Positions 1 through 64,000 of a stretch of DNA of 64,000 bases are shown here, in pieces. Position 1 is the stretch's first letter, and each line of letters begins with the position of its first letter. Source of the stretch: Streptosporangium saharense (GTDB lineage: Bacteria; Actinomycetota; Actinomycetes; Streptosporangiales; Streptosporangiaceae); NCBI RefSeq assembly GCF_014203715.1, contig NZ_JACHJP010000002.1:496001-560000 (forward strand), in the 5' to 3' direction. The position numbers and the translations under genes were made by a program. The notes beneath the pieces were generated by a model that was not told the origin of the DNA, did no database searches, and saw only the letters and a program-made list of their open reading frames with translations.

Positions 1-62
1 ACGCGGAGCCGTACCGGAAGAAGGTCGCCACGGTGACGCGCCCGGGACAGGCCGCGCGGTGA
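1..62 (+). CDS. 3' end of an unidentified upstream gene (partial)
   Basis: The third reading frame is open from the window edge to a TGA at 60-62, giving a basic C-terminal tail of about 19 residues ending in GQAAR. The stop overlaps the GTG start of the PaaX-like gene in a GTGA junction, a layout typical of translational coupling. The fragment is too short for identification, and that it is coding is inferred mainly from the overlap. Confidence 0.4.
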   Translation, partial: AEPYRKKVATVTRPGQAAR

Positions 63-925
63 GGGACGTCGAGATCTCCACGCGCACGCTCGTGCACGGG
101 ATGGTCCGCCATGACGCGACCGTGGACGCCGGGGAGCTGTACGCGGTCGCCGCCGAGCTGGGGATGAGCGACCAGCAGGTCCGGCTGTGCGTGGGGCGGC
201 TCGTCAGGGAGGGGAGCTTCTCCCAGGAGGGCCGGGGCCGCGGGGCCGTGCTCAGGGTCACCGCGGACGCCTGGCCGTCCTTCGCCCCCGCCGTGGAGTT
301 CGTCAGGCACGCCTTCAGGCAGGACCGCGGCCTGGCCCCCTGGGACGGCACCTGGCATCTGGTGGCCTTCGCCGTACCCGAGTCCGCCAGGGCCGCGCGC
401 GACGGTCTGCGGGAGACGATCCTGCGGCTCGGCGGGGCGCCGGTGCAGGGCGGCCTCTACGTCTCGGCCAACGCCTGGGAGGACCTCGTCGAGGCCAGGG
501 CCAGGGAGCTGGGCGTCGCCGACGGCGTCACCTACGCGCTGAGCCGGGACCTGCGCGTCGGCGGCGAGCGGGACCCACGCGCGCTGGCCGCGGCGCTGTG
601 GCCGCTCGACGACGTCGCCGCGCGCCACCGCCGACTGGCCGCCGTCGCCAAGCCCCGTCTCGTACGGCTCGGCGCCCCGGAAGAGCTGTCCAGGACCGAG
701 CTGCTCACCGTCGCGATCGAGCTCGCCTCGGAGTTCACCAGGGCCATGGACCCCGACCCGCTGCTTCCCCCGGAGCTGCTTCCCAGCCCGTGGCCCGGCG
801 CCCAGGCCCGTGACCTGCTCGCCCGCTGCTGGTCACACCTGCTGCGCAGGGACGGCCCGGCCGGGCCCGCGGTGCTGTTCCGTCTCTACGCCGACGTGGT
901 CCGCGAGGTCGCCCCGCCCGTCTGA
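59..925 (+). CDS. PaaX-family transcriptional regulator
   Basis: A 288-residue protein with the PaaX layout: an N-terminal winged-helix region (about 1-70), then a central domain with the family's W-D-G-x-W motif (residues 94-98 region), then a helical C-terminal domain. PaaX proteins repress aromatic catabolic genes, classically phenylacetyl-CoA degradation, and respond to the CoA thioester. No phenylacetate genes are visible here, so the target is unknown. The GTG start overlaps the previous stop (GTGA), suggesting the two are co-translated. It is convergent with kdpE, with only 5 bp between the stop codons. Confidence 0.8.
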   Translation: MRDVEISTRTLVHGMVRHDATVDAGELYAVAAELGMSDQQVRLCVGRLVREGSFSQEGRGRGAVLRVTADAWPSFAPAVEFVRHAFRQDRGLAPWDGTWHLVAFAVPESARAARDGLRETILRLGGAPVQGGLYVSANAWEDLVEARARELGVADGVTYALSRDLRVGGERDPRALAAALWPLDDVAARHRRLAAVAKPRLVRLGAPEELSRTELLTVAIELASEFTRAMDPDPLLPPELLPSPWPGAQARDLLARCWSHLLRRDGPAGPAVLFRLYADVVREVAPPV

Positions 926-930
926 GCCGT

Positions 931-1599
931 TCACGGCTGGAAGCGGTAGCCCATGCCGGGCTCGGTGAGCAGGTGGACGGGGCGGGCCGGGTCCGGCTCC
1001 AGCTTCCTACGGATCTGAGCCATGTACTGGCGCAGGTAGTGGGTCTCCCTGATGTAGGCGGCCCCCCAGACCTCGGTCAGCAGCTGGCGCTGGCTGATGA
1101 GCTTGCCCGGGTTGCGCAGCAGGATCTCCAGCAGGTGCCACTCGGTCGGCGTCAGCCGTACGCCACCCGAGATCGTCTTGGCCGCGAGGTCGACCACGTG
1201 CGTGCCGAGCTGGACGTTGGCCAGCTCGGCCTCGTGGGCGGTTGTCCTTCTGGTGACCGCCCTGATGCGGGCCAGCAGTTCGTCGATGTTGAACGGCTTG
1301 GTGACGTAGTCGTCCGCCCCGGCGTCCAGGGCCTCGACCTTGTCCTGGTTGCCCGCCCGCCCGGACAGCACGATGATCGGCACCGTGGTCCAGCCGCGCA
1401 GCCCGTGGATGACGTCGATCCCGTCGATGTCCGGCAGCCCGAGGTCCAGGACGACGAGGTCGGGGTGCCAGTCTGCGGCCTCGCGCAGGGCCGCCCCGCC
1501 GCCGTCGGCGACCGCGACCTCGAAGTGCCTGGCCAGGAGGTTGATGCGCAGCGCGCGCAGAATCTGCGGCTCGTCGTCGACGACCAGGACGCGGGTCAT
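931..1599 (-). CDS. kdpE: KdpE, OmpR-type response regulator of potassium uptake
   Basis: A 222-residue response regulator. The receiver domain starts MTRVLVVDDEPQ and carries the phospho-acceptor Asp in VVLDLGLPDIDG and the Lys in YVTKPF; the C-terminal winged-helix domain (about 130-222) is of OmpR/PhoB type. KdpE is phosphorylated by KdpD under potassium limitation or osmotic stress and activates the kdp operon. Its ATG overlaps the kdpD stop in an ATGA junction, so translation is probably coupled. It is the last gene of the leftward kdp operon. Confidence 0.95.
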   Translation of the reverse strand: MTRVLVVDDEPQILRALRINLLARHFEVAVADGGGAALREAADWHPDLVVLDLGLPDIDGIDVIHGLRGWTTVPIIVLSGRAGNQDKVEALDAGADDYVTKPFNIDELLARIRAVTRRTTAHEAELANVQLGTHVVDLAAKTISGGVRLTPTEWHLLEILLRNPGKLISQRQLLTEVWGAAYIRETHYLRQYMAQIRRKLEPDPARPVHLLTEPGMGYRFQP

Positions 1600-4136
1600 G
1601 CCCGTTCCCCGGAGGCGATGGGCAGCGTCAGGATCATGGTGAGGCCTCCCCCTGGTGTCTCCTCCGGCGTGAGCGTGCCGCCCATCGCCTCGGCCAGCCC
1701 CCTGGAGAGCGCGAGTCCGAGACCGACGCCGGTGTGGTTGTCGCGGTCGCCGAGGCGCTGGAAGGGCATGAAGATCCGGTCGTGCGCCTGGCTCGGCACA
1801 CCCGGTCCCCGGTCGATGACGCGGACCTCGACGCTGTCGCCGTAGGAGCTGGCGGTGACGAGGACCCTGCGGTCTGCGGGGGTGTAGCGGACGGCGTTGG
1901 ACATCACGTTGACCAGGATCCGCTCGACGAGGGCCGGGTCGGCGACGACCTCCGGCAGGTCGGGCGGGATGTCGCCCTCGACGCGGTCGCTGAGCGGCCC
2001 GAGGTCGTCGATGGAGCGCGGGACGATCTCCCCGACCGCGACCGGTTCGAGGGCCAGGCCGAGCACCCCCGCCTGCAGGCGGCTCATGTCGAGCAGGTTG
2101 GCGACCAGCCGGTCGAGCTTGGCCAGCGACTCCTCCGCGGTGGCCAGCAGCTCCCGCCGGTCCGTCTCGCTCCAGTCGATCTCGGTGTTGAGCAGGCTGT
2201 CCACCGCGATCCTGGCCGAGGCGAGCGGGGTGCGCAGGTCGTGGCTGACGGCGGCGAGCAGCGCGGTGCGCATCCTGTCGGCCTCGGCCAGCGGCCCCGC
2301 CAGGTCCGCCTCGCGCCGTAGCCGTTCCTGGCGCAGGGCGACCGCGGCCTCTGCGGCGAAGGCTTCGAGGACCCTGCGGTCGGCCGCGTCGAGCAGCCTT
2401 CCCCGGGCGGCGAGCACCAGGTCGCGGTCGATCACCACGTCGGTGTCCGCGGCGCCGGGGGTGGCGCAGGGCGGGCCGCCCGAGGTGGCCGCGATCCGCC
2501 ACGCCCCGGGCTCGGAGCGGTCGTCGGGGGCGGGTTCGCCGGTGCGTTCGAGCAGCGTGACGGAGGCGAGCCCGAAGGTCTCGCGCAGCCGCGCCAGCAG
2601 GGACGCCAGCGCCGCCTCCCCCCTGAGCACGTGTCCGGCCAGGGTGGAGAGCACCTCGGCGTCCGCGCTCGCCCTGGCCGCCTCCCTGGTCCGTCTCGCG
2701 GCCAGGTCGACGACCGCGCTCACCATGACGGCGACCAGCACGTAGGCGCTGAGCGCGAAGAGGTTCTCCGGGTCGGCGATGGTGAAGCGGTCGACGGGCG
2801 GGGTGAAGTAGTAGTTGAGCAGCATGAACCCGGCGACGGCCGCGGTGACCGCGGGCCACATGCCCCCGGCGAGGGCGACGCAGACCACCATGAGCAGGAA
2901 CACCAGGATCGCGCTCGACAGCTTCAGGTCGTCCCTGAGCGGGGCGAGCAGCGCGGTGATCGCCGGGATGCCCAGCAGCGCCATGGCCCAGCCCGCGATT
3001 CTGCGCCGCCGGGTGAGCGCCGCCCTCGGCCGGTCGCGTCCCGCTCCCCTGCCCACCTCGCCGTGGGTGATCATGTGGACGTCGATGGAGCCGGACAGCG
3101 CGGTGGTCGTGACCCCGACCCCCCGGGAGAACAGCTGGGCGAAGCGTCCCCTGCGGGAGGCGCCGAGCACGAGCTGGGTGGCGTTGACCCCGCCCGCGAA
3201 GTCGAGCAGCGCGCGGGGGACGCTGTCGCCGACCACCTGGTGGTAGGTGCCGCCCAGGCTCTCGACGAGGGCGCGCTGACGGGCCAGGTGCGCCGGGTCG
3301 GTGCCGTCGAGCCCGTCGGAGCGGGTGACGTGGACGGCCAGCAGGTCTGCGCCCTTGGTCCTGGCCGCGATCCTGGCGGCCCGCCGTACCAGCGTGTCGC
3401 CCTCCGGGCCGCCGGTCAGCGCGACCACGACGCGCTCGCGCGCCTCCCAGGTCCCGGCGATGCCGTGTTCGGCGCGGTAGCGGTCGAGCTGGTCGTCCAC
3501 CTTGCCCGCGACCCACAGCAGCGCCAGCTCCCGCAGCGCGGTGAGGTTGCCGACCCTGAAGTAGTTCGACAGCGCCGCGTCCACCTTCTCCGGCAGGTAG
3601 ACGTTGCCGTGCGCCATCCTGCGGCGCAGCGCGTCCGGCGCCATGTCCACCAGTTGCACGGCGTCGGCCTGCCGTACCACCTCGTCGGGGACCGTCTCGC
3701 GCTGCGGGACGCCGGTGATCTCCTGGACGACGTCGTTGAGCGACTCCAGGTGCTGGACGTTGACTGTGGAGATGACGTCGATCCCGGCCTCCAGGATCTC
3801 CTCGACGTCCTGCCAGCGCTTGGCGTTGCGTGAGCCGGGCACGTTGGTGTGGGCCAGCTCGTCGATGAGCGCCAGTTTCGGCTTGCGGGCGATGACGGCG
3901 TCCACGTCGAGCTCTGTGAAGCTCGCCCCCCGGTGGACCAGGGTCCTGCGGGGGACGACCTCCAGGCCTTCGAGGAGCGCGGCGGTGCGGGGCCGGTCGT
4001 GGGTCTCGACGAGCCCGACGACCACGTCCGTGCCACGGGCCAGGCGCCGGTGCCCCTCGTCGAGCATCGCGTAGGTCTTGCCGACGCCGGGGGCGGCGCC
4101 CAGGTAGATCCGCAGTTGCCCGCGTGCCCCGCTCAT
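1596..4136 (-). CDS. kdpD: KdpD, sensor histidine kinase for potassium
   Basis: An 846-residue protein with the full KdpD architecture. The N-terminal KdpD domain has a Walker-like loop (LGAAPGVGKTYAML), followed by a universal-stress-protein-like domain, four membrane segments in the middle, a GAF-like region, a phosphoacceptor helix with SHDLRTPLA, and a HATPase domain with N, G1 (DRGPGVP) and G2 (GVGLGLAL) boxes. I chose the ATG at 4136 because GGAGG lies about 10 nt upstream; the frame stays open further but without a better start. It senses low potassium or turgor and phosphorylates KdpE. Confidence 0.95.
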   Translation of the reverse strand: MSGARGQLRIYLGAAPGVGKTYAMLDEGHRRLARGTDVVVGLVETHDRPRTAALLEGLEVVPRRTLVHRGASFTELDVDAVIARKPKLALIDELAHTNVPGSRNAKRWQDVEEILEAGIDVISTVNVQHLESLNDVVQEITGVPQRETVPDEVVRQADAVQLVDMAPDALRRRMAHGNVYLPEKVDAALSNYFRVGNLTALRELALLWVAGKVDDQLDRYRAEHGIAGTWEARERVVVALTGGPEGDTLVRRAARIAARTKGADLLAVHVTRSDGLDGTDPAHLARQRALVESLGGTYHQVVGDSVPRALLDFAGGVNATQLVLGASRRGRFAQLFSRGVGVTTTALSGSIDVHMITHGEVGRGAGRDRPRAALTRRRRIAGWAMALLGIPAITALLAPLRDDLKLSSAILVFLLMVVCVALAGGMWPAVTAAVAGFMLLNYYFTPPVDRFTIADPENLFALSAYVLVAVMVSAVVDLAARRTREAARASADAEVLSTLAGHVLRGEAALASLLARLRETFGLASVTLLERTGEPAPDDRSEPGAWRIAATSGGPPCATPGAADTDVVIDRDLVLAARGRLLDAADRRVLEAFAAEAAVALRQERLRREADLAGPLAEADRMRTALLAAVSHDLRTPLASARIAVDSLLNTEIDWSETDRRELLATAEESLAKLDRLVANLLDMSRLQAGVLGLALEPVAVGEIVPRSIDDLGPLSDRVEGDIPPDLPEVVADPALVERILVNVMSNAVRYTPADRRVLVTASSYGDSVEVRVIDRGPGVPSQAHDRIFMPFQRLGDRDNHTGVGLGLALSRGLAEAMGGTLTPEETPGGGLTMILTLPIASGERA

Positions 4137-4161
4137 CGCCCACTCACCTCCTCTCCTCCGA

Positions 4162-5019
4162 TCATCCCCTGTCGAGGGCGAGGTTGAGTTCCAGGACGTC
4201 GACCACCGGTTCACCCATGAACCCCAGGGCGCGGCCCGTCGTGTGCTCCCCGATCAGCTCCCTGACCCGCGCCACGCCGAGGCCGCGTTCCCTGGCGACA
4301 CGGGGGGCCTGCAGTTCGGCGTAGGCGACGGAGATGTGCGGGTCGAGGCCGGAGCCGCTCGCGGTGACGGCGTCGGCGGGCACGACCGCGACCGCCGTGC
4401 CACGGACCGGAACCGTACGCCCGGCGGACAGGTCCTCGCCCGGCCTGGCGCACTCGACGGCGACGCCCCGGTAGGTGGCCAGGAACGGCCTGGCGGGGCA
4501 GGCCTGGTTGGCGCTGACCACCCGCTCGGGGGTGCCGGTCACCGGAAAGACCTTCAGCACCGCGCCCACCCCGTCCACCGTGCAGTACGGCCTGCCGCCA
4601 CCGACGCCCTCAAGCTGTCCCACGGCCTTCGAGCGGGCGCAGACCCGGGTCAGCAGGGACTGCCTGCCGGTGTCGGGACGGGCGCCGGAACGGGGCAGGA
4701 CGTCCAGAACATCCTCCGGGCCCAGGTTGCTCGCGCCGCTGGCCAGCGGGTCGTAGCCGTCACCCGCCGCCGAGGGACGGCTCTGGAAGTACTTGCCGGC
4801 CGGGGCCCCGTCCCTGCCGGTGAAGCTCTGGCCGATCAGCTCGCTGCCGACCTCGTGGCCGTCCCTGAACAGGGGGGAGCCGTTGGCCTGGTGGTTGAGG
4901 AGGACCTGGGCGATGCCGGTGACGGCCAGGGGGTAGACGACCCCCAGCACCAGGGTCAGGACGAGCAGCGCGCGCAGCGCCGCGAGATGCCGGCGAACCC
5001 AGCCGGGCAGGCGTTCCAT
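4162..5019 (-). CDS. kdpC: KdpC, potassium-transporting ATPase subunit C, with an insert
   Basis: KdpC is the single-span subunit that stabilises the KdpFABC pump and helps nucleotide binding. The N-terminal membrane anchor (about 15-40) and the family motifs GKYFQSRPSAAG, SGASNLGP and DAVTASGSGLDPHIS are present. At 285 residues it is much longer than the usual 190 or so: an extra segment of roughly 85-100 residues sits between the SNLGP and DAVTASGSG motifs and holds four cysteines (C127, C146, C174, C190). Its ATG directly follows the kdpB TAA (TAAATG on the minus strand). Confidence 0.93.
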   Translation of the reverse strand: MERLPGWVRRHLAALRALLVLTLVLGVVYPLAVTGIAQVLLNHQANGSPLFRDGHEVGSELIGQSFTGRDGAPAGKYFQSRPSAAGDGYDPLASGASNLGPEDVLDVLPRSGARPDTGRQSLLTRVCARSKAVGQLEGVGGGRPYCTVDGVGAVLKVFPVTGTPERVVSANQACPARPFLATYRGVAVECARPGEDLSAGRTVPVRGTAVAVVPADAVTASGSGLDPHISVAYAELQAPRVARERGLGVARVRELIGEHTTGRALGFMGEPVVDVLELNLALDRG

Positions 5020-7143
5020 TTAAGACATCCCCGGAAGGAACTGAAGGAGCAGGTCGATGAGTTTGATGCCGAGGAACGGCGCGACGACGCCGCCCAGGCC
5101 GTAGACGTACAGGTTGCGGCTGAGCAGCCTGGAGGCGCTGGCAGGCCGGTAGCGCACCCCGCGCAGGGCCAGCGGGATGAGCGCGACGATGACGATCGCG
5201 TTGAACACCACCGCCGACAGGATCGCCGACTGCGGGCTGGCCAGCCGCATCACGTTGAGGGCGTCCAGGCCGGGATAGACGGCGGCGAACATCGCCGGGA
5301 TGATCGCGAAGTACTTGGCGACGTCGTTGGCGATGGAGAAGGTCGTCAGCGCGCCCCGGGTGATGAGCAGTTGTTTGCCGATCTCCACGATCTCGATGAG
5401 CTTGGTGGGGTTGGAGTCGAGATCGACCATGTTCCCGGCCTCCTTGGCGGCCGAGGTGCCGGTGTTCATGGCCACCCCGACGTCGGCCTGGGCCAGGGCG
5501 GGGGCGTCGTTGGTGCCGTCGCCGGTCATCGCGACCAGCCGTCCGCCCTGCTGCTCCTTCCTGATCAGCGCGAGCTTGTCCTCGGGGGTGGCCTCGGCCA
5601 GGAAGTCGTCGACCCCGGCCTCGTCGGCGATGGCCCTGGCGGTCAGCGGGTTGTCCCCGGTGATCATGACGGTGCGGATGCCCATCCTGCGCATCTCGTC
5701 GAACCGTTCGCGCATGCCCTGCTTGACGACGTCCTTGAGGTGGATCACGCCGAGCACCCTGGCGGTGCCGTCGGTGACCTCGCCGACGACGAGCGGGGTG
5801 CCGCCCGTGGCGGAGACGGCGTCCACGATCGCGCCGACCTCGCCGGTCGGGTGGCCGCCGTGGTCGCGCACCCACTTCATCACCGCGGTCGCCGCGCCCT
5901 TGCGGACCTGGCGGCCGTCCACCCCGACCCCGGACATGCGGGTCTGGGCGGTGAAGGGCACCCACTCGGCGTGGGCCAGTTCCCCGGGGGCGCGTTCCCG
6001 CAGGCCGTGGGCCTGTTTGGCGAACACGACGATGGAGCGGCCCTCCGGGGTCTCGTCGGCGAGGCTGGAGAGCTGGGCCGCCTCCGCCAGTTCCTCCGGC
6101 GTGACGCCGGGCGCGGGGAGGAACTCGGCGGCCTGCCGGTTGCCGAGCGTGATGGTGCCGGTCTTGTCCAGCAGCAGCGTGGACACGTCCCCGGCGGCCT
6201 CGACCGCGCGGCCGCTCATGGCGAGCACGTTGCGCTGCACCAGCCGGTCCATGCCCGCGATGCCGATCGCCGACAGCAGCGCGCCGATGGTGGTCGGGAT
6301 GAGGCAGACCAGCAGGGCGGCGAGCACGATCCCGCTGACGCCGTCGGCGGTCAGCGCGGGTGAGTCGGGGACGCCGGGGTTGACGGCCCTGGAGTAGATG
6401 GCCAGCGGCTGCATGGTGACGGTCGCGGTCAGGAAGATGATCGTCAGGGCGGCCAGCAGGATGTTGAGCGCGATCTCGTTGGGCGTCTTCTGCCGGTCGG
6501 CGCCCTCGACGAGGCCGATCATCCGGTCGATGAAGCTTTCTCCTGGCCGCTGGGTGATCTGGACGACGATCCGGTCGGACAGCACCTTCGTGCCGCCGGT
6601 GACGGCCGAGCGGTCACCGCCGGACTCGCGGATGACGGGCGCGGACTCGCCGGTTATGGCCGACTCGTCCACGCTGGCGATGCCCTCGACCACGTCGCCG
6701 TCGCCGGGGATCGTCTCCCCCGCCTCGACGAGCACGAGGTCGCCCTGCCGCAGTTCGGACGCGCCGACCCGGTCGTGGGAGACCTCCGTCGCGCCGGGCC
6801 GCCAGTCCTTGAGCCTGCGGGCGACGGTGTCGCGCTTGGCGGCGCGCAGCGTCGCGGCCTGGGCCTTGCCGCGTCCCTCGGCGACGGCCTCGGCGAGGTT
6901 GGCGAAGAGCACGGTCAGCCAGAGCCAGACCACGACGGCCCAGGCGAAGAAGGAGGGATCGACGAGCGCGAGGACGGTGGTGAAGACCGCGCCGACCTCG
7001 ACGACGAACATGACCGGGTTGCGCCACAGCGTGACGGGGTTGAGCTTGGTGAACGCGCCGGGCAGGGAGGTGACCAGTTGCTTGGGGTCGAGCAGGCCGC
7101 CGCCGACCCGGCCGGTGGGAGCGTGGAGTGTTGGGGTGGACAC
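5020..7143 (-). CDS. kdpB: KdpB, P-type ATPase subunit of the Kdp pump
   Basis: A 707-residue P-type ATPase. It shows the phosphorylation motif [10 protein letters not shown], the A-domain TGES motif, the hinge motif [19 protein letters not shown] and several membrane segments. It hydrolyses ATP to drive potassium import through KdpA. The frame extends upstream, but the GTG at 7143 gives the normal N terminus and lies 2 bp after the kdpA stop, so I use it. The gene is tightly packed between kdpA and kdpC. Confidence 0.96.
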
Positions 7144-7145
7144 CT

Positions 7146-8807
7146 CTACCGGATTCCTTCCGCGAGCGGGCCGAGTGCGAGGGCGGGCAGGAAGGTCAGC
7201 GCGACCAGGATGACCGTGACGCCGACGACCATGCCGACGAACTGCGGCCGGTGGGTCGGCAGCGTGCCCGCCGAGACCGGGACCGGGTCCTGCCGGGCCA
7301 GGGAGCCCGCCAGGGCGAGCACGAACACGATCGGCAGGAAGCGGCCGAAGGCCATGCACAGCCCGAGGGCGACGTCGTACCACGGGGTGCCCGCGGACAG
7401 GCCGCCGAAGGCGGAGCCGTTGTTGTTGGAAGCGCTGGTGAAGGCGTAGAGCACCTCGGACAGGCCGTGCGGGCCACCGTTGAGCATGCTCGCGCGCTGT
7501 TCCGGCGAGCCCATCGCCAGCGCCGTGCCCACCAGCACGAGGACCGGGGTGACCAGGAAGTACAGCGAGGCGAGTTTGATCTCGCGGGCGCCGATCCGCT
7601 TGCCGAGGTACTCGGGGGTGCGCCCGACCATCAGCCCGGCGACGAACACCGTGATCACCGCCAGCACCAGCATGCCGTACAGGCCGGAGCCGACGCCGCC
7701 CGGCGCGACCTCGCCCAGCATCATGTTGAACATCGTGACCATGCCGCCGAGCGCGGTGTAGGAGTCGTGGAAGGAGTTGACGGCGCCGGTCGAGGTCAGC
7801 GTGGTGGCCGCGGCGAAGGTCGCGGAGTTCGCGACGCCGAAGCGCGCCTCCTTGCCCTCCATGGCGGCGCCGGCCGCCTGCGGGACGGTGCCGCCGTGGG
7901 CCAGTTCGAGGCCGGTCAGCACCGCGACGCTGACGACGGCGATCGTCGCCATGATCGCGACGATCGCGTACCCCTGCCGCCTGTCGCCGACCATCCGGCC
8001 GAAGGTGCGCGGCAGCGCGAACGGGATCAGCAGGATCGCGAGGATCTCCACCCAGTTCGTCCAGCCGGTGGCGTTCTCGAACGGGTGGGCGGAGTTGGCG
8101 TTGTAGAAGCCGCCGCCGTTGGTGCCGAGTTCCTTGATGATCTCCTGGCTGGCCACCGGGCCCCCGGTGATCGCCTGGGTGCCACCGGTCAGGGTGGTCA
8201 CCTCGTGCGGGGCGGCGAGGTTCTGCACGAGGCCGCCCGCGACCAGGACGAGTGCCCCGGCGAAGGCGATCGGCAGCAGGATGCGGATCGAGCCGCGCAC
8301 CAGGTCGACCCAGAAGTTGCCCAGTTCCTCCTTCCCACGGTGGGCGAGGCCGCGCACCAGGGCGATCGCGACGGCCATGCCGACCGCGGCGGAGACGAAG
8401 TTCTGCACCGCGAGCCCGGCCATCTGCACCAGGTGTCCCATGGTGGACTCGCCGGAGTAGGCCTGCCAGTTGGTGTTGGTGACGAAGCTGACCGCGGTGT
8501 TCCAGGCGACGTGGCCGGGGACCGGGGGCATGCCCAGGCTCAGCAGCAGCCGGTCCTGCAGGCGTTGCATGCCGTACAGCAGGAGCACGGAGACGGCGGA
8601 GAAGGCGAGCACGGCGCGGGCGTAGGCGCTCCAGCGCTGCCCGGCCTCGGGGCGCACCCCGGCCAGGCGGTAGATCAGCCGTTCGACGGCGAGGTGCCGT
8701 TGGCCGGTGTAGACGCGGTACATGTGGTCACCGAGGGGGCGGTGGACCACCGCGAGGGTGACGATCAGGGAGGCGATGAACACGATCCCCGACAGGGCCG
8801 GTGACAT
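7146..8807 (-). CDS. kdpA: KdpA, potassium-binding and translocating subunit
   Basis: A 553-residue integral membrane protein of about ten helices with the KdpA-specific selectivity-filter-like segments (for example [10 protein letters not shown] and [20 protein letters not shown]). It binds and translocates K+ in the KdpFABC complex. Its ATG overlaps the kdpF stop by one base (TGATG), as expected for a coupled operon. Confidence 0.96.
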
Positions 8808-8896
8808 CAGAAGCGCTCCGGGAACAGCAGGGCGGCGACCATGAGGGCCGCCAGCACGACGGCCACGGCCAGGCCGATGGCGTTGACGGCGCTCAC
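8807..8896 (-). CDS. kdpF: KdpF, small single-span subunit
   Basis: A 29-residue peptide ([20 protein letters not shown] then ALLFPERF) that is almost entirely one hydrophobic helix, the expected size and shape of KdpF. KdpF stabilises the KdpABC complex in the membrane. It starts with GTG, which overlaps the stop of the preceding small ORF (GTGA), and its own TGA overlaps the kdpA start. Confidence 0.85.
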
Positions 8897-8976
8897 AGCC
8901 GTTCCACCGCCTTGACGGCGAGCCCGAGGACCGCGAAGACCACGATCGTCAGGGCGACGAAGATGACGTCGGCCAT
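8893..8976 (-). CDS. 27-residue membrane peptide preceding kdpF
   Basis: A very short ORF beginning [18 protein letters not shown] and ending KAVERL, one predicted membrane helix with a basic tail. A strong Shine-Dalgarno sequence (AAGGAG) lies about 7 nt before the ATG, and the stop overlaps the kdpF GTG (GTGA). It is the first gene of the kdp operon. I recall similar tiny ORFs before kdpF in other actinobacteria, but I know of no assigned function. A KdpF-like accessory role is inference. Confidence 0.65.
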
Positions 8977-9108
8977 CCTCAACTCCTTGTCGGCGTACGT
9001 TCCCGGCCGCCGAGCGGCGGCCATACGACAAGGAAATCGCGTGATTTATCGGTTTTTGCGCGCCTTGATGGGTTCCATACGCCTTCGCACTGTTTATTGA
9101 CGCGTTCC
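8977..9108 (-). promoter_or_regulatory. kdp operon upstream region
   Basis: This 132-bp gap must hold the kdp promoter. Around 9001-9025 it contains a GC-rich inverted repeat (GGCCGCCG / CGGCGGCC) just before the ribosome-binding site of the first small ORF, and farther upstream an AT-rich stretch (9040-9090). The hairpin could affect leader translation or could be the KdpE target region. I could not identify confident -35 and -10 boxes or a known riboswitch. Confidence 0.4.
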
Positions 9109-9798
9109 CTACGCGTCGGGGGCCTCCGGCTCGGCCAGGCCGACGCGGTAGGCGTAGGTGACGGCGTGGACCCGGTCGCGCAGATGGGCCTTGGCGAACA
9201 GGTTGTTGATGTGCGTCTTGACGGTGGCCTCGCCGACGAACAGCACCGCGGCGATCTCGGCGTTCGACAGCCCCCTGGCGATGAGCCGCAGCACCTCCGC
9301 CTCGCGCGGGGTCAGCCCGTCGGGCAGCGGCCCCTGTCTCTGGACGTCAGGCCGGGTACGGCCAGGCGGCCGCCTGTCCTCGACGACGGCGCTGAGCAGG
9401 CGGAGCTGCACGCCGGGGTCGAGCTGGGCGTCGCCGTTGACGACCGCCGCGACGGCCCTGGCGATCTCCTCGGCGTCGGCGCTCTTGGTGAGGAAGCCGC
9501 GCGCCCCGGCGCGCAGCGCGGCGAAGACCGACTCGTCGTCCGAGTAGGTGGTCAGCACCACGACCTGGGTCGCGGGGAAGGCCGCGCGGATCTCACGGGT
9601 CGCCTCGACCCCGTCCATCCTCGGCATCCGCAGGTCCATCAGCACGACGTCGGGACGCAGCTCGGCGACCAGCCGCAGCGCCTCCCGCCCGTCGGGGGCC
9701 GAGCCGACCACCTCGATGTCCGGCAGCAGGCCGAGCAGCAGCACCAGCCCCTCGCGGACCACGGCCTGGTCGTCCACGACCAGCACCCTGGCGTTCAC
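9109..9798 (-). CDS. NarL/LuxR-type response regulator
   Basis: A 229-residue regulator. The receiver has the VVDDQ start, the acceptor Asp in DVVLMDLRMP and the Lys in GFLTKSA; the C-terminal LuxR helix-turn-helix (about 160-220) reads LTPREAEVLRLIARGLSNAEIA. Its ATG overlaps the stop of the upstream histidine kinase, so the two are almost certainly partners. The operon also includes a membrane protein gene. The signal is unknown; the triple GGTGGAGA motif upstream of the operon (11464-11498) is a candidate binding site. Confidence 0.92.
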   Translation of the reverse strand: MNARVLVVDDQAVVREGLVLLLGLLPDIEVVGSAPDGREALRLVAELRPDVVLMDLRMPRMDGVEATREIRAAFPATQVVVLTTYSDDESVFAALRAGARGFLTKSADAEEIARAVAAVVNGDAQLDPGVQLRLLSAVVEDRRPPGRTRPDVQRQGPLPDGLTPREAEVLRLIARGLSNAEIAAVLFVGEATVKTHINNLFAKAHLRDRVHAVTYAYRVGLAEPEAPDA

Positions 9799-10907
9799 GC
9801 GGGCACTCGCAGCCGGACCAGGAAGATCTCGTCCCGCTCCCCCGACTCCAGCGTGCCGCCGAGAAGCTCGGCCCGTTCCCGCATGCCCACGATCCCGTAT
9901 CCTCCCCCGGGCGTCCCCGGCCTGTCCGCGACGGGGTTGGTGACCTCAAGCTCGCAGAAGCCGCCGTGGAAGCCGAGCCGTACGGTCGCGGGAGAGCCGG
10001 GGGCGTGGCGGCGCACGTTGGTGACGGCCTCCTGCGCGGTGCGGATCACGGCCAGCTCGGTCTCCGGCGGCAGGCGCCGTTCCTGGCTCGGCAGCAGCAG
10101 GACGCACTCCTGCCCTGTGGCGGCGTGGAACTCCTCGGCCAGTCTCCGCAGCGCCTCCGGCAGCGGCGGCTGGTTCTCCCGCAGCGCGGAGACGGCCCTG
10201 CGGGCCTCGTCGAGACCGTTCCTGGCCAGGTCACCGGCGCGCTCGACGCGTTCGAGGGCCTCGGCGGCCCGGTCGGCGCGCAGCAGCATCCTGGCCCCTT
10301 CGAGGTGCACGACCTGCGCCGACAGGCTGTGGGCGAGGATGTCGTGGATCTCCCTGGCGATGCGGGCGCGCTCGGCGAGCACCGCCTCGCGCTCCTGGGC
10401 GCTCCTGGCGGCCCTGCGCTCCCTGATCGTGTAGGCGATCATGAAGACCATACAGACGCTGAAGGCCAGGCTGAGGTCCCGGTCCAGGGCACCGGCCACG
10501 GCTCCGGACACGAGCAGCCCGCCCAGCGCGAGCAGCCCGATCGGCAGCGAGTGGGCGAAGGGATACCTGACGGCGGCGGTCCCCACCCCGAAGAGCAGGA
10601 CCGCGACGGCGGGTCCGTCGGCGGCCACCGCGTCCAGGCAGACCGTGAGCAGCACCGCGAGGCCGAGGGCCACGACCTTGACGGGCACCCCGAGGAGCGG
10701 CAGGCGCGGTGAGGGCGCGGCCGCCGAGGGCAGGATCGCCACGGCCAGGAGCCCGGCGACCGCGACGGCGAGGACCGTGACCACGAGCCCCTCCCCCGTC
10801 AGGCCGAACCCGGGCCCCGACCTCGCCTGCGCCAGCAGGAACAGCGCGATCACCCCGGTCCGCAGGACGACGGGGGCGAGCGCGCTCTCCCGGTGTTGCC
10901 TCGTCAC
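9795..10907 (-). CDS. DesK/NarX-type sensor histidine kinase
   Basis: About 370 residues. The N-terminal half has several hydrophobic segments. A HisKA_3-type dimerisation helix follows with the phospho-acceptor His in AREIHDILAHSLS, then a HATPase domain ending near GGGYGIVGMRERAELLGG. The frame is open upstream to 10970; I prefer the GTG at 10907 because it gives a normal short cytoplasmic leader, though this start is not certain. It partners the response regulator it overlaps. Its own start is 10 bp after the stop of the upstream membrane gene. Confidence 0.88.
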   Translation of the reverse strand: MTRQHRESALAPVVLRTGVIALFLLAQARSGPGFGLTGEGLVVTVLAVAVAGLLAVAILPSAAAPSPRLPLLGVPVKVVALGLAVLLTVCLDAVAADGPAVAVLLFGVGTAAVRYPFAHSLPIGLLALGGLLVSGAVAGALDRDLSLAFSVCMVFMIAYTIRERRAARSAQEREAVLAERARIAREIHDILAHSLSAQVVHLEGARMLLRADRAAEALERVERAGDLARNGLDEARRAVSALRENQPPLPEALRRLAEEFHAATGQECVLLLPSQERRLPPETELAVIRTAQEAVTNVRRHAPGSPATVRLGFHGGFCELEVTNPVADRPGTPGGGYGIVGMRERAELLGGTLESGERDEIFLVRLRVPA

Positions 10908-10917
10908 GCCATGGACG

Positions 10918-11418
10918 TTACCGATCCCGCGCGACCTGCGGCGCGGCGGGCACCCATTCGGCTCCGGCAAACGTGCGTCCCCTCCGGGCGACCAGGACGG
11001 CCTGGGCCGCGACGGTCAGGCCCGCGAAGACGAGGGCGGCGGCCGGCCGGTAGGTGAGGCCGAGCGCGCCACCCGCGGCGAACAGGGCGAGGCGGGCGGC
11101 GAAGGAGACCAGCCAGGCCAGCAGGGTCCACCCGGTGCCCCTGGACCAGGCGACCCCGTCCGCGTCCCGCCACACCCGCACGGTCCAGGCGCGCAGGGCG
11201 CCGAAGGCGAGGGCCATGGCCACCTCGACGGCGACCACGGCGACCCCGAGGACGGAGAACCCCGTGTCGAACAGGCCCCCGCCGTACACGCCGGCCACCG
11301 TGAGGACGAGGCCGAAGACCAGGAGGCCGCGGCTCCGCGCGGGCCGGGTCCGCATCTGGCGGTAGACGACGAGGGCGAGGACGAGGAGGGAGAGGGCGGC
11401 GATCTGCAGCGGTTCCAT
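10918..11418 (-). CDS. Four- to five-span membrane protein, function unknown
   Basis: A 166-residue protein with several hydrophobic segments (about 5-20, 31-50, 54-75, 98-120, 126-146), resembling small DUF1453/CcdC-like membrane proteins, although I cannot confirm the family. It is the first gene of an operon with a histidine kinase and response regulator. It may therefore be part of the sensing unit or a regulated target. No catalytic motif is visible. Confidence 0.7.
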   Translation of the reverse strand: MEPLQIAALSLLVLALVVYRQMRTRPARSRGLLVFGLVLTVAGVYGGGLFDTGFSVLGVAVVAVEVAMALAFGALRAWTVRVWRDADGVAWSRGTGWTLLAWLVSFAARLALFAAGGALGLTYRPAAALVFAGLTVAAQAVLVARRGRTFAGAEWVPAAPQVARDR

Positions 11419-11725
11419 GGCCTCGACGGTAGGGACGGCGGCCCCGGCCCGGATCGGAGCACGGGTGGAGACCGGAGATCTCCACCCGAGGGTGGAGACG
11501 CGGGTCGTGTGGCCCTGATGTCAGGAGAGGCCGACTTTCAGGACAGTTGTCGGCGTCTGAACCGTTGCGGACACTCTGATGGTCGCCGCACGCCAGACGG
11601 GGGGAGCCGATCCGGCGGGGCGTCCACCGGGGGTCCGTGACGCGGAAAACCGTTTGACGGGGGTTTTAGCCTTTACGGGCCCTTCAGGCGAAAGTCGAAG
11701 ACAGTGAGGAGCGTGCCGCCTGCTG
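11419..11725. other. Divergent intergenic region
   Basis: This gap separates the leftward two-component operon from the rightward ABC exporter genes. Apart from the GGTGGAGA array at its left end I see no coding potential. The stretch 11640-11700 (GACGGGGGTTTTAGCC and neighbours) is AT-richer and probably carries the exporter promoter, but I could not set boxes with confidence. Confidence 0.5.
11464..11498. promoter_or_regulatory. Triple GGTGGAGA operator-like array
   Basis: Three copies of an 8-bp word alternate in orientation: GGTGGAGA at 11464-11471, its exact complement TCTCCACC at 11479-11486, and GGTGGAGA at 11491-11498. The last two make a perfect 8-4-8 palindrome. The array is 46 bp upstream of the start of the membrane protein-kinase-regulator operon. 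It is a good candidate for the binding site of the operon's own NarL-type regulator (inference). Confidence 0.55.
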
Positions 11726-13510
11726 ATGCCCCCTGATACCGGTACCACCCGTTCCCGCCGCCTAAGAACCGCCTCCCTGTGGCGGCTGCGGTCCTACCTT
11801 CGTCCCTACACGACCCGGCTGGTCCTCATCTGGCTGGCCGCCCTGACCGGGGTCGGGATCGGCATCGCCGTCCCGCTGATCGGCAGGGAGATCATCGACG
11901 GCCCCGTCGCCCACGGCGACTCCGGCGCGCTGCTTCCGCTGGCCCTGCTCGCGCTGGCCCTCGGCACGAGCGAGGCGCTGCTGGTCCTGCTGCGCCGGTG
12001 GTTGCTCGGCGAGGCCGTACTCGGCGTGGAGACCAGCATCCGCGACGACCTCTACGCCCACCTCCAGCGGCTGCCGATGGGCTTCCACGGCGCCTGGCAG
12101 TCCGGGCAGTTGCTGTCCCGCGCGACGACCGACCTGTCGGCGATCCGGCGCTTCCTCGGCTTCGGCATGCTCTTCCTGGTCCTGATCAGCGTCCAGATCG
12201 TGACGGTCACCGGCCTGCTGCTGAACATGTACTGGCCGCTCGGCCTGCTGGTCGCCGCCTCGGCGCTGCCGATCGCCCTCATCTCGCTGCGGTTCGAACG
12301 CCGCTACGTGGACGCCTCCCGCAGGGTCCAGGACCAGCAGGGCGACCTGGCCACCGTGATCGAGGAGTCCGCCGCGGGCATCCGCACGATCAAGGCGTTC
12401 GGGCGCGGGCCGTACGTCGGCGGCGTCTTCGGACGGGAGGCGCTGAAGGTCTACCGCACCGCGATGGAGAAGGTGGGGCTCTCCTCCCGTTTCTTCACCT
12501 TCCTTGAGGTGATCCCCAACGTCACCCTCGCCGTGGTGCTGCTGACCGGCGCGCTCGCGGTCGGCTCGGGAGCGCTGACCCTGGGCACGCTGGTGGCCTT
12601 CACCACGCTGATGCTGCAACTGGTGTGGCCCATCTCCGCGCTCGGTTTCATCCTGGTGATGGGCCAGGAGGCGATGACCGCGGCCGACCGGGTGCTGGAG
12701 GTCCTGGACACCGAGCCCGCCATCGTCGGCGGCACCGACGCGGTCGGACGGCCCCGGGGGCACCTGCGCTTCGAGGGGGTCGGCTTCACCTTCCCCGGTA
12801 CGGACAGGCCGGTGCTGCGCGACGTCTGGCTCGACGTCCGCCCCGGGGAGACGGTCGCCGTCGTCGGCGCGACCGGCTCTGGCAAGACCACGCTGACCTC
12901 CCTGGTGCCGCGCCTGCACGACGTCACCGAGGGCCGGGTCACCCTCGACGGCCACGACGTGCGGGACCTGTCGCTGGCCGCGCTGCGCACCATGGTCGCC
13001 ACGGCCTTCGAGGAGCCGACGCTGTTCTCGATGAGCGTCAGGGAGAACCTCACGCTGGGACGGCACGACGCCACCGAGGAGGAGATCGCCGCGGCGATCG
13101 GGATCGCCCAGGCCGGGTTCGTCCACGACCTGCCGTGGGGGCTGGAGACCAGGATCGGCGAGCAGGGGATGTCGCTGTCCGGCGGGCAGCGCCAGCGCCT
13201 GGCCCTGGCCCGTGCCGTCCTGGCCAGGCCGAAGGTCCTGGTCCTTGACGACACCCTGTCCGCCCTGGACGTCGAGACCGAGGCCCTGGTCGAGGAGGCG
13301 CTCAGGCGGGTGCTGCGGGACGCGACCGGCATCGTCGTCGCGCACCGCGCCTCGACGGTGCTGCTCGCCGACCGGGTCGCGCTGCTGCTCGACGGCACGA
13401 TCGCCCATGTCGGCCCCCATCACGAGCTGCTGGCGAGGGTGCCCGAGTACCGGGCGCTGCTGTCGGCGGGCCTGGACGAGCCGCTGGACGAACAGGAGGC
13501 GCTGCTGTGA
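11726..13510 (+). CDS. ABC exporter half-transporter with a degenerate ATP site
   Basis: A 594-residue type IV ABC half-transporter: six membrane helices (about 20-310), then one nucleotide-binding domain. Walker A is GATGSGKTT and the signature is a canonical LSGGQRQ. Two key positions are altered: the Q-loop reads EEPTLF (Glu for Gln), and the Walker B reads VLVLDDTLSALD, with Asp in place of the catalytic Glu. This is the pattern of the non-hydrolytic subunit of heterodimeric exporters. The stop overlaps the start of the next ABC gene. The substrate is unknown. Confidence 0.92.
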   Translation: MPPDTGTTRSRRLRTASLWRLRSYLRPYTTRLVLIWLAALTGVGIGIAVPLIGREIIDGPVAHGDSGALLPLALLALALGTSEALLVLLRRWLLGEAVLGVETSIRDDLYAHLQRLPMGFHGAWQSGQLLSRATTDLSAIRRFLGFGMLFLVLISVQIVTVTGLLLNMYWPLGLLVAASALPIALISLRFERRYVDASRRVQDQQGDLATVIEESAAGIRTIKAFGRGPYVGGVFGREALKVYRTAMEKVGLSSRFFTFLEVIPNVTLAVVLLTGALAVGSGALTLGTLVAFTTLMLQLVWPISALGFILVMGQEAMTAADRVLEVLDTEPAIVGGTDAVGRPRGHLRFEGVGFTFPGTDRPVLRDVWLDVRPGETVAVVGATGSGKTTLTSLVPRLHDVTEGRVTLDGHDVRDLSLAALRTMVATAFEEPTLFSMSVRENLTLGRHDATEEEIAAAIGIAQAGFVHDLPWGLETRIGEQGMSLSGGQRQRLALARAVLARPKVLVLDDTLSALDVETEALVEEALRRVLRDATGIVVAHRASTVLLADRVALLLDGTIAHVGPHHELLARVPEYRALLSAGLDEPLDEQEALL

Positions 13511-15357
13511 GCGGGACGACGGAGAAGAGTCCGGAGACGGACTGGCGGGGCGTCGCCGCGGAGAACCAGGACGAGTTGCCGGAGCGGATCTCGTTCCTGC
13601 TGCGCGCCCGGTCAAGGCGGCTGCTGGCCGAGCTGCTGCGGCCGTACCGGCGCGAGATCGCGGTGCTCGTCGCGGTCATCGTGCTGTGCAACGGCGCCTC
13701 GCTGGCCATCCCCTTCCTGGTCAAGGTGGGCATCGACTCGGGCATCCCGCCGATGGCCTCGGGGCAGGGTCCGGGCACGCTCGTCACGGTCGTCGCGGCG
13801 GTGCTGGTGGCCGCCGCGATCCAGGCGGCGACCCGCCAGGTGTTCCTCAGGCGCGCGGGCCGGATCGGCCAGGACGTCCTGCTCGAACTGCGGCGGCGGG
13901 TCTTCGCCCACTTCCAGCGCCTCTCGCTGTCCTTCCACGAGGACTACACCTCCGGCCGGGTCGTCTCCCGGCTCACCTCCGACATCGACGCCATCTACGA
14001 GATGCTCGAATCCGGCTTCGACGGGCTGGTCACCGCGGTGCTGACGCTGACCGGCACCGCCGTCCTGCTCCTCGTCCTGGACGTACGGCTCGGCCTGGTG
14101 GCGCTGCTTCCGCTGCCGGTGCTGCTGCTGTTCACCCGCTGGTTCCGGCGGCAGTCGAGCATCACCTACCGCAGGACGCGGGAGACGATCGCGCTGCTGA
14201 TCGTGCACTTCGTGGAGTCGATGGCCGGGATCAGGGCGGTCCAGGCCTTCCGCAGGGAGTCGCGCAACCAGGAGATCTTCGCCGGGCTCAACGTCGACTA
14301 CCGGGACGCCAACGTCAGGGGCATGCGCCTGATCGCGATCTTCTCGCCGGGCGTCAAGCTGATCGGGAACGTCACGATCGCCGCGATCCTGTTCTACGGC
14401 GGATGGCTGGCGCTCGGCGGGCAGGTCACGGTCGGTGTGCTGGCCGCCTTCCTGCTCTACCTGCGCCAGTTCTACGAACCAATGCAAGAAATATCACAAT
14501 TCTATAACACTTTTCAGTCGGCGGGGGCGGCACTGGAGAAGCTCTCCGGCGTGCTTGAGGAGCGCCCCGCCGTCGCCGAGCCACGCGATCCCGTTCCTCT
14601 CGTACGGCCCCGCGGCCTGGTCAGGTTCGAGGCGGTCGAGTTCTCCTACCTGGACGGGACCCCCGTGCTGCCCAGGATGGACCTGACGATCCCCGCGGGG
14701 CAGAGCGTGGCGCTGGTCGGCACGACGGGGGCGGGCAAGACCACGCTGGCCAAGCTCGTGGCGCGGTTCTACGACCCGGTCGCCGGGCGCGTGCTGCTGG
14801 ACGGGGTCGATCTGCGCGACCTGGACGACAGGTCACTGCGGGAGGCGGTGGTCCTGGTGACGCAGGAGAACTTCCTGTTCACCGGGTCGATCGCCGACAA
14901 CATCAGGTTCGGCAGGCCGGAGGCGACCATGGACGAGGTCGTCGAGGCCGCCACGGCGGTCGGCGCCCACGGGTTCGTCGCCGCGCTCGCCGAGGGCTAC
15001 GACACACAGGTGGGCAAGCACGGCGGACGGCTGTCGGCGGGTCAGCGCCAGCTCGTCGCCTTCGCGCGGGCCTTCCTCGCCGACCCCGCGGTGCTGATCC
15101 TCGACGAGGCGACCTCCAGCCTCGACGTGCCGGGCGAACGGCTGGTGCAGCGGGCGATGCGCACGGTCCTGGCCGACCGGACCGCGCTGATCATCGCGCA
15201 CCGCCTCTCGACCGTCGAGATCGCCGACCGGGTCCTGGTGATGGAGGGCGGCCGGATCGTCGAGGACGGGCCACCCGAGCGACTCGTCAGGGACGCGGGC
15301 CGCTTCGCGGGTCTGCACCGGGCCTGGCTGGAGAGCGTCTCCGACCTTCCCCGCTGA
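13507..15357 (+). CDS. ABC exporter half-transporter, catalytic partner
   Basis: A 616-residue half-transporter with an N-terminal membrane domain and one nucleotide-binding domain. Walker A (GTTGAGKTT), Q-loop (VTQENFLF) and Walker B (LILDEATSSLD) are intact, while the signature is LSAGQRQ, a G-to-A variant. Paired with the upstream protein, this predicts one active and one degenerate ATP site, the usual heterodimer design. The GTG start overlaps the upstream stop by 4 bp. An odd AT-rich patch of rare codons lies at about 14480-14517 in the last membrane-helix region. Confidence 0.92.
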   Translation: MSGTTEKSPETDWRGVAAENQDELPERISFLLRARSRRLLAELLRPYRREIAVLVAVIVLCNGASLAIPFLVKVGIDSGIPPMASGQGPGTLVTVVAAVLVAAAIQAATRQVFLRRAGRIGQDVLLELRRRVFAHFQRLSLSFHEDYTSGRVVSRLTSDIDAIYEMLESGFDGLVTAVLTLTGTAVLLLVLDVRLGLVALLPLPVLLLFTRWFRRQSSITYRRTRETIALLIVHFVESMAGIRAVQAFRRESRNQEIFAGLNVDYRDANVRGMRLIAIFSPGVKLIGNVTIAAILFYGGWLALGGQVTVGVLAAFLLYLRQFYEPMQEISQFYNTFQSAGAALEKLSGVLEERPAVAEPRDPVPLVRPRGLVRFEAVEFSYLDGTPVLPRMDLTIPAGQSVALVGTTGAGKTTLAKLVARFYDPVAGRVLLDGVDLRDLDDRSLREAVVLVTQENFLFTGSIADNIRFGRPEATMDEVVEAATAVGAHGFVAALAEGYDTQVGKHGGRLSAGQRQLVAFARAFLADPAVLILDEATSSLDVPGERLVQRAMRTVLADRTALIIAHRLSTVEIADRVLVMEGGRIVEDGPPERLVRDAGRFAGLHRAWLESVSDLPR

Positions 15358-15373
15358 CCTGTCGAAGAAAAGG

Positions 15374-15410
15374 GGCGGTGGCCCGGACCTCGTGGGTCCG
15401 GGCCACCGCC
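15374..15410. terminator. Bidirectional terminator hairpin
   Basis: Perfect 16-bp arms (GGCGGTGGCCCGGACC and its complement) around a short loop, between the convergent ABC exporter and peptidase genes. On the minus strand the stem is followed by a CCCCTTTTCTTC stretch and on the plus strand by TGGGTCTTT, so it can serve both transcripts. Confidence 0.85.
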
Positions 15411-15453
15411 TGGGTCTTTCCGGGGGTTCCCGCTGGTTCTCGGGGGTTTCCCG

Positions 15454-18400
15454 CTAGAAGGAGATGCTCCAGGAGTTGACCACTCCGGTGTCGCCCTGGA
15501 AGTAGTCACCGACCATGAGCGACCAGGTGCCGTTGCCGAGCCTGGAGGGGTTGCTCACGGTGAAGGTGACCGGCCCGTTGTAGGGGGTGCAGGCCTGGTA
15601 GCCCTCGTACTTCAGCACCCGGGAGGATCCGTTCGGCTGGTAGAGGGTGATGCGCACGTCCTGCGAGCAGGTGTGCTGGATGTCGGCCGTCACGGTGAAC
15701 GTGCTGCCGGGGGCCCCGTCGAGGTTGACGTCGATGTCGGTGTAGTCCTGGTAACCGTCGTTGATCTCGAAGGGCGTGTCGTTGGTGAAGGTGCGCCCGC
15801 CGCCGGTGCCGCCGACGGTGAGGGTGAAGACGGCCGAGCGGTTGGCGCTCGTCCCGTTGCCGTTGAGGCTGATGGAGTAGGTGCCCGCCGGGGTCGTGGA
15901 CGAGGTGGTGATGCTGACCGAGGAGCTCTGCCCGCTGGTGACGGTCGCCGGGCTGAAGCTCACGTTCGCCCCCGAGGGGACGCCGGTGGCGTTGAGCGAG
16001 ACCGACTGGGCGTTGCCCGAGGTGGTCTGGGTGTTCAGCGTCGCCGTGGTCGAGCCACCGGCCTGGACCGTGGCCGAGGACGGGCTGACCGAGACCGAGA
16101 AGTCGTCGGTCGGCGGCGGGGTGTCGCCACCGACGGCGCCCTTCCAGATCGCGTACGCGGCGGCGTCAGCAGCCCGGTCGAGGATGGTGTCGTTGATGTT
16201 GCTGGTGGTGTCACAGGCGGAGTGGTAGCAGGAGTCGTAGGCCCTGCCCGCCGTACCGCCCCACTTGGTGGCCTGCGCCGAGGTCTTGGTGGCGCTGGCG
16301 CCCGCGGCCACACCCGAGGTCGCGATGCCCGCGTTGCGGAAGGAGGCGTCGTCGGAACGGTTCGCGCCCTCGACGTTCTCCTCGGTCTGGACCCCGATGC
16401 TCGTGTAGAACGCCTTGAGGTCGGTAGCCGCGGCGGTGTTGATGTTGTTGATGAAGTAGCCGCCGTTGGGCGAGCCGGTCATGTCGTAGTTGTAGTAGAC
16501 CTTGATCTTGGAACGCTCGGTCGAGCTGAGCGAGTTGACGTAGAACTTCGAGCCGAGCAGCCCCTGCTCCTCGTCGGTCCACCAGCCGAAGCGCACGTGC
16601 TTCGTCATGGTGGGGTTCTTGGCGGCGAGGGTCAGCGCGACCTCAAGCAGGTTGGCCGAGCCGGAGCCGTTGTCGTTGATGCCGGGGCCCGCGGCGACGC
16701 TGTCGAGGTGGGCACCGGACATGACGACCTGGTTGGCGTCACCGCCCGGCCAGTCGGCGATCAGGTTGGGACCCGCGCCACCGGTGCAGCCCGAGGTGCA
16801 GCTCTGCCGGGTCACGGTGTAGCCCGCGGCGCGCAGCTTGTTCTCGACGTAGGTCACCGAGGCCGTGTAGCCCGCGCCGGTCGAGCGGCGGTTGCCGCCG
16901 TTGCTGCTGGCGATGCTCTGGAACTGCTGCAGGTGAGCCTTGACGTTGGTCAGGCTGATGTCGGGGATCTCGCCGCCGCCGGGCCCGCCGCCCGTGACGG
17001 TCAGCGAGTACGTCGCGGTCTTGTCGACCTCGGTGCCGTCCGCGGTGACCGTGATCGACGAGGTGCCGTTCGGCGTGTTCGACGAGGTGGTGACGGTCAG
17101 CGTCGAGGTCTGACCGGCGGTGATGGTCGCCGGGCTGAAGGAGGCGTTCGCCCCCGACGGCAGACCGGAGGCCCGCAGCGTGATGGACTGGGCGCTGCCG
17201 GCCGTCACCGTGGTGCTGACGGTCGAGGACGCCGACTGACCGGCCTGGACGCTGCCGGAGCCGGGGTTGAGGGAGACGGAGAAGTCGTTGCCGGGGGCGT
17301 TGCAGGTGCCCTCGTTGGCGCCGGCGGAGACGTTGACCGCGCTCCAGGCCGCCCTGACCGCGTTGAACTCGACGCAGCTGTTGGGGAAGAGCTGCTTGGC
17401 CGCGGCGACCGTGGCGGCGCGCGCCTTGGCGTGCGTCCACGGCGTGGTCTTGTTGTTGAGCCCGGCCATGAAGATCTGACCGGCCTTCTGGATGCCGATG
17501 CCGGTCAGGCTCGAAGAACCGGAGCAGACGGGGCTGGTCGGCTTGCCGCCACCGGGGTTGGTGCCCTCGGCGAGCAGGTAGAACCAGTGGTTCTGCGGAC
17601 CGGCCGCCGCGTGCACCTCGGTGTTCGGGATCGAGGAGCTGTAGCAGTCCGGGTCACCGTTGGTGCTCGGCTTGTACATGTAGCGGATCGGGCCCTGGCC
17701 GACCAGGTTGACCTCCTCGCCGACCTGGTAGTCCGGAGTGTCCTTGGAGTTGTTGGCGTAGTGCTCAAGCAGGGCGCCGAAGATGTCACCGGTCGACTCG
17801 TTCAGGCCACCGGCCTCGTTGCCGCTGCCCGCGCCGCCCGAGCCGGAGAACTGGAAGATGGCGTGGCCGTACTCGTGGCCCACGACGTCCATCGGGGTCG
17901 CCTGCTTGTTGTTGGCCTGGTTGTGGCCGAAGTTGGTGTAGGAGCCGTTCCAGTAGGCGTTGACGTCGTTCAGGCCGACCCGGGCGGGGAAGGCTCCGCC
18001 CTGGCCGTTGAAGCCGTTGCGGCCCAGCCAGTCCCTGAGCATGTTCCACTCGGTCTGCGCCGCGTACAGGGCGTCGACGCAGGCGGTCTCAAGGTTGGTG
18101 CCCGAGCCGTTGCCCCAGGAGTCGGTGCTCTTGGTGTACGGCGAGCCATTCTGACCACCACAGGCCAGACCGCTGCGGGTGGTGTCGCGCATGGTGTACG
18201 AACCGGACGAGCCCGAGGTCTGGATGGTGACCGGGTTGCCGTTGTAGAAGCTGTTGCCGGTGCCCGCGCGGACGTCGTCGTAGGAGTCCAGCACCGTGCC
18301 GGTCAGCGCGTCGACGAAGACGTGCAGCACGCTGGGCGCCTTCTCCGTCGCGCCGTTGACCACGACCTCCCACGCCAGCTTCGGCTGGGTGCCCGCGGCG

Positions 18401-18924
18401 TGGACCAGCAGGGTCGGGGTGCCGACGCTCTCCACCTTGGCGAGCTTGGCACGGGCGGTGGCCGCGGCCTTCGAGGCCGTGACCTTGGCGGTGACCCCGA
18501 CCTTGATCTCCGCCCGCTGACCGGACGCGACCTGGCCGAGCTGCTCGCCCACCCTGTCGGTGGTCACGATCACGTCGCCGCCGTAGACCGGCAGCCCGCG
18601 GTAGGTGCGGCTGTAGGTCAGGTACTGCAGGCCGTAGGCACCGTCGGTGGTCTTGACGAGGTTGAACTTGTCCTGCGCGCTCTTGCGCAGTGCCTTGGGG
18701 TCGGCGGCCAACGCCTTGCCCGCGTTCGTGATCGCACGGTCGCGGCCTGCGGTGTTGGGCGGGGTGAACGCCTTCTCTAGCTTCTGCGCTGCTCCCACGG
18801 GGGTGGGCTTCGCGTCCGTCGCGGACTTGGCCGCGTAGGCGCCGGGCGCGTTGGCGAACGTGGAAGCCGCCAGCGCCGCTGTCGCCAGTAGGGCGACGGC
18901 ACCTGTTCTGAGCTTGGATCTCAC
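15454..18924 (-). CDS. Secreted M4 metallopeptidase-M28 aminopeptidase fusion with P domain
   Basis: A 1156-residue secreted protein. A signal peptide (about 1-31) is followed by an FTP/PepSY-type propeptide (about 40-220). An M4 thermolysin-like domain has the zinc motif HEYGH (350-354) and the third ligand Glu in LNESTGD (E376). After an Ig-like domain (about 547-645) comes an M28 domain with metal ligands H739, D751, E785/E786, D814 and H901. A second Ig-like domain (about 941-1030) and a P/Homo-B domain (about 1045-1156) end the chain. Carrying two peptidases of different families on one chain is unusual; the likely role is extracellular protein digestion. GTG start with AGGAG nine bases upstream. 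Confidence 0.88.
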   Translation of the reverse strand: MRSKLRTGAVALLATAALAASTFANAPGAYAAKSATDAKPTPVGAAQKLEKAFTPPNTAGRDRAITNAGKALAADPKALRKSAQDKFNLVKTTDGAYGLQYLTYSRTYRGLPVYGGDVIVTTDRVGEQLGQVASGQRAEIKVGVTAKVTASKAAATARAKLAKVESVGTPTLLVHAAGTQPKLAWEVVVNGATEKAPSVLHVFVDALTGTVLDSYDDVRAGTGNSFYNGNPVTIQTSGSSGSYTMRDTTRSGLACGGQNGSPYTKSTDSWGNGSGTNLETACVDALYAAQTEWNMLRDWLGRNGFNGQGGAFPARVGLNDVNAYWNGSYTNFGHNQANNKQATPMDVVGHEYGHAIFQFSGSGGAGSGNEAGGLNESTGDIFGALLEHYANNSKDTPDYQVGEEVNLVGQGPIRYMYKPSTNGDPDCYSSSIPNTEVHAAAGPQNHWFYLLAEGTNPGGGKPTSPVCSGSSSLTGIGIQKAGQIFMAGLNNKTTPWTHAKARAATVAAAKQLFPNSCVEFNAVRAAWSAVNVSAGANEGTCNAPGNDFSVSLNPGSGSVQAGQSASSTVSTTVTAGSAQSITLRASGLPSGANASFSPATITAGQTSTLTVTTSSNTPNGTSSITVTADGTEVDKTATYSLTVTGGGPGGGEIPDISLTNVKAHLQQFQSIASSNGGNRRSTGAGYTASVTYVENKLRAAGYTVTRQSCTSGCTGGAGPNLIADWPGGDANQVVMSGAHLDSVAAGPGINDNGSGSANLLEVALTLAAKNPTMTKHVRFGWWTDEEQGLLGSKFYVNSLSSTERSKIKVYYNYDMTGSPNGGYFINNINTAAATDLKAFYTSIGVQTEENVEGANRSDDASFRNAGIATSGVAAGASATKTSAQATKWGGTAGRAYDSCYHSACDTTSNINDTILDRAADAAAYAIWKGAVGGDTPPPTDDFSVSVSPSSATVQAGGSTTATLNTQTTSGNAQSVSLNATGVPSGANVSFSPATVTSGQSSSVSITTSSTTPAGTYSISLNGNGTSANRSAVFTLTVGGTGGGRTFTNDTPFEINDGYQDYTDIDVNLDGAPGSTFTVTADIQHTCSQDVRITLYQPNGSSRVLKYEGYQACTPYNGPVTFTVSNPSRLGNGTWSLMVGDYFQGDTGVVNSWSISF

Positions 18925-19037
18925 TCTGGATGACTCCTCTCACAAGTCCCCTGGGGGGAAGGGACCAAGGAGCCGTGGCCGGCCAGGGCTGGACCAAAGG
19001 TGCCATTACTCCGACATGTCAGGAACCCTCCAGCTGT

Positions 19038-19056
19038 CCATAGCGCGTCGCTATGG
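19038..19056. promoter_or_regulatory. Palindrome upstream of the peptidase gene
   Basis: A perfect 8-3-8 palindrome, CCATAGCG-CGT-CGCTATGG, about 114 bp upstream of the peptidase start. Two TGATCA sites follow at 19059-19064 and 19085-19090. It is a candidate operator for control of the secreted peptidase; the regulator is unknown. Confidence 0.45.
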
Positions 19057-19459
19057 GGTGATCACTCGTTCAACCATTGACAGATGATCAGTGCGTTTCA
19101 ACTGGTCATCCGGCCCTTTTGACGTGGGAAGTGACGTTTGTCCGCCTTCCCGTGTCACGATCTGGCCGGTCTTCACAGGGTTTGTCCGTCCCTGCGTATG
19201 CGCAGTTCACGACGTCCTGCCCGGACGACCCTCCGCTCAGGAGGAGGCCACAGTCAGTGCCCCTGTCAGCTCCGGCACCGGTACTGGAGTACGGCGTCGG
19301 CCCGGGTGACGTCGTATGCCGTGGTCAGGCCGTGCCGTCCACAGTATTGAATAGGAAACCTTCCTATCGCAACGGACGATGGACGGGGTTCGAACCCGCT
19401 TCTCCCCGCCCCGCCGTACCCCTCAATAGGTGATTTTTGGGGATTTATAGTGGCTTTTA

Positions 19460-19505
19460 ATATAAAAAGAGGAGGGCGGCGCCGCGGGATCGCGGGGCCG
19501 CCCTC
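19460..19505 (-). terminator. Rho-independent terminator
   Basis: Near-perfect GC-rich arms (GAGGGCGGC...GCCGCCCTC, 19472-19505) followed on the minus strand by CTCTTTTTATATT. It lies just after the small secreted protein gene ending at 19525 and fits a classic intrinsic terminator. Confidence 0.85.
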
Positions 19506-19524
19506 GGAGAATCGGCGAATCCGG

Positions 19525-19872
19525 CTAACGGCAGATCTCATAGTCGAGCGCCGGGGCGTACATCCAGGCCAGGCGACCGCTCGCCAGGTAGACGGCCCGC
19601 CTGCCATTGACCTGGTTGGGCTTCATCACATATGTGTTCGGCCCCGTGACACGCGCGTCATCCGCCTTCGGGTCTGGATAGGCCATTTCAGATCCTGTGT
19701 AACTAACGTAGACATTCGACCCACCATGACCTGTGTTGACCCGGTAGATGTTGACGGTACAGGGGGCTGCCTGGGCGGAAGCGGCCGGTACGGTGGCCAG
19801 TCCACTCCCGAGAGCCGCCACGAGGGCGAAGGCCGTCGTGGTGTTTCGGAGTGATGAGCGATAGAGCTTCAT
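19525..19872 (-). CDS. Small secreted protein, unknown function
   Basis: 115 residues with a clear signal peptide (basic start, hydrophobic core, AxA-type cleavage near SAQAAP at about 33-36). The mature part is about 80 residues with two cysteines near its ends, which could form one disulphide, and is rich in Tyr, Val and Asn. I do not recognise the family. The gene stands alone with its own terminator, and its codon use is typical of its neighbours. Confidence 0.7.
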   Translation of the reverse strand: MKLYRSSLRNTTTAFALVAALGSGLATVPAASAQAAPCTVNIYRVNTGHGGSNVYVSYTGSEMAYPDPKADDARVTGPNTYVMKPNQVNGRRAVYLASGRLAWMYAPALDYEICR

Positions 19873-20114
19873 TGATCCTCCGGAATCGCGTTTGTGCGCC
19901 GCTGATCGTTACGGCGTTTCCACGATGTCAGAACATGAGCAGCACCGGTTTAATCTCATGGTTTGTGGCCTCAAAAGCATCGGCCACCTCCTTCTCGGTG
20001 CGCTCATCCGGAAGACGGTAATCTTTCCTCTTGATGCGATACGTCTTCACTTTTCCAGCTTTTTCACTCGAACCAGATTTGTCGCGTTAACCCTCCCAAG
20101 ACGCCCGGCGCGAG

Positions 20115-21077
20115 CTACGGGAAGCGCAGGGGCTGTCCGTGGCGTTCGAGCCAGGACGCGTAGACGGGGACCTTCAGCGCCTCGCTCCAGTACCTGCGGA
20201 TCGCGCTGCTGATCAGGGAGACCACGTGCTCGGCCAGCGGCCCGTGCCTGGTCCAGGCGATGATGTAGCGGAACAGCATGGGGGTGCCGACCAGCGGGCG
20301 GACCACGATCCCCGGATGCGGTTGATAGATCGCCTGGAACATCCCCACGCACCTGCCCGCCTTGATCAGGTCGTAGGCCAGGGCGGGACTGATCGAGAAG
20401 GTCAGCTTGGGAGCGAAGCCGTGTTTCCTGCACGCGTCCCAGAAGTGCTCCCGGTGGCCCATCTCCGCCTGCGGGGGCATCGCCCAGTCGTCGTCCGCCA
20501 GGTCGGCCAGGTCGATCTCCTCGCGCCCGGCCAGCGGATGGTTCTCCGCGAGCCCGACGAAGATCGGCTCGATCACCGGGACCTCGTACACCACGCCGGG
20601 CGGCGGCGTCAGCTCGTAGCCCGGATAGTCACCGAGGACGGCCAGCTCCAGCCTGCCCGTCTCCATGAAGGAGTGCAGGGTGTCCATGGACTCCTCGGTG
20701 CGGATGGTGAAGTCGACCCCGGGCACCAGGTCGTACATGCAGTTGCTGACGTATCCCGCCAGCGACATCGGCGCGCAGCCGACCCGCACCAGGGGCTTTC
20801 CCGTGCCTCGCTCGATGTAGTGGCGCGCGTCCCGCTGCAACGTGCCGAAGGCGTGCAGCAGCGAGCCCGACCGCTCCAGGATCCATCCGCCGAGCGCCGT
20901 CGGACGGCTGCCCTCGTGGGCCCGTTCGAACAGCTGCCCGCCGAGCATCCGCTCGATGCGCTGGAGCTGACCTGCCAGCGCGGGCTGGGACAGTCCGAGG
21001 GAGGAGGCCGCCTTGGAGATACTGCCGTGCTCCGCGATCGCATGGATAACCCGAAGATGGCGCATTTCCATGTCCAT
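20115..21077 (-). CDS. LysR-family transcriptional regulator
   Basis: A 320-residue protein with an N-terminal winged helix-turn-helix (about 5-65; SKAASSLGLSQPALAGQLQRIE) and a periplasmic-binding-type effector domain (about 90-300). LysR proteins usually bind a T-N11-A site in their own promoter and respond to a small molecule. An imperfect palindrome lies immediately upstream (21084-21106). The target genes and ligand are unknown. The start could also be an internal ATG two or four codons downstream. Confidence 0.9.
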   Translation of the reverse strand: MDMEMRHLRVIHAIAEHGSISKAASSLGLSQPALAGQLQRIERMLGGQLFERAHEGSRPTALGGWILERSGSLLHAFGTLQRDARHYIERGTGKPLVRVGCAPMSLAGYVSNCMYDLVPGVDFTIRTEESMDTLHSFMETGRLELAVLGDYPGYELTPPPGVVYEVPVIEPIFVGLAENHPLAGREEIDLADLADDDWAMPPQAEMGHREHFWDACRKHGFAPKLTFSISPALAYDLIKAGRCVGMFQAIYQPHPGIVVRPLVGTPMLFRYIIAWTRHGPLAEHVVSLISSAIRRYWSEALKVPVYASWLERHGQPLRFP

Positions 21078-21083
21078 GCGGTG

Positions 21084-21106
21084 ATGATAGGGAGAAACCC
21101 TACCAT
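21084..21106. promoter_or_regulatory. LysR operator candidate
   Basis: ATGATAGGG-AGAAA-CCCTACCAT, an imperfect 9-5-9 palindrome with one mismatch, starting 7 bp upstream of the LysR start codon. It contains the T-N11-A spacing common to LysR sites and sits in an AT-rich stretch, so it is a likely autoregulatory site. Confidence 0.5.
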
Positions 21107-21557
21107 TTTAAATCAAAATCCAATAGCGATTTCACAGGGAACCAAGACTGTGCACGGTCTTTCCGGGTCAAACGAGAGAGCGCTCCCCGCTCCGGCCCCG
21201 GCGACCCCCCGCGCGGACCCCGCGGAGCGCCGCCGGACGCCCGTCCCCGACGGCTCCCGTCCGCCATGCCGTACGGCGGCGCCCCCGCCCGCCGTACCGC
21301 CACGGGAGGGACCGCCGCGCGCGCCGGGCGGTGGGGACCGGCCCCCAAACGCAGTTCGCGTTCTCTCCATAAGCCTTATATGGCGAACTATCCGTTCTTT
21401 TCTGGTTTTTCCCTTTCGTACGGCCTCGGCGGCGCGGCGGGCCATGAAGATGGATTTTCCTATACGAAAGGGGAACTCTCCCTCCGCCCATGACCGTTTC
21501 TGTCGGAGACGTCGTTCACACTCGTGCTTCGACCCCCTGGCGACGGGAGCTGACGCG
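21107..21557. other. Intergenic region upstream of the Mrr-like gene
   Basis: About 450 bp without a convincing gene. The left part (21107-21160) and the segment 21360-21480 are AT-richer than average and probably hold promoters for the divergent genes. Nothing else was recognised. Confidence 0.4.
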
Positions 21558-22229
21558 ATGGCAGACCGGCGATCGGCCGGAAGAAGACGCCCGGCGAGCG
21601 CGAGGAGGCGCGGCGGAAGACGCGGCAAAGGACGCGAGACCGGTCTCGTGCTCTGGCTCGCCGGTGTGGCACTGGCGTTCCTGCTCCTCAGGGCGATTCT
21701 GCCCTTCCTCCAGCGGAACTGGCCATGGTTCGTGGCCGCCGCCGTCGTCGCGCTCGTCCTCGTGGCGGCCTTCGCCGTACTCCGCGCCAGGGTGCAGGCG
21801 GAGCGGGAGCGCAGGTGGTTCCGGGAGAACGCGGAGCTCGAACGGGTCGACCGGCTGTCAGGAACGGAGTTCGAGAGGCTCACCGCGGAGCTGCTGCGCC
21901 GCGACGGCTTCCGTCACGTCAGACTGCTCGGCGGGGCGGGCGACCGGGGCGTCGACCTGACCGCGGTCGGCCCCGGCGGCGAGCCCTTCGCCTTCCAGTG
22001 CAAGCGCTACACCGGCAACGTCGGCGCCTCCCAGGTCCGCGACTTCCTCGGCGCGCTGGCCCACGCCTTCGCCGGGCACACCGGCGTCCTGGTCACCTCG
22101 GGCCGTCTCACCCGACCCGCCCTGACCGAGGCGAACCAGGGTGGGCTGATCCTCGTCGAGCGTGAGCGACTGGCCGCCTGGCTCGGCGGCGAAGCCCTCC
22201 TGCCCGGCCGTACGGCTCGCGGGGGCTGA
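21558..22229 (+). CDS. Membrane-anchored Mrr-like restriction endonuclease-fold protein
   Basis: 223 residues: a basic N terminus, two adjacent hydrophobic segments (about 28-46 and 53-73), then a Mrr_cat-type nuclease domain (about 95-215). The PD-(D/E)xK core is visible as GDRGVDLTAV followed by FAFQCKRY. Such proteins cut modified or foreign DNA in some systems, but many membrane-anchored members are uncharacterised. I chose the ATG at 21558, preceded by GGGAG; the frame stays open far upstream without coding character. There is no methyltransferase partner nearby. Confidence 0.8.
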   Translation: MADRRSAGRRRPASARRRGGRRGKGRETGLVLWLAGVALAFLLLRAILPFLQRNWPWFVAAAVVALVLVAAFAVLRARVQAERERRWFRENAELERVDRLSGTEFERLTAELLRRDGFRHVRLLGGAGDRGVDLTAVGPGGEPFAFQCKRYTGNVGASQVRDFLGALAHAFAGHTGVLVTSGRLTRPALTEANQGGLILVERERLAAWLGGEALLPGRTARGG

Positions 22230-22393
22230 GCCTCTCACCGCGGTCATGCGCCTTGATATATGTCATATTTCCCACCTTCGCCCGGCGTGATGATCTAAGT
22301 TAGTCAGGCCGGAAAGTAAGGACATAATGGGGTTTTGACGCGCTCATAACACGGCGAGGCCGCCCCGTTTCCTCGGCGCCGGGAAGGGCACCC

Positions 22394-23020
22394 ATGATCG
22401 CGGTTTCAGTGGTCGACGACGACCGGATGCTGCTCGACGGACTGACCGCCTGGTTCTCCGGAGTCACCGACATCCACCTGACCGGCACCGCCCGCACGGT
22501 CACCGAACTGCTCGCCGGAGGACACGCCCCCGCCGACGTGGTGATCCTCGACCTGCTCCTGGCCGACCGCTCCGACCCGATCGGCAACGTGCGCAGACTC
22601 GTGACCGCGGGCAGTCGGGTGCTCGTGGTCAGCGTGGTCCCCTCCCCCACCATGGGCTCCCAGGTGGTCAGGGCCGGGGCCGGGGGCTACCTCACCAAGG
22701 ACCACGACCTGGGCGTGCTGACCTCGGCCGTCCGCGAGGTCGCCACCCGGGGCAGCACCCACTCCCCGGAACTCGCGCTGAGCTGGCTGTCCGACCGCGC
22801 CGCCGACCGGCCCGTGCTCTCCCCCCAGGAGCGGGCCGTACTGCTGGCCTACGCGTCGGGGATGACGCTTTCCGCGGCGGCCCGCAGCGCGGGCGTCCAA
22901 CCGGGAACCGCCAAGAACTACCTCGACCGGGTCAAGGAGAAGTACCGCAGGGCGGGCAGACCGGCGTATACGAAACTTGATCTGGCTACCAGGGTTAGGG
23001 AGGACGGCTGGTTGAGGTAG
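22394..23020 (+). CDS. LuxR-type response regulator
   Basis: A 208-residue protein with a receiver domain (acidic pocket VVDDDR, acceptor Asp in VVILDLLLADR, Lys in YLTKDHD) and a C-terminal LuxR-like helix-turn-helix (LSPQERAVLLAYASGMTLSAAA, about 140-205). It has no adjoining kinase gene on its strand. The histidine kinase starting at 25003 on the other strand is the closest candidate partner (inference). Confidence 0.85.
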   Translation: MIAVSVVDDDRMLLDGLTAWFSGVTDIHLTGTARTVTELLAGGHAPADVVILDLLLADRSDPIGNVRRLVTAGSRVLVVSVVPSPTMGSQVVRAGAGGYLTKDHDLGVLTSAVREVATRGSTHSPELALSWLSDRAADRPVLSPQERAVLLAYASGMTLSAAARSAGVQPGTAKNYLDRVKEKYRRAGRPAYTKLDLATRVREDGWLR

Positions 23021-23041
23021 CTTTTGCGGCCCTGCCTATTT

Positions 23042-23152
23042 GCGGCGCCTGGCGGCGCCGCGGGCTTGGGCGCCTGAAGTCGGTGACTTCCCTCGTCGCT
23101 CCTCCGCTGCGCTCCGTCACTCCTCAGTCCAGCTCACCGACGCGCCCAAGCC
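23042..23152. repeat. Hairpin-forming repeat element
   Basis: A short hairpin GCGGCGCC-TGGC-GGCGCCGC (23042-23061) is followed by a longer interrupted inverted repeat: GGCTTGGGCGC (23063-23073) plus GTCGGTGA (23079-23086) pair with TCACCGACGCGCCCAAGCC (23134-23152). The loop is rich in GCTCCTCCGCTGCGCTCC-type repeats. It looks like a dispersed REP-like or MITE-like element. It could also act as a terminator for the response regulator gene ending at 23020. Confidence 0.5.
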
Positions 23153-23299
23153 GGAAACTCCTCACGCATGGCACCGGTACCCCAAACCCTTCATGCGCGA
23201 CACCTGGGGGATGAGCAGGCTTTCCAGAGAGCGGCAGGGCACGATGGGCGGGGGGTCACCGGGGGGTGGCACGTGATGTGACATGGGGTGGGGCTTGTG

Positions 23300-23770
23300 A
23301 TGGGGCGGGTTGTTCGGGGGGCGGTTGTGTTGGTGGGGGTCGGGGCTCTCCTGGTGGGGAGTCCCGCTGCGGGGGAGGTCGTGGGGAGGGCGCCGACGAC
23401 GACGTGTGCTTCTACGGCGCCGGTGCGGGGGGTGGTCGTCAAGGCGTGTGTGGACGTCACGGGGCTTCAGGTGCGGACCTACGGGGTCGTCGAGACCGTC
23501 GGCATCGCGGAGCCGCCGGGCAGGCCCGTCGAGTTCCTGGCGACCGTGGCCGCGAACGTCGTGTGCGGTGACTCCCTCGGCACCCGCAGCCAGGCGTTGC
23601 GTGTCTGGAACGGGGTCCACGTCGTGGAGGGTCCCACCGGGGTCGTGCCCTGTGGGTCAACCGTGCACGCCACGGTCAGCCTGACGCCCGGTCCCTCGGG
23701 ACCCGGTGGCGGGGGCAACCCCCTGCCGGGGCCGGTCTCCGTCTCGGTTGACGTGACCGTCGAGGACTGA
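23300..23770 (+). CDS. Secreted four-cysteine protein, unknown function
   Basis: About 156 residues from the ATG at 23300 (a GTG at 23288 is an alternative). It has a signal peptide of about 25 residues and a mature region rich in Val, Gly and Thr with four cysteines (contexts TTTCAST, VKACVDV, VVCGD, VPCGS), then a Gly/Pro-rich linker and a short Val-rich tail. The composition suggests a small disulphide-bonded beta protein. I do not recognise the family. Its last 114 bp overlap the convergent histidine kinase gene. Confidence 0.6.
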   Translation: MGRVVRGAVVLVGVGALLVGSPAAGEVVGRAPTTTCASTAPVRGVVVKACVDVTGLQVRTYGVVETVGIAEPPGRPVEFLATVAANVVCGDSLGTRSQALRVWNGVHVVEGPTGVVPCGSTVHATVSLTPGPSGPGGGGNPLPGPVSVSVDVTVED

Positions 23771-25003
23771 CCCCGGGGCTTCCTGGGGAGCGGGCCAGAC
23801 CAGTTCGACGCAGGTGCCCTCCCCCTCGGCGGAGAGGACGGCGGCGTGGCCACCGACCTCGCGCATGCGTTCGGCCACCGAGGAGGTGAGCCCGAACCCC
23901 GGGGCGGTCGAGGCCGGGTCGAAGCCCCTCCCCCGGTCCACGACGCGCACGGTCACCCGGTGGCCGGGAACGTTCCCGGGCTCGTCCTCGCCGATGACCG
24001 TCAGCCAGGCCTCCTTGGTCGCCGAGTGCAGGACCACGTTGTTGAGCGCCTCCTGTGAGGCGTCCGCGAGCGCGGAGACGACGGCCCCGGGCACCCGCTC
24101 GGGGAGGGAGGCCGCGGCGTAGCGGACCCGCAGCCCCAGCCCGGAGGCCCTGGTGACGACCCCGGCCAGGCTCTCCTCAAGGCGGGCCGCCGTACCGGTG
24201 CCCTCGCGCCCGATGAGCAGCCGGACGTACTCCGCGTCGGCGGCGCAGCGCAGCCGTACCTGCTCCTCCTGGTGGTCGAGACCGCCGCGGGCGATGGCCG
24301 TCAGGGTGGTGAGCACCGTGTCGTGCAGCCGCCGGTAGTGCGCCAGGCGTTCGGCGGAGCGCGCCTGGTCGGCGACGCGGCCCGTCTCGGTGGCCAGGCG
24401 CCGGTCGGCGAGGTCGTCCAGGCGGCGGGCCTGCGCCTTCAGGTAGCGGTGGATGAAGCAGACGATGACCGCGAACCACAGGTAGGAGTTCAGGCGCACC
24501 GCGATGTCGACGGGCAGCGGATACCGGATGCCGAGGTCACCGGCGTGCGCCACCATGTAGGCCAGCGCGGGCGGCAGCAGCGCCCACGCCCCGGCGAGGG
24601 ACTCCGCGACCGCCCCGGCCAGCGCCCCCGTCGCCATGAGGGCGGACGACGACCAGTTCGCCGAGGTCAGGGCGTCGCCGAGGCAGTTGGGGCTGACGGC
24701 CAGCAGGAGGGTGCAGGTCACCACGACGTCCCCGGCCACCGCCCACCCGGCGAACCAGCCACGGCGCCGGGTGGCCACGACCAGCGTGGTGTTCCACGCG
24801 ACCGCGACGGCCAGCAGGGCCGCGTTCAGCGCGACGTTCCGGTAGAGGGGGTCGGCGCTGAAGGCCCCGGCGGCGGCGGGCACCAGGTAGCTGGCGCGCT
24901 GCAGGACGAGCAGCATCACGACGAACCGGTTGACCCGCTCCCGTCCCGGCCGGGCCGCGAGGTAGGTGGAGTCACGCCAGCCAAGGGACCATGAGCGCCG
25001 CAC
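23657..25003 (-). CDS. Membrane sensor histidine kinase
   Basis: About 448 residues. The N-terminal half has about five or six membrane helices; then comes a phosphoacceptor helix with His in RLHDTVLTTLTA and a HATPase domain with N-box (SQEALNNVVLHS) and G-boxes (DRGRGFDP, GFGLTS). The GTG at 25003 is preceded by GGAGAG. The last 35 or so residues lie in the overlap with the convergent secreted-protein gene and have no domain character. The likely partner is the LuxR-type regulator at 22394. Confidence 0.82.
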   Translation of the reverse strand: MRRSWSLGWRDSTYLAARPGRERVNRFVVMLLVLQRASYLVPAAAGAFSADPLYRNVALNAALLAVAVAWNTTLVVATRRRGWFAGWAVAGDVVVTCTLLLAVSPNCLGDALTSANWSSSALMATGALAGAVAESLAGAWALLPPALAYMVAHAGDLGIRYPLPVDIAVRLNSYLWFAVIVCFIHRYLKAQARRLDDLADRRLATETGRVADQARSAERLAHYRRLHDTVLTTLTAIARGGLDHQEEQVRLRCAADAEYVRLLIGREGTGTAARLEESLAGVVTRASGLGLRVRYAAASLPERVPGAVVSALADASQEALNNVVLHSATKEAWLTVIGEDEPGNVPGHRVTVRVVDRGRGFDPASTAPGFGLTSSVAERMREVGGHAAVLSAEGEGTCVELVWPAPQEAPGSVLDGHVNRDGDRPRQGVAPATGSRGTGRQADRGVHG

Positions 25004-25134
25004 CCGTTCTCTCCACTCTCCCCGGCGCCGTCCCGGGGTCCGCCGGCAACCACACCCCTGTGTGCCCCTTTTGTCAGTCTTCACCGAAGACGCCCCGGGG
25101 CGCCATGCGGAGGGGGTGGCCGGGTGCGGACGGC

Positions 25135-26700
<1,566 letters not shown>

Positions 26701-27308
26701 CTCGGCAACTCCTCAGGGAAGCGGACCTCAATCGTGGCACCCGGCGAGGACGATGCCGTTCTCCCAGATTGCCCAGATCGTCATGGTTTTTCCGGGAGCT
26801 TCGACAGCGCAATCCGAGAGATGCGGGGTCCCGGCGCCGGGTGGGACGGTCGGAGGGTGAGTACACCGGGGGCGGTCGCCGCCATCGCCGGTGGATGACA
26901 GGCCGTCCGGCACCGGCCGGTTCCCGAGCGGGGGATCGCCGGTCTCCGCCTTCCATGGCCACGCGAACGCTCCGTGACCGTAAGAACGGCACGGCGGATC
27001 ACGCCTCCCGGTTCCCGTTCGCCGCTTCCCAGCTAGTTCCCTGGAGGAAATGGTGCTGACCGCCGACGTTCCCGCATCGAGACGGCCGATGGGCCGCGTG
27101 CCCGAGCCACCCCCCACCCAGCGGGAGGACCCCTCCTCCCCACCCGGTGACGACAAGGAGACAGAGGGCGTGACCTGGACCCGGGTGCGAGGAAAAGGAC
27201 CGCGTGCCCGCGCGTTCCCGCCTCCCGCCTGGGAGTTCCCGGACGAGGCCGCCTGAGCCCTCAGAACAGCCAGGAGATTTTCCAGAGAGCCAGGAGAAAG
27301 GGAGAACC
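26701..27308. other. 608-bp divergent intergenic region
   Basis: It separates the leftward hydroxylase from the rightward SgcJ-like gene and should hold both promoters. Short open frames exist on both strands, but their composition is random-like and none has a good ribosome-binding site. I see no clear operator. Confidence 0.5.
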
Positions 27309-27731
27309 ATGACAACGACCAGCCCTTCAGACGCCGACAGAGCCGCCGACAGGGCCGCCGTCGCGGCCGTCCCCCAGCGCGTCGTGGACGCCTGGGCCGA
27401 ACACGACGCGAAGGCCTTCGCCGACGTCTTCACCGAGGACGGGAGCATGATCCTGCCCGGCCTCTACCGCAAGGGCCGCCAGGAGATCCGCTCGTTCATG
27501 GCGGAGGCGTTCGAGGGTCCGTTCAAGGGCACCCAGGTGACCGGGACGCCCATCGACCTCAGGTTCCTCGGTGAGACGGCCGGGGTGCTGATCACGCAGG
27601 GCGGCGTGCTGGCCCCCGGCGAGACCGAGGTCTCCTCCGAGCGCGCCATCCGGGCCTCCTGGCTGGTCGTCAAGGAGGACGGGCGGTGGCGGCTCGCCGC
27701 CTACCAGAACAGCCCCGTCAACCCGGCCTGA
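27309..27731 (+). CDS. SgcJ/EcaC-family NTF2-like protein
   Basis: 140 residues with an NTF2-like alpha+beta fold pattern: an N-terminal helix ([21 protein letters not shown]), [20 protein letters not shown], and a C-terminal beta sheet ending [13 protein letters not shown]. This family includes SgcJ of the C-1027 enediyne cluster, which is linked to early enediyne core biosynthesis. The ATG at 27309 follows GGAGAA; an upstream in-frame extension looks non-coding. It is one of the few rightward genes in this part of the cluster and supports a nine-membered enediyne assignment, though the family also occurs elsewhere. Confidence 0.82.
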
Positions 27732-27745
27732 CCGCCCCCCGCGCG

Positions 27746-27778
27746 GACGCCGCCCGGCCCTCCCGACCGGGCGGCGTC
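27746..27778. terminator. Bidirectional terminator hairpin
   Basis: Perfect 12-bp arms GACGCCGCCCGG / CCGGGCGGCGTC with a 9-nt loop, between the convergent SgcJ-like and dehydrogenase E2 genes. There is no long U-tract, as is common for actinomycete terminators. Confidence 0.75.
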
Positions 27779-27829
27779 TCCGCGTGCCCTGGCTCCCGCC
27801 GTACGGCATGGCACCCGTGTGTGGCGGGG

Positions 27830-29059
27830 TCAGGACCAGGCGAGCATCAGCAGCGGGTCCTCAAGCATGGCGCCGATCTCGCGGAGCACCGCGGCGCCGA
27901 GTTCGCCGTCCACGATCCGGTGGTCGAACGACAGCGCCAGCGTGGCGACCCTGCGGACCGCGATCCGCCCCTCGTGCACCCAGGGCGTCTCCCTGATCTG
28001 GCCGAGCGCGAGGATCGCCGACTCCCCCGGCGTCAGGATCGGGGTGCCCCCGTCCACCCCGAAGACGCCCACGTTGGTGATCGTGAGAGTTCCCCCCGAC
28101 AGGTCGCCGGGGGTGGCCCTGCCCGCCCGCGCGGTCGCGGTCAGCTCCGTCAGGGCGCGGGCCAGGGCGGGCAGCGACAGGGCGTCGGCCCCCTTGACGT
28201 TGGGGACGATCAGCCCGCGTTCTGTGGCGACGGCGACGCCGAGGTTGACCCGCCGCCAGAGCACGATCTCCTGGTTGTCCTCGTCCCACGAGGAGTTGAT
28301 CATGGGATTGCGCCCGGCCACGGTCACCAGCGCCCTGGCGACGGGCAGCAGCGGCGAGACCCTGGTCCCGGCGAAGTCGGCAAGCCCGCGCAGCCGCGTG
28401 ACCAGCTCCGTCATCGCGGTGACGTCCACCTGGAGCCAGGTGGTCACGTGCGGGGCGGTGAACGCCGAGCGCACCATCGCCGCCGCCGTGTGCCTGCGCA
28501 CCCCCCTGACCGGGATCCGCTCCCGCTCCGCACCGGTCTCCCTTTCCGGTACGGCTGCCCGCCCTTCCGGTACGGCTGCCCGCCGGACGTCCTCGCGGGT
28601 GACGGAGCCCCGCGGCCCGGTCCCGGTGAGGGCGGCCAGGTCGACGCCGAGGTCCCTGGCCAGTTTGCGCACGGGTGGTTTGGCCGCCGCCCTGCCGCCG
28701 TTCCCGGTCTCCGGGGGAGGTGTCCTGCGGGGTCTGCGGCTCGTCGCGTCCGGCATGGCGCCGTACCCGACGAGCATGGGCACCCGGTCGCCTCCCGGAG
28801 CCGCGGGGGCGGCCTCGCCGGTGGCCACGGTGATGAGCGGCGTGCCGACGTCGACCGTGGTGCCCTCCTCGACGAGGAGTTCCCGTACGGTGCCGGCGAA
28901 GGGGCAGGGCAGTTCGACGACGGCCTTGGCCGTCTCGATCTCCAGGACTACCTGGTTGACCTCCACGGTCTCGCCGGGGCGCACGTGCCACCTGACGATC
29001 TCCGCCTCGATGAGCCCCTCCCCGACGTCGGGGAGCGAGAACCGCCGTAGCTCTTCCAT
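27830..29059 (-). CDS. Alpha-ketoacid dehydrogenase E2 (lipoyl acyltransferase)
   Basis: A 409-residue E2 protein: one lipoyl domain (about 1-78, lipoyl Lys in ETAKAVVEL), a linker, a peripheral subunit-binding domain (about 125-165; VRKLARDLGVDLAALTGTGP) and a catalytic acyltransferase domain with the active-site motif DHRIVDG near the C terminus. It transfers the acyl group made by E1 to CoA. A GTG at 29065 overlapping the E1beta stop is an alternative start. No dihydrolipoyl dehydrogenase (E3) gene is present, so a housekeeping E3 would be needed. Confidence 0.93.
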   Translation of the reverse strand: MEELRRFSLPDVGEGLIEAEIVRWHVRPGETVEVNQVVLEIETAKAVVELPCPFAGTVRELLVEEGTTVDVGTPLITVATGEAAPAAPGGDRVPMLVGYGAMPDATSRRPRRTPPPETGNGGRAAAKPPVRKLARDLGVDLAALTGTGPRGSVTREDVRRAAVPEGRAAVPERETGAERERIPVRGVRRHTAAAMVRSAFTAPHVTTWLQVDVTAMTELVTRLRGLADFAGTRVSPLLPVARALVTVAGRNPMINSSWDEDNQEIVLWRRVNLGVAVATERGLIVPNVKGADALSLPALARALTELTATARAGRATPGDLSGGTLTITNVGVFGVDGGTPILTPGESAILALGQIRETPWVHEGRIAVRRVATLALSFDHRIVDGELGAAVLREIGAMLEDPLLMLAWS

Positions 29060-29061
29060 GG

Positions 29062-30039
29062 TCACCAGGCCATGGTCTGGTCTACGGCGTCGAGGACGCG
29101 GTCGAGGTCGGGGAGGTAGTGCCGTTCGAGGCGTGAGGGCGGATACGGCGTGGAGAAGCCGCCGACCCGCAGCACCGGCGCCTGCAGGTCGTAGAAGCAG
29201 CGTTCGGTGATCCTGGCCGCCAGCTCGGCGCCGTACCCGCTGAACACCGGGGCCTCGTGCACGACGACGCACCGGCCGGTTTTGCGCACCGAGGCCAGCA
29301 CCGTCTCCTCGTCCAGGGGGCTGAGCGAGCGGAGGTCCACGACCTCGATGGAGCGGTTCCCGTCGGCCTGGGCGGCTTCGAGGCAGGTCCGCACGGTCGG
29401 GCCGTACGCCAGCAGCGTCACGTCCCGCCCGGGGCGGGCGACCACCGCCCGGCCGAGGGGTACCGCGCCCGAGGTGTCGAGCTCGACCCGCGCCCTGTCC
29501 CAGTAGCGCCGTTTCGGCTCGAACAGGATCACCGGGTCGGGGCAGGAGATGGCCTGCTGGATCATCGTGTAGGCGTCGGAGGGGTTGGAGCAGGCGACCA
29601 CGCGCAGGCCGCCGGTGTGGGTGAAGTACGCCTCCGGGGACTCGCCGTGGTGCTCGGCGGCGCCGATGCCGCCGCCGAACGGGATCCGGACGACGACGGG
29701 CAGTTCGAGCATGCCGAGGGAGCGCAGCCGCATCTTGGCGAGTTGGGTGGTGATCTGGTTGAAGGCGGGGAACACGAAGCCGTCGAACTGGATCTCGCAC
29801 ACCGGGCGGTAGCCGCGCAGCGCGAGCCCGATGGCCGTGCCGACGATGCCCGACTCGGCCAGGGGCGTGTCGATGACCCGGCTCTCGCCGAAGTCCTTCT
29901 GCAGGCCGTCGGTCACCCGGAACACGCCGCCGAGCCTGCCGACGTCCTCCCCCATGACGAGGACCCTGGGGTCGTGCTCCATGGCCTTGCGCAGGCCCTC
30001 GTTCATCGCCCGTGACAGGGACAGGTCCTCGGCGCTCAC
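29062..30039 (-). CDS. Alpha-ketoacid dehydrogenase E1 beta subunit
   Basis: A 325-residue transketolase-like protein with the E1beta hallmarks MGEDVGRLGGVFRVT, DTPLAESGIVG, GIGAAEHHGESPEAYF and the C-terminal transketolase_C domain (RSLSPLDEETV). With E1alpha it decarboxylates an alpha-ketoacid using thiamine diphosphate. The GTG start overlaps the E1alpha stop (GTGA). The sequence resembles branched-chain or pyruvate types; the ketoacid cannot be predicted reliably. Confidence 0.93.
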   Translation of the reverse strand: MSAEDLSLSRAMNEGLRKAMEHDPRVLVMGEDVGRLGGVFRVTDGLQKDFGESRVIDTPLAESGIVGTAIGLALRGYRPVCEIQFDGFVFPAFNQITTQLAKMRLRSLGMLELPVVVRIPFGGGIGAAEHHGESPEAYFTHTGGLRVVACSNPSDAYTMIQQAISCPDPVILFEPKRRYWDRARVELDTSGAVPLGRAVVARPGRDVTLLAYGPTVRTCLEAAQADGNRSIEVVDLRSLSPLDEETVLASVRKTGRCVVVHEAPVFSGYGAELAARITERCFYDLQAPVLRVGGFSTPYPPSRLERHYLPDLDRVLDAVDQTMAW

Positions 30040-31154
30040 CGCGGCACGTCCTCGAAGGAGGCCAGGTAGGCGGCGAAGCGGGCGCGCTCGTCCTCGACCA
30101 GCGGGTGCTCGGCCGCGTAGACGTTGTCCCACAGCTCGTCGAGGTCGGGGTCGGGCAGTTCGCGGCACCGGGTGCGCATGTCTGTCCCGATCCGTGCCGC
30201 CTCCGCCTCGACCTCGGCGAGGAAGGCCTCGTCCGCGGCGCCGCTGCTCAGCAGGTGGGTCTTCACCCGGTCCACGGGGTCCTTGAGCAGCCAGGCCTCG
30301 GCCTCGGCGCGGGGGCGGTAGCGGCCCGGGTCGTCCGTCGTCGTGTGCGCGCCCATCCGGTAGGTGAACGCCTCGACCAGCGTCGGCCCCAGCCCGCTGC
30401 GCGCGTCGTCCAGCGCCCTGGCGGTCACCGCCAGGCAGGCCAGCACGTCGTTGCCGTCCACCCTGACGCCGGGGAAGCCGAAGCCGTCCGCGCGCCGGTG
30501 CAGCGGGACGCGTGACTGCCGCTCGGTCGGCTCGGAGATCGCCCACTGGTTGTTCTGGCAGAAGAAGACGATCGGCGCGTTCTGCACGGCCGCCCAGGCG
30601 AACGCCTCGTTGACGTCGCCCTCGCTGGTCGCGCCGTCGCCGAAGTAGGCGATCACCGCGTCCTCGGCGCCGTCGCGCTGGACGCCCATGGCGTAGCCGG
30701 TGGCGTGCAGGACCTGGCTGCCGATGACGATCGTCGGCAGGTGCAGGTTGTGCTCCCTGGGGTCCCACCCGGCGTGGTTGATGCCGCGGAAGGAGCCGAG
30801 CTCCCGCACCGGGTCCACGCCCCTGCACCAGGCGACGCCGTGCTCACGGTAGCTGGGGAAGGCCATGTCCCCGGGCAGCAGGGCGCGGGCCGAGCCGACC
30901 TGCGCCGCCTCCTGGCCGCGCAGCGACGGCCAGACGGCCAGCTCCCCCTGCCTGGCCAGGGCCAGGGCCTCCTCGTCGAGCCTTCTGACGATCACCAGGT
31001 CCCGGTAGAGACTCCTGACCTCCTGCGCGGTGAAGACGGCGTCGTAGTCCGGGTGCTCGACCCGCCTGCCGTCAGGGGTGAGCAGCTGGACGAGTTCGGG
31101 CGGGGGCTCTGCGACGGTCCCCCGGGGCGTACCGCGCGCGGCGTCGATGGTCAC
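30036..31154 (-). CDS. Alpha-ketoacid dehydrogenase E1 alpha subunit
   Basis: A 372-residue protein with the thiamine-diphosphate motif GDGATSEGDVNEAF...CQNNQW (about 180-220), the conserved SYREHG segment and the phosphorylation-loop-type sequence near YRMGAHTTTDDPGRYR. It forms the heterotetrameric E1 with the next gene. It lies 95 bp downstream of the MbtH gene on the same strand, so it may be in one transcript with the A-PCP and MbtH genes. Such complexes can provide branched-chain acyl-CoA starters, but that role here is inference. Confidence 0.93.
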   Translation of the reverse strand: MTIDAARGTPRGTVAEPPPELVQLLTPDGRRVEHPDYDAVFTAQEVRSLYRDLVIVRRLDEEALALARQGELAVWPSLRGQEAAQVGSARALLPGDMAFPSYREHGVAWCRGVDPVRELGSFRGINHAGWDPREHNLHLPTIVIGSQVLHATGYAMGVQRDGAEDAVIAYFGDGATSEGDVNEAFAWAAVQNAPIVFFCQNNQWAISEPTERQSRVPLHRRADGFGFPGVRVDGNDVLACLAVTARALDDARSGLGPTLVEAFTYRMGAHTTTDDPGRYRPRAEAEAWLLKDPVDRVKTHLLSSGAADEAFLAEVEAEAARIGTDMRTRCRELPDPDLDELWDNVYAAEHPLVEDERARFAAYLASFEDVPR

Positions 31155-31249
31155 GTACCACTCCTCGTGCGTTGCGGTGGGCGGGAACCGGCACGCGGGC
31201 GCGGCCAGTCGCCGGTGGTGTCCGTTGAAGCTCTCGTGAGGGGTCCTGC

Positions 31250-31465
31250 TCAGTGCTGGGCGTCCAGGTGGGCCGCGAGGTCACGGGGCCGGGTGTCGGT
31301 CCAGTTCGTCCTGACGTGGTCGAGGCAGTCCTCCCGCCCGGAGGGGCCGTGGGCGACGGCCCATCCGGCGGGCACGGCGGCGAAGACGGGCCACAGGGAG
31401 TGCTGGCCCCGCTCGTTGACCAGCACGAGGAAGGCGCCGTCCGGGTTCTCGAAGGGGTTGGCCAT
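31250..31465 (-). CDS. MbtH-like protein
   Basis: 71 residues matching the MbtH family: [29 protein letters not shown], and the C-terminal NWTDTRP motif with the conserved tryptophans. MbtH proteins bind and activate or stabilise adenylation domains. The ATG is preceded by AAGGAG, and the gene begins 20 bp after the stop of the A-PCP gene, its obvious partner. Confidence 0.95.
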
Positions 31466-31485
31466 CTCGCTCTCCTTCTCGTGAA

Positions 31486-33243
31486 TCACGGGGCACCGCC
31501 GAGGCGTGCCGCCAGGCCCGCGACCGTCGGGGTGTCGAACAGGGCGCTGATCGGCAGGTCCTCGCCGAGTTCGGCGTGGATGCGGCTGATCAGCCGCATC
31601 GCCAGCAGCGACTGCCCGTCGAGGTCGAAGAAGCTGTCGTCCACGCCGACCCGCTCCACGCCGAGCACCTCGGCGAACAGCGAGCACAGGGTCTCCTCAA
31701 GCGGGCCGTCCGGGGCGCGGTAGGCGGTCAGGCCCGTGAAGTCGGGCGCGGGCAGCGCCGCGCGGTCCAGTTTCCCGTTGGGGGTCAGCGGCAGCGCGTC
31801 GAGCACGACGAACGCGGCGGGCACCATGTAGTCGGGCAGTGCCCGCGCCGCGTGGGCGCGCAGCGCCTCGACGTCGACGGGACCGGGTCCCGGCACGACG
31901 TAGGCGGCCAGCCGCCGGTCCCCCGGCTCGACCTGTCTGGCGACGACGGCGACGTGGGCGAGTCCGGGGTGCCGGGCCAGGATCGCCTCGATCTCGGCGG
32001 GCTCGACCCGGAAGCCCCGGATCTTCACCTGGTCCCCGGCGCGGCCGACGAAGTCGACCTGTCCCCTGGGCGTCAGCCGTACCAGGTCGCCGGTGCGGTA
32101 CATCCGCTCGCCGGGGCCCGCGAACGGGTCGGCGACGAAGCTCTGCGCGGTCAGGTCCGCCCGGCCCGCGTAGCCGCGCGCCAGCCGCGAGCCGCCGACG
32201 TACAGCTCGCCGACCGTGCCTGGCGGGACGGGGGTGAGGTTCTCGTCGAGGACGCGCAGCCGTACGTCGTCGAGCGGGCCGCCGACCGGCACGGCGCCGT
32301 CCTCGGTGTAGGGGGCGGTCATCGGGCCGTGGGTGACGAACAGCGCCGTCTCCGTGGCACCGTACATGGCCCTGACGACCGTGTCGGGGCAGGCGTCGAG
32401 CACCCGCCGTACGGCAGAGGGCGCGATCACGTCCCCGCCGGTCAGCACCTCGCGCACCCCGGCCAGGCACTTGGGCGCCTCCTCGGCGACCACCCGGAAC
32501 AGGCCCGCCGTCAGGTGCAGCCCGGTGATCGCCTCCTCGGTCACGAGCCGTCCGAGGGTGGCCACGCCGAGGAGGCCGGGGGGCGCGACGACGACCTGGC
32601 CGCCGTGCAGCAGCGGCACCCACAGCTCGTAGGTGGAGACGCTGAAGGCGTGTGGCGCGACCATCAGGACCCGCTCGTGCCGTCCGCCCTCCCAGCAGGA
32701 GTCGGAGACCAGCCCGAGGATTCCCCCGTGGGTGACGCCGACGCCCTTCGGCTCCCCCGTGGAGCCCGAGGTGTACATCTGGTAGGCGAGCTGGTCGGGG
32801 TGGGCGTCGATCCCCGGGTCGGCCGGGGAGGCCTCCCGCGACTCGCGGCCCCCCTCGACGACGACGAGCGGGCCACCCTCGGGAAGACCGCGCTCTCGGG
32901 TGATCGGGTCGGCCAGCAGGATCGGCGCGCCCGCGTGGTCCATGATCCACTGGATGCGCTCCGGTGGGTGGGAGGTGTGCAGCGGCAGGTAGAACGCGCC
33001 GGTCTTGAGCACCGCCAGGAGGGCGGCGACCATGTCGGCCGAGCGCTCCATCAGCACCGCGACCGGCGTCTCGGGACGGGCTCCCCGTTCGAGCAGCAGG
33101 TTCGCGAGCCGGTTGGCCCGCTCGTCCAGCTCCCGGTAGGTCAGGCGCAGGCCGTCGAAGGAGACGGCCGTCGCGTCCGGGGTCAGCGCCACCTGGGCGG
33201 CGAAGCGCCCCTGGACGGAACCCCGGGGGGAAGAGGAAGCCAT
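31486..33243 (-). CDS. NRPS adenylation-carrier (A-PCP) didomain without condensation domain
   Basis: 585 residues. The A domain spans about 10-500: A3 [11 protein letters not shown] (157-167), A5 YGATE, A7 YRTGDLV, A8 [14 protein letters not shown]10 PNGKLDR with Lys491. The PCP follows (about 512-582) with the phosphopantetheine Ser545 in GQSLLA. The residue at the position that binds the alpha-amino group (Asp235 in GrsA numbering) is Ser201 in HAFSVSTYE, so a standard alpha-amino acid is unlikely; a beta-amino or aryl acid is more plausible (inference). No condensation domain is found nearby. The ATG at 33243 has GGAG at a good distance. Confidence 0.92.
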
Positions 33244-33474
33244 CGCGTACTCCAATCCGTTCGTTCCACCGGAGCCCGCCGTACGGGTCACCCGCGCGGG
33301 CGGGAACCGGGGGCCGGGGCGGATCCGCGGGCACGGACGGGCACGGGGGCGTCGGTGGCCGGGGGCCTCACCCCCGTCGCGGACGGCCGCCGTCGCGTCC
33401 GGTCACGCAGTCAGCGTCACATCCGCCCGCTGTACAGCGCATCTCCCGGATTGCGATGCTCTCCTGTCCTCCGA

Positions 33475-34599
33475 TCAGGCGGGCAGCCAGGTGGCGCGGC
33501 CGTACGCGGGCGGGGGGCAGGGGACGTGGACGGCGGCGTACGGCCCGGCGGCGAGGTCGAGCGCGTCGAACACCAGCAGGGCGCCCTCGCGCCTGGCGTC
33601 GTCACGAGCGAAGACGAGCAGCCAACCGTCCGCCTCGCCCGGCCCCCTCGGCGCGAACACGGGCTCCCCCACGCGCGGGCCCGCGCCGAACCGGTGCTCC
33701 CGGACCTCGCCGGTCACCAGGTCGTGGTGGACGAGCGCCCGGTCGCGGACGCCGAACACGTGGCGGTGCGCCCGCCCCGTCGTCCGCCCGTCGGCCAGGG
33801 CCGTCTCCGTCCCGGGCAGCAGTTCCCGCTCCTCGACGGCGCCGGTGGCCGGGTCGAGCCGCCAGCGCCACAGGCTCGGCCGCCCCCCGGGGCGGGGGTG
33901 GCGCACGGCGTCGACCACGACCCGGCCGTCCTCCTCGTAGGCGTTGACCGCCCGGGAGACGTGGCAGGGGTCGATCCCGAACCAGCGCGGCTCCGGCGCC
34001 CCCTCGCGGAGCAGCAGTCCGAGCCGTGCGCCGCGGCCCGGCTGCCAGGAGTACGGCGGGCGGGTCCCGACCAGGGCGACGGCGCGGTCGTGCAGGACCG
34101 GCAGGTCGAACACGACGACGTGGCGGGCGGTGAGGGCGGTCGCGGCCATCAGGGGCGCGCCGTCGAGGGCGAAGGGCCGGGCGTGGGAGACGGTGCCGTG
34201 CGGACCGGCGACCAGGTGCTCGGCGTGGCCGAGACCGGGGTAGGAGGCGACCGTGTGCCACCGTCCGGTCGCGGGGTCGCGGACGGGCCTGGCGAGCGTG
34301 AAGGGTCCGGGGACCCGGGCTTCGAGGCTCGCGGGCCGTACGGCGGGGGCCAGCGCGGGCACCGGCCCGAAGGGGCCGTCCGGGGGAACCGTGGTGCGCG
34401 CGCGGTGCCGGAACGCCTCTCCGCCGCGCAGGCGGACGCCGGACAGAACCGTCCTGCCGTCGCCGAGGGGGTGCGGGAACGCCTGGAGGAAACAGCCGTC
34501 GAGCCCCTCGGGAAGGCCACCCTCGACGGGGAGCCGCAGCGGTGACGGCGCCGCCGGGGCCACCGTTGCCTGGTCGGACGCGCGAGCTGGGGCGGCCAT
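33475..34599 (-). CDS. Carotenoid-oxygenase-like (RPE65/CCD family) protein, probably degenerate
   Basis: 374 residues, shorter than typical carotenoid cleavage dioxygenases (about 450-500). Family segments are visible: EPRWFGIDPCHVSRAVNAYEEDG, EPVFAPRGPGEADGWLL and a C-terminal beta-propeller pattern. By eye only the PCHV histidine of the four expected iron ligands is clear; the usual HDF histidine aligns with MAATALT and the C-terminal FH motif aligns with AYGRATW. It may therefore be non-catalytic or use other ligands. It is divergent from a TetR gene, which may control it. Confidence 0.72.
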   Translation of the reverse strand: MAAPARASDQATVAPAAPSPLRLPVEGGLPEGLDGCFLQAFPHPLGDGRTVLSGVRLRGGEAFRHRARTTVPPDGPFGPVPALAPAVRPASLEARVPGPFTLARPVRDPATGRWHTVASYPGLGHAEHLVAGPHGTVSHARPFALDGAPLMAATALTARHVVVFDLPVLHDRAVALVGTRPPYSWQPGRGARLGLLLREGAPEPRWFGIDPCHVSRAVNAYEEDGRVVVDAVRHPRPGGRPSLWRWRLDPATGAVEERELLPGTETALADGRTTGRAHRHVFGVRDRALVHHDLVTGEVREHRFGAGPRVGEPVFAPRGPGEADGWLLVFARDDARREGALLVFDALDLAAGPYAAVHVPCPPPAYGRATWLPA

Positions 34600-34631
34600 G
34601 GGGCGCCTCCTCCGAGCGGGGTCAGCAATAC

Positions 34632-34670
34632 CATAACAGTGTTGTGCTTAAAACATATCGGCGTTATGTA
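34632..34670. promoter_or_regulatory. Divergent promoter and TetR operator candidate
   Basis: An imperfect palindrome CATAAC-AGT-GTTGTG (34632-34646) overlaps a rightward promoter with -35 TTGTGC (34642-34647), a 17-bp spacer and -10 TATGTA (34665-34670), 13 bp before the TetR ATG. A second GTTATG half-site lies at 34663-34668. The position between the TetR gene and the carotenoid-oxygenase-like gene suggests control of both. Confidence 0.55.
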
Positions 34671-34682
34671 ATACTTGTCAAC

Positions 34683-35339
34683 ATGAGTCCTCGCCGGGCA
34701 GATCCCAGGACACGTCCCGCACTGGTCGACATCGCCGCCCGGCTGCTCGCGGAGGAGGGCCCGCAGGCCCTGTCCACCCGGCGCCTGGCCACCGAGGCCG
34801 ACAGCTCGACGATGGCGGTCTACACCCACTTCGGGGGCATGAGCGGGCTGGTGCGCGAGATCGTGCACGAGGGGTTCGCCCGATTGCAGCGTCACCTCAC
34901 CCACGTGCGGCAGACCGACGACCCGGTGGCCGACATGGCACTGCTCGGCAGGGCCTACCGCCACAACGCGCTGGCCAACCCGCACCTGTACGCGGTGATG
35001 TTCGGCGGGGCGTCCCTGGCCGGGTTCTCCCTGACCGAGGAGGACCGCCAGCACGGGCGCTACACGCTGGGCAACGTCGTCAAGTGCGCCACCCGCTGCT
35101 TCGAGGCGGGCCGCTTCAGGGCCGAGGACGCCGAACTCGTCGCCCACCAGATGTGGAGCGCGATCCACGGGCTGGTCACCCTGGAGCTCGGCGACTACCT
35201 CATCGCCCCCTACGACGCCGAGCGCTGCTTCGAGGCCCAGCTCACCGCCCTGATGATCAGCTCGGGAGACGACCTGGACAGCGCGGCCCGCTCGGTCGCC
35301 CTGTCGAAGGAGCGGATGCCCCTGGAGGTGGAGGGCTAG
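34683..35339 (+). CDS. TetR-family regulator
   Basis: 218 residues with an N-terminal TetR helix-turn-helix (about 10-55; LSTRRLATEADSSTMAVYTHFGG) and a C-terminal ligand-binding domain resembling TetR_C (WHG-like) types. It is transcribed away from the carotenoid-oxygenase-like gene across an 83-bp gap with an operator-like palindrome. Its TAG stop at 35337-35339 coincides with the left end of the MITE-like element. Confidence 0.9.
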   Translation: MSPRRADPRTRPALVDIAARLLAEEGPQALSTRRLATEADSSTMAVYTHFGGMSGLVREIVHEGFARLQRHLTHVRQTDDPVADMALLGRAYRHNALANPHLYAVMFGGASLAGFSLTEEDRQHGRYTLGNVVKCATRCFEAGRFRAEDAELVAHQMWSAIHGLVTLELGDYLIAPYDAERCFEAQLTALMISSGDDLDSAARSVALSKERMPLEVEG

Positions 35340-35495
35340 GCGTGTTTTGTGGATCTTCGCCGTTGCGAGGATCGTCCAGGTGGATGCACCGCGAGGCGGC
35401 CGAGGAGCTCATAACGGAGTTATGGGCGACGAGGCCAACGAAGTGGGGCGCCGCCTGGACGACCGCAGTAGGCGTAAAGATCCAGGAAACACGCC
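35339..35495. mobile_element. 157-bp MITE-like element with 19-bp terminal inverted repeats
   Basis: The ends GGCGTGTTTTGTGGATCTT (35339-35357) and the complement of 35477-35495 match at 17 of 19 positions. The inner parts are also partly complementary, so the whole element can fold into one long imperfect hairpin whose tip is CATAAC-GGA-GTTATG (35410-35424). A 3-bp direct repeat, CTA, flanks it (35336-35338 and 35496-35498), consistent with target duplication. It encodes nothing. It would be moved by a transposase encoded elsewhere. Confidence 0.8.
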
Positions 35496-37127
35496 CTAGA
35501 GGGGGATGTTGCCGTGTTTGCGCTGTGGCGGCGTCTGGCGCTTGTTGCGCAGCATGGCCAGGCCACGGGCGACCACGGCGCGCGTCTCCGCCGGGTCGAT
35601 GACGTCGTCGACCAGCCCGCGTTCGGCGGCGTAGTGCGGGTGCATGAGCCGCTCCGAGTACTCGGTGACGAGTTCGGCGGCCAGCTCCGCGGGATCGGTC
35701 GCGGCGGCCAGCTCCTTGCGGAAGATGACGTTGACCGCCCCCTGCGCGCCCATCACCGCGATCTCGTTCGTCGGCCAGGCCAGGGAGAGGTCACAGCCGA
35801 TGGAGCGGGAGTCCATCACGATGTAGGCGCCGCCGTACGCCTTGCGCAGGATGACCTGGACGCGGGGCACGCTGGCCTCGCAGTAGGCGTACAGCAGTTT
35901 GGCGCCGTGCCTGATGATGCCCGCGTGTTCCTGGTCGGGGCCCGGCAGGAAGCCGGGGACGTCCACCAGCGTCACCAGCGGGATGCCGAAGGCATCACAG
36001 AAGCGGACGAACCTCGCCGCCTTCTGGGATGCCGCGACGTCCAGGACCCCGGCGAGCACCATGGGCTGGTTGCCGACCAGGCCGACGACCTCGCCGTCGA
36101 CGCGGGCCAGCGCGCACACCACGTTCTGCGCCCAGTTCTCCTGGAGTTCGAGGAACTCGCCGTCGTCGACAAGTTCGGCGACGACCGAGCGGATGTCGTA
36201 GGGCCGGTTCGGTTCGACGGGCACGATCTCGGCGAAGGCGGGCCGGTGGTCGGTGGTGGCCTGGCAGGGCGGGAGGGCCGGGGGCGGCTCCAGGTTGTTG
36301 CTCGGCAGCAGCGACAGCAGGTAGCGCACGTCCTCAAGCGCGCTCTCCTCGTCGTCGTGCACGAAGGTGGCGACCCCGGAGCGTCCGCCGTGGACCTCGG
36401 CGCCGCCCAGCTCGTCGTGGGTGACCCGTCTGCCGCTGACCGCCTCGACGACGTCGGGCCCTGTCAGGTACATCCGCGCGGTGTCGCGGACCATGAAGGT
36501 GAAGTCGGCAAGCGCCGGGGAGTAGGCGGCTCCCCCGGCGCAGGGGCCGAGGATCACGCTGATCTGGGGGATCACACCGGAGGCCTGGACGTTGCGCCGG
36601 AAGATGCCGCCGTAGCCGTCCAGGGACATCACCCCCTCCTGGATCCTCGCGCCGCCGCTGTCGTTGAGGCCGATGAGGGGGGCTCCGGTGGCGATGGCCA
36701 GGTCCATCACCTTGTGGATCTTCGCCGCGTGCGCGTGGCCCAGCGACCCGCCGAAGATCGTGAAGTCCTGGGCGTAGACGAAGACCCGGCGCCCGTCGAT
36801 CGTGCCGGAGCCCGCGACCACCCCGTCGGTGTGCGGGCGCCGCTCGCCCATCCCCAGGTCGGCGGCCTGGTGGCGGCGGTACATGTCGATCTCGGTGAAG
36901 GAGTCCTCGTCGAGGAGCAGGTCGAGCCGCTCCCGCGCCGTCCGCTTGCCCAGGGCCCGCTGCCGCTCGACCGCCGGGCGAGAGCCCTCGGTGATCCGGC
37001 CGCGCAGCCTGTCGTGCCGTTCGCGCAGCAGGCCCATCGAGCGGGGCGGTACGGCGGGCGTGTCCTCCTGCTCCACTTCTCCGGGGGCGGGCTCCCGCAG
37101 GTCGGTCTGTCTGCTCGTCGGGCTCAT
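35496..37127 (-). CDS. Acyl-CoA carboxylase beta (carboxyltransferase) subunit, acetyl-type
   Basis: 543 residues with both carboxyltransferase halves: NDSGGARIQEGV and GPCAGGAAYSPA in the first, GIIRHGAKLLYAYCEA and RKAYGGAYIVMDSRSIG in the second. At the position known to set substrate preference in Streptomyces enzymes (Asp422 of PccB) this protein has Ile, as in the acetyl-CoA-accepting AccB type. It could supply malonyl-CoA to the polyketide synthase, using an alpha (biotin) subunit from elsewhere. Its ATG overlaps the upstream stop (ATGA). Its stop codon is one copy of the CTA target repeat. Confidence 0.9.
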   Translation of the reverse strand: MSPTSRQTDLREPAPGEVEQEDTPAVPPRSMGLLRERHDRLRGRITEGSRPAVERQRALGKRTARERLDLLLDEDSFTEIDMYRRHQAADLGMGERRPHTDGVVAGSGTIDGRRVFVYAQDFTIFGGSLGHAHAAKIHKVMDLAIATGAPLIGLNDSGGARIQEGVMSLDGYGGIFRRNVQASGVIPQISVILGPCAGGAAYSPALADFTFMVRDTARMYLTGPDVVEAVSGRRVTHDELGGAEVHGGRSGVATFVHDDEESALEDVRYLLSLLPSNNLEPPPALPPCQATTDHRPAFAEIVPVEPNRPYDIRSVVAELVDDGEFLELQENWAQNVVCALARVDGEVVGLVGNQPMVLAGVLDVAASQKAARFVRFCDAFGIPLVTLVDVPGFLPGPDQEHAGIIRHGAKLLYAYCEASVPRVQVILRKAYGGAYIVMDSRSIGCDLSLAWPTNEIAVMGAQGAVNVIFRKELAAATDPAELAAELVTEYSERLMHPHYAAERGLVDDVIDPAETRAVVARGLAMLRNKRQTPPQRKHGNIPL

Positions 37128-38191
37128 GAGGCCCTCACCGGCGTCAGGTCCCCGCGGGCCGTACCCGCCTGCCGGTCGGACAGCAGCCCGTTGGCGTGCA
37201 GCCAGCGCACGGTGTCGCCGACCGTCTCGGCCATGGGACGCGGGACGATCCCCCCGGTGCTCACCCCCTCGCCGACCCGGGTCGCGCAGGCGCACACGTA
37301 GACGGCGCCGTACTGCGCCGGGAGGTGCCAGGGGCACACGCGCTGCGCGAGGTCGGCCAGCAGCCCGGCCGGGAGCATGGCGCGGGCGGGCAGGAAAAGT
37401 GTCGGAAGGCGGCGTCCGGTCACCTCGCGCAGCACCTCCACGTAGCGCCGGGTCGTCAGGTAGTGGCCGGGCCCGAAGTGCCTGGCCCTGCCCTCACCGC
37501 TGCCTTCGCCGTACGGCGTGAGCAGCCGGGTGTGCAGTTCGGCGGTGTCACGCACGTCGCCGAGGGGCAGCCCGCCGAGCGGCCACAGGGGCATCAGCCC
37601 CCGCAGGACGTCGCGCAGCCTGGCGGTCTGGTCGCCGAGCCGGGGGTCGTGCGGCCCGAGCAGGGCAGGCGGGTAGGTGATCACCACCGGGGCGCCCTCC
37701 CGCTGGTGCCCCCGGGCCACGGTCTCGGCCGCCGCCTTGCTCGCCATGTACGTCTCGCGGGGCCTGCCGACGGGGGTGTCCTCGTGGACCACCCGTCCGG
37801 GGGCGGGGAAGAGCGCCGCGACGCTGGAGACGTGGATGATCGGGTTCGCGTCCGCCGCGCGGGCGGCCCCGAGCACGACCTCGGCGCCCCGCTCGTTGGT
37901 CCGCCGCACGCTCGCGTGCCGCCTGCTGTCGAAGGAGTAGACCGCCGCCGCGTGCAGCACGGCGTCCGCTCCCCGTACGGCCCGGCCGACCGCCTCCTCG
38001 TCGGTGACGTCGCCGGTCACCACCTCGACGGCGTCCTCGGCGGACGGCAGATCGGGCAGGAGGGGGGTCAGGGCGGGGGCGACCCGGGACGGCTCGCGGA
38101 CGAGCAGGCGGACCCGGTGTCCCGCCCGCAGGAACGCCGCGACCGAATGAGCCCCGACGAATCCGGTGCCGCCTGTCACGCTCACCAGCAT
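37124..38191 (-). CDS. NAD(P)-dependent epimerase/reductase (extended SDR)
   Basis: 355 residues with an extended-SDR fold: nucleotide-binding VTGGTGFVGAH at the N terminus, GDVTD, a catalytic Ser region (HVSSVAALFP) and YMASK (YxxxK). It resembles dihydroflavonol-reductase/3-beta-HSD-like reductases more than sugar epimerases. I chose the ATG at 38191, which has GAGG upstream; an earlier ATG at 38209 lacks one. The gene is coupled to the carboxylase beta gene by an ATGA overlap. The substrate is unknown. Confidence 0.87.
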   Translation of the reverse strand: MLVSVTGGTGFVGAHSVAAFLRAGHRVRLLVREPSRVAPALTPLLPDLPSAEDAVEVVTGDVTDEEAVGRAVRGADAVLHAAAVYSFDSRRHASVRRTNERGAEVVLGAARAADANPIIHVSSVAALFPAPGRVVHEDTPVGRPRETYMASKAAAETVARGHQREGAPVVITYPPALLGPHDPRLGDQTARLRDVLRGLMPLWPLGGLPLGDVRDTAELHTRLLTPYGEGSGEGRARHFGPGHYLTTRRYVEVLREVTGRRLPTLFLPARAMLPAGLLADLAQRVCPWHLPAQYGAVYVCACATRVGEGVSTGGIVPRPMAETVGDTVRWLHANGLLSDRQAGTARGDLTPVRAS

Positions 38192-38360
38192 CAGAAATAC
38201 CTCGCTCATGGCGGAATCACTGGGCGCTTCGCTGCAAGCGTGCACGAGCGAAGATCCCATTGTCTTCTCCCATTGTGCTTTCAGCGGACCGGCGTTATCG
38301 TCCGCATGAGGCGAATTCGGCAATCCAGGAGAAGAAGCGGCGGGATTCACGCTGCTATGG

Positions 38361-38387
38361 TTGACGGCATTGTCGTCGCGTTATAAG
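38361..38387 (+). promoter_or_regulatory. Promoter candidate for the membrane protein gene
   Basis: TTGACG (38361-38366) and TATAAG (38382-38387) separated by 15 bp, in an AT-rich patch 36 bp before the ATG at 38423. The spacer is shorter than the ideal 17 bp, so this is only a candidate. Confidence 0.4.
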
Positions 38388-38422
38388 AGAAAATGTTCGT
38401 CGCGAGAGCGGGAGGTTTCCGC

Positions 38423-38986
38423 ATGGCTTCTGAGGCGGCTTCGGCAGGTCGCTTTCCTGGAAGAATGACAATCGTCAACGGACCCCAGCACAGAACCTGG
38501 CTGAACGTCTTCCTCGTGATCGTCATCGCCCACTGGGCCGAGCACGTGGCGCAGGCCGTGCAGATCTACGTCCTCGGCTGGCCGACCCCGCAGGCGCGCG
38601 GTGTGCTCGGTCTGCCGTTCCCGTGGCTGGTGACCTCGGAGTGGATGCACTACGGCTACGCGTTGTTCATGCTCATCGGGCTCGTCATGCTCAGGAAGGG
38701 GTTCACGGGCCGCGCCCGCACCTGGTGGAACATCTCGCTCGGCATCCAGGTCTGGCACCACTTCGAGCACCTGCTGCTGCTCCTGCAGGCGCTGACCGGT
38801 AACAACCTGGCGGGCAGGCCGGTTCCCACGAGCGTCCTGCAGTTCTTCTTTCCCAGGGTCGAGCTGCACCTGTTCTACAACGCCGTCGTCTTCGCCCCCA
38901 TGGTGGTCGCGATGCTTCTGCACCGCCGTCCGAACGAATCGGAGCGGTCGGCCATGGCGTGCGGCTGCGCGACGGCACACGCCTGA
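38423..38986 (+). CDS. His/Glu-rich integral membrane protein, unknown function
   Basis: 187 residues with about four membrane helices (28-50, 75-92, 108-125, 148-166). Histidines and acidic residues cluster inside or at the ends of these helices: HWAEH (37-41), WMHYG (75-79), WHHFEH (111-116) and VELHLF (146-151). That pattern suggests a metal-binding membrane enzyme, but I recognise no family. The ATG at 38423 has a strong GGAGG; an ATG at 38393 is less likely. It is convergent with the AhpD-like gene and divergent from the SDR gene. Confidence 0.75.
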   Translation: MASEAASAGRFPGRMTIVNGPQHRTWLNVFLVIVIAHWAEHVAQAVQIYVLGWPTPQARGVLGLPFPWLVTSEWMHYGYALFMLIGLVMLRKGFTGRARTWWNISLGIQVWHHFEHLLLLLQALTGNNLAGRPVPTSVLQFFFPRVELHLFYNAVVFAPMVVAMLLHRRPNESERSAMACGCATAHA

Positions 38987-39034
38987 CATTTCCCCACAAA
39001 TCCCGATTTTTCGGGAATGTCTCCTGAAACACCT

Positions 39035-39065
39035 CGGCGGCGGCGCGTTTCCCGCGCCGCCGCCG
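39035..39065. terminator. Terminator hairpin between convergent genes
   Basis: Perfect 13-bp arms CGGCGGCGGCGCG / CGCGCCGCCGCCG with a 5-nt loop, followed on the plus strand by GACGTTTGTCCCTTTTT. It serves the membrane protein gene and probably the convergent AhpD-like gene. Confidence 0.8.
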
Positions 39066-39088
39066 GACGTTTGTCCCTTTTTCCCTGA

Positions 39089-40120
39089 TCAAGGAAAACG
39101 CGAAAAGGATTCACGAGCCATCCGGTCGCCCATCCTGCGCGCCGCGGCCATGCTCGCCCACGCGGTCAGCTCGACCAGTGCCCCGTCCTCCCGCCGCCCT
39201 TCGGTGAACGCGTCCACGACGGAGCCGCCGACCCGGTAGGAGGCGAAGGCCGTCAGCAGGGCCAGCCGCCCGGCGGGACGGTCCTCTGCCGCCAGGTCCG
39301 CGACCGCCTCCTCGGCCCACGCCCCGCCGAGCCCGGGCTGGGCGCCGTCCCAGCCCGCCAGCCTGGCCGCCAGCAGGTCGCGGACGGGGCCGGGCACCGA
39401 GCGGCGGCCCGCGGCCTCGATCGCCGCGGCCGCGCGGGCGAACGCCCCCGCCACCTCCGGCGTCCCCGCCGCCCAGGACAGGTCGCCGGGCAGCGGCGCC
39501 ATGGGCAGCAGGCCGAGCGAGCCGCCGGGCTCGACGCCCCCGCCGACCGGCCGCATGAGCCTGCCCAGCGTCCGCATGAGGACGCCGCGTGCCAGCCGCG
39601 GGGTCTGCGGCGGCAGCGGCGTCTCGTCGAGGAACACGTTGACCATGCGGTTGAGGTAGTGGAAGGTGACCGCTACGCCCACGAGCTCGGCGGAGCCCTT
39701 TTCGGGGAACGGCGCCGCCCCGCCCGACCTCGCCCACTCCTCGACCGGCGCGAGGTCCGCCTTCGACGACGGGACCAGGCCGCCCAGGGCGGCGCCGTGC
39801 ACCCCGACGCAGTAGGGGCAGGCGTTGCCGCGCGAGACGCCGGTCGCGACCGCCTCCCTGGCGGCCCGTCCCGCCCCGCCGTGGGTCTCGGCCAGGAGCG
39901 TCTCCCGCAGCATCATCCAGCAGGCCGCCAGGACCTCGGGGGCCGGCGAGTGCAGGGCGACCGGGGGCGCGAGCATGCCGAACTCCCGCTCTGCCTGGCC
40001 GTACACCTCGGCGACCAGACCGCGCGCCCGCGCGGGCGGCACCGGGCGGACGTGCCTGACCTGGCGGAGCGAGCCGCGCAGCGGCCTCCTGAGGACCCTC
40101 CGCAGGAGTGTGGTCTCCAT
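39089..40120 (-). CDS. Carboxymuconolactone decarboxylase/AhpD-like protein
   Basis: 343 residues, much longer than typical AhpD proteins (about 150-180). The AhpD signature CPYCVGVHG gives the redox cysteines C101 and C104 and His108. The C-terminal half (about 190-340) is helical and may be a second, diverged repeat lacking the CxxC. AhpD-like proteins reduce peroxides or act as CMD-type enzymes. Its place in a cluster that makes reactive enediynes may point to redox protection or a tailoring step, but this is speculation. GGAG precedes the ATG. Confidence 0.82.
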   Translation of the reverse strand: METTLLRRVLRRPLRGSLRQVRHVRPVPPARARGLVAEVYGQAEREFGMLAPPVALHSPAPEVLAACWMMLRETLLAETHGGAGRAAREAVATGVSRGNACPYCVGVHGAALGGLVPSSKADLAPVEEWARSGGAAPFPEKGSAELVGVAVTFHYLNRMVNVFLDETPLPPQTPRLARGVLMRTLGRLMRPVGGGVEPGGSLGLLPMAPLPGDLSWAAGTPEVAGAFARAAAAIEAAGRRSVPGPVRDLLAARLAGWDGAQPGLGGAWAEEAVADLAAEDRPAGRLALLTAFASYRVGGSVVDAFTEGRREDGALVELTAWASMAAARRMGDRMARESFSRFP

Positions 40121-40175
40121 CGTGCGCTCCCTGGATCGGCCGGGCGCGGGCCGTACACCCGCGCCCGGGGAGGGG

Positions 40176-41831
40176 CTATCGGTGCGTCAGGCTGGGCACG
40201 AACGGCAGGGCGGCGCGCCTGCCGCTCGTGGCGCCGTCCGGGGAGGGGGCGCCGTAGGTGACCTCGACGCCGCGCTGCCTGGCGGCCTGCACGATGCCCG
40301 GTACGGCGCGCTCGGCCAGCGCCGCGATGGTCATCGCCGGGTTGACCGTCAGCGCCCCCGGCACGGCCGAGCCGTCGGTGACGAAGATGCCCGGGTGCCC
40401 GCGCAGTTCGTGCCGGTCGTCGAGCGCCGAGGTGCTGGGGTCGTCGCCGATGCGGCAGGAGGCCAGCGGGTGCACGGTGTAGGCGCCGACCACGTCGTTG
40501 GTCCACGGCATCACCCTGGACAGCCCGTCGCGCTCCATGATGTCGCGCACGTCGGCGTCGGCCAGCGCCCACCCGCGCAGCGTGTTGGCGGTCGGACGGT
40601 ACTGGATGGGACCGCGCCCGAGCATCTGCTGTGAGATCCGTACGGCGTTGCCCGTCGGCGGGGGCGGCCCGAAGACCCCCTCGTTGTCGTCCTCGCTCAT
40701 CGTGAAGATCGTCAGCCAGGACTGCCAGCGCCGGACGATCTCCTTCTTCTGCGCCCCGAACCACGTCGGCCCCGTGGCGTCGGGGACCTGGGCGAGGATG
40801 GTGCCGAAGCCGGGCGGGAAGTAGAGCTGCTCCAGCGAGTAGCGCGAGTACTCGGGCAGCGTGCCGTCAAGGCGGTCCCAGCTCGCCACGCACGGCCCCT
40901 TGCCGATCTGGGAGGCGGCGTAGGCCCGGCCGTCGCCCCGCGAGAGCCCCAGCAGGTCGGCGACCCGGTCCTCGTCGAGGATCGCCGTGTTGAGCCGCTC
41001 GCCGTTTCCGGAGAAATACCTTCCGACGGCGTACGGCATGGCCCCCAGGTCAGGCGCGGAGCGCTGCAGGATCACCGGGGTCGCCCCGGCGCCCGCGGCC
41101 AGGATCACGATCTTGGCGTCGATCGTCCCGCTCCCGGTGTGCACCCGGTAGTCCTCGTCGTCGACGACGTTGTAGTGCACCCGGTAGCCGCCGTCGTCGT
41201 TCCTGGTCAGGCGCTGCACCTCGTGCATGGGCCGTACCTCCGCGCCGTGCGCCACCGCGGCGGGCAGGTAGTTGAACAGCAGAGACCGCTTGGCGTCGAA
41301 GCGGCACCCGGCCATCATCCAGTTGCAGTTGGTGCACCGCTCACCGTCGATGGCGACCGGCACCGGATTGGCCGTGCGCCCGGCGTGCGCGCACGCCGCC
41401 GCGAACAGGCCGCCCGAGTAGGTGACCGCGTCCCAGTCCTGCCTGGTCACGGGCAGCGCCTCGGCCACCCGGTCGTACCACGGCTCCAGGGCGTCGCGGT
41501 TGACGGCCTTCGGCCACATCCTGCGGCCGATGGCGCCCCTGCGCTCGAAGACGAAGCGCGGCGCGCGGGGCATCGCGGCGAAGTAGACGACGCTGCCGCC
41601 GCCGACGCAGTTGCCGCCGAGCAGGCTCATGCCGTCGCCGACCACGAAGTCGAAGATCCGTGTGTAGCTCGATCCCAGCTTGAAGTCGTGGTCGAAGTCC
41701 TCGCCCTGCAGCCAGGGGCCGCGTTCGAGCACCACGACCCGCGCGCCGCCCGCGGCCAGGTGGTACGCCGTGATCGCGCCGCCGAAGCCGCTGCCGACCA
41801 CGAGGACGTCCGTCGTCTCGGTCACCGTCAT
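40176..41831 (-). CDS. GMC-family FAD-dependent oxidoreductase
   Basis: 551 residues. The FAD-binding Rossmann motif (VVGSGFGGAITAYHLAAGG) is at the N terminus, GGNCVGGGSVVYFAAMPRAP follows, and the C-terminal HPLASCRIG...VTDGSAVPGALTVNPAMTI motif carries the catalytic region. A cysteine group CTNCNWMMAGC lies in the middle. GMC enzymes oxidise alcohols. From memory, nine-membered enediyne clusters carry an oxidoreductase of this kind (the E9 type). It is coupled to the upstream 189-residue protein by an ATGA overlap, probably its small subunit. Confidence 0.9.
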   Translation of the reverse strand: MTVTETTDVLVVGSGFGGAITAYHLAAGGARVVVLERGPWLQGEDFDHDFKLGSSYTRIFDFVVGDGMSLLGGNCVGGGSVVYFAAMPRAPRFVFERRGAIGRRMWPKAVNRDALEPWYDRVAEALPVTRQDWDAVTYSGGLFAAACAHAGRTANPVPVAIDGERCTNCNWMMAGCRFDAKRSLLFNYLPAAVAHGAEVRPMHEVQRLTRNDDGGYRVHYNVVDDEDYRVHTGSGTIDAKIVILAAGAGATPVILQRSAPDLGAMPYAVGRYFSGNGERLNTAILDEDRVADLLGLSRGDGRAYAASQIGKGPCVASWDRLDGTLPEYSRYSLEQLYFPPGFGTILAQVPDATGPTWFGAQKKEIVRRWQSWLTIFTMSEDDNEGVFGPPPPTGNAVRISQQMLGRGPIQYRPTANTLRGWALADADVRDIMERDGLSRVMPWTNDVVGAYTVHPLASCRIGDDPSTSALDDRHELRGHPGIFVTDGSAVPGALTVNPAMTIAALAERAVPGIVQAARQRGVEVTYGAPSPDGATSGRRAALPFVPSLTHR

Positions 41832-42397
41832 GCGGGGCTCCCCGTTGAGGTCGTCGCCGGGTGGAGGCGGGCCAGCTCGCGGCCGTAGGAGTAGACAGGG
41901 AAACGCCACAGGCCGTCGTCCTGCGGTGCGGAGAAACCCATCGCCGTCAGGCCGGGGTGGCCCGCGGCCAGGGCGTCGAGGGTGTGCATGTGGGCGGCGG
42001 TGTCGAAGGCCATGTTGCTGAACAGCGCGACGCTGACCCACACCTCCCGCTCGGGGTGGGCGGGGGCGGTCAGTATCCCGACCAGGGCGGTCCTGTACGG
42101 GAACGGCAGGGAGACGAACGGCGGCAGCGAGGCGGCCAGGTCGATCCCGTGCTGGTCGGCGTAGGCCCGTGCGTGCTCGTTGAGCAGCCGGGCAAGGTCA
42201 CCGAGCGCGGACGCCAGCCCGGCCGCGGGGGTTTCGAGCAGTTCGACGGCGCCCGCGGCGACCGCGCCCCCGCCCGACGCGGCGCCCGCGACCGCCTCGT
42301 CACCGGGTGAGCGCTTCTCACCGGGGACGATCGTGTCCGCGAAGGCCTCCAACGTCATAGTCCTGGCCTGTTCTTCGTCTGGGATACCCGGTTGCAC
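41828..42397 (-). CDS. DUF5987-like small protein, probable GMC partner
   Basis: 189 residues, rich in Ala and helical. It begins with LEAFADTIVPGEKRSPGDEAVAGA, the type of segment found in gluconate-2-dehydrogenase subunit 3/DUF5987-like proteins that accompany GMC oxidoreductases. The GTG at 42397 is preceded by AGGAGG. The coupling to the GMC gene suggests a two-subunit dehydrogenase; an E8-type role is recalled, not shown. Confidence 0.75.
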   Translation of the reverse strand: MQPGIPDEEQARTMTLEAFADTIVPGEKRSPGDEAVAGAASGGGAVAAGAVELLETPAAGLASALGDLARLLNEHARAYADQHGIDLAASLPPFVSLPFPYRTALVGILTAPAHPEREVWVSVALFSNMAFDTAAHMHTLDALAAGHPGLTAMGFSAPQDDGLWRFPVYSYGRELARLHPATTSTGSPA

Positions 42398-42922
42398 CGG
42401 CGTTTCCTCCTGTCGGAGAGGGGGTGCGGCGTGGATGCCGGAAGCCGGCGCGTCGGCCGAACCCTCGTTTCACGGACCGGACCCGGCAGCGGGCACGGGC
42501 CGTCGAGGCCCTCGCCCGGCACGGCGGGATCTGCGACCAATTGGAACTCACATATCGAATTCAGTTCCGGTCTGATCCATCGTCCGAGCGGCGCCCCACC
42601 CGACGCATCTTCTGAATTGCCGTCCTGTCAAGCCTCTTTCTTCGGGGTTTTCTGCCGCGCACTAACACCCTATTAACGTCGTTCACAACCTAGAGTAGCA
42701 GCTCAGACACGGTGAGCACGCTTCACTAGCACAGTTGACAGCAGTCAGATGTTGATTTAGAAATATTGATGCCGATCTTTTTCATTAGTCGTCCGACTGG
42801 CATATAGAAGCCCCCCTGAAGGGCGAATAAATGTGGAAGCCGCCCCCTCGGAGACGAACAGCTGATTACAGGTTCACCTTTCCCGTCATTCATATGGATG
42901 AATTTTCAACACACGGAGAGGA
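42398..42922. other. 525-bp divergent regulatory region
   Basis: Noticeably AT-rich from about 42530 to 42900. It should hold the promoter of the leftward DUF5987/GMC operon and the rightward AraC gene; only the latter could be placed (42735-42763). No gene is visible within it. Confidence 0.6.
42735..42763 (+). promoter_or_regulatory. Promoter of the AraC-family gene
   Basis: A consensus -35 TTGACA (42735-42740), a 17-bp spacer and a -10 TAGAAA (42758-42763). It predicts a 5' leader of about 150 nt before the ATG at 42923. Confidence 0.6.
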
Positions 42923-43696
42923 ATGATGGAGGAAGTTCTTGAGAAAGCTGTGAGACGGGTTATCGAGACCATGCGCGAGCACCTCGGTGACGAGCTCACC
43001 ATCGATGACATGGCCCGTACCGCCATGTTCAGCAAATTTCACTTCTCCCGGGTCTTCAGACAGGTGACCGGTATCTCCCCTGGGCGTTTCCTGTCGGCGT
43101 TGCGGCTGCAGGAGGCCAAACGGCTGCTCCTGTCGACCTCACTGAGCGTCGCCGACATCAGCATTCAGGTCGGCTACTCGAGCGTCGGCACCTTCAGCTC
43201 GCGTTTCAAGAGCTGCGTCGGCCTGGCACCGACCACCTACCGGCAGCACGGCGGGTTCGCCCCGCTGATCCTCACCAGCGGCAGGAACGACGGCGAGGAG
43301 ACGCGTCTGACAACCGTCCAGGGCAAGATCTGGGCACCGCCTACGGGCCAGTGCGGCCTCATCTTCGTCGGGCTCTTCCCCACGTGCATCCCCCAGGGAC
43401 CGCCGGTCCGCTGCACGGTGCTGCGCAGGCCCGGCCCCTACGCGCTTGAGAAGGTGCCCCAGGGCACCTGGCATCTGCTGGCCCACTCCGTCGCCCCGGG
43501 AAACGAGAAGATCATGAACAGCCTGGGCAGGGACCCGTCGCTCTACGTGGGGGGCTACGGGCCGATCACGGTACGGCGCGACGTCGTGGTCAAGCCCGCC
43601 GACGTGCACCTACGGCCGATGGGGACCCTCGACCCCCCGGTACTGCTCGCGCTGCTCGACGTGCGCCTGGTGGCGCTCAACTCGGTCGCGAGCTGA
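42923..43696 (+). CDS. AraC-family transcriptional regulator
   Basis: 257 residues. Unusually for the family the AraC helix-turn-helix pair is at the N terminus (about 8-108; LTIDDMARTAMFSKFHFSRVF and LSVADISIQVGYSSVGTFSSRFK), followed by a C-terminal domain of about 140 residues that may sense a ligand. Enediyne clusters commonly carry an AraC-type regulator, so it is a candidate pathway-specific controller. GGAGAGGA precedes the ATG; the gene has its own promoter and terminator. Confidence 0.9.
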   Translation: MMEEVLEKAVRRVIETMREHLGDELTIDDMARTAMFSKFHFSRVFRQVTGISPGRFLSALRLQEAKRLLLSTSLSVADISIQVGYSSVGTFSSRFKSCVGLAPTTYRQHGGFAPLILTSGRNDGEETRLTTVQGKIWAPPTGQCGLIFVGLFPTCIPQGPPVRCTVLRRPGPYALEKVPQGTWHLLAHSVAPGNEKIMNSLGRDPSLYVGGYGPITVRRDVVVKPADVHLRPMGTLDPPVLLALLDVRLVALNSVAS

Positions 43697-43714
43697 CCCT
43701 GTGTCCCATCGGAA

Positions 43715-43744
43715 ACGGCCGCAGCCAAGGAGGCCTGCGGCCGT
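43715..43744. terminator. Bidirectional terminator hairpin
   Basis: Perfect 10-bp arms ACGGCCGCAG / CTGCGGCCGT with a 10-nt loop between the convergent AraC and P450 genes. No U-tract follows. Confidence 0.7.
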
Positions 43745-43771
43745 CACCGTCCTGTCGTGCGGTGCCGTCCC

Positions 43772-45175
43772 TCACCCCGCCGGGCGCACCGTCATCGGGA
43801 GCCCGCCGCGCATCCTGAGCGAGAGCATCGGCTCGGCGACCACCCGGTGGCCGGGAACCCCGGTCAGCCGCAGCTCCCTGGCCACCATGGCGACCACGAA
43901 GACCGCCTCCATCATGCCCAGGCTGTTGCCGACGCAGAAGCGCGGACCGGCGCCGAAGGGGATGTAGGCGTAGCGGGGCCGGGACGCGGTTCCCTCGGGG
44001 GCGAACCGCTCCGGGTCGAAGCGCTCGGGGTCCTTCCAGAACTCCGGGTGCCGGTGCAGCGTGTAGGGACAGATCAGCACATCCGACCCCCTGGGCACGT
44101 GGTAGAGGCCGACCTGGTCGGCCCCCTGCGCGCTGCGCGTCAGGATCCACACGGGCGGATAGAGCCGCATGGCCTCCTCGACGACCATCGTGGTGTACCG
44201 CAGCCGGTGCAGGTCCTCGTGGCGGGGCAGCCGGTCGCCGAGCACCTCGACCGCCTCGGCGTGCAGCCTGTCCCACACCTCGGGACTGCCGTCCACCAGA
44301 TGGAAGGTCCACCCCAGGGTGCTGGCCGTCGTCTCATGCCCGGCGAGCATCAGGGTGATCAGCTCGTCCCTCATGCGCCTGCCGCCGACCCTGGGATCGG
44401 CCTCCTCCCGGGTCGAGACGATCAGGCGGGACAGCACGTCGTCGCCCTCGACGGGGCCCCGCGCCGCGCGTTCGGCCACCAGCCGGTCGACGACCCGCTG
44501 CAACTGCTCACGCGCCCTGCGGAAGCGAAGCTGTTTGGGCAGCGGCAGCCACGTCGGCACCGCGCCGAGCGTGACCATCTCGAACATCGCCTGGTCCTGC
44601 ACGGCCTCGAAGGAGTGCGCGACCGAGCCGAACGCGCCGAGGTCGGCGTCCAGCAGGGTACGGCCGAGCACCCCCAGGGTCATCGCGGTCACCTCCCCGA
44701 GGACGTCGACGGGCCCGCCGCCCCGGTGTGCCCGCAGCCTGTCGACCAGCCCCGCCGCCTCCTCCGCGACGGCGTCGGCCTGCTGGGCGATTCGCCGGTT
44801 CTGGAACACCGGCTGGATCATCCTGCGCTGCTTGCGCCACAGCTCGCCCTCGCTGGTCAGCAGGCCGTCCCCGAGGGCGCGGCGCGCCTGGACCAGCCCG
44901 ATCCCCTTGTGGTAGTTGGCGCTGTTGTCGGCCAGCACGTGCTTGGCGTGGTCGGGGTGGTTGAAGAAGTAGAGCGTCTTCGGCCCGAGGGAGATGCGGA
45001 CCGCGTCGCCGTACAGCTCGGCCGCCGAGGTCATCAGCGCGAGCCGGTCGCGGACCAGTTTCAGGAACAGGCCCATCGCGGCCCTGCGCGGCGGACCCGG
45101 CGGCGCCATCCCGCCACGCCCCGGGGACGCCCTGCCCCCCGGTACGGCCGAGGCGCCTCGTCCGGTGGAACTCAT
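43772..45175 (-). CDS. Cytochrome P450 monooxygenase
   Basis: 467 residues with the oxygen-binding motif AGHETTAS, the ExxR motif EEAMR, the PERFDPERF segment and the heme-binding loop FGAGPRFCVG (Cys is the axial ligand). The overall style is closer to CYP4/CYP102-like than to typical Streptomyces macrolide P450s. It is the last gene of the core transcript, coupled to the flavin reductase by an ATGA overlap, and is a warhead-tailoring candidate (E7-like by position and family). The N-terminal 30 residues are low-complexity, so the true start could be further in. Confidence 0.92.
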   Translation of the reverse strand: MSSTGRGASAVPGGRASPGRGGMAPPGPPRRAAMGLFLKLVRDRLALMTSAAELYGDAVRISLGPKTLYFFNHPDHAKHVLADNSANYHKGIGLVQARRALGDGLLTSEGELWRKQRRMIQPVFQNRRIAQQADAVAEEAAGLVDRLRAHRGGGPVDVLGEVTAMTLGVLGRTLLDADLGAFGSVAHSFEAVQDQAMFEMVTLGAVPTWLPLPKQLRFRRAREQLQRVVDRLVAERAARGPVEGDDVLSRLIVSTREEADPRVGGRRMRDELITLMLAGHETTASTLGWTFHLVDGSPEVWDRLHAEAVEVLGDRLPRHEDLHRLRYTTMVVEEAMRLYPPVWILTRSAQGADQVGLYHVPRGSDVLICPYTLHRHPEFWKDPERFDPERFAPEGTASRPRYAYIPFGAGPRFCVGNSLGMMEAVFVVAMVARELRLTGVPGHRVVAEPMLSLRMRGGLPMTVRPAG

Positions 45176-45738
45176 GCTGATACCTCGCTTCGATCTGGGG
45201 TGATCCGGCGGAACCTGCCGTGGAAGAACAGCAGGCCGTCGCGGTCGTCCTGCTGTTCCATGGAGAGCACCCGCCCGACGAAGATCGAGTGGTCGCCCCC
45301 TTCGTAGGTGCGCCACAGCTCGCACTCGAAGCGCGCGAGCGTGCCCGCGAGCAGCGGAGAGCCGGTGAGCGGCCCGGGACGCCAGTCGACGGCGTCGAAC
45401 TGGGCGGTCCCGAGGGGCCGCCACCGGTTGGAGAAGTGCCTGGCCAGACTCTCCTGGCCGGCGGCCAGGACGGAGACCCCGAAGGACCCCTCCGCGGTGA
45501 GGCAGCCGTGCATGATCGCGCCACGGTCCACGCAGACCAGCACGAGCGGCGGGTCCAGCGAGACCGAGGTGAAGGAGTTCGCGGTCATGGCGTGCGGGCT
45601 GCCGCCGCCGACGGTCACCACGGTGACGCCGGTGGCGAACATCCCGAACGCCCCGCGCATCGCCCTGACGTCCGCCACGGCGTCCATCTCCGGTGTGGCG
45701 GGGTCCGCCTCGCGGGACGGCTCAGGATTGACGCTCAT
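45172..45738 (-). CDS. Flavin reductase (HpaC/SgcE6-like)
   Basis: 188 residues with the flavin-reductase fold signature: FATGVTVVTVGGG, AMTANSFTSVSLDPPLVLVCVDR and GDHSIFVGRV. It reduces FAD or FMN with NAD(P)H and passes it to a partner monooxygenase. The HpaB-type hydroxylase at 25135 is the natural partner; SgcE6 serves SgcC in C-1027. It starts 24 bp after the thioesterase gene and is coupled to the P450. Confidence 0.9.
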   Translation of the reverse strand: MSVNPEPSREADPATPEMDAVADVRAMRGAFGMFATGVTVVTVGGGSPHAMTANSFTSVSLDPPLVLVCVDRGAIMHGCLTAEGSFGVSVLAAGQESLARHFSNRWRPLGTAQFDAVDWRPGPLTGSPLLAGTLARFECELWRTYEGGDHSIFVGRVLSMEQQDDRDGLLFFHGRFRRITPDRSEVSA

Positions 45739-45762
45739 GCTGATCTCCCCGGTTCTGCGGTC

Positions 45763-46191
45763 CTAGGACACGTACGGTTCGAGCGCGCGGGTCAGTGGCT
45801 CGGGAACCCTGGCCGGGACCGTGCGGCTGTTGGGCCCGCGCATGCACGCGACCCGCTGCCTGCCGCGGGCGACCAGCGTCTCCCCCTCGCCGGGGTCGAG
45901 CCTGACGTAGTCGAAGCCGAACTCGAGCTGCGTCTGGGCGAGGTCGACCAGGCGCATCCTGATGGACAGCTCGTCGAAGGCCGTGAGCTCGGCGAAGAAC
46001 TCGCAGTCCACCCGCAGCGTGAACAGCTTCAGGTCCTCCTGCAGCTCGCCGAGCACGGCGGGGGCGTGGAGCTTGAGGAACATCTCCCGGCAGCGTCCCT
46101 GCCAGCGCAGGTAGTTGACGTAGTAGACGTTGCCGACGAGGTTGGTCTCCTCGAAGCCGACCGTGTGCAGATACTCGAAGTAGTTGCCCAT
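45763..46191 (-). CDS. Enediyne thioesterase E10
   Basis: 142 residues, the size of the family, with a hotdog fold pattern: YFEYLHTVGFEETNLVGNVYYVNYLRWQGRCREMFL, then VDCEFFAEL and LEFGFDYVRL. The ETNLVGNVYYVNYLRWQG region is highly characteristic of E10-type enediyne thioesterases, which release the polyene from PKSE. Its ATG overlaps the PKSE stop by one base (TGATG). Confidence 0.93.
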   Translation of the reverse strand: MGNYFEYLHTVGFEETNLVGNVYYVNYLRWQGRCREMFLKLHAPAVLGELQEDLKLFTLRVDCEFFAELTAFDELSIRMRLVDLAQTQLEFGFDYVRLDPGEGETLVARGRQRVACMRGPNSRTVPARVPEPLTRALEPYVS

Positions 46192-49100
46192 CACCGCCCC
46201 CGTCCCTCGGTGAGGATCGCGAAGGCGACCGGTTCCACGGTGTCCCGCAGCGTCGTCACCAGCGTCGCGACCCGCAGGCCGCCGGAGGCCAGCACCGCCC
46301 AGGCGTCCCGCCGCTCCGAAGTCCAGGTGAGCGGCGCGCCCGGCGGCAGCCCCGCCTTGCGCAGGCACTCGGCGGCGGCCCACACGCGGGTCGCCGCGGC
46401 GTCGAGGCTGCCGCCCAGCTCCATCGCGACCAGTTCGGCGAGGCCGAAGTGCGAGCCGAGCAGGCCCCGCCAGTCCTCGACCGTCCTCTCCCGCACGGTC
46501 TCGACGTCGCAGCCGACGGTGCCGGTGGCCGCGACGCACAGGGTCAGCCCGGCGCCGTGGGAGGCCGAGATCGTCCTGCCCCCGTCCACCTCGGGCCGCC
46601 CGTCGGGGCGGTGGCGGACCTCGACCGGATGCCCGAGGGCCCGTCCCACGGCCACCGTGGTCGCCGCCCTGCGCTCGGCCGTACCCCTGGCCTGTTCCTG
46701 CGGGTCCTGTTCCCGCGGGTGGGGCGGGTCGGGTTCGACGACGACGGCGGCCCCGGTGCCGGTCAGGTCCTCGACCGCGCGCTCCAGGTAGGGGCCGAGC
46801 AGCGGCGCCACCCACGGCCCCCGCCCGTCGCCTTTCCGTACGGCCCGCAGCCGCAGCCCGTCCCAGCGTTCGAGGATCCGGCCTGTCCCGTCCCGCACGG
46901 CGATGTCGTAGACGTAGGTGTCGCCGTCGCGCAGCCGTTCGGTCGCGCAGTAGCGCAGCTCGCCCGCCTCCACCAGCGCGGCGCCGCCGGGCTGGACGCG
47001 TTCGATCCCCGAGGGCAGCAGCGTCGCGTCCGGCACGCAGACCTGGTTGCCGTGCATCAGCGCGTCGCGTACGCCGGGGTCGCCGAGCAGCAGCTCACCG
47101 GAGAGGAACCCGGCGAACCAGTCGGTGTTCGCGTCCGCCACGACGTCGGCGTCCACGTGTCTGGCCGCAGCCCTGCGGTAGCGGCGCAGCCGCTGGAAAC
47201 GGCCGCCCTGGAAGAGGACCTCGCCGTACAGGTCGGCCGCGGGGTCGAGCGGCACCAGGGGCAGGCCGTCGGCGACCTGGTCCGGAGGACCGTCCTGCGC
47301 GACCTCCCCGGCGAAGCGCAGCCGCGCCCTGAAGTGGTCGGCGTCGAAGCCGGTCTCCGCGCTGCGCACGGCCACCTCGACGGTGTCGTCCCCGGTGACG
47401 GCGGCGGCGACCCTGATCATCGTCGTGCCGTCCGGCGGCACCACGATGGGCCGCAGGAACTCGGCCTGTTCGATCGTCGGCGGCCTGTCCGGGACCGTGC
47501 CGAGGGTCGCCACGGCCACCTGGGTCATCGCCTCCATGCCGAAGACGGCGGGGAAGAGCAGGTTGCCGTCGAGGTGGTGGTCGGCGAGGTAGAGGTCGGT
47601 GCCCGCGTTCAGCTCGACCTCGACGACCAGCTCGACGCCGTGGTAGCGGATCAGCGGCCTGCCGACGAAGCGGGACAGCGGGAGCGGGGGCAGGTCGTGG
47701 CGGACGGTGCCGACGCCCTCGGTGCGCCCGCTGACCACCACGACGGTGGGCGCGTCGGGGTCGGTGACCAGCCTGCGCATGATCCGTACCCCCTGGTCGG
47801 GGGTGATGGGGGTGACGCCGTCGCGGGACAGGGTCTCGACGACGTCGAGCCGCTCCCCCATGCCGACGCCGGACCAGACCGACCACTCCATGCACAGGGC
47901 ACGGCAGCCGGGGTGGTCGCGGGCGATCTCCTCGGTGAGGTCGGCCAGCCACTCGTTCGCGGTGGCGTAGTGTCCCTCCCCGCGCAGCCCGGACCTGCCG
48001 ATGATGCTGCCGAACGTCACCAGCAGGCGCAGCGTTCCGGGATCGACCGCGCCGAGCACCGCCCGCAGGCCGTCTACCTTGGGGGCGAGGGTACGGCGGA
48101 AGGCCTCCATGTCCAGGCTGGTGATCGCGCCGGGCTCGTTGCGTCCGGCGCCGTGCAGCACGGCGGTGACCGGCCCGGTCTCCCTGGTCGCCTCCGTGAC
48201 CGCCGCGCGCAGCGCCACGGCGTCGGTGACGTCGGCCCTGGCGTACTTGACGGTCACCCCGGTGTCGGACATCCGTCGCAGGTTGGCGGCCAGTTCCTCG
48301 TCGTGCTCCGGGTCGGAGCGTCCCACGACGACGAGGGCGGCGCCGCTGTCCGAGGCCAGGGCGAGGGCGCACTCGGCGGTGATGCCCTTGCCGCCTCCGG
48401 TCACCAGGAGCACGTCCTGGCCGCCGAGCGGCTGGACGACCTGGGCGGGCCGTACCGGCATGGCGCGCAGGGTCGGCACCCGGCGCGTGCCCCGCTCGTC
48501 GTAGTGGGCCTCGGCGTAGCGTGTGGTCGCCGCGACCTCGCCGACGACCCAGCCGACGGCCCGCTCGGACACCGGCACGTGCGCGATGGTCGTGCGCAGG
48601 TGGGGTGCCTCAAGGAAGAGCGTCCTGGCCAGTCCGGCGGCGCCCCTGCCGTGCTGTACCAGGACGAACCGGGTTCCCGGCTCGCCCGCGAGGGCGGCCT
48701 GGGCGCCCAGCAGGGCCTGTTCGAGGTCCCGCTCCGCGCATCCGGGCGGCAGGCAGACCAGGACGCCTGAGCCGACGCCCGCGCTCTCCAGCTCCCGGCG
48801 CAGCGACTCGGCGAAGGGGTGCTCCCCCGCCGTGTGCAGCGTCCAGCGCCCGTTGTCCTCCCGCACGCGCGTGACGGGCAGCGGGATCTCGTCGAAGTCG
48901 ACGGAGAACGGCCTGGCCCAGGCGGCGGCCCCGGCGACCGTGGCCGGGGACGTTCCCCCGTCCTGTCCGGTCTCGGCGAGGGTGCCCAGGGCGTCGGCCA
49001 GCTCGCGCACGGTCGCCGTGGCGAAGTTGGTCGGCGCCTGCGCCGAGGACAGGCCCATCCGCCTGGCGGCGTGGTTGACGATCTGCCCGACCGTGATGGA

Positions 49101-51989
49101 GCTCAGGTGCAGGTCGTCGAGCAGGTGGCTGTCTGCCCGCACCATGTCCATGGGCAGTTCGGCGCGTTCGGCGGCCAGCCGCCGCAGCATGTCGAGGGCC
49201 GTCTCCCCCTCGCTCCTCTCCTGCGGCTGCGGAGTCTCCGGCTGGCTCGCGGGCCGTACGGCGGGGCTCAGCAGTACCTCGGGGGCCCGCTCGCAGGGGC
49301 TCTCGAAGAACGACAGCGGCGCGCCGACCCGCAGCGGCCTGACCAGCCTGCCGTGGAAGAGCGCCTCGTGCGCGACCGGGGCCCCGGCGACGTAGGCGGC
49401 GGCGACCACCCGCAGCAGTCCGGCCGACGACTCGTCGTCGGTGTCCAGCGCGACCGTGGGCACGTCGGTCACCGCGGCGGCCAGCCCGCTGAGCACCCGC
49501 CCGGGGCCGACCTCGACGAACAGGTCGATGTCCTTGGCCGCCAGTTCGACGGCCTGGGCGAACAGCACGGGGTCGGTGACCTGCCTGCCCAGCAGCGCCG
49601 GGATGTCGGTGTCCGGGGCGAGGGCCTCCCCGGTGACCGTCGAGACGACGCGCAGCCCGACCCGGTCGAACTCCTCCTCGGCCAGCCGTTCGCCCAGTGC
49701 CCGCGCGGCGGGCGCGACGAGGGGCGAGTGGAAGGCGTGCGACACCCGCAGGGGGGTCCACGGCAGTCCCTCGGCGAGGGCCCTGCGCCCGGCCTCCTTC
49801 ACGGCGTCGAGCGGCCCGGCCACGACGGTCTGCCTGGGGCCGTTGTATCCGGCGATCACCACGGGCAGGTCCCTGATCAGGGCGGTCACCGCGTCCGGGG
49901 AGGCGGCGACGCCCGCCATGGTTCCCGAGGCGCTGTGCTCGGACATGGCCCTGCCCCTGGCCGCGGCGACCCGCAGCAGGGTCTCCTCGTCCATGGCGCC
50001 CGCCCAGTGCAGCGCCGACAGCTCGCCCAGGCTGTGGCCGACGGCGACACCGGCCTCGACGCCGAGGGCGGCCAGGGCGCGCAGTCCCGCGACGGAGCCG
50101 GTGACGATGCGCGGCTGGGCGACCTCGGTCGCGACCATGTCGCCGCCGGTCGGCAGGTCCGCCCTGAGGTAGACCTCCTCGACCTCGGTGAAGCGTCTGC
50201 GCAAGGCGCCTCCGCTGGTGCCGCGCCCCGAGCCCTGCCCGGGGAAGAGGTAGCCGATCCTGCCCGGCCCGTTCACGCGGCCGAGGAAGCCCCTGCCGTC
50301 GGCGGAGAACAGCGGGATCTCCTCCGCGTCGAGGGCGGCGAGCACGCGGCGCAGCCTGCGCTCGGCGTCCTCCGGCGAGGAGACGACGACCGCCGCCCGG
50401 TACGGCAGGCCGCGCAGCTCGCGCTGCAGGGTGGCGGCCAGGTCGCCGAGCTCGGCGTAGGACAGGGCGGGCACGAAGTCCGCCAGCCCGGCCAGGCGTT
50501 CGCGCAGCTCGGGGGCCGTGGCGCCGTCGAGCATCAGCAGTTCGGCGTCCTGGACGGAGGAGGCGAGCGCCTTGGTCCTGCCGTCGAGTCCGGCCCTTCT
50601 GCGCGGGCCCGGCTTCTCCAGCACCACGTGGGTGTTGATGCCGCCGAAGCCCATGGCGGTCACGCCCGCGCGCACCGGCGCCCCGCCGGGCCACGCCTCC
50701 GCCTTGCGCAGCACGCGCAGCCTGGCCGTCTCCTCCGTCAGCACCGGGTGCGGCTCGACGCAGCCCGTGGTCGGCGGCAGCACCTGGTGGTGCACCGCCA
50801 GCGTGGCCTTGATGAGCCCGGCGACCCCGGCCGCCGCCTTGGTGTGCCCGATCATCCCCTTGATGGAGCTGATCGCGGCCAGCGGCCCCCGCGCGTCGGA
50901 CAGGGCCTGGGACAGGGCCGTGAGTTCGGTCCTGTCGCCAACCTCGGTGCCGGTGCCGTGGCCCTCGAACATGGCGACGGTCTCGATGCCGAAGCCCGCC
51001 CGTTCGTAGGCGCGGCGCAGCGCCAGCCGGTATCCACTGACCTCGGGCCTGGTGATGCCGCCCCTGCCGTCGGAGGAGACGCCCCACCCGGCGACTGTCG
51101 CGTAGATCCGCCGCCCGGCCTCCACGGCGTCCTGTTCGCGCATCAGCACGACCATCCCGCAGCCCTCGCCCGGCCAGAAGCCGTTCGACCCCCGGTCGTA
51201 GAGCCGCATCTCCCCCCTGGCCAGGGCGCCGGTCTTGGCGAAGCCCACGATCTCGAAGGGGTCGATGGACAGGTCCACCCCGCCCGCGACGGCCACGTCG
51301 AGATCGCCGTCCGCCAGCGCCCTGGCCGCAGTCACCACCGACAGCAGCGAGGAGGAGCAGGCGCCGTCCACGGTGTAACCGCCGCCCTTGAGGTCGAAGT
51401 GGTTGCAGATGCGCCCGGCGATCGTGTTGGAGAGCCCACCGGCGAGGGTGTCCTCGTCGGGGACCGGGAAGGGGCTCTTGTAGGCGGCCTCCAGGTCGTC
51501 GAGGAAGCCGGTCAGTTGCTCGTCGTCCCAGTCGCGTTCCTTGAGCGCGGCCGCGACGGTGCGCCGGACGTACGGCCAGCGCAGCCGCATGAGGTTAGCC
51601 CTGGCGAACTCCCCGGTGAGGGTGTTGCCGACGATGACGCCGGTGCGCTCCCTCGCCAGTCCGTCCGCGCCGGGGAAGCCCGCGTCGGCCAGGGCCAGGG
51701 CGGCCGTGTCGAGCGCCAGCCAGTGGGTGAGGTCGGTCGAGCGGTAGGTGCTTCCGGCGATCTTGTAGCCGATCCGGTCGAAGGCGTAGCCCTCGATGAC
51801 GGCCGCGTTGCGCGCGTAGAAGCGGTCGGGGGTCGCCGGGTCGGCGTCCCAGTAGTCCTCAAGCCGCATGCGCACGTCGGGCAACCTGCGGAAGGCCCGC
51901 CGTCCCGCCAGGACGTTCTCCCACAGCTCTCGCGGCGACGCGGCGTCGGGGTAGCGGCACGCCATGCCGACGATCGCGATCCTGCTCAT
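46191..51989 (-). CDS. Iterative enediyne polyketide synthase PKSE
   Basis: 1932 residues, the standard size for the single-module enediyne PKS. KS (about 1-460): Cys211 in DGACSSS, His344 in EGHGTGT, His382 in GHTKAA. AT (about 575-890): Ser653 in GHSLGE. ACP (about 930-1005): phosphopantetheine Ser964 in LHLSSI. KR (about 1180-1440): VTGGGKGIT and Tyr1341. DH (about 1450-1715): His1471 in HHLDGNLLFP. C-terminal PPTase (about 1725-1932): GCDVE at 1827 and WAAAECLRK, so it activates its own ACP. It builds the linear polyene precursor of the warhead. The ATG overlaps the E5 stop. Confidence 0.97.
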   Translation of the reverse strand: MSRIAIVGMACRYPDAASPRELWENVLAGRRAFRRLPDVRMRLEDYWDADPATPDRFYARNAAVIEGYAFDRIGYKIAGSTYRSTDLTHWLALDTAALALADAGFPGADGLARERTGVIVGNTLTGEFARANLMRLRWPYVRRTVAAALKERDWDDEQLTGFLDDLEAAYKSPFPVPDEDTLAGGLSNTIAGRICNHFDLKGGGYTVDGACSSSLLSVVTAARALADGDLDVAVAGGVDLSIDPFEIVGFAKTGALARGEMRLYDRGSNGFWPGEGCGMVVLMREQDAVEAGRRIYATVAGWGVSSDGRGGITRPEVSGYRLALRRAYERAGFGIETVAMFEGHGTGTEVGDRTELTALSQALSDARGPLAAISSIKGMIGHTKAAAGVAGLIKATLAVHHQVLPPTTGCVEPHPVLTEETARLRVLRKAEAWPGGAPVRAGVTAMGFGGINTHVVLEKPGPRRRAGLDGRTKALASSVQDAELLMLDGATAPELRERLAGLADFVPALSYAELGDLAATLQRELRGLPYRAAVVVSSPEDAERRLRRVLAALDAEEIPLFSADGRGFLGRVNGPGRIGYLFPGQGSGRGTSGGALRRRFTEVEEVYLRADLPTGGDMVATEVAQPRIVTGSVAGLRALAALGVEAGVAVGHSLGELSALHWAGAMDEETLLRVAAARGRAMSEHSASGTMAGVAASPDAVTALIRDLPVVIAGYNGPRQTVVAGPLDAVKEAGRRALAEGLPWTPLRVSHAFHSPLVAPAARALGERLAEEEFDRVGLRVVSTVTGEALAPDTDIPALLGRQVTDPVLFAQAVELAAKDIDLFVEVGPGRVLSGLAAAVTDVPTVALDTDDESSAGLLRVVAAAYVAGAPVAHEALFHGRLVRPLRVGAPLSFFESPCERAPEVLLSPAVRPASQPETPQPQERSEGETALDMLRRLAAERAELPMDMVRADSHLLDDLHLSSITVGQIVNHAARRMGLSSAQAPTNFATATVRELADALGTLAETGQDGGTSPATVAGAAAWARPFSVDFDEIPLPVTRVREDNGRWTLHTAGEHPFAESLRRELESAGVGSGVLVCLPPGCAERDLEQALLGAQAALAGEPGTRFVLVQHGRGAAGLARTLFLEAPHLRTTIAHVPVSERAVGWVVGEVAATTRYAEAHYDERGTRRVPTLRAMPVRPAQVVQPLGGQDVLLVTGGGKGITAECALALASDSGAALVVVGRSDPEHDEELAANLRRMSDTGVTVKYARADVTDAVALRAAVTEATRETGPVTAVLHGAGRNEPGAITSLDMEAFRRTLAPKVDGLRAVLGAVDPGTLRLLVTFGSIIGRSGLRGEGHYATANEWLADLTEEIARDHPGCRALCMEWSVWSGVGMGERLDVVETLSRDGVTPITPDQGVRIMRRLVTDPDAPTVVVVSGRTEGVGTVRHDLPPLPLSRFVGRPLIRYHGVELVVEVELNAGTDLYLADHHLDGNLLFPAVFGMEAMTQVAVATLGTVPDRPPTIEQAEFLRPIVVPPDGTTMIRVAAAVTGDDTVEVAVRSAETGFDADHFRARLRFAGEVAQDGPPDQVADGLPLVPLDPAADLYGEVLFQGGRFQRLRRYRRAAARHVDADVVADANTDWFAGFLSGELLLGDPGVRDALMHGNQVCVPDATLLPSGIERVQPGGAALVEAGELRYCATERLRDGDTYVYDIAVRDGTGRILERWDGLRLRAVRKGDGRGPWVAPLLGPYLERAVEDLTGTGAAVVVEPDPPHPREQDPQEQARGTAERRAATTVAVGRALGHPVEVRHRPDGRPEVDGGRTISASHGAGLTLCVAATGTVGCDVETVRERTVEDWRGLLGSHFGLAELVAMELGGSLDAAATRVWAAAECLRKAGLPPGAPLTWTSERRDAWAVLASGGLRVATLVTTLRDTVEPVAFAILTEGRGR

Positions 51990-52960
51990 ACCGAGGCGAC
52001 CTCCTTGCCGGTACTCGCCAGGCCGTCCTGGGCGCGGGCGGTGAGGCGCGCCATGGTCTCGCGCTGCTGGCGCCCCTTGTCCACGAAGTGCAGCGACCAC
52101 AGGAAGACACCGCGGACGAGGCAGACGGTCGCGGTGGCGAAGAAGATGCCGTAGGGGATGTGCACGGCCGTGTAGAAGCCGTACGTCAGGGCGACGCCGC
52201 CACCGAAGACCATCTGCGCCGCGGGTTTCGACGGGCTCGTCCCCGGGTCGGTGACCATGTAGTTGGTGAAGAGGATGAAGGCGACGCCGGTCATCGTGCC
52301 CAGCGCCCCGGAGATCGAGGTGCCGAAGAACAGGCCACGCAGGACGGACTGCAGGGCGAAGCCGCCCACCCAGGCGGCGATCAGCGGCATCCGCCCGGTG
52401 AGCTTGCCGTTGATCATGCTGCCGCCGAGGATGATGATCCCGGGGATGAGCCAGTCGATCCAGGTGTCCACGTTCTCGGTGAAGTGGTACGGCGGGGCGA
52501 TGCTGGCCCAGGGCAGGATCAGCAGGATGACGGCGATGCCGAAGTTCGACGGGTTCATGAAGTGCCGCAGCTTGCCGCGCACCGGAGCCCGCAGCACCCA
52601 CTTGGTGCCGACCGCGACGACCACCCCGAACATCATCACCAGGACCTGGTCGTTGACGTAGATCAGCATGTTCATGGCCAGGCTGGTGATGTGCGCGGGG
52701 TAGAGGAACTCCACCAGGCCGCGCATGCCGTTGCCCGTGTAGCGCGGCGCGCGTCCCTCGACCCTGGCCGCGACGAACTCCAGCGCGATCTCCACGGCGT
52801 AGCCGGTCGCCAGGGCGATGAAGGGCCACAGCCACGGCTGCTCGAACCCCAGGAGGATGTACCCGACGGTGTTGAAGACCGTGATGGATATCGCGAAGTT
52901 GCGCAGTGCGATGGTGACCTTGGGATCGTGGCGTGGGGGATTCTGTGTCTTGTCAGACAT
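51986..52960 (-). CDS. Enediyne biosynthesis membrane protein E5 (UnbU-like)
   Basis: 324 residues with about eight membrane helices and a conserved loop NPSNFGIAVILLILPW, similar to RnfD/NqrB-like membrane folds. It matches the UnbU/E5 family that always accompanies PKSE. Its exact role is not established in the literature I know. It sits between E4 (5-bp gap) and PKSE (ATGA overlap). Confidence 0.92.
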   Translation of the reverse strand: MSDKTQNPPRHDPKVTIALRNFAISITVFNTVGYILLGFEQPWLWPFIALATGYAVEIALEFVAARVEGRAPRYTGNGMRGLVEFLYPAHITSLAMNMLIYVNDQVLVMMFGVVVAVGTKWVLRAPVRGKLRHFMNPSNFGIAVILLILPWASIAPPYHFTENVDTWIDWLIPGIIILGGSMINGKLTGRMPLIAAWVGGFALQSVLRGLFFGTSISGALGTMTGVAFILFTNYMVTDPGTSPSKPAAQMVFGGGVALTYGFYTAVHIPYGIFFATATVCLVRGVFLWSLHFVDKGRQQRETMARLTARAQDGLASTGKEVASV

Positions 52961-52965
52961 CTCGG

Positions 52966-54933
52966 TCACTTCTCCTTGGCCTGGCTGCCGAGTTCGAGGC
53001 AGTGCCTGCCCGGCGTCAGCTGAAGGTCCTGTTCGTGTACCTGTCCGGCCCGGTCGCGCCAGCGCAGGTTGACCCGCACGGGACCGGTGACGTTCCTGCC
53101 GAGCCCGAGGTGCACCTCGCTGCTGCGCTTGCCGGAGTGTCCGCTGCCGCCGTCCACCCTGCCGAGGATCGTGCGCCCGTCCGGTGTCGTCACCGTGACC
53201 TGAGCGCCGGTCGCCGGTGAGCCGGGGGCGGGCAGCGCGCCGGGGACCGGCGTGTCCGCGTGGGTCAGCTGCAGTTCGAGGAAGGCCCCGGGTGAGGGGC
53301 TCTGGTTGTGGTAGAAAACGGGCTCTCCCCACTGCCTGGCGACCGCGAAGTCGAGCCTGCCGTCGCCGTCGGCGTCGCCGGTGGCCACGCCCCGCGTCGG
53401 CACCGGGATGGCCAGCCCAAGTTCCTTGGCCACGTCGACGTAGGTGCCGTCGGGGCACTTGACGAAGAAGTGCAGCGTCTGGGTCCCCGCGACGTCGTCG
53501 CCCGCGCGCACGTTCGGCCACCAGTAGGGGTTCTGCAGTAGCTGGTCGTTGGCCGTCGCCAGCTCCTGAAGCTGCGGCCAGCGGTCGACCTCGCCCTTCA
53601 CGAACCCGGTGGCCTGGACGATGCTGAGGTCGCCGCCGTTGTCGAAGTCGTCGATCTTGACGTCCCAGCCCCAGCCCGACCAGGCGGTGCGCGCCTGGGC
53701 GCTGCGGTCGGTCCACGGCGCCTCGCCCTCGCGGAGCCTCTCGCGCAGGGCGGCCTTGTCGCCGGAGGAGGACACGAACTGGAAGTTGCTCTCCTCGATG
53801 CCGAAGGAGGTGGTGATGTTGCTGACGAACATGTCGTAGACGCCGTCACCGTTGAGGTCGCCGAAGTCCAGGCCCATGCCCTTGAAGGAGTCGTGGCCGA
53901 TCGTCTTCGACTTGGGGATCAGCGGCGTGCGCACGCCCTCGACGAGCGAGAGCCTGATGTGGCCGGGCGTCGAGCGGTTGTAGAACATCCGGTCGGGGCC
54001 GAAGTCGTTGGCGAGATACAGCTCGGGAAGCTGGTCTCCGTCGAGGTCGGTCGCCGCGGCGGCCAGCTCCCAGCCCTTGGAGGCCGTCTCGGGCAGCACG
54101 TCGTCGAGGCACTGGTAGGTGACCGAGGGGCTGGCTCCCTTGACCGAGCCGGTCCAGCGGAAGAAGTAGTCGTCCCCGCCGTTGTGCGCGTTGGACATCG
54201 AGTGGTTCATGTGCACGACGCCGGTGCTCTTGGGGTCGAGAACCGCGCTGTGCGGGAAGTAGTTGCCGATGAAGATGTCGTCGTGGCCGTCGCCGTCGAA
54301 GTCCGCGACGGTCGCGGCGTTGGTGTTCCACTGCGGGCCGGTGTAGCGGCCGTTGGTGGAGTTGGAGCCGGGCACCAGCTCGACCGGCCGGTAGGCGTCG
54401 GGGCCGAGTTTGGCCGCCCCCGGCTTGGCGAGGTAGAGGATCGGCGTGCGGCCCCACATGTAGACGAGCAGGTCGAGACGGCCGTCCTCGTTGAAGTCGC
54501 CGGGGACGCAGCCCATGGGGGCGATGTTGTCGTTCATGGGGAGCGTGCCGGGGTTCAGCGCGAAGGGCGCGTACCTTCCGGGCTTGCCGCCGGGGACGGG
54601 GGTGACCACGGTCTGGTCGATGCGCGTGTCGACCAGGCACAGGTCGTTGGCCAGGCCGTCGCCGTCGAGGTCGTTCATCGCGATGGCCGCCCCGACCGAG
54701 GAGATCCACGCGTCGATGTGCGTGTAGTCGGGGTGGACCCTGCGGATCTCCTGCTGGCGGAAGCCGCCCGGCAGGGCGACGGACATCGGCGCGAAGGAGT
54801 ACCTGCTCGCCATACCGGCCGTGTCTGCGGCCGAGGGCGTGGGGATGCGGGCCACCATGAATGCGCTCACGATCAGCACGAGCGCGAGGACTCCGGGGAG
54901 CTGCCTGCGCAGCCAGCCCGCTGTCGCGGTCAC
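52966..54933 (-). CDS. Enediyne biosynthesis protein E4 (UnbV-like, FG-GAP/ASPIC)
   Basis: 655 residues with an N-terminal signal or anchor segment (about 8-28) and many FG-GAP-like Asp-rich repeats (NDLDGDGLAND, GDFNEDGRLD, ADFDGDGHDD, TDLDGDQLPE, GDLNGDGVYD, GDADGDGRLD) that should form a calcium-binding beta propeller. The C-terminal ASPIC/UnbV domain (about 575-650) contains HLGLGRN. The family is a constant member of enediyne cassettes, but its biochemical function is unknown. GTG start with GGGAGG upstream. Confidence 0.93.
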   Translation of the reverse strand: MTATAGWLRRQLPGVLALVLIVSAFMVARIPTPSAADTAGMASRYSFAPMSVALPGGFRQQEIRRVHPDYTHIDAWISSVGAAIAMNDLDGDGLANDLCLVDTRIDQTVVTPVPGGKPGRYAPFALNPGTLPMNDNIAPMGCVPGDFNEDGRLDLLVYMWGRTPILYLAKPGAAKLGPDAYRPVELVPGSNSTNGRYTGPQWNTNAATVADFDGDGHDDIFIGNYFPHSAVLDPKSTGVVHMNHSMSNAHNGGDDYFFRWTGSVKGASPSVTYQCLDDVLPETASKGWELAAAATDLDGDQLPELYLANDFGPDRMFYNRSTPGHIRLSLVEGVRTPLIPKSKTIGHDSFKGMGLDFGDLNGDGVYDMFVSNITTSFGIEESNFQFVSSSGDKAALRERLREGEAPWTDRSAQARTAWSGWGWDVKIDDFDNGGDLSIVQATGFVKGEVDRWPQLQELATANDQLLQNPYWWPNVRAGDDVAGTQTLHFFVKCPDGTYVDVAKELGLAIPVPTRGVATGDADGDGRLDFAVARQWGEPVFYHNQSPSPGAFLELQLTHADTPVPGALPAPGSPATGAQVTVTTPDGRTILGRVDGGSGHSGKRSSEVHLGLGRNVTGPVRVNLRWRDRAGQVHEQDLQLTPGRHCLELGSQAKEK

Positions 54934-54936
54934 GTC

Positions 54937-55911
54937 CTAACACCTCCCAAGGGATGCGAACTCGTCGGCGATGCGCCGCCGCCACACCTCGTAGGCGGGC
55001 ATCTCGCCCTGGACGGGCCCGTCGGGACGGGCCTTCTCACTGATCCGCGCCGCCTGTTCCGGGGTCATGTCGCAGAAGACCCGGGTGGCCAGGAGCGTGT
55101 GCGGCACCACGAGACCGGCACGCTGCCTGGCCTCGGCCGCGAACGCGCTGCCCTGGGCGATCCACGGGCGGTGCTCGCCCGCGCGCTCCCAGAAGGTCAG
55201 CAGTTCCTCCTCCTCGGCACCGCCGGCGTAGCTGGCGGCCAGCCCGGCACCGGCGTACAGGTCGGCCCTGCGCTCGGGGGAGAACCCGTCGATCATCGTG
55301 GCGACGAGCCCCGCGTCGGCCCCGCCGACGAACCACATGGCCCGCCCGATGCCCTGGTCGATGGCGTGCCCGGCGTACCAGCCGAAGCGGTCGGCCTTCC
55401 AGGGGAAGGCGGGGTCGCGGTGGTGGGCGTGGACGTAGCGGCCGGTGTGGAAGTAGGCCTGGTGGAAGCCGTACCCGTCGAGGACGAGCCAGCGCAGCAG
55501 CGGGTCGTAGGCCGAGACGTCCGGCCACAGGAAGCGCGGCAGCCTGGCCATGGCCCAGCCGATCCCGACGTAGACCATGTAGAGGTGGTCGTCGCCGCGC
55601 CCGGCGAGGAAGTCACCGATCCTCCTGCCCCGGGTGAACGGCAGGGCGTCCAGTACGGCGAAGCCCATGCCCGCGCCCTCGTAGGCGAAGCCGCGGAAGC
55701 GGGTGGGGATCGTCTCCAGCCGCTGTTCCGCCTCGCGGGCCGTACGTGACTCGGCCGCGAAGGCGTAGCCGGTGAGAAACGATTCACCAATCGTTTCCAG
55801 CAATTCTCTCGCCTCTGGACTTTTCTCATTGAAACCGCGCGTCCCGAGTTTCGTGGCCGAGACGCTCGGGGTCAGAATTCGGCGCCTCAGCGCCCTCAAC
55901 GCATTGGCCAC
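54937..55911 (-). CDS. Enediyne biosynthesis protein E3 (DUF1702)
   Basis: About 324 residues of the DUF1702 family, with RRRILTPSVSATKLGTRGF, a conserved FAYEGAGMGFAVLDALP segment, YVGIGWAMARLP and DGYGFHQAYFHTGRY. DUF1702 proteins are found in enediyne cassettes; their function is unknown. The start is uncertain: GTG at 55911 has GAGG at a good distance, while GTG at 55923 and TTG at 55971 are alternatives. An unusual perfect palindrome lies inside the gene at 55776-55797. It is the first of the tightly packed core genes. Confidence 0.92.
   Translation of the reverse strand: MANALRALRRRILTPSVSATKLGTRGFNEKSPEARELLETIGESFLTGYAFAAESRTAREAEQRLETIPTRFRGFAYEGAGMGFAVLDALPFTRGRRIGDFLAGRGDDHLYMVYVGIGWAMARLPRFLWPDVSAYDPLLRWLVLDGYGFHQAYFHTGRYVHAHHRDPAFPWKADRFGWYAGHAIDQGIGRAMWFVGGADAGLVATMIDGFSPERRADLYAGAGLAASYAGGAEEEELLTFWERAGEHRPWIAQGSAFAAEARQRAGLVVPHTLLATRVFCDMTPEQAARISEKARPDGPVQGEMPAYEVWRRRIADEFASLGRC
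55776..55797. promoter_or_regulatory. Perfect 9-4-9 palindrome inside E3
   Basis: GAAACGATT-CACC-AATCGTTTC lies in an AT-rich stretch (about 55775-55840) inside the otherwise GC-rich coding region of E3. It could be a regulator binding site just downstream of the operon promoter or an mRNA hairpin. No function is known. Confidence 0.45.
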
Positions 55912-56132
55912 TTGTCGCCTCACGCCCCTTATTTCCGGATGGATTCGACTTCTAGGGCTATCTTCCGACAAATCTACACAGGCGCCTTGACCGACTGTCT
56001 ACTTCAAACGTGCTCACGGAAACACAAAGGAAACCTTCCAGTAATCGGGCGCATGATTGTGAAACCCCGGTTCCCCGCGTCACCAATTCACAGAAAGGCC
56101 GCAACGGTTGAGCGGAAATGCGGCGTCCGCGA

Positions 56133-57125
56133 TCAGCCCGGCAGACGGCCCGTCTGCGGGGCGAAGTGGGCGCGCACCTTCCCGCGCCACAGCTCGTAGG
56201 CGGGCAGCCCGTCGGCGCCCCGCTCCACGGCCGAGTCGTCGGCGAGCGCCACCGCGGCCTCGGCCGTCAGGTCCGCCAGTGCCCAGGCTGCCGTCTCGGT
56301 GTGCGGCGGCACGAAACCCGCGTGGTGGCGCGCCTTGGTCGCGAAGACGACGCCCTGGGCCAGCTCGGCCCCGTGCTCGGCGGCCCCCCTGCGCAGCGCG
56401 GCCAGGTCCTCCGGCTCGGCCCCGCCCGCGAACGCCGCGGCCAGCCCGACCCCGCTCCACAGGTCCGCCTGACGGTGCCCGGCGAAGCGCCCGACCGCGG
56501 CCGTGACGCCGTCGGGACGGCCCCCGTGGATGAACCACAGCGCCCGCCCGACCCCCTGGTCGGACGCCCGCAGGAAGTAGTCCGGCGCCCCCTCCCACGG
56601 GTAGGGCGTGGGAGTGCGCTGCTCGTCCACCCAGCGCGCGGTGTCGAAGTAGGCGCGGTCGAAGCCGTACCCGTCCACGGCCAGCCAGCTCATCGTCGGG
56701 TGGTACGGCAGGCCCGTCAGGTCGGGCATCGCCTTACCCCACAGGACCCTCGGCAGCCGCGCGAGCGCGAACCCGATGCCGATGTAGGTCAGGAAGAGGT
56801 GCGGCCTGCCGGGACCGAGCAGCAGGTCACGGGTGCGGTGGCCACGGCCGCCGCCCATCGCGTCCAGGACGGTGAAGGCCATCGTCGCGCCCTCGTAGGC
56901 GAAGCCGCGCAGCTCCTGCTCGACCATCGCGAGCCTGCGCTCGACCTCCCACTGGTCCCGCGCGTTGATCCCCCACTCGAACCCGCAGACCACCGCCTGC
57001 GGAATCGCCTCAAGGCGCCGGGTGGCCTCCGAGGGGGTGACCGGGAAGCCGCGCCCCGCGAAGGTCACCTCGGCCAGGGAGGGCGCGAGCACCAGGCTGC
57101 GCAGCGATCCGAAGACGGTGGGCAT
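56133..57125 (-). CDS. Second DUF1702 protein (E2-like by position)
   Basis: 330 residues with clear similarity to the neighbouring E3: FAYEGATMAFTVLDAM, YIGIGFALARLPRVLWG, DGYGFDRAYFDTARWV and SGVGLAAAFAGGA correspond segment by segment. It is upstream of E3 on the same strand with a 222-bp gap. In the cassette order I recall, E2 precedes E3, so this may be the E2 equivalent. The ATG at 57125 has GGGAGG; an ATG at 57155 is less likely. Confidence 0.88.
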   Translation of the reverse strand: MPTVFGSLRSLVLAPSLAEVTFAGRGFPVTPSEATRRLEAIPQAVVCGFEWGINARDQWEVERRLAMVEQELRGFAYEGATMAFTVLDAMGGGRGHRTRDLLLGPGRPHLFLTYIGIGFALARLPRVLWGKAMPDLTGLPYHPTMSWLAVDGYGFDRAYFDTARWVDEQRTPTPYPWEGAPDYFLRASDQGVGRALWFIHGGRPDGVTAAVGRFAGHRQADLWSGVGLAAAFAGGAEPEDLAALRRGAAEHGAELAQGVVFATKARHHAGFVPPHTETAAWALADLTAEAAVALADDSAVERGADGLPAYELWRGKVRAHFAPQTGRLPG

Positions 57126-57240
57126 GGGACCTCCCTGCTCGGGTGACCCTTTCATGCTCCCTTCCGGGAGGTCGTGACGCATCTCCTGGATTGCGGCGCC
57201 ACGGAAGACGGATCGCGTCATTCCTCTCCCCCGCACGCGT

Positions 57241-57281
57241 GCGGCCCGGGGCGCACCCGTCATGGGCGCGCCCCGGGCCGC
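57241..57281. terminator. Terminator-like hairpin
   Basis: Perfect 14-bp arms GCGGCCCGGGGCGC / GCGCCCCGGGCCGC lie 12 bp after the stop of the DinB-like gene on the minus strand, separating it from the cluster genes. There is no U-tract. Confidence 0.7.
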
Positions 57282-57292
57282 GTGGGAGCGCG

Positions 57293-58096
57293 CTAGCGTC
57301 CCGTGGTCGCGAACTGTCCGGGTGTACGGCCCTGCCCCGCGGGCCCCCGGTAGGCCTGGGCGATGTCCAGCCACCGGTCCGCCTCGGCCCCGGAGGCGGT
57401 CAGCGCCAGGTCGTCCCGGTGCCTGCGCCTGACCACGAGCAGGCAGAAGTCGTGGGCCGGGCCGGTGATCCGCTGCGTGGCGTCCTTCGGCCCGAAGGCC
57501 CACAGCTCGCCCGAGGGCGCGGTCAGCTCGAAGCGGAACTCCTCGGCGGGCGGCGTCAGCCCCCGCGCCTGGTAGCCGAAGTCCCTGGTCAGGGTGGCGA
57601 ACCACGCCAGGTGCCCGATCCTGTCCGTCGGCTCCCGCCGTACACCTAGGGCGTCCGCGATGTCCTGGCCGTGGCCGAACAGCTCCATGTATCCGGCGCA
57701 GCCGAGCACGGCGGGCGGCAGCGGCCTGACCAGCCACGGCACGGTCTGGTCCTCGGGAACCGCGGCGAGCGCCTTGAGCGAGGACTCACGCCCGGCCCGC
57801 CAGCGGGCCAGCAGCGTCTCCGGCGGGTCGTTCAGATACTCCGCGAGGGCGGCGTTCACCGCCCCGTCGAAGTCCCGGCTCGCCCGCGCGGCCATCGCCC
57901 CGAACGTCTCGGGGTCGGAGGCCGCCAGCTCCGCCAGGCGGAAGATGAAGGTGAGGTGCGCGATCTGGTGCCTGATCGTCCATCCGGGCGCGGGGGTGGG
58001 CAGCGCCCACCCGTCGGCGCCGAGGCCCTCGACCAGGCGGTCGAGCTCCTCGCCCTCCGCGGTCAGATCGGAGATCACGTCCTGCAGCTGGGTCAC
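57293..58096 (-). CDS. TIGR03084-like metal-binding (DinB/MDMPI-fold) protein
   Basis: 267 residues. The N-terminal region has WTIRHQIAHLTF and the middle ELFGHGQDIADALG, typical of DinB/maleylpyruvate-isomerase N-terminal folds in which three histidines bind a metal. Actinobacterial members are often thiol-dependent enzymes using mycothiol, but this subgroup has no defined substrate. A terminator hairpin separates it from the core genes, so cluster membership is uncertain. Confidence 0.82.
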   Translation of the reverse strand: MTQLQDVISDLTAEGEELDRLVEGLGADGWALPTPAPGWTIRHQIAHLTFIFRLAELAASDPETFGAMAARASRDFDGAVNAALAEYLNDPPETLLARWRAGRESSLKALAAVPEDQTVPWLVRPLPPAVLGCAGYMELFGHGQDIADALGVRREPTDRIGHLAWFATLTRDFGYQARGLTPPAEEFRFELTAPSGELWAFGPKDATQRITGPAHDFCLLVVRRRHRDDLALTASGAEADRWLDIAQAYRGPAGQGRTPGQFATTGR

Positions 58097-58226
58097 GTGC
58101 CTGTCCTCTCACAGGGGAAACTCGCAGGGGGAAAGTGGGTTGGCCAAGCACCTCACCGCGGCGGCGCGTTCTGCCCCAGCATGCATCGGCGCGAACCTGC
58201 TGTCTTCTCCCTGTGTGCTGTCCGGG

Positions 58227-61200
58227 TCAGGCGCAGGGCGGCTCGTAGGGCATGTCGGGGAAGTGGCGTCCCCACTCGGCGCGGGTGATCCTGGGGTGCG
58301 CGACGGCGCAGACCAGGGCGGCGGCGCGTTCGGGGGCGATCTCCCACATGCGGACCGTGTGGTCGCGGCCCGCGGTGGCCAGGGTGTGGCCGTCCGGGGA
58401 GAAGGCGAGCGCGTGGACCCCCTCGGTGTGGCCGTTGAGGGTGGCCAACTCCACGGGCAGGCGCGGGTCGGCCGTGTCCCACAGCCGCACCGTGTGGTCG
58501 GCCCCCGCCGTGGCCAGGGTGCGTCCCCCCGGGCCGAACGCCACGGCGTAGACGGTGTCGGTGTGCGGGGTCAACGTGGACAGGGGCCGTGCGCCGCCGG
58601 GCCGGGAGACGTCCCACAGCCTGGCGGTGCGGTCGAAGCCCGAGCTGGCCAGCGTCGTGCCGTCCGGGGAGAAGGCCACCGCGTTCACCCCGTCGGTGTG
58701 CCCCGCCAGCGACGCCACCGGCCCCGGCCGCTCAGGGCGGGAGACGTCCCACAGCCGCACCGTACGGTCCCAGCTCCCGGTGGCCAGGGTGTGCCCGTCC
58801 GGCGAGAAGGCGACCGCGTTGACGCCGTCGGTGTGGCCGGTCAGCGACGCCACCCGCCGTGGCAGCTCTGGCAGGGAGACGTCCCACAGCCGCACGGCGC
58901 GGTCGAGTCCCGCCGTGGCCAGCAGGCGGCCGTCCGGGGAGAAGGCGACCGCGTTGACGTTGTCGGCGAAGTCCGTGAGTGTCGCCAGGGCCCTCGGATG
59001 GAGCAGGTCGGTGACCTCCCACAGCCGCACCGCGCGGTCGTAGCCCGCCGTGGCCAGGACCCGGCCCCCGGGGGCGAAGGCGAGCCCGCACACCGAGCCC
59101 CGGTGCGCGGTCAGCTCGCTCAGCGCCCTCGGCCTGAAGGGGTCCGCGACGTCCCACAGCCATGCCGTACGGTCCCACCCCCCGCTGGCCAGGGCGCGCC
59201 TGTCGGGACTGAACGCGACCGAGCAGACCGCGTCGCGGTGCGCGGCGAGCACGGGACCCGGCAGGTCCCACACCCAGACGGTGTGGTCGTCGCTCGCGCT
59301 GGCCAGGCTTCTGCCGCCGGGCGCGAAGGCCACCGAGACGACCGCCCCCACCTGCCCGGACAGTACGACGGGCTCCCCCGCGCCGGGGTCGGCCACGTCC
59401 CACAGCCGCACCGTGCGGTCCAGGCTCGCGCTGGCCAGGTCGCGTCCTCCAGGGCCGAAGGCCACCGAGCGCACCACGTCCGTGTGACCGCGCAGGACGC
59501 GTCTCTCCCTGACCTCGCGGGGGTCGCCGGTGTCCCACAGCCGCACGGTGCGGTCCTGGCTCCCGCTGGCCAGCGAGTGCCCGTCCGGGCCGAACGCCAC
59601 CCACACGACCGGCGCCGTGTGACCGGTCAGCGTCGCCGTCTCGACGGGGGCGTCCGGCCGGGTGAGGTCCCACAGCCGAACCGTACGGTCCCACCCCGCG
59701 CTGGCCAGCGTGTGCCCGCGCGGGTCGAAGGCGACCGAGACGACGGCGTCGTCATGGCCGGTGATCGTGGCCAGCGGCCTGGGACGCGCGGGGTCGGCCA
59801 CGTCCCACAGCCGGACGGTGCGGTCGGTTCCCGCGCTGGCCAGCACCCGCCCGTCGGGACTGAACGCCACCGCGTTGACGTCGTCGGTGTGCCCGGCGAG
59901 GGTGACCGGCGGCGCGGGACGGCGCGGGTCGCCGACGTCCCACAGTCGCACCGTACGGTCCCACCCGGCGCTGGCCAGCGTGTGCCCGTCCGGGCTGAAC
60001 GCCACCGCGTTGACGTTACCCGTGTGCCCCGTCAGGACCGCGAGCGCCTCAGGGCGGTGCGGCTCGGTGAGGTCCCACAGCCGCACGGTGCGGTCGCGGC
60101 TCGCGCTGGCCAGCGTGTGCCCGTCGGGGCTGAAGACAACCGCGTTGACGTTGTCGGTGTGCCCGGTCAGGCGGGTGGCGTAGGGGGCGGCGAACGCGCT
60201 CAGCAAAGTGCCCCTGGCCTGCTCGGTCGGGACGAGCCGGTAGGCGGCGAGCCCGAGCTGGGCGGCCAGGGCGGGGTTGGTCGCGCGCAGCGCCGCGGCC
60301 TCGCCCGCGGCCTTCTGGGAGACGGCGATGTTGCGCTGCCGGGTGGCCGTGCCGTTGGCGTTGGCGGCGTAGACGACGGCGGTGACGGCCAGCACGAGCA
60401 GGACGGTGAGCGCGGCGACGAGCTGGCGCAGACGGCGGGTGTGGCGCCTGCCCGCGTCGCGCTCCGCGGCCCGCGCGGTCAGGCTGGCGTCGAGGAAGGC
60501 GCACTCCCTGGCGGTGAGCACGGCGTCGCCCGCCTCGGCCCAGCTCTGCGCCTGGGCGAGCCTGACCCCCCGGTAGAGGGCTCCGGGGTCGTGGCCGAGC
60601 GACTCCCACGTGTCGGTCGCCTCGGTGAGCCTGCGGTGGACGCGCAGCCCCTCGCGGTCCTCGGCGAGCCAGCCGCGCAGGCGGGGCCAGGCGCCGAGTA
60701 GTGCCTCGTGGGAGATCTCCACGGTCTCGCGGTCGAGGGTGATGAGCCGCGCCGCGGCCAGCCGTTCCAGGACGAACGGGGTGTCGGGGTCGTCGGAGTC
60801 GAGCTCGCGGCGGAAGACGGGCCGTTTGGTGTCCTCGGTGCCCTCCCCGAGGGCGGTCAGCCGCAGGAACAGGCTCTTGACCAGCCGCTGCCGCCGGGGG
60901 CCGAGGGTCGCGTAGAGCGACTCGGCCGTCTGCGCGAGCGCGCCGTACAGACCGCCCGCCGCCTGGAAGCCCGCCAGGGTCAGCGCGTTGCCCCTGCGCC
61001 TGCGCCAGGTCTCCAGTAGGGCGTGCGAGAGCGAGGGCAGCGTGCCCGCCTGCCCGTTCACCTGGGCCACGACGGTGGCCAGCAGCGCGGTCTCGACCGT
61101 GCAGCCCGCCCGGACCGCGGGCTGCACGACGGCGCGGCGCAGCTCGTCGGTGGTCATGGGGCCCACGGCGACCTGGGCGTCGGCCAGGGCCTCAACCAGG

Positions 61201-62066
61201 TCCGGGTGGCGGGTGCAGTGGGCGTAGAAGTCGGCGCGCACCCCGAGCACGATCCGGCAGCGGCTGTTGTCGGCCTCCGCCGCGGTGACCAGCGCCGCGA
61301 CGAACCGGCCGCGCTCCGTCTCGTCGTCGCAGAGGGTGAAGACCTCCTCGAACTGGTCGACGACCAGCAGCAGGTCGGTCCGCTCGGGCTCGTCGGCCAG
61401 GGCCTGGCGGACGATCCTGTGCAGGTTGCGCGGGTCGGCGGCCAGTTCGTCGTGCAGCCTGCCCGGGGTGCCCCCGGTGAGGCGGGCGAGCTGGATCGCG
61501 CACTCCTCAAGGGGGTGCGGCCCGGGGGTGAACAGCACCACGGGGCCTTCCTCGCCCTCCGCCCTCCTGCGCGGCAGCAGCCCGGCCCGCAGCAGTGAGG
61601 ACTTGCCCGCGCCCGAGGTGCCGAAGAGCGCGACCAGCCGCCGCCGCGCCAGGCGGGTCAGCAACTCCTCGACGAGCCGTTCGCGGCCGAAGAACCGGTC
61701 GGCGTCCTCACTGCGGAAGGCCGCCAGGCCGACGTAGGGCGGCTCCTGCCCTGCCGCGTCGTGCTCCCCGGCCTCCTGGGGGCCGGGTCCCGCGAGCTCC
61801 GCGGCCACCTCGTGCCAGTGTCGTTCCCACCACGCGCCGTCGCCCCCGCAGGCGTCCACGTAGGCCAGGGTCACCGCCAGGCTCGGCAGTTTCCTGCCCG
61901 CCGCCGCGCCGGACAGCGTCGCCACCGAGTAGTGCGCCCTGCGGGCCAGCAGCCGGTACGGCGGGCCACCCGCCCTCTCCCTCAGCTCGCGCAGCTCGGC
62001 CGCGAACCGCAGCAGCGCGCTGTCCCCCTCGTCCAGTGGTCGCTCGCCACGCGGCAGCGCCCCCAC
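58227..62066 (-). CDS. HTH-NTPase (nSTAND-type) protein with 14 WD40 repeats
   Basis: About 1279 residues. An N-terminal helix-turn-helix-like region (about 20-85) is followed by an NTPase domain with Walker A GTSGAGKSS and Walker B LLLVVDQFEE, a helical region, one membrane helix (RQLVAALTVLLVLAVTAVVY) and then 14 WD40 repeats of about 43 residues, enough for two seven-bladed propellers. Such proteins are signal-transduction ATPases; in actinomycetes their functions are mostly unknown. The GTG at 62066 follows GAGGG; the frame continues to an ATG at 62207. Confidence 0.88.
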   Translation of the reverse strand: MGALPRGERPLDEGDSALLRFAAELRELRERAGGPPYRLLARRAHYSVATLSGAAAGRKLPSLAVTLAYVDACGGDGAWWERHWHEVAAELAGPGPQEAGEHDAAGQEPPYVGLAAFRSEDADRFFGRERLVEELLTRLARRRLVALFGTSGAGKSSLLRAGLLPRRRAEGEEGPVVLFTPGPHPLEECAIQLARLTGGTPGRLHDELAADPRNLHRIVRQALADEPERTDLLLVVDQFEEVFTLCDDETERGRFVAALVTAAEADNSRCRIVLGVRADFYAHCTRHPDLVEALADAQVAVGPMTTDELRRAVVQPAVRAGCTVETALLATVVAQVNGQAGTLPSLSHALLETWRRRRGNALTLAGFQAAGGLYGALAQTAESLYATLGPRRQRLVKSLFLRLTALGEGTEDTKRPVFRRELDSDDPDTPFVLERLAAARLITLDRETVEISHEALLGAWPRLRGWLAEDREGLRVHRRLTEATDTWESLGHDPGALYRGVRLAQAQSWAEAGDAVLTARECAFLDASLTARAAERDAGRRHTRRLRQLVAALTVLLVLAVTAVVYAANANGTATRQRNIAVSQKAAGEAAALRATNPALAAQLGLAAYRLVPTEQARGTLLSAFAAPYATRLTGHTDNVNAVVFSPDGHTLASASRDRTVRLWDLTEPHRPEALAVLTGHTGNVNAVAFSPDGHTLASAGWDRTVRLWDVGDPRRPAPPVTLAGHTDDVNAVAFSPDGRVLASAGTDRTVRLWDVADPARPRPLATITGHDDAVVSVAFDPRGHTLASAGWDRTVRLWDLTRPDAPVETATLTGHTAPVVWVAFGPDGHSLASGSQDRTVRLWDTGDPREVRERRVLRGHTDVVRSVAFGPGGRDLASASLDRTVRLWDVADPGAGEPVVLSGQVGAVVSVAFAPGGRSLASASDDHTVWVWDLPGPVLAAHRDAVCSVAFSPDRRALASGGWDRTAWLWDVADPFRPRALSELTAHRGSVCGLAFAPGGRVLATAGYDRAVRLWEVTDLLHPRALATLTDFADNVNAVAFSPDGRLLATAGLDRAVRLWDVSLPELPRRVASLTGHTDGVNAVAFSPDGHTLATGSWDRTVRLWDVSRPERPGPVASLAGHTDGVNAVAFSPDGTTLASSGFDRTARLWDVSRPGGARPLSTLTPHTDTVYAVAFGPGGRTLATAGADHTVRLWDTADPRLPVELATLNGHTEGVHALAFSPDGHTLATAGRDHTVRMWEIAPERAAALVCAVAHPRITRAEWGRHFPDMPYEPPCA

Positions 62067-62435
62067 CCCCTCGGTCCGGCCCCCCGGTGCCCGCGCGAGG
62101 TGACGCCGGGAGACAACGGCCCGAGCCCCCCGCCGGGCTCTTCGACATTGGAACTCGCCCGGCGATTGTTGCACACGCCCCAACGGGCCGAAAGCCGATT
62201 TATCCACCCCTCAAATCAGACATGACAAACGGTAAACAAGCTGTCACAACACGTGTCAGGATCGGGGCGGCCAGCCGTACCCCATTGTTTTCCATTGTTT
62301 TCTGTTCACCGTCCCGTCACCGACGGAGAACAACAGCCGTGGGTTACAGCTTGAGCCGCCAACGCCGCGTGGCGGGTGTTCCCCGTCGTTTTCCACCGGC
62401 ATTCCAGGAAGCGGACGAAGAAAGAGGCGAAACCC
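62067..62435. other. Divergent intergenic region with tandem repeat
   Basis: AT-rich from about 62150 to 62310. It contains a perfect 10-bp tandem repeat, CCATTGTTTT twice (62282-62301), and probably promoters for both flanking genes. No gene was found here if the GTG start at 62066 is right. Confidence 0.5.
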
Positions 62436-63968
62436 ATGGACCCGTTGAGAGGACTCCCCGTCGTGGCCGCCCTGTGCGCGCTCACCGCCCTCCTGCCCGC
62501 CGCGGGCACGGCGCAGGCCGAGACGTCGTACTCGGTGGCGCGGCCGGTCGCGCTGGTGGCCGGGCAGGGCGACGGCGATATCAACCAGACGAAGACCAGG
62601 TTCGGCGTGCACGCCACCGACCTCGGTGTGATGTGGCGCGACAGCAGGGGCAGGGTGGCGGTCGCGTTCGGCGACACCTACGGCGAGGGCTGGTCGGGTG
62701 ACGGCGCCGGGCCCGAGAGCGCCGACTGGCGGTTCAACACGCTGGGCCACTCCGACGACACCGACCTCACCGACGGCATGCGCGTCGACTCGATGGTCAC
62801 CGACAGACCGGGGCACGCGCGGCAGATCCTGCCCGGAGACCCCACGGTGAACGAGGTGACCGTCATTCCCACGGCCGCGGTGAGCGTCGGCACGCGCGAC
62901 TACATCCACTACATGTCGGTGCGGAGCTGGGGCCAGGCGGGCACCTGGACGACCAACTACTCGGGCCTCGCCTTCTCCGACGACGGCGGGCAGACCTGGA
63001 CGAAGTCCCCCGTCGCGCGATGGGCCAACCAGGCCGGGGGCGACCGCTTCCAGATGGCCGCCATGGTCAGGCAGGGTGACCTCGTCTACGTCTTCGGCAC
63101 CCCCAGCGGCAGGTACGGCGACGCCTACCTGGCGCGGGTGCCCGGCTCACGGCTGCTCGAACCGTCCGCCTACGAGTACTGGACGGCCACCGGCTGGCAG
63201 GCGGGAGCGGCGGGCCGTACCGTCCCCGTCGTCGCGGGACCGGTGGCGGAGCTGTCAGTGCTGTACAGCTCCCACCTGCGCCGCTGGGTCGCCCTCCACC
63301 TCGACGAGCCCAGGACCGCGATCGTGATGCGGACCGCGCCGAGCCCGGCGGGACCGTGGACGGGCGGCCAGGTGGTCGCGCACTCGGCCGACCACCCCGG
63401 CCTCTACGGCGGGTTCCTCCACCCTGGCGGCGCAGACGGGCCCGACCTCTACTTCGCGATGTCGCGCTGGTCGCCCTACCACGTGCGGCTGATGCGGCTG
63501 CGCCTGGCCGACCTGCCGGTCAACCCCAACCTCGTCCAGGACGGGGGGTTCGAGGACCGTCCCTCGGGGTCCGGGCCCGCGCCGTGGGTCGTCAACGGCA
63601 GGGGCGGCGTCGACTACGCCAGGGGCAACGCTCGTTCGGGGGCGAACAACGGGTGGGTCGGCAACACCTCAGGCTGGAACGACCTGCACCAGAAGGTCGC
63701 CCTCACCCCGGGCAGGCGCTACCGGCTCAGCGGCTGGGCGCGCAGCTCCGGCACCACGAGCGAGGGCTACTTCGGGGTGCGCGGAGCCTCGGGGCAGGGA
63801 GTCGTCGCCGAGCGGAAGTTCGGCTCGCTGCCGGTCCACACCCGGCTGAGCGTCGACTTCACCGCCGGTGACGCCGGGGAGTTCGAGGTCTTCCTCGGCG
63901 GCTGGGCGGTGAACAACCAGGACTTCTGGATCCAGGCGGACGACATCTCCCTGGAGGAGCTGCCCTGA
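62436..63968 (+). CDS. Secreted DUF4185-like protein with C-terminal carbohydrate-binding-like domain
   Basis: 510 residues with a signal peptide ending at GTAQA (about 1-29). The main domain (about 35-360) is a beta-propeller-like DUF4185 type with repeated segments such as VAFGDTYGEGW and LAFSDDGGQTWTKSP. The C-terminal part (about 368-510; LVQDGGFEDRPSGSGPAPW) looks like a galactose-binding or CBM4-type jelly roll. The role is probably polysaccharide binding or cleavage outside the cell. The ATG at 62436 has AGAGG upstream. Confidence 0.82.
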   Translation: MDPLRGLPVVAALCALTALLPAAGTAQAETSYSVARPVALVAGQGDGDINQTKTRFGVHATDLGVMWRDSRGRVAVAFGDTYGEGWSGDGAGPESADWRFNTLGHSDDTDLTDGMRVDSMVTDRPGHARQILPGDPTVNEVTVIPTAAVSVGTRDYIHYMSVRSWGQAGTWTTNYSGLAFSDDGGQTWTKSPVARWANQAGGDRFQMAAMVRQGDLVYVFGTPSGRYGDAYLARVPGSRLLEPSAYEYWTATGWQAGAAGRTVPVVAGPVAELSVLYSSHLRRWVALHLDEPRTAIVMRTAPSPAGPWTGGQVVAHSADHPGLYGGFLHPGGADGPDLYFAMSRWSPYHVRLMRLRLADLPVNPNLVQDGGFEDRPSGSGPAPWVVNGRGGVDYARGNARSGANNGWVGNTSGWNDLHQKVALTPGRRYRLSGWARSSGTTSEGYFGVRGASGQGVVAERKFGSLPVHTRLSVDFTAGDAGEFEVFLGGWAVNNQDFWIQADDISLEELP

Positions 63969-64000
63969 CGCCGGGGCGTTGTCCATCGCTCGTTGTTCAC

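Follow-up and report, generated by a model that had tools for sequence, protein, structure and literature searches.

The window, i.e., the whole 64,000-nucleotide stretch of DNA analysed here, derives from the genome of a soil bacterium of the genus Streptosporangium. It carries a locus, spanning about 25.1-58.1 kb, for an enediyne, one of a class of antitumour antibiotics that cut DNA. Its genes and features are given below; percentages are identities to genes of Streptomyces sp. CB02366 unless another organism is named.

25135-26670, minus: g17, SgcC-type FADH2-dependent phenol hydroxylase, HpaB family (HpaB_N/HpaB Pfam; 78%)
27384-27731, plus: g18, SgcJ/SnoaL-type protein (TIGR02246 'SgcJ/EcaC family', 129.5 bits, cut-off 34; 69%)
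27830-29059, minus: g19, 2-oxoacid dehydrogenase E2 (Pfam)
29062-30039, minus: g20, 2-oxoacid dehydrogenase E1 beta (Pfam)
30036-31154, minus: g21, 2-oxoacid dehydrogenase E1 alpha (Pfam; passes TIGR03181)
31250-33192, minus: g22, MbtH, and g23, adenylation-carrier didomain (g23 31486-33192; Pfam)
33475-34599, minus: g24, carotenoid-oxygenase-type protein, 374 aa, start ATG 34599 (RPE65 Pfam, 3.1e-43)
34632-34668, between g24 and g25: two 15-bp palindromes, CATAACAGTGTTGTG and CATATCGGCGTTATG, a putative operator for g25
34683-35339, plus: g25, TetR-type regulator divergent from g24, 218 aa, start ATG 34683 (TetR_C_33; TetR-type N-terminal matches)
35410-35424, between the convergent genes g25 and g26: third, perfect CATAACGGAGTTATG palindrome
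35496-37076, minus: g26, acyl-CoA carboxylase carboxyltransferase-type (Pfam)
37124-38209, minus: g27, SDR epimerase-type (Pfam)
38465-38986, plus: g28, conserved protein of nine-membered loci (70% to an S. globisporus JCM 4378 gene; no Pfam match)
39089-40120, minus: g29, conserved protein, weak AhpD-like N-terminus (52%)
40176-41831, minus: g30, GMC-type oxidoreductase, which we take to be E9-type (Pfam; 77%)
41828-42358, minus: g31, DUF5987, presumably E8-type (Pfam; 64%)
42971-43696, plus: g32, AraC-type regulator (Pfam; 53%)
43772-45076, minus: g33, P450, E7-type (Pfam; 69%)
45172-45687, minus: g34, flavin reductase, E6-type (Pfam Flavin_Reduct; PDB 5cho, 3.2e-64; 58%)
45763-46191, minus: g35, E10 thioesterase, 4HBT_2 (Pfam; CB02366 orthologue)
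46191-51989, minus: g36, enediyne PKS (PKSE), KS-AT-ACP-KR-DH-PPTase, 1932 aa (Pfam and motifs)
51986-52969, minus: g37, E5 (68%; no Pfam match)
52966-54933, minus: g38, E4 (FG-GAP, UnbV_ASPIC; 59%)
54937-55803, first called 54937-55668, minus: g39, DUF1702, E3 position (Pfam; tblastn; 56-58%)
56133-57125, minus: g40, second DUF1702, E2 position (Pfam 6.4e-138; 64%)
57293-58096, minus: g41, mycothiol-dependent isomerase-type, E11-type (TIGR03084, 331 bits, cut-off 248; 67%)

The minus-strand cassette that the first-pass annotation had placed at 43.8-57.1 kb was recovered there with its P450, flavin reductase, E10, PKSE, E5, E4 and DUF1702 genes, and Pfam matches identified the flavin reductase and P450 beyond E10 that it had described. 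The claimed run E3-E4-E5-PKSE-E10 stood as to order and tight junctions (PKSE and E10 overlap by 1 bp, E5 and PKSE as well as E4 and E5 by 4 bp, and E3 and E4 are 3 bp apart), but not as to its single DUF1702 gene, a second one (g40) lying about 330 bp beyond g39, outside the tight run. Based on tblastn of the CB02366 protein and inspection of start codons, g39 probably starts at TTG 55803 and encodes a protein of 288 aa.

In the PKSE, the KS, AT, KR and DH domains were assigned via Pfam, the ACP and PPTase by motifs alone, and the motifs of all six domains were found intact: DGACSSS at 208, EGHGTGT at 342 and GHTKAAAG at 381 in the KS, GHSLGE at 651 in the AT, DLHLSS at 959 in the ACP, TGGGKGIT at 1197 and YATANEW at 1341 in the KR, LADHHLDG at 1468 in the DH, and the PPTase-like VGCDVE at 1825 and ECLRKAG at about 1874. 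The proposed assignment to the enediynes was borne out by E10, which is nearest to solved enediyne-type thioesterases (phmmer 3e-71 to PDB 4i4j, 'ACP-polyene thioesterase', and 1e-64 to CALE7), and by the PKSE, which falls among PKSEs of enediyne loci; a PUFA synthase was rejected on score (PfaA 481 bits, cut-off 1010). A PKSE tree obtained by a quick method (86 rows, no PUFA synthase outgroup) grouped the protein with enediyne PKSEs, including that of the published C-1027 producer, with the S. carneum PKSE as its sister (SH-aLRT 100). Following established enediyne biosynthesis, the PKSE and E10 would build and release a polyene, which E2-E5 and the redox genes would convert to the nine-membered core.

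Fifteen window genes have orthologues at 52-78% identity in the cluster of Streptomyces sp. CB02366, a published C-1027 producer (PMC5181780). Shared with this strain and S. globisporus JCM 4378 as a type are the PKSE, E2-E5, E10 and the E6-, E7-, E8-, E9- and E11-type genes; the SgcC- and SgcJ-type genes, the AraC regulator and g29 are also common to the CB02366 type, and g28 finds its match in S. globisporus. The best PDB match of g17 was 4oo2 (E 2.8e-282), PDB matches of g29 were weak, with a TIGR01926 match below cut-off, and genes of the g26 and g27 types recur beside other PKSEs. According to the main text of PMC5181780, E2 and R3 genes separate nine- from ten-membered enediyne loci. Judged on the E2 side, an E2 gene is present, g40 and g39 being 64% and 56-58% identical, respectively, to the two CB02366 DUF1702 genes. 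From the 15 orthologues we conclude that the stretch at about 25.1-58.1 kb is, by its gene content, a nine-membered enediyne locus. A genome survey revealed strong E10 genes in 87 of 297 genomes of the family; enediyne cassettes are common there, and the core therefore belongs to an already known kind. The core gene set is an addition to the known nine-membered enediynes, not a new kind.

The nearest kin is the uncharacterised cluster of S. carneum VKM Ac-2007, in which g17-g43 occur in the same order, with the PKSE at 83% and g17, where the synteny ends on its side of the locus, at 93%. Both clusters occupy the same chromosomal place with a syntenic right flank. Within the cassette stretch, gene content and order are identical at 80-90% identity and dN/dS is 0.23-0.32 for the eight genes (0.09-0.80 over 26 genes, window versus S. 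carneum), so the cassette is not a product of chance.

That the core is common to the C-1027-type cluster raises the question of whether C-1027, or some other enediyne characterised before, is the product of the locus. We consider this very improbable: the comparison with the C-1027-type cluster did not reveal near-complete synteny, 34 of the 53 called genes on the CB02366 contig having no window match at E<=1e-5, and the PKSE shares 66-67% identity with C-1027-type PKSEs. Moreover, a search for the NCS-family apoprotein (PF00960) gave no match in the host genome, whereas the control search was positive in both CB02366 and S. globisporus. C-1027 identity was rejected on the unmatched genes and the apoprotein absence. 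The window carries g19-g27 in place of the unmatched CB02366 genes, which presumably include sugar, benzoxazolinate and beta-tyrosine genes. The earlier claim that the locus matches no single known cluster thus holds against the C-1027 type, the one characterised type compared by name, but has to accommodate the syntenic sister in S. carneum. The latter cluster contains, in addition, an epoxide hydrolase, a condensation enzyme, two acyl-CoA dehydrogenases and a P450. Relatives of four of these genes (one acyl-CoA dehydrogenase among them) exist in other enediyne loci, which suggests loss in the window locus and would fit a reduced, partly decayed relic without its ancestral product, the core genes being kept only recently or yielding a simpler core. 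This reading is unlikely, given that all cassette genes are intact with conserved motifs and low dN/dS, and that an epoxide hydrolase, 57% identical to that of S. carneum, is present outside the locus on the same contig (C2:95758-96855), in a search that covered a minority of the contigs. Orthologues of the condensation enzyme, one acyl-CoA dehydrogenase and the P450 were found neither at the locus nor on its 1.56-Mb contig, one of 26, so that the attachment of a side group is a weak point of the reading as a functional cluster.

The candidate side-group genes are g17 and g19-g23. Among the genomes compared, g19-g22 turned up in S. carneum and in no other besides the window's own; at E<=1e-30, g19-g21 were found only there among 94 sequences searched (12 neighbourhoods, two C-1027-type contigs and 80 loci with 10-kb flanks). 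The start of g23 may lie upstream of the called one. HMMER alignment of g23 to LgrA A1 and A2 revealed a Ser at the residue aligned with Asp235, in what we take to be the substrate-code numbering. The 2-oxoacid dehydrogenase might supply an acyl-CoA for the side group, the carrier didomain might load an acid without an alpha-amino group, and the SgcC-type hydroxylase might, with the flavin reductase, oxidise a carrier-bound phenol. A beta-tyrosine route was considered and set aside: a genome search for the aromatic ammonia-lyase/aminomutase family gave a single gene (C3:684485), which scores ambiguously (352 bits to a histidine ammonia-lyase versus 333 bits to a tyrosine aminomutase) and sits outside the cluster. 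With its unusual side-group set of 2-oxoacid dehydrogenase, MbtH and carrier didomain, the cluster is one more nine-membered locus in a class of which few structures are known.

The start of g24 was set from the S. carneum alignment and a codon list, while motif numbering follows a 362-aa call. The protein matches the carotenoid cleavage oxygenases (RPE65 family, PF03055) but has lost the iron ligands, its ligand columns reading R/A/R/R instead of four His. All four His were found in none of 28 g24 relatives (in L152, His persists in three columns) versus eight of eight canonical paralogues. A new W-H-T...P-G...H motif (W102, H103, T104, P109, G110, H116) was invariant in all 26 full-length rows, two Acrocarpospora rows with an internal deletion being left out. 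Full-length relatives measure 362-428 aa (one 338), in contrast to 435-494 aa for carotenoid cleavage oxygenases. As to the seven-bladed beta-propeller fold of the family, the predicted structure was of low confidence (mean pLDDT 50.2), and the top 50 listed Foldseek matches were all carotenoid oxygenases, at a TM of about 0.4. With a dN/dS of 0.52, g24 exceeds most of its neighbours; its fast evolution and the Acrocarpospora deletions could reflect decay. Listings of open PMC papers yielded nothing that connects enediynes to carotenoid-oxygenase-type proteins, and the main text of PMC5181780 contains no occurrence of carotenoid, dioxygenase or retinal.

The regulator g25 is 94% identical to its S. 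carneum orthologue, and a divergent TetR gene stands beside the g24-type gene in 21 of 22 loci. The palindromes between g24 and g25 are of the CATAACNNNGTTATG type and conserved, and we propose the pair as a putative g25 operator at which g25 might repress g24, the two genes possibly forming a module that senses the product or an intermediate. With its iron site lost, g24 might bind rather than cleave the polyene or enediyne, thereby protecting the cell. That it binds an enediyne or polyene precursor for self-protection appears possible, at somewhat less than even chances. Just as tentatively, g24 may represent a new kind of enediyne-associated protein, i.e., a former carotenoid oxygenase rebuilt as an intracellular binder, induced via TetR and the paired CATAACNNNGTTATG putative operators, which protects apoprotein-less producers and may serve as an unlinked marker for finding them even where the PKS genes are distant. 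Taken together, a nine-membered enediyne cluster with a product other than C-1027 and a g24/g25 sensing-binding module, the latter as its weakest part, is an explanation in which we have good confidence.

Self-resistance to enediynes, as far as covered in the available part of PMC6804068, proceeds via apoprotein, transporters, a UvrA-like protein, CalC-type self-sacrifice and TnmS-type sequestration. As a dedicated binder, g24 would follow the same principle as known sequestration, but a carotenoid-oxygenase-type protein is not among the means given in that part. If g24/g25 does sense and bind enediynes, this would be a type of self-protection not named there, and it would make the self-resistance of apoprotein-less nine-membered producers testable. 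The apoprotein gene (PF00960) was not significantly rarer in genomes with a g24-type gene (one of eight) than in g24-negative ones (12 of 35; 50 genomes in all, 43 of them tested for g24), on either way of counting, with a Fisher value of 0.24 if the other seven are taken as g24-negative.

Conjugated polyenes are the substrates of carotenoid oxygenases, and the PKSE product is one. Together with the motif invariant in place of the canonical pattern, this would agree with g24 being an enzyme that modifies the polyene or core at a new, iron-free active site (W-H-T...H). Such a role is rather doubtful, since g24 is patchy, 64 of the 87 strong-E10 genomes having no match at cut-off, and often far from the PKSE, as would be expected of a protective or accessory protein more than of one acting in core assembly; its absence from most enediyne genomes weighs against the main reading of the module as well. 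All 23 genomes with g24 among the 297 of the family have a strong E10, mostly unlinked; one match (G122, L169) that keeps all four His was left out, reducing the count from 24. The genomes are related, ten of the 24 listed matches coming from one genus, and the hypergeometric test of association ignores kinship, so the association could stem from shared ancestry without a functional link. Against this reading, which we likewise deem improbable, and slightly more so than the enzyme, g24 is located within 100 kb of E10 in seven of the 23 genomes, and a g24-type gene adjoins the PKSE in Actinocrispum, Lentzea and Actinomadura. Among genomes of the genus to which the window belongs, six of ten E10-positive but none of six E10-negative ones carry g24 (Fisher p 0.034).

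The window lies at C2:496001-560000 in an 8.5-Mb Streptosporangium genome, and its enediyne core is typical of its class. The core gene set proposed in the first-pass annotation was recovered, but the single DUF1702 gene listed there was found to be two (g39 and g40), which match both DUF1702 genes of CB02366. The PKSE (g36) has the six predicted domains, with KS, AT, KR and DH identified by Pfam matches and ACP and PPTase by motif. PPTase-like motifs in the PKSE C-termini of L010 and L011 (S. pseudovulgare, S. sandarakinum) appear altered, reading GCDVT and lacking ECLRKAG. A rapidly built tree with 86 PKSEs placed the S. carneum protein as sister to the window PKSE (SH-aLRT 100), with 83% identity over the whole protein; PKSEs of C-1027-type loci share 66-67%.

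Streptomyces sp. CB02366 is a C-1027 producer according to PMC5181780, where nine- and ten-membered loci are told apart by E2 against R3. The first-pass annotation had matched the surrounding genes to no single known cluster, and in the comparison with the CB02366 contig 15 genes have window orthologues at 52-78% identity (g17, g18, g29-g41). Of the 53 genes called there, 34 found nothing in the window at E<=1e-5, and four more match weakly only. S. globisporus JCM 4378 additionally carries a counterpart of g28 at 70%. PF00960 was matched in both C-1027-type genomes (17 of 50 genomes overall), whereas a search of the own genome gave no match.

PKSE genes were found in 10/16 genomes of the genus (E<=1e-200; own genome counted), and, of the 297 family genomes, 128 have an E10 match (E<=0.001), which is strong (E<=1e-50) in 87. 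Pattern matches across GTDB species genomes numbered 496; 460 of them encode a PKSE relative, and the best 80 served as reference loci. The portion of PMC4599437 dealing with PksE genes reports them in Herbidospora, not a Streptosporangium cluster.

In S. carneum, g17-g43 are present in conserved order, and the cluster occupies the same chromosomal place, because the flank past g43 is syntenic at 69-95%. Counterparts of g1-g16 were sought in 80 kb of S. carneum, revealing none but one short weak match. A large nSTAND1-WD40 protein (window 58227-62066) adjoins the cluster and has an S. carneum counterpart at 76%. The S. carneum cluster contains extra genes of which tblastn (E<=1e-4) detected no trace in the window:

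Extra genes of the S. carneum cluster
Epoxide hydrolase, with a CB02366 counterpart at 65%
Condensation enzyme, 50% to a CB02366 gene
Two acyl-CoA dehydrogenases, one of them 70% to a CB02366 gene
P450
Prephenate dehydrogenase-like fragment

Elsewhere on contig C2, an epoxide hydrolase is encoded outside the window at 95758-96855 (57% to that of S. carneum, 53% to a CB02366 gene), prephenate dehydrogenase pieces lie at ~1.08 Mb, and the condensation enzyme and P450 find matches of 31-33% only; the acyl-CoA dehydrogenases have no match at E<=1e-20. Since four of the extra genes have relatives in other enediyne loci, the comparison points to their loss from the window locus, but the second acyl-CoA dehydrogenase has relatives there of 28-29% only. 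At C2:95758-99264, outside the window, the neighbour of the epoxide hydrolase shares 47% identity with the product of CB02366 gene 1, which by its size is probably of the UvrA-like self-resistance type.

Window 33475-35339 combines an iron-ligand-free carotenoid-oxygenase-type gene (g24), a divergent TetR gene (g25) and paired palindromes, and co-occurs with E10. g24 matches the RPE65 family of Pfam, and Foldseek with a low-confidence model (mean pLDDT 50.2) returned carotenoid/stilbene oxygenases as all 50 listed matches, at TM ~0.4. In an alignment with 27 relatives and eight canonical paralogues (ordinary carotenoid oxygenases), three rows being gapped at one column, the iron-ligand columns of g24 read R, A, R, R. 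None of the relatives has His in all four columns and the first is never His in them; His is retained in the second and third by S. carneum and L159, in three columns by L152, and in two by L151 and L157. All eight canonical paralogues have four His. Over 26 full-length g24-type rows, W102, H103, T104, P109, G110 and H116 are invariant, and A114 (25/26) and E115 (23/26) nearly so; canonical rows show W in 0/8, T in 0/8, H116 in 1/8 and H103 in 5/8. Nei-Gojobori dN/dS between window and S. carneum, calculated for 26 genes, was 0.52 for g24 and 0.10 for g25, compared with 0.29 for the PKSE, 0.59 for g18 and extremes of 0.09 (g32) and 0.80 (g22, 71 codons). A dN/dS under 1, together with the lost iron ligands and the newly conserved motif, points to a changed function of g24 more than to simple decay.

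A TetR gene (71-94% to g25) is divergent from and adjacent to the g24 type in 21 of 22 loci, and ~4 kb away in the remaining one, L159. The g24-g25 intergenic region contains two 15-bp palindromes. At <=2 mismatches, CATAACNNNGTTATG has only four sites over 1,557,508 bases of contig C2:

Sites of CATAACNNNGTTATG on contig C2 (window positions)
Two sites between g24 and g25
35410, perfect
22323

At <=3 mismatches, the window holds 8 matches against 2.5 expected, a number reached in 0/100 shuffles. Sites at <=1 mismatch lie beside g24 in 7/8 neighbourhoods (exception Actinocrispum) and in 11 of 14 further loci (exceptions L176, L183 and L188), where all 21 matches fall <=132 bp from g24. Only two of the 80 reference loci contain the site: L088, which carries g24/g25, and L113. 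The C-1027-type contigs lack it at two mismatches. The perfect third palindrome (35410-35424) separates the 3' ends of g25 and g26, a place where a promoter is not expected.

At E<=1e-45, g24 was found in 24/297 family genomes; G122 was dropped as a carrier, its gene being a canonical paralogue. The remaining 23 all fall among the 87 strong-E10 genomes (hypergeometric 5e-14, kinship ignored), 64 of which have no g24. g24 and E10 are within 100 kb of each other in 7 genomes, >1 Mb apart on the same contig in 4, and on different contigs in 12. Within the genus, g24 occurs in 6/10 E10-positive and 0/6 E10-negative genomes. Genes of the g24 type also turned up in 7 of the 49 PKSE genomes that formed a separate set; in two of the seven the gene has an internal deletion. 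The g24/g25 module behaves like a putative ligand-controlled accessory to enediyne production. The enediyne self-resistance types covered in the relevant part of PMC6804068 include no g24-like protein.

Regarding side-group genes, no glycosyltransferase was among the Pfam matches across window 25-58 kb. SgcC-type hydroxylases (g17 in the window) occur in 17/22 PKSE genomes searched (E<=1e-60). The 2-oxoacid dehydrogenase genes g19-g21, whose E1 alpha passes a pyruvate dehydrogenase model, had counterparts in S. carneum alone when 94 sequences were searched, 80 of these being loci with just 10-kb flanks. In the adenylation domain of g23, aligned against both LgrA domains, Ser replaces the alpha-amino-binding Asp, which suggests a substrate lacking an alpha-amino group. 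The carboxyltransferase and SDR pair at window 35496-38209 recurs adjoining the PKSE in several other loci and perhaps serves malonyl-CoA supply. Window 15454-18798 encodes a single 1114-aa protein matching thermolysin (M4), M28 peptidase and P-domain, an unusual fusion.
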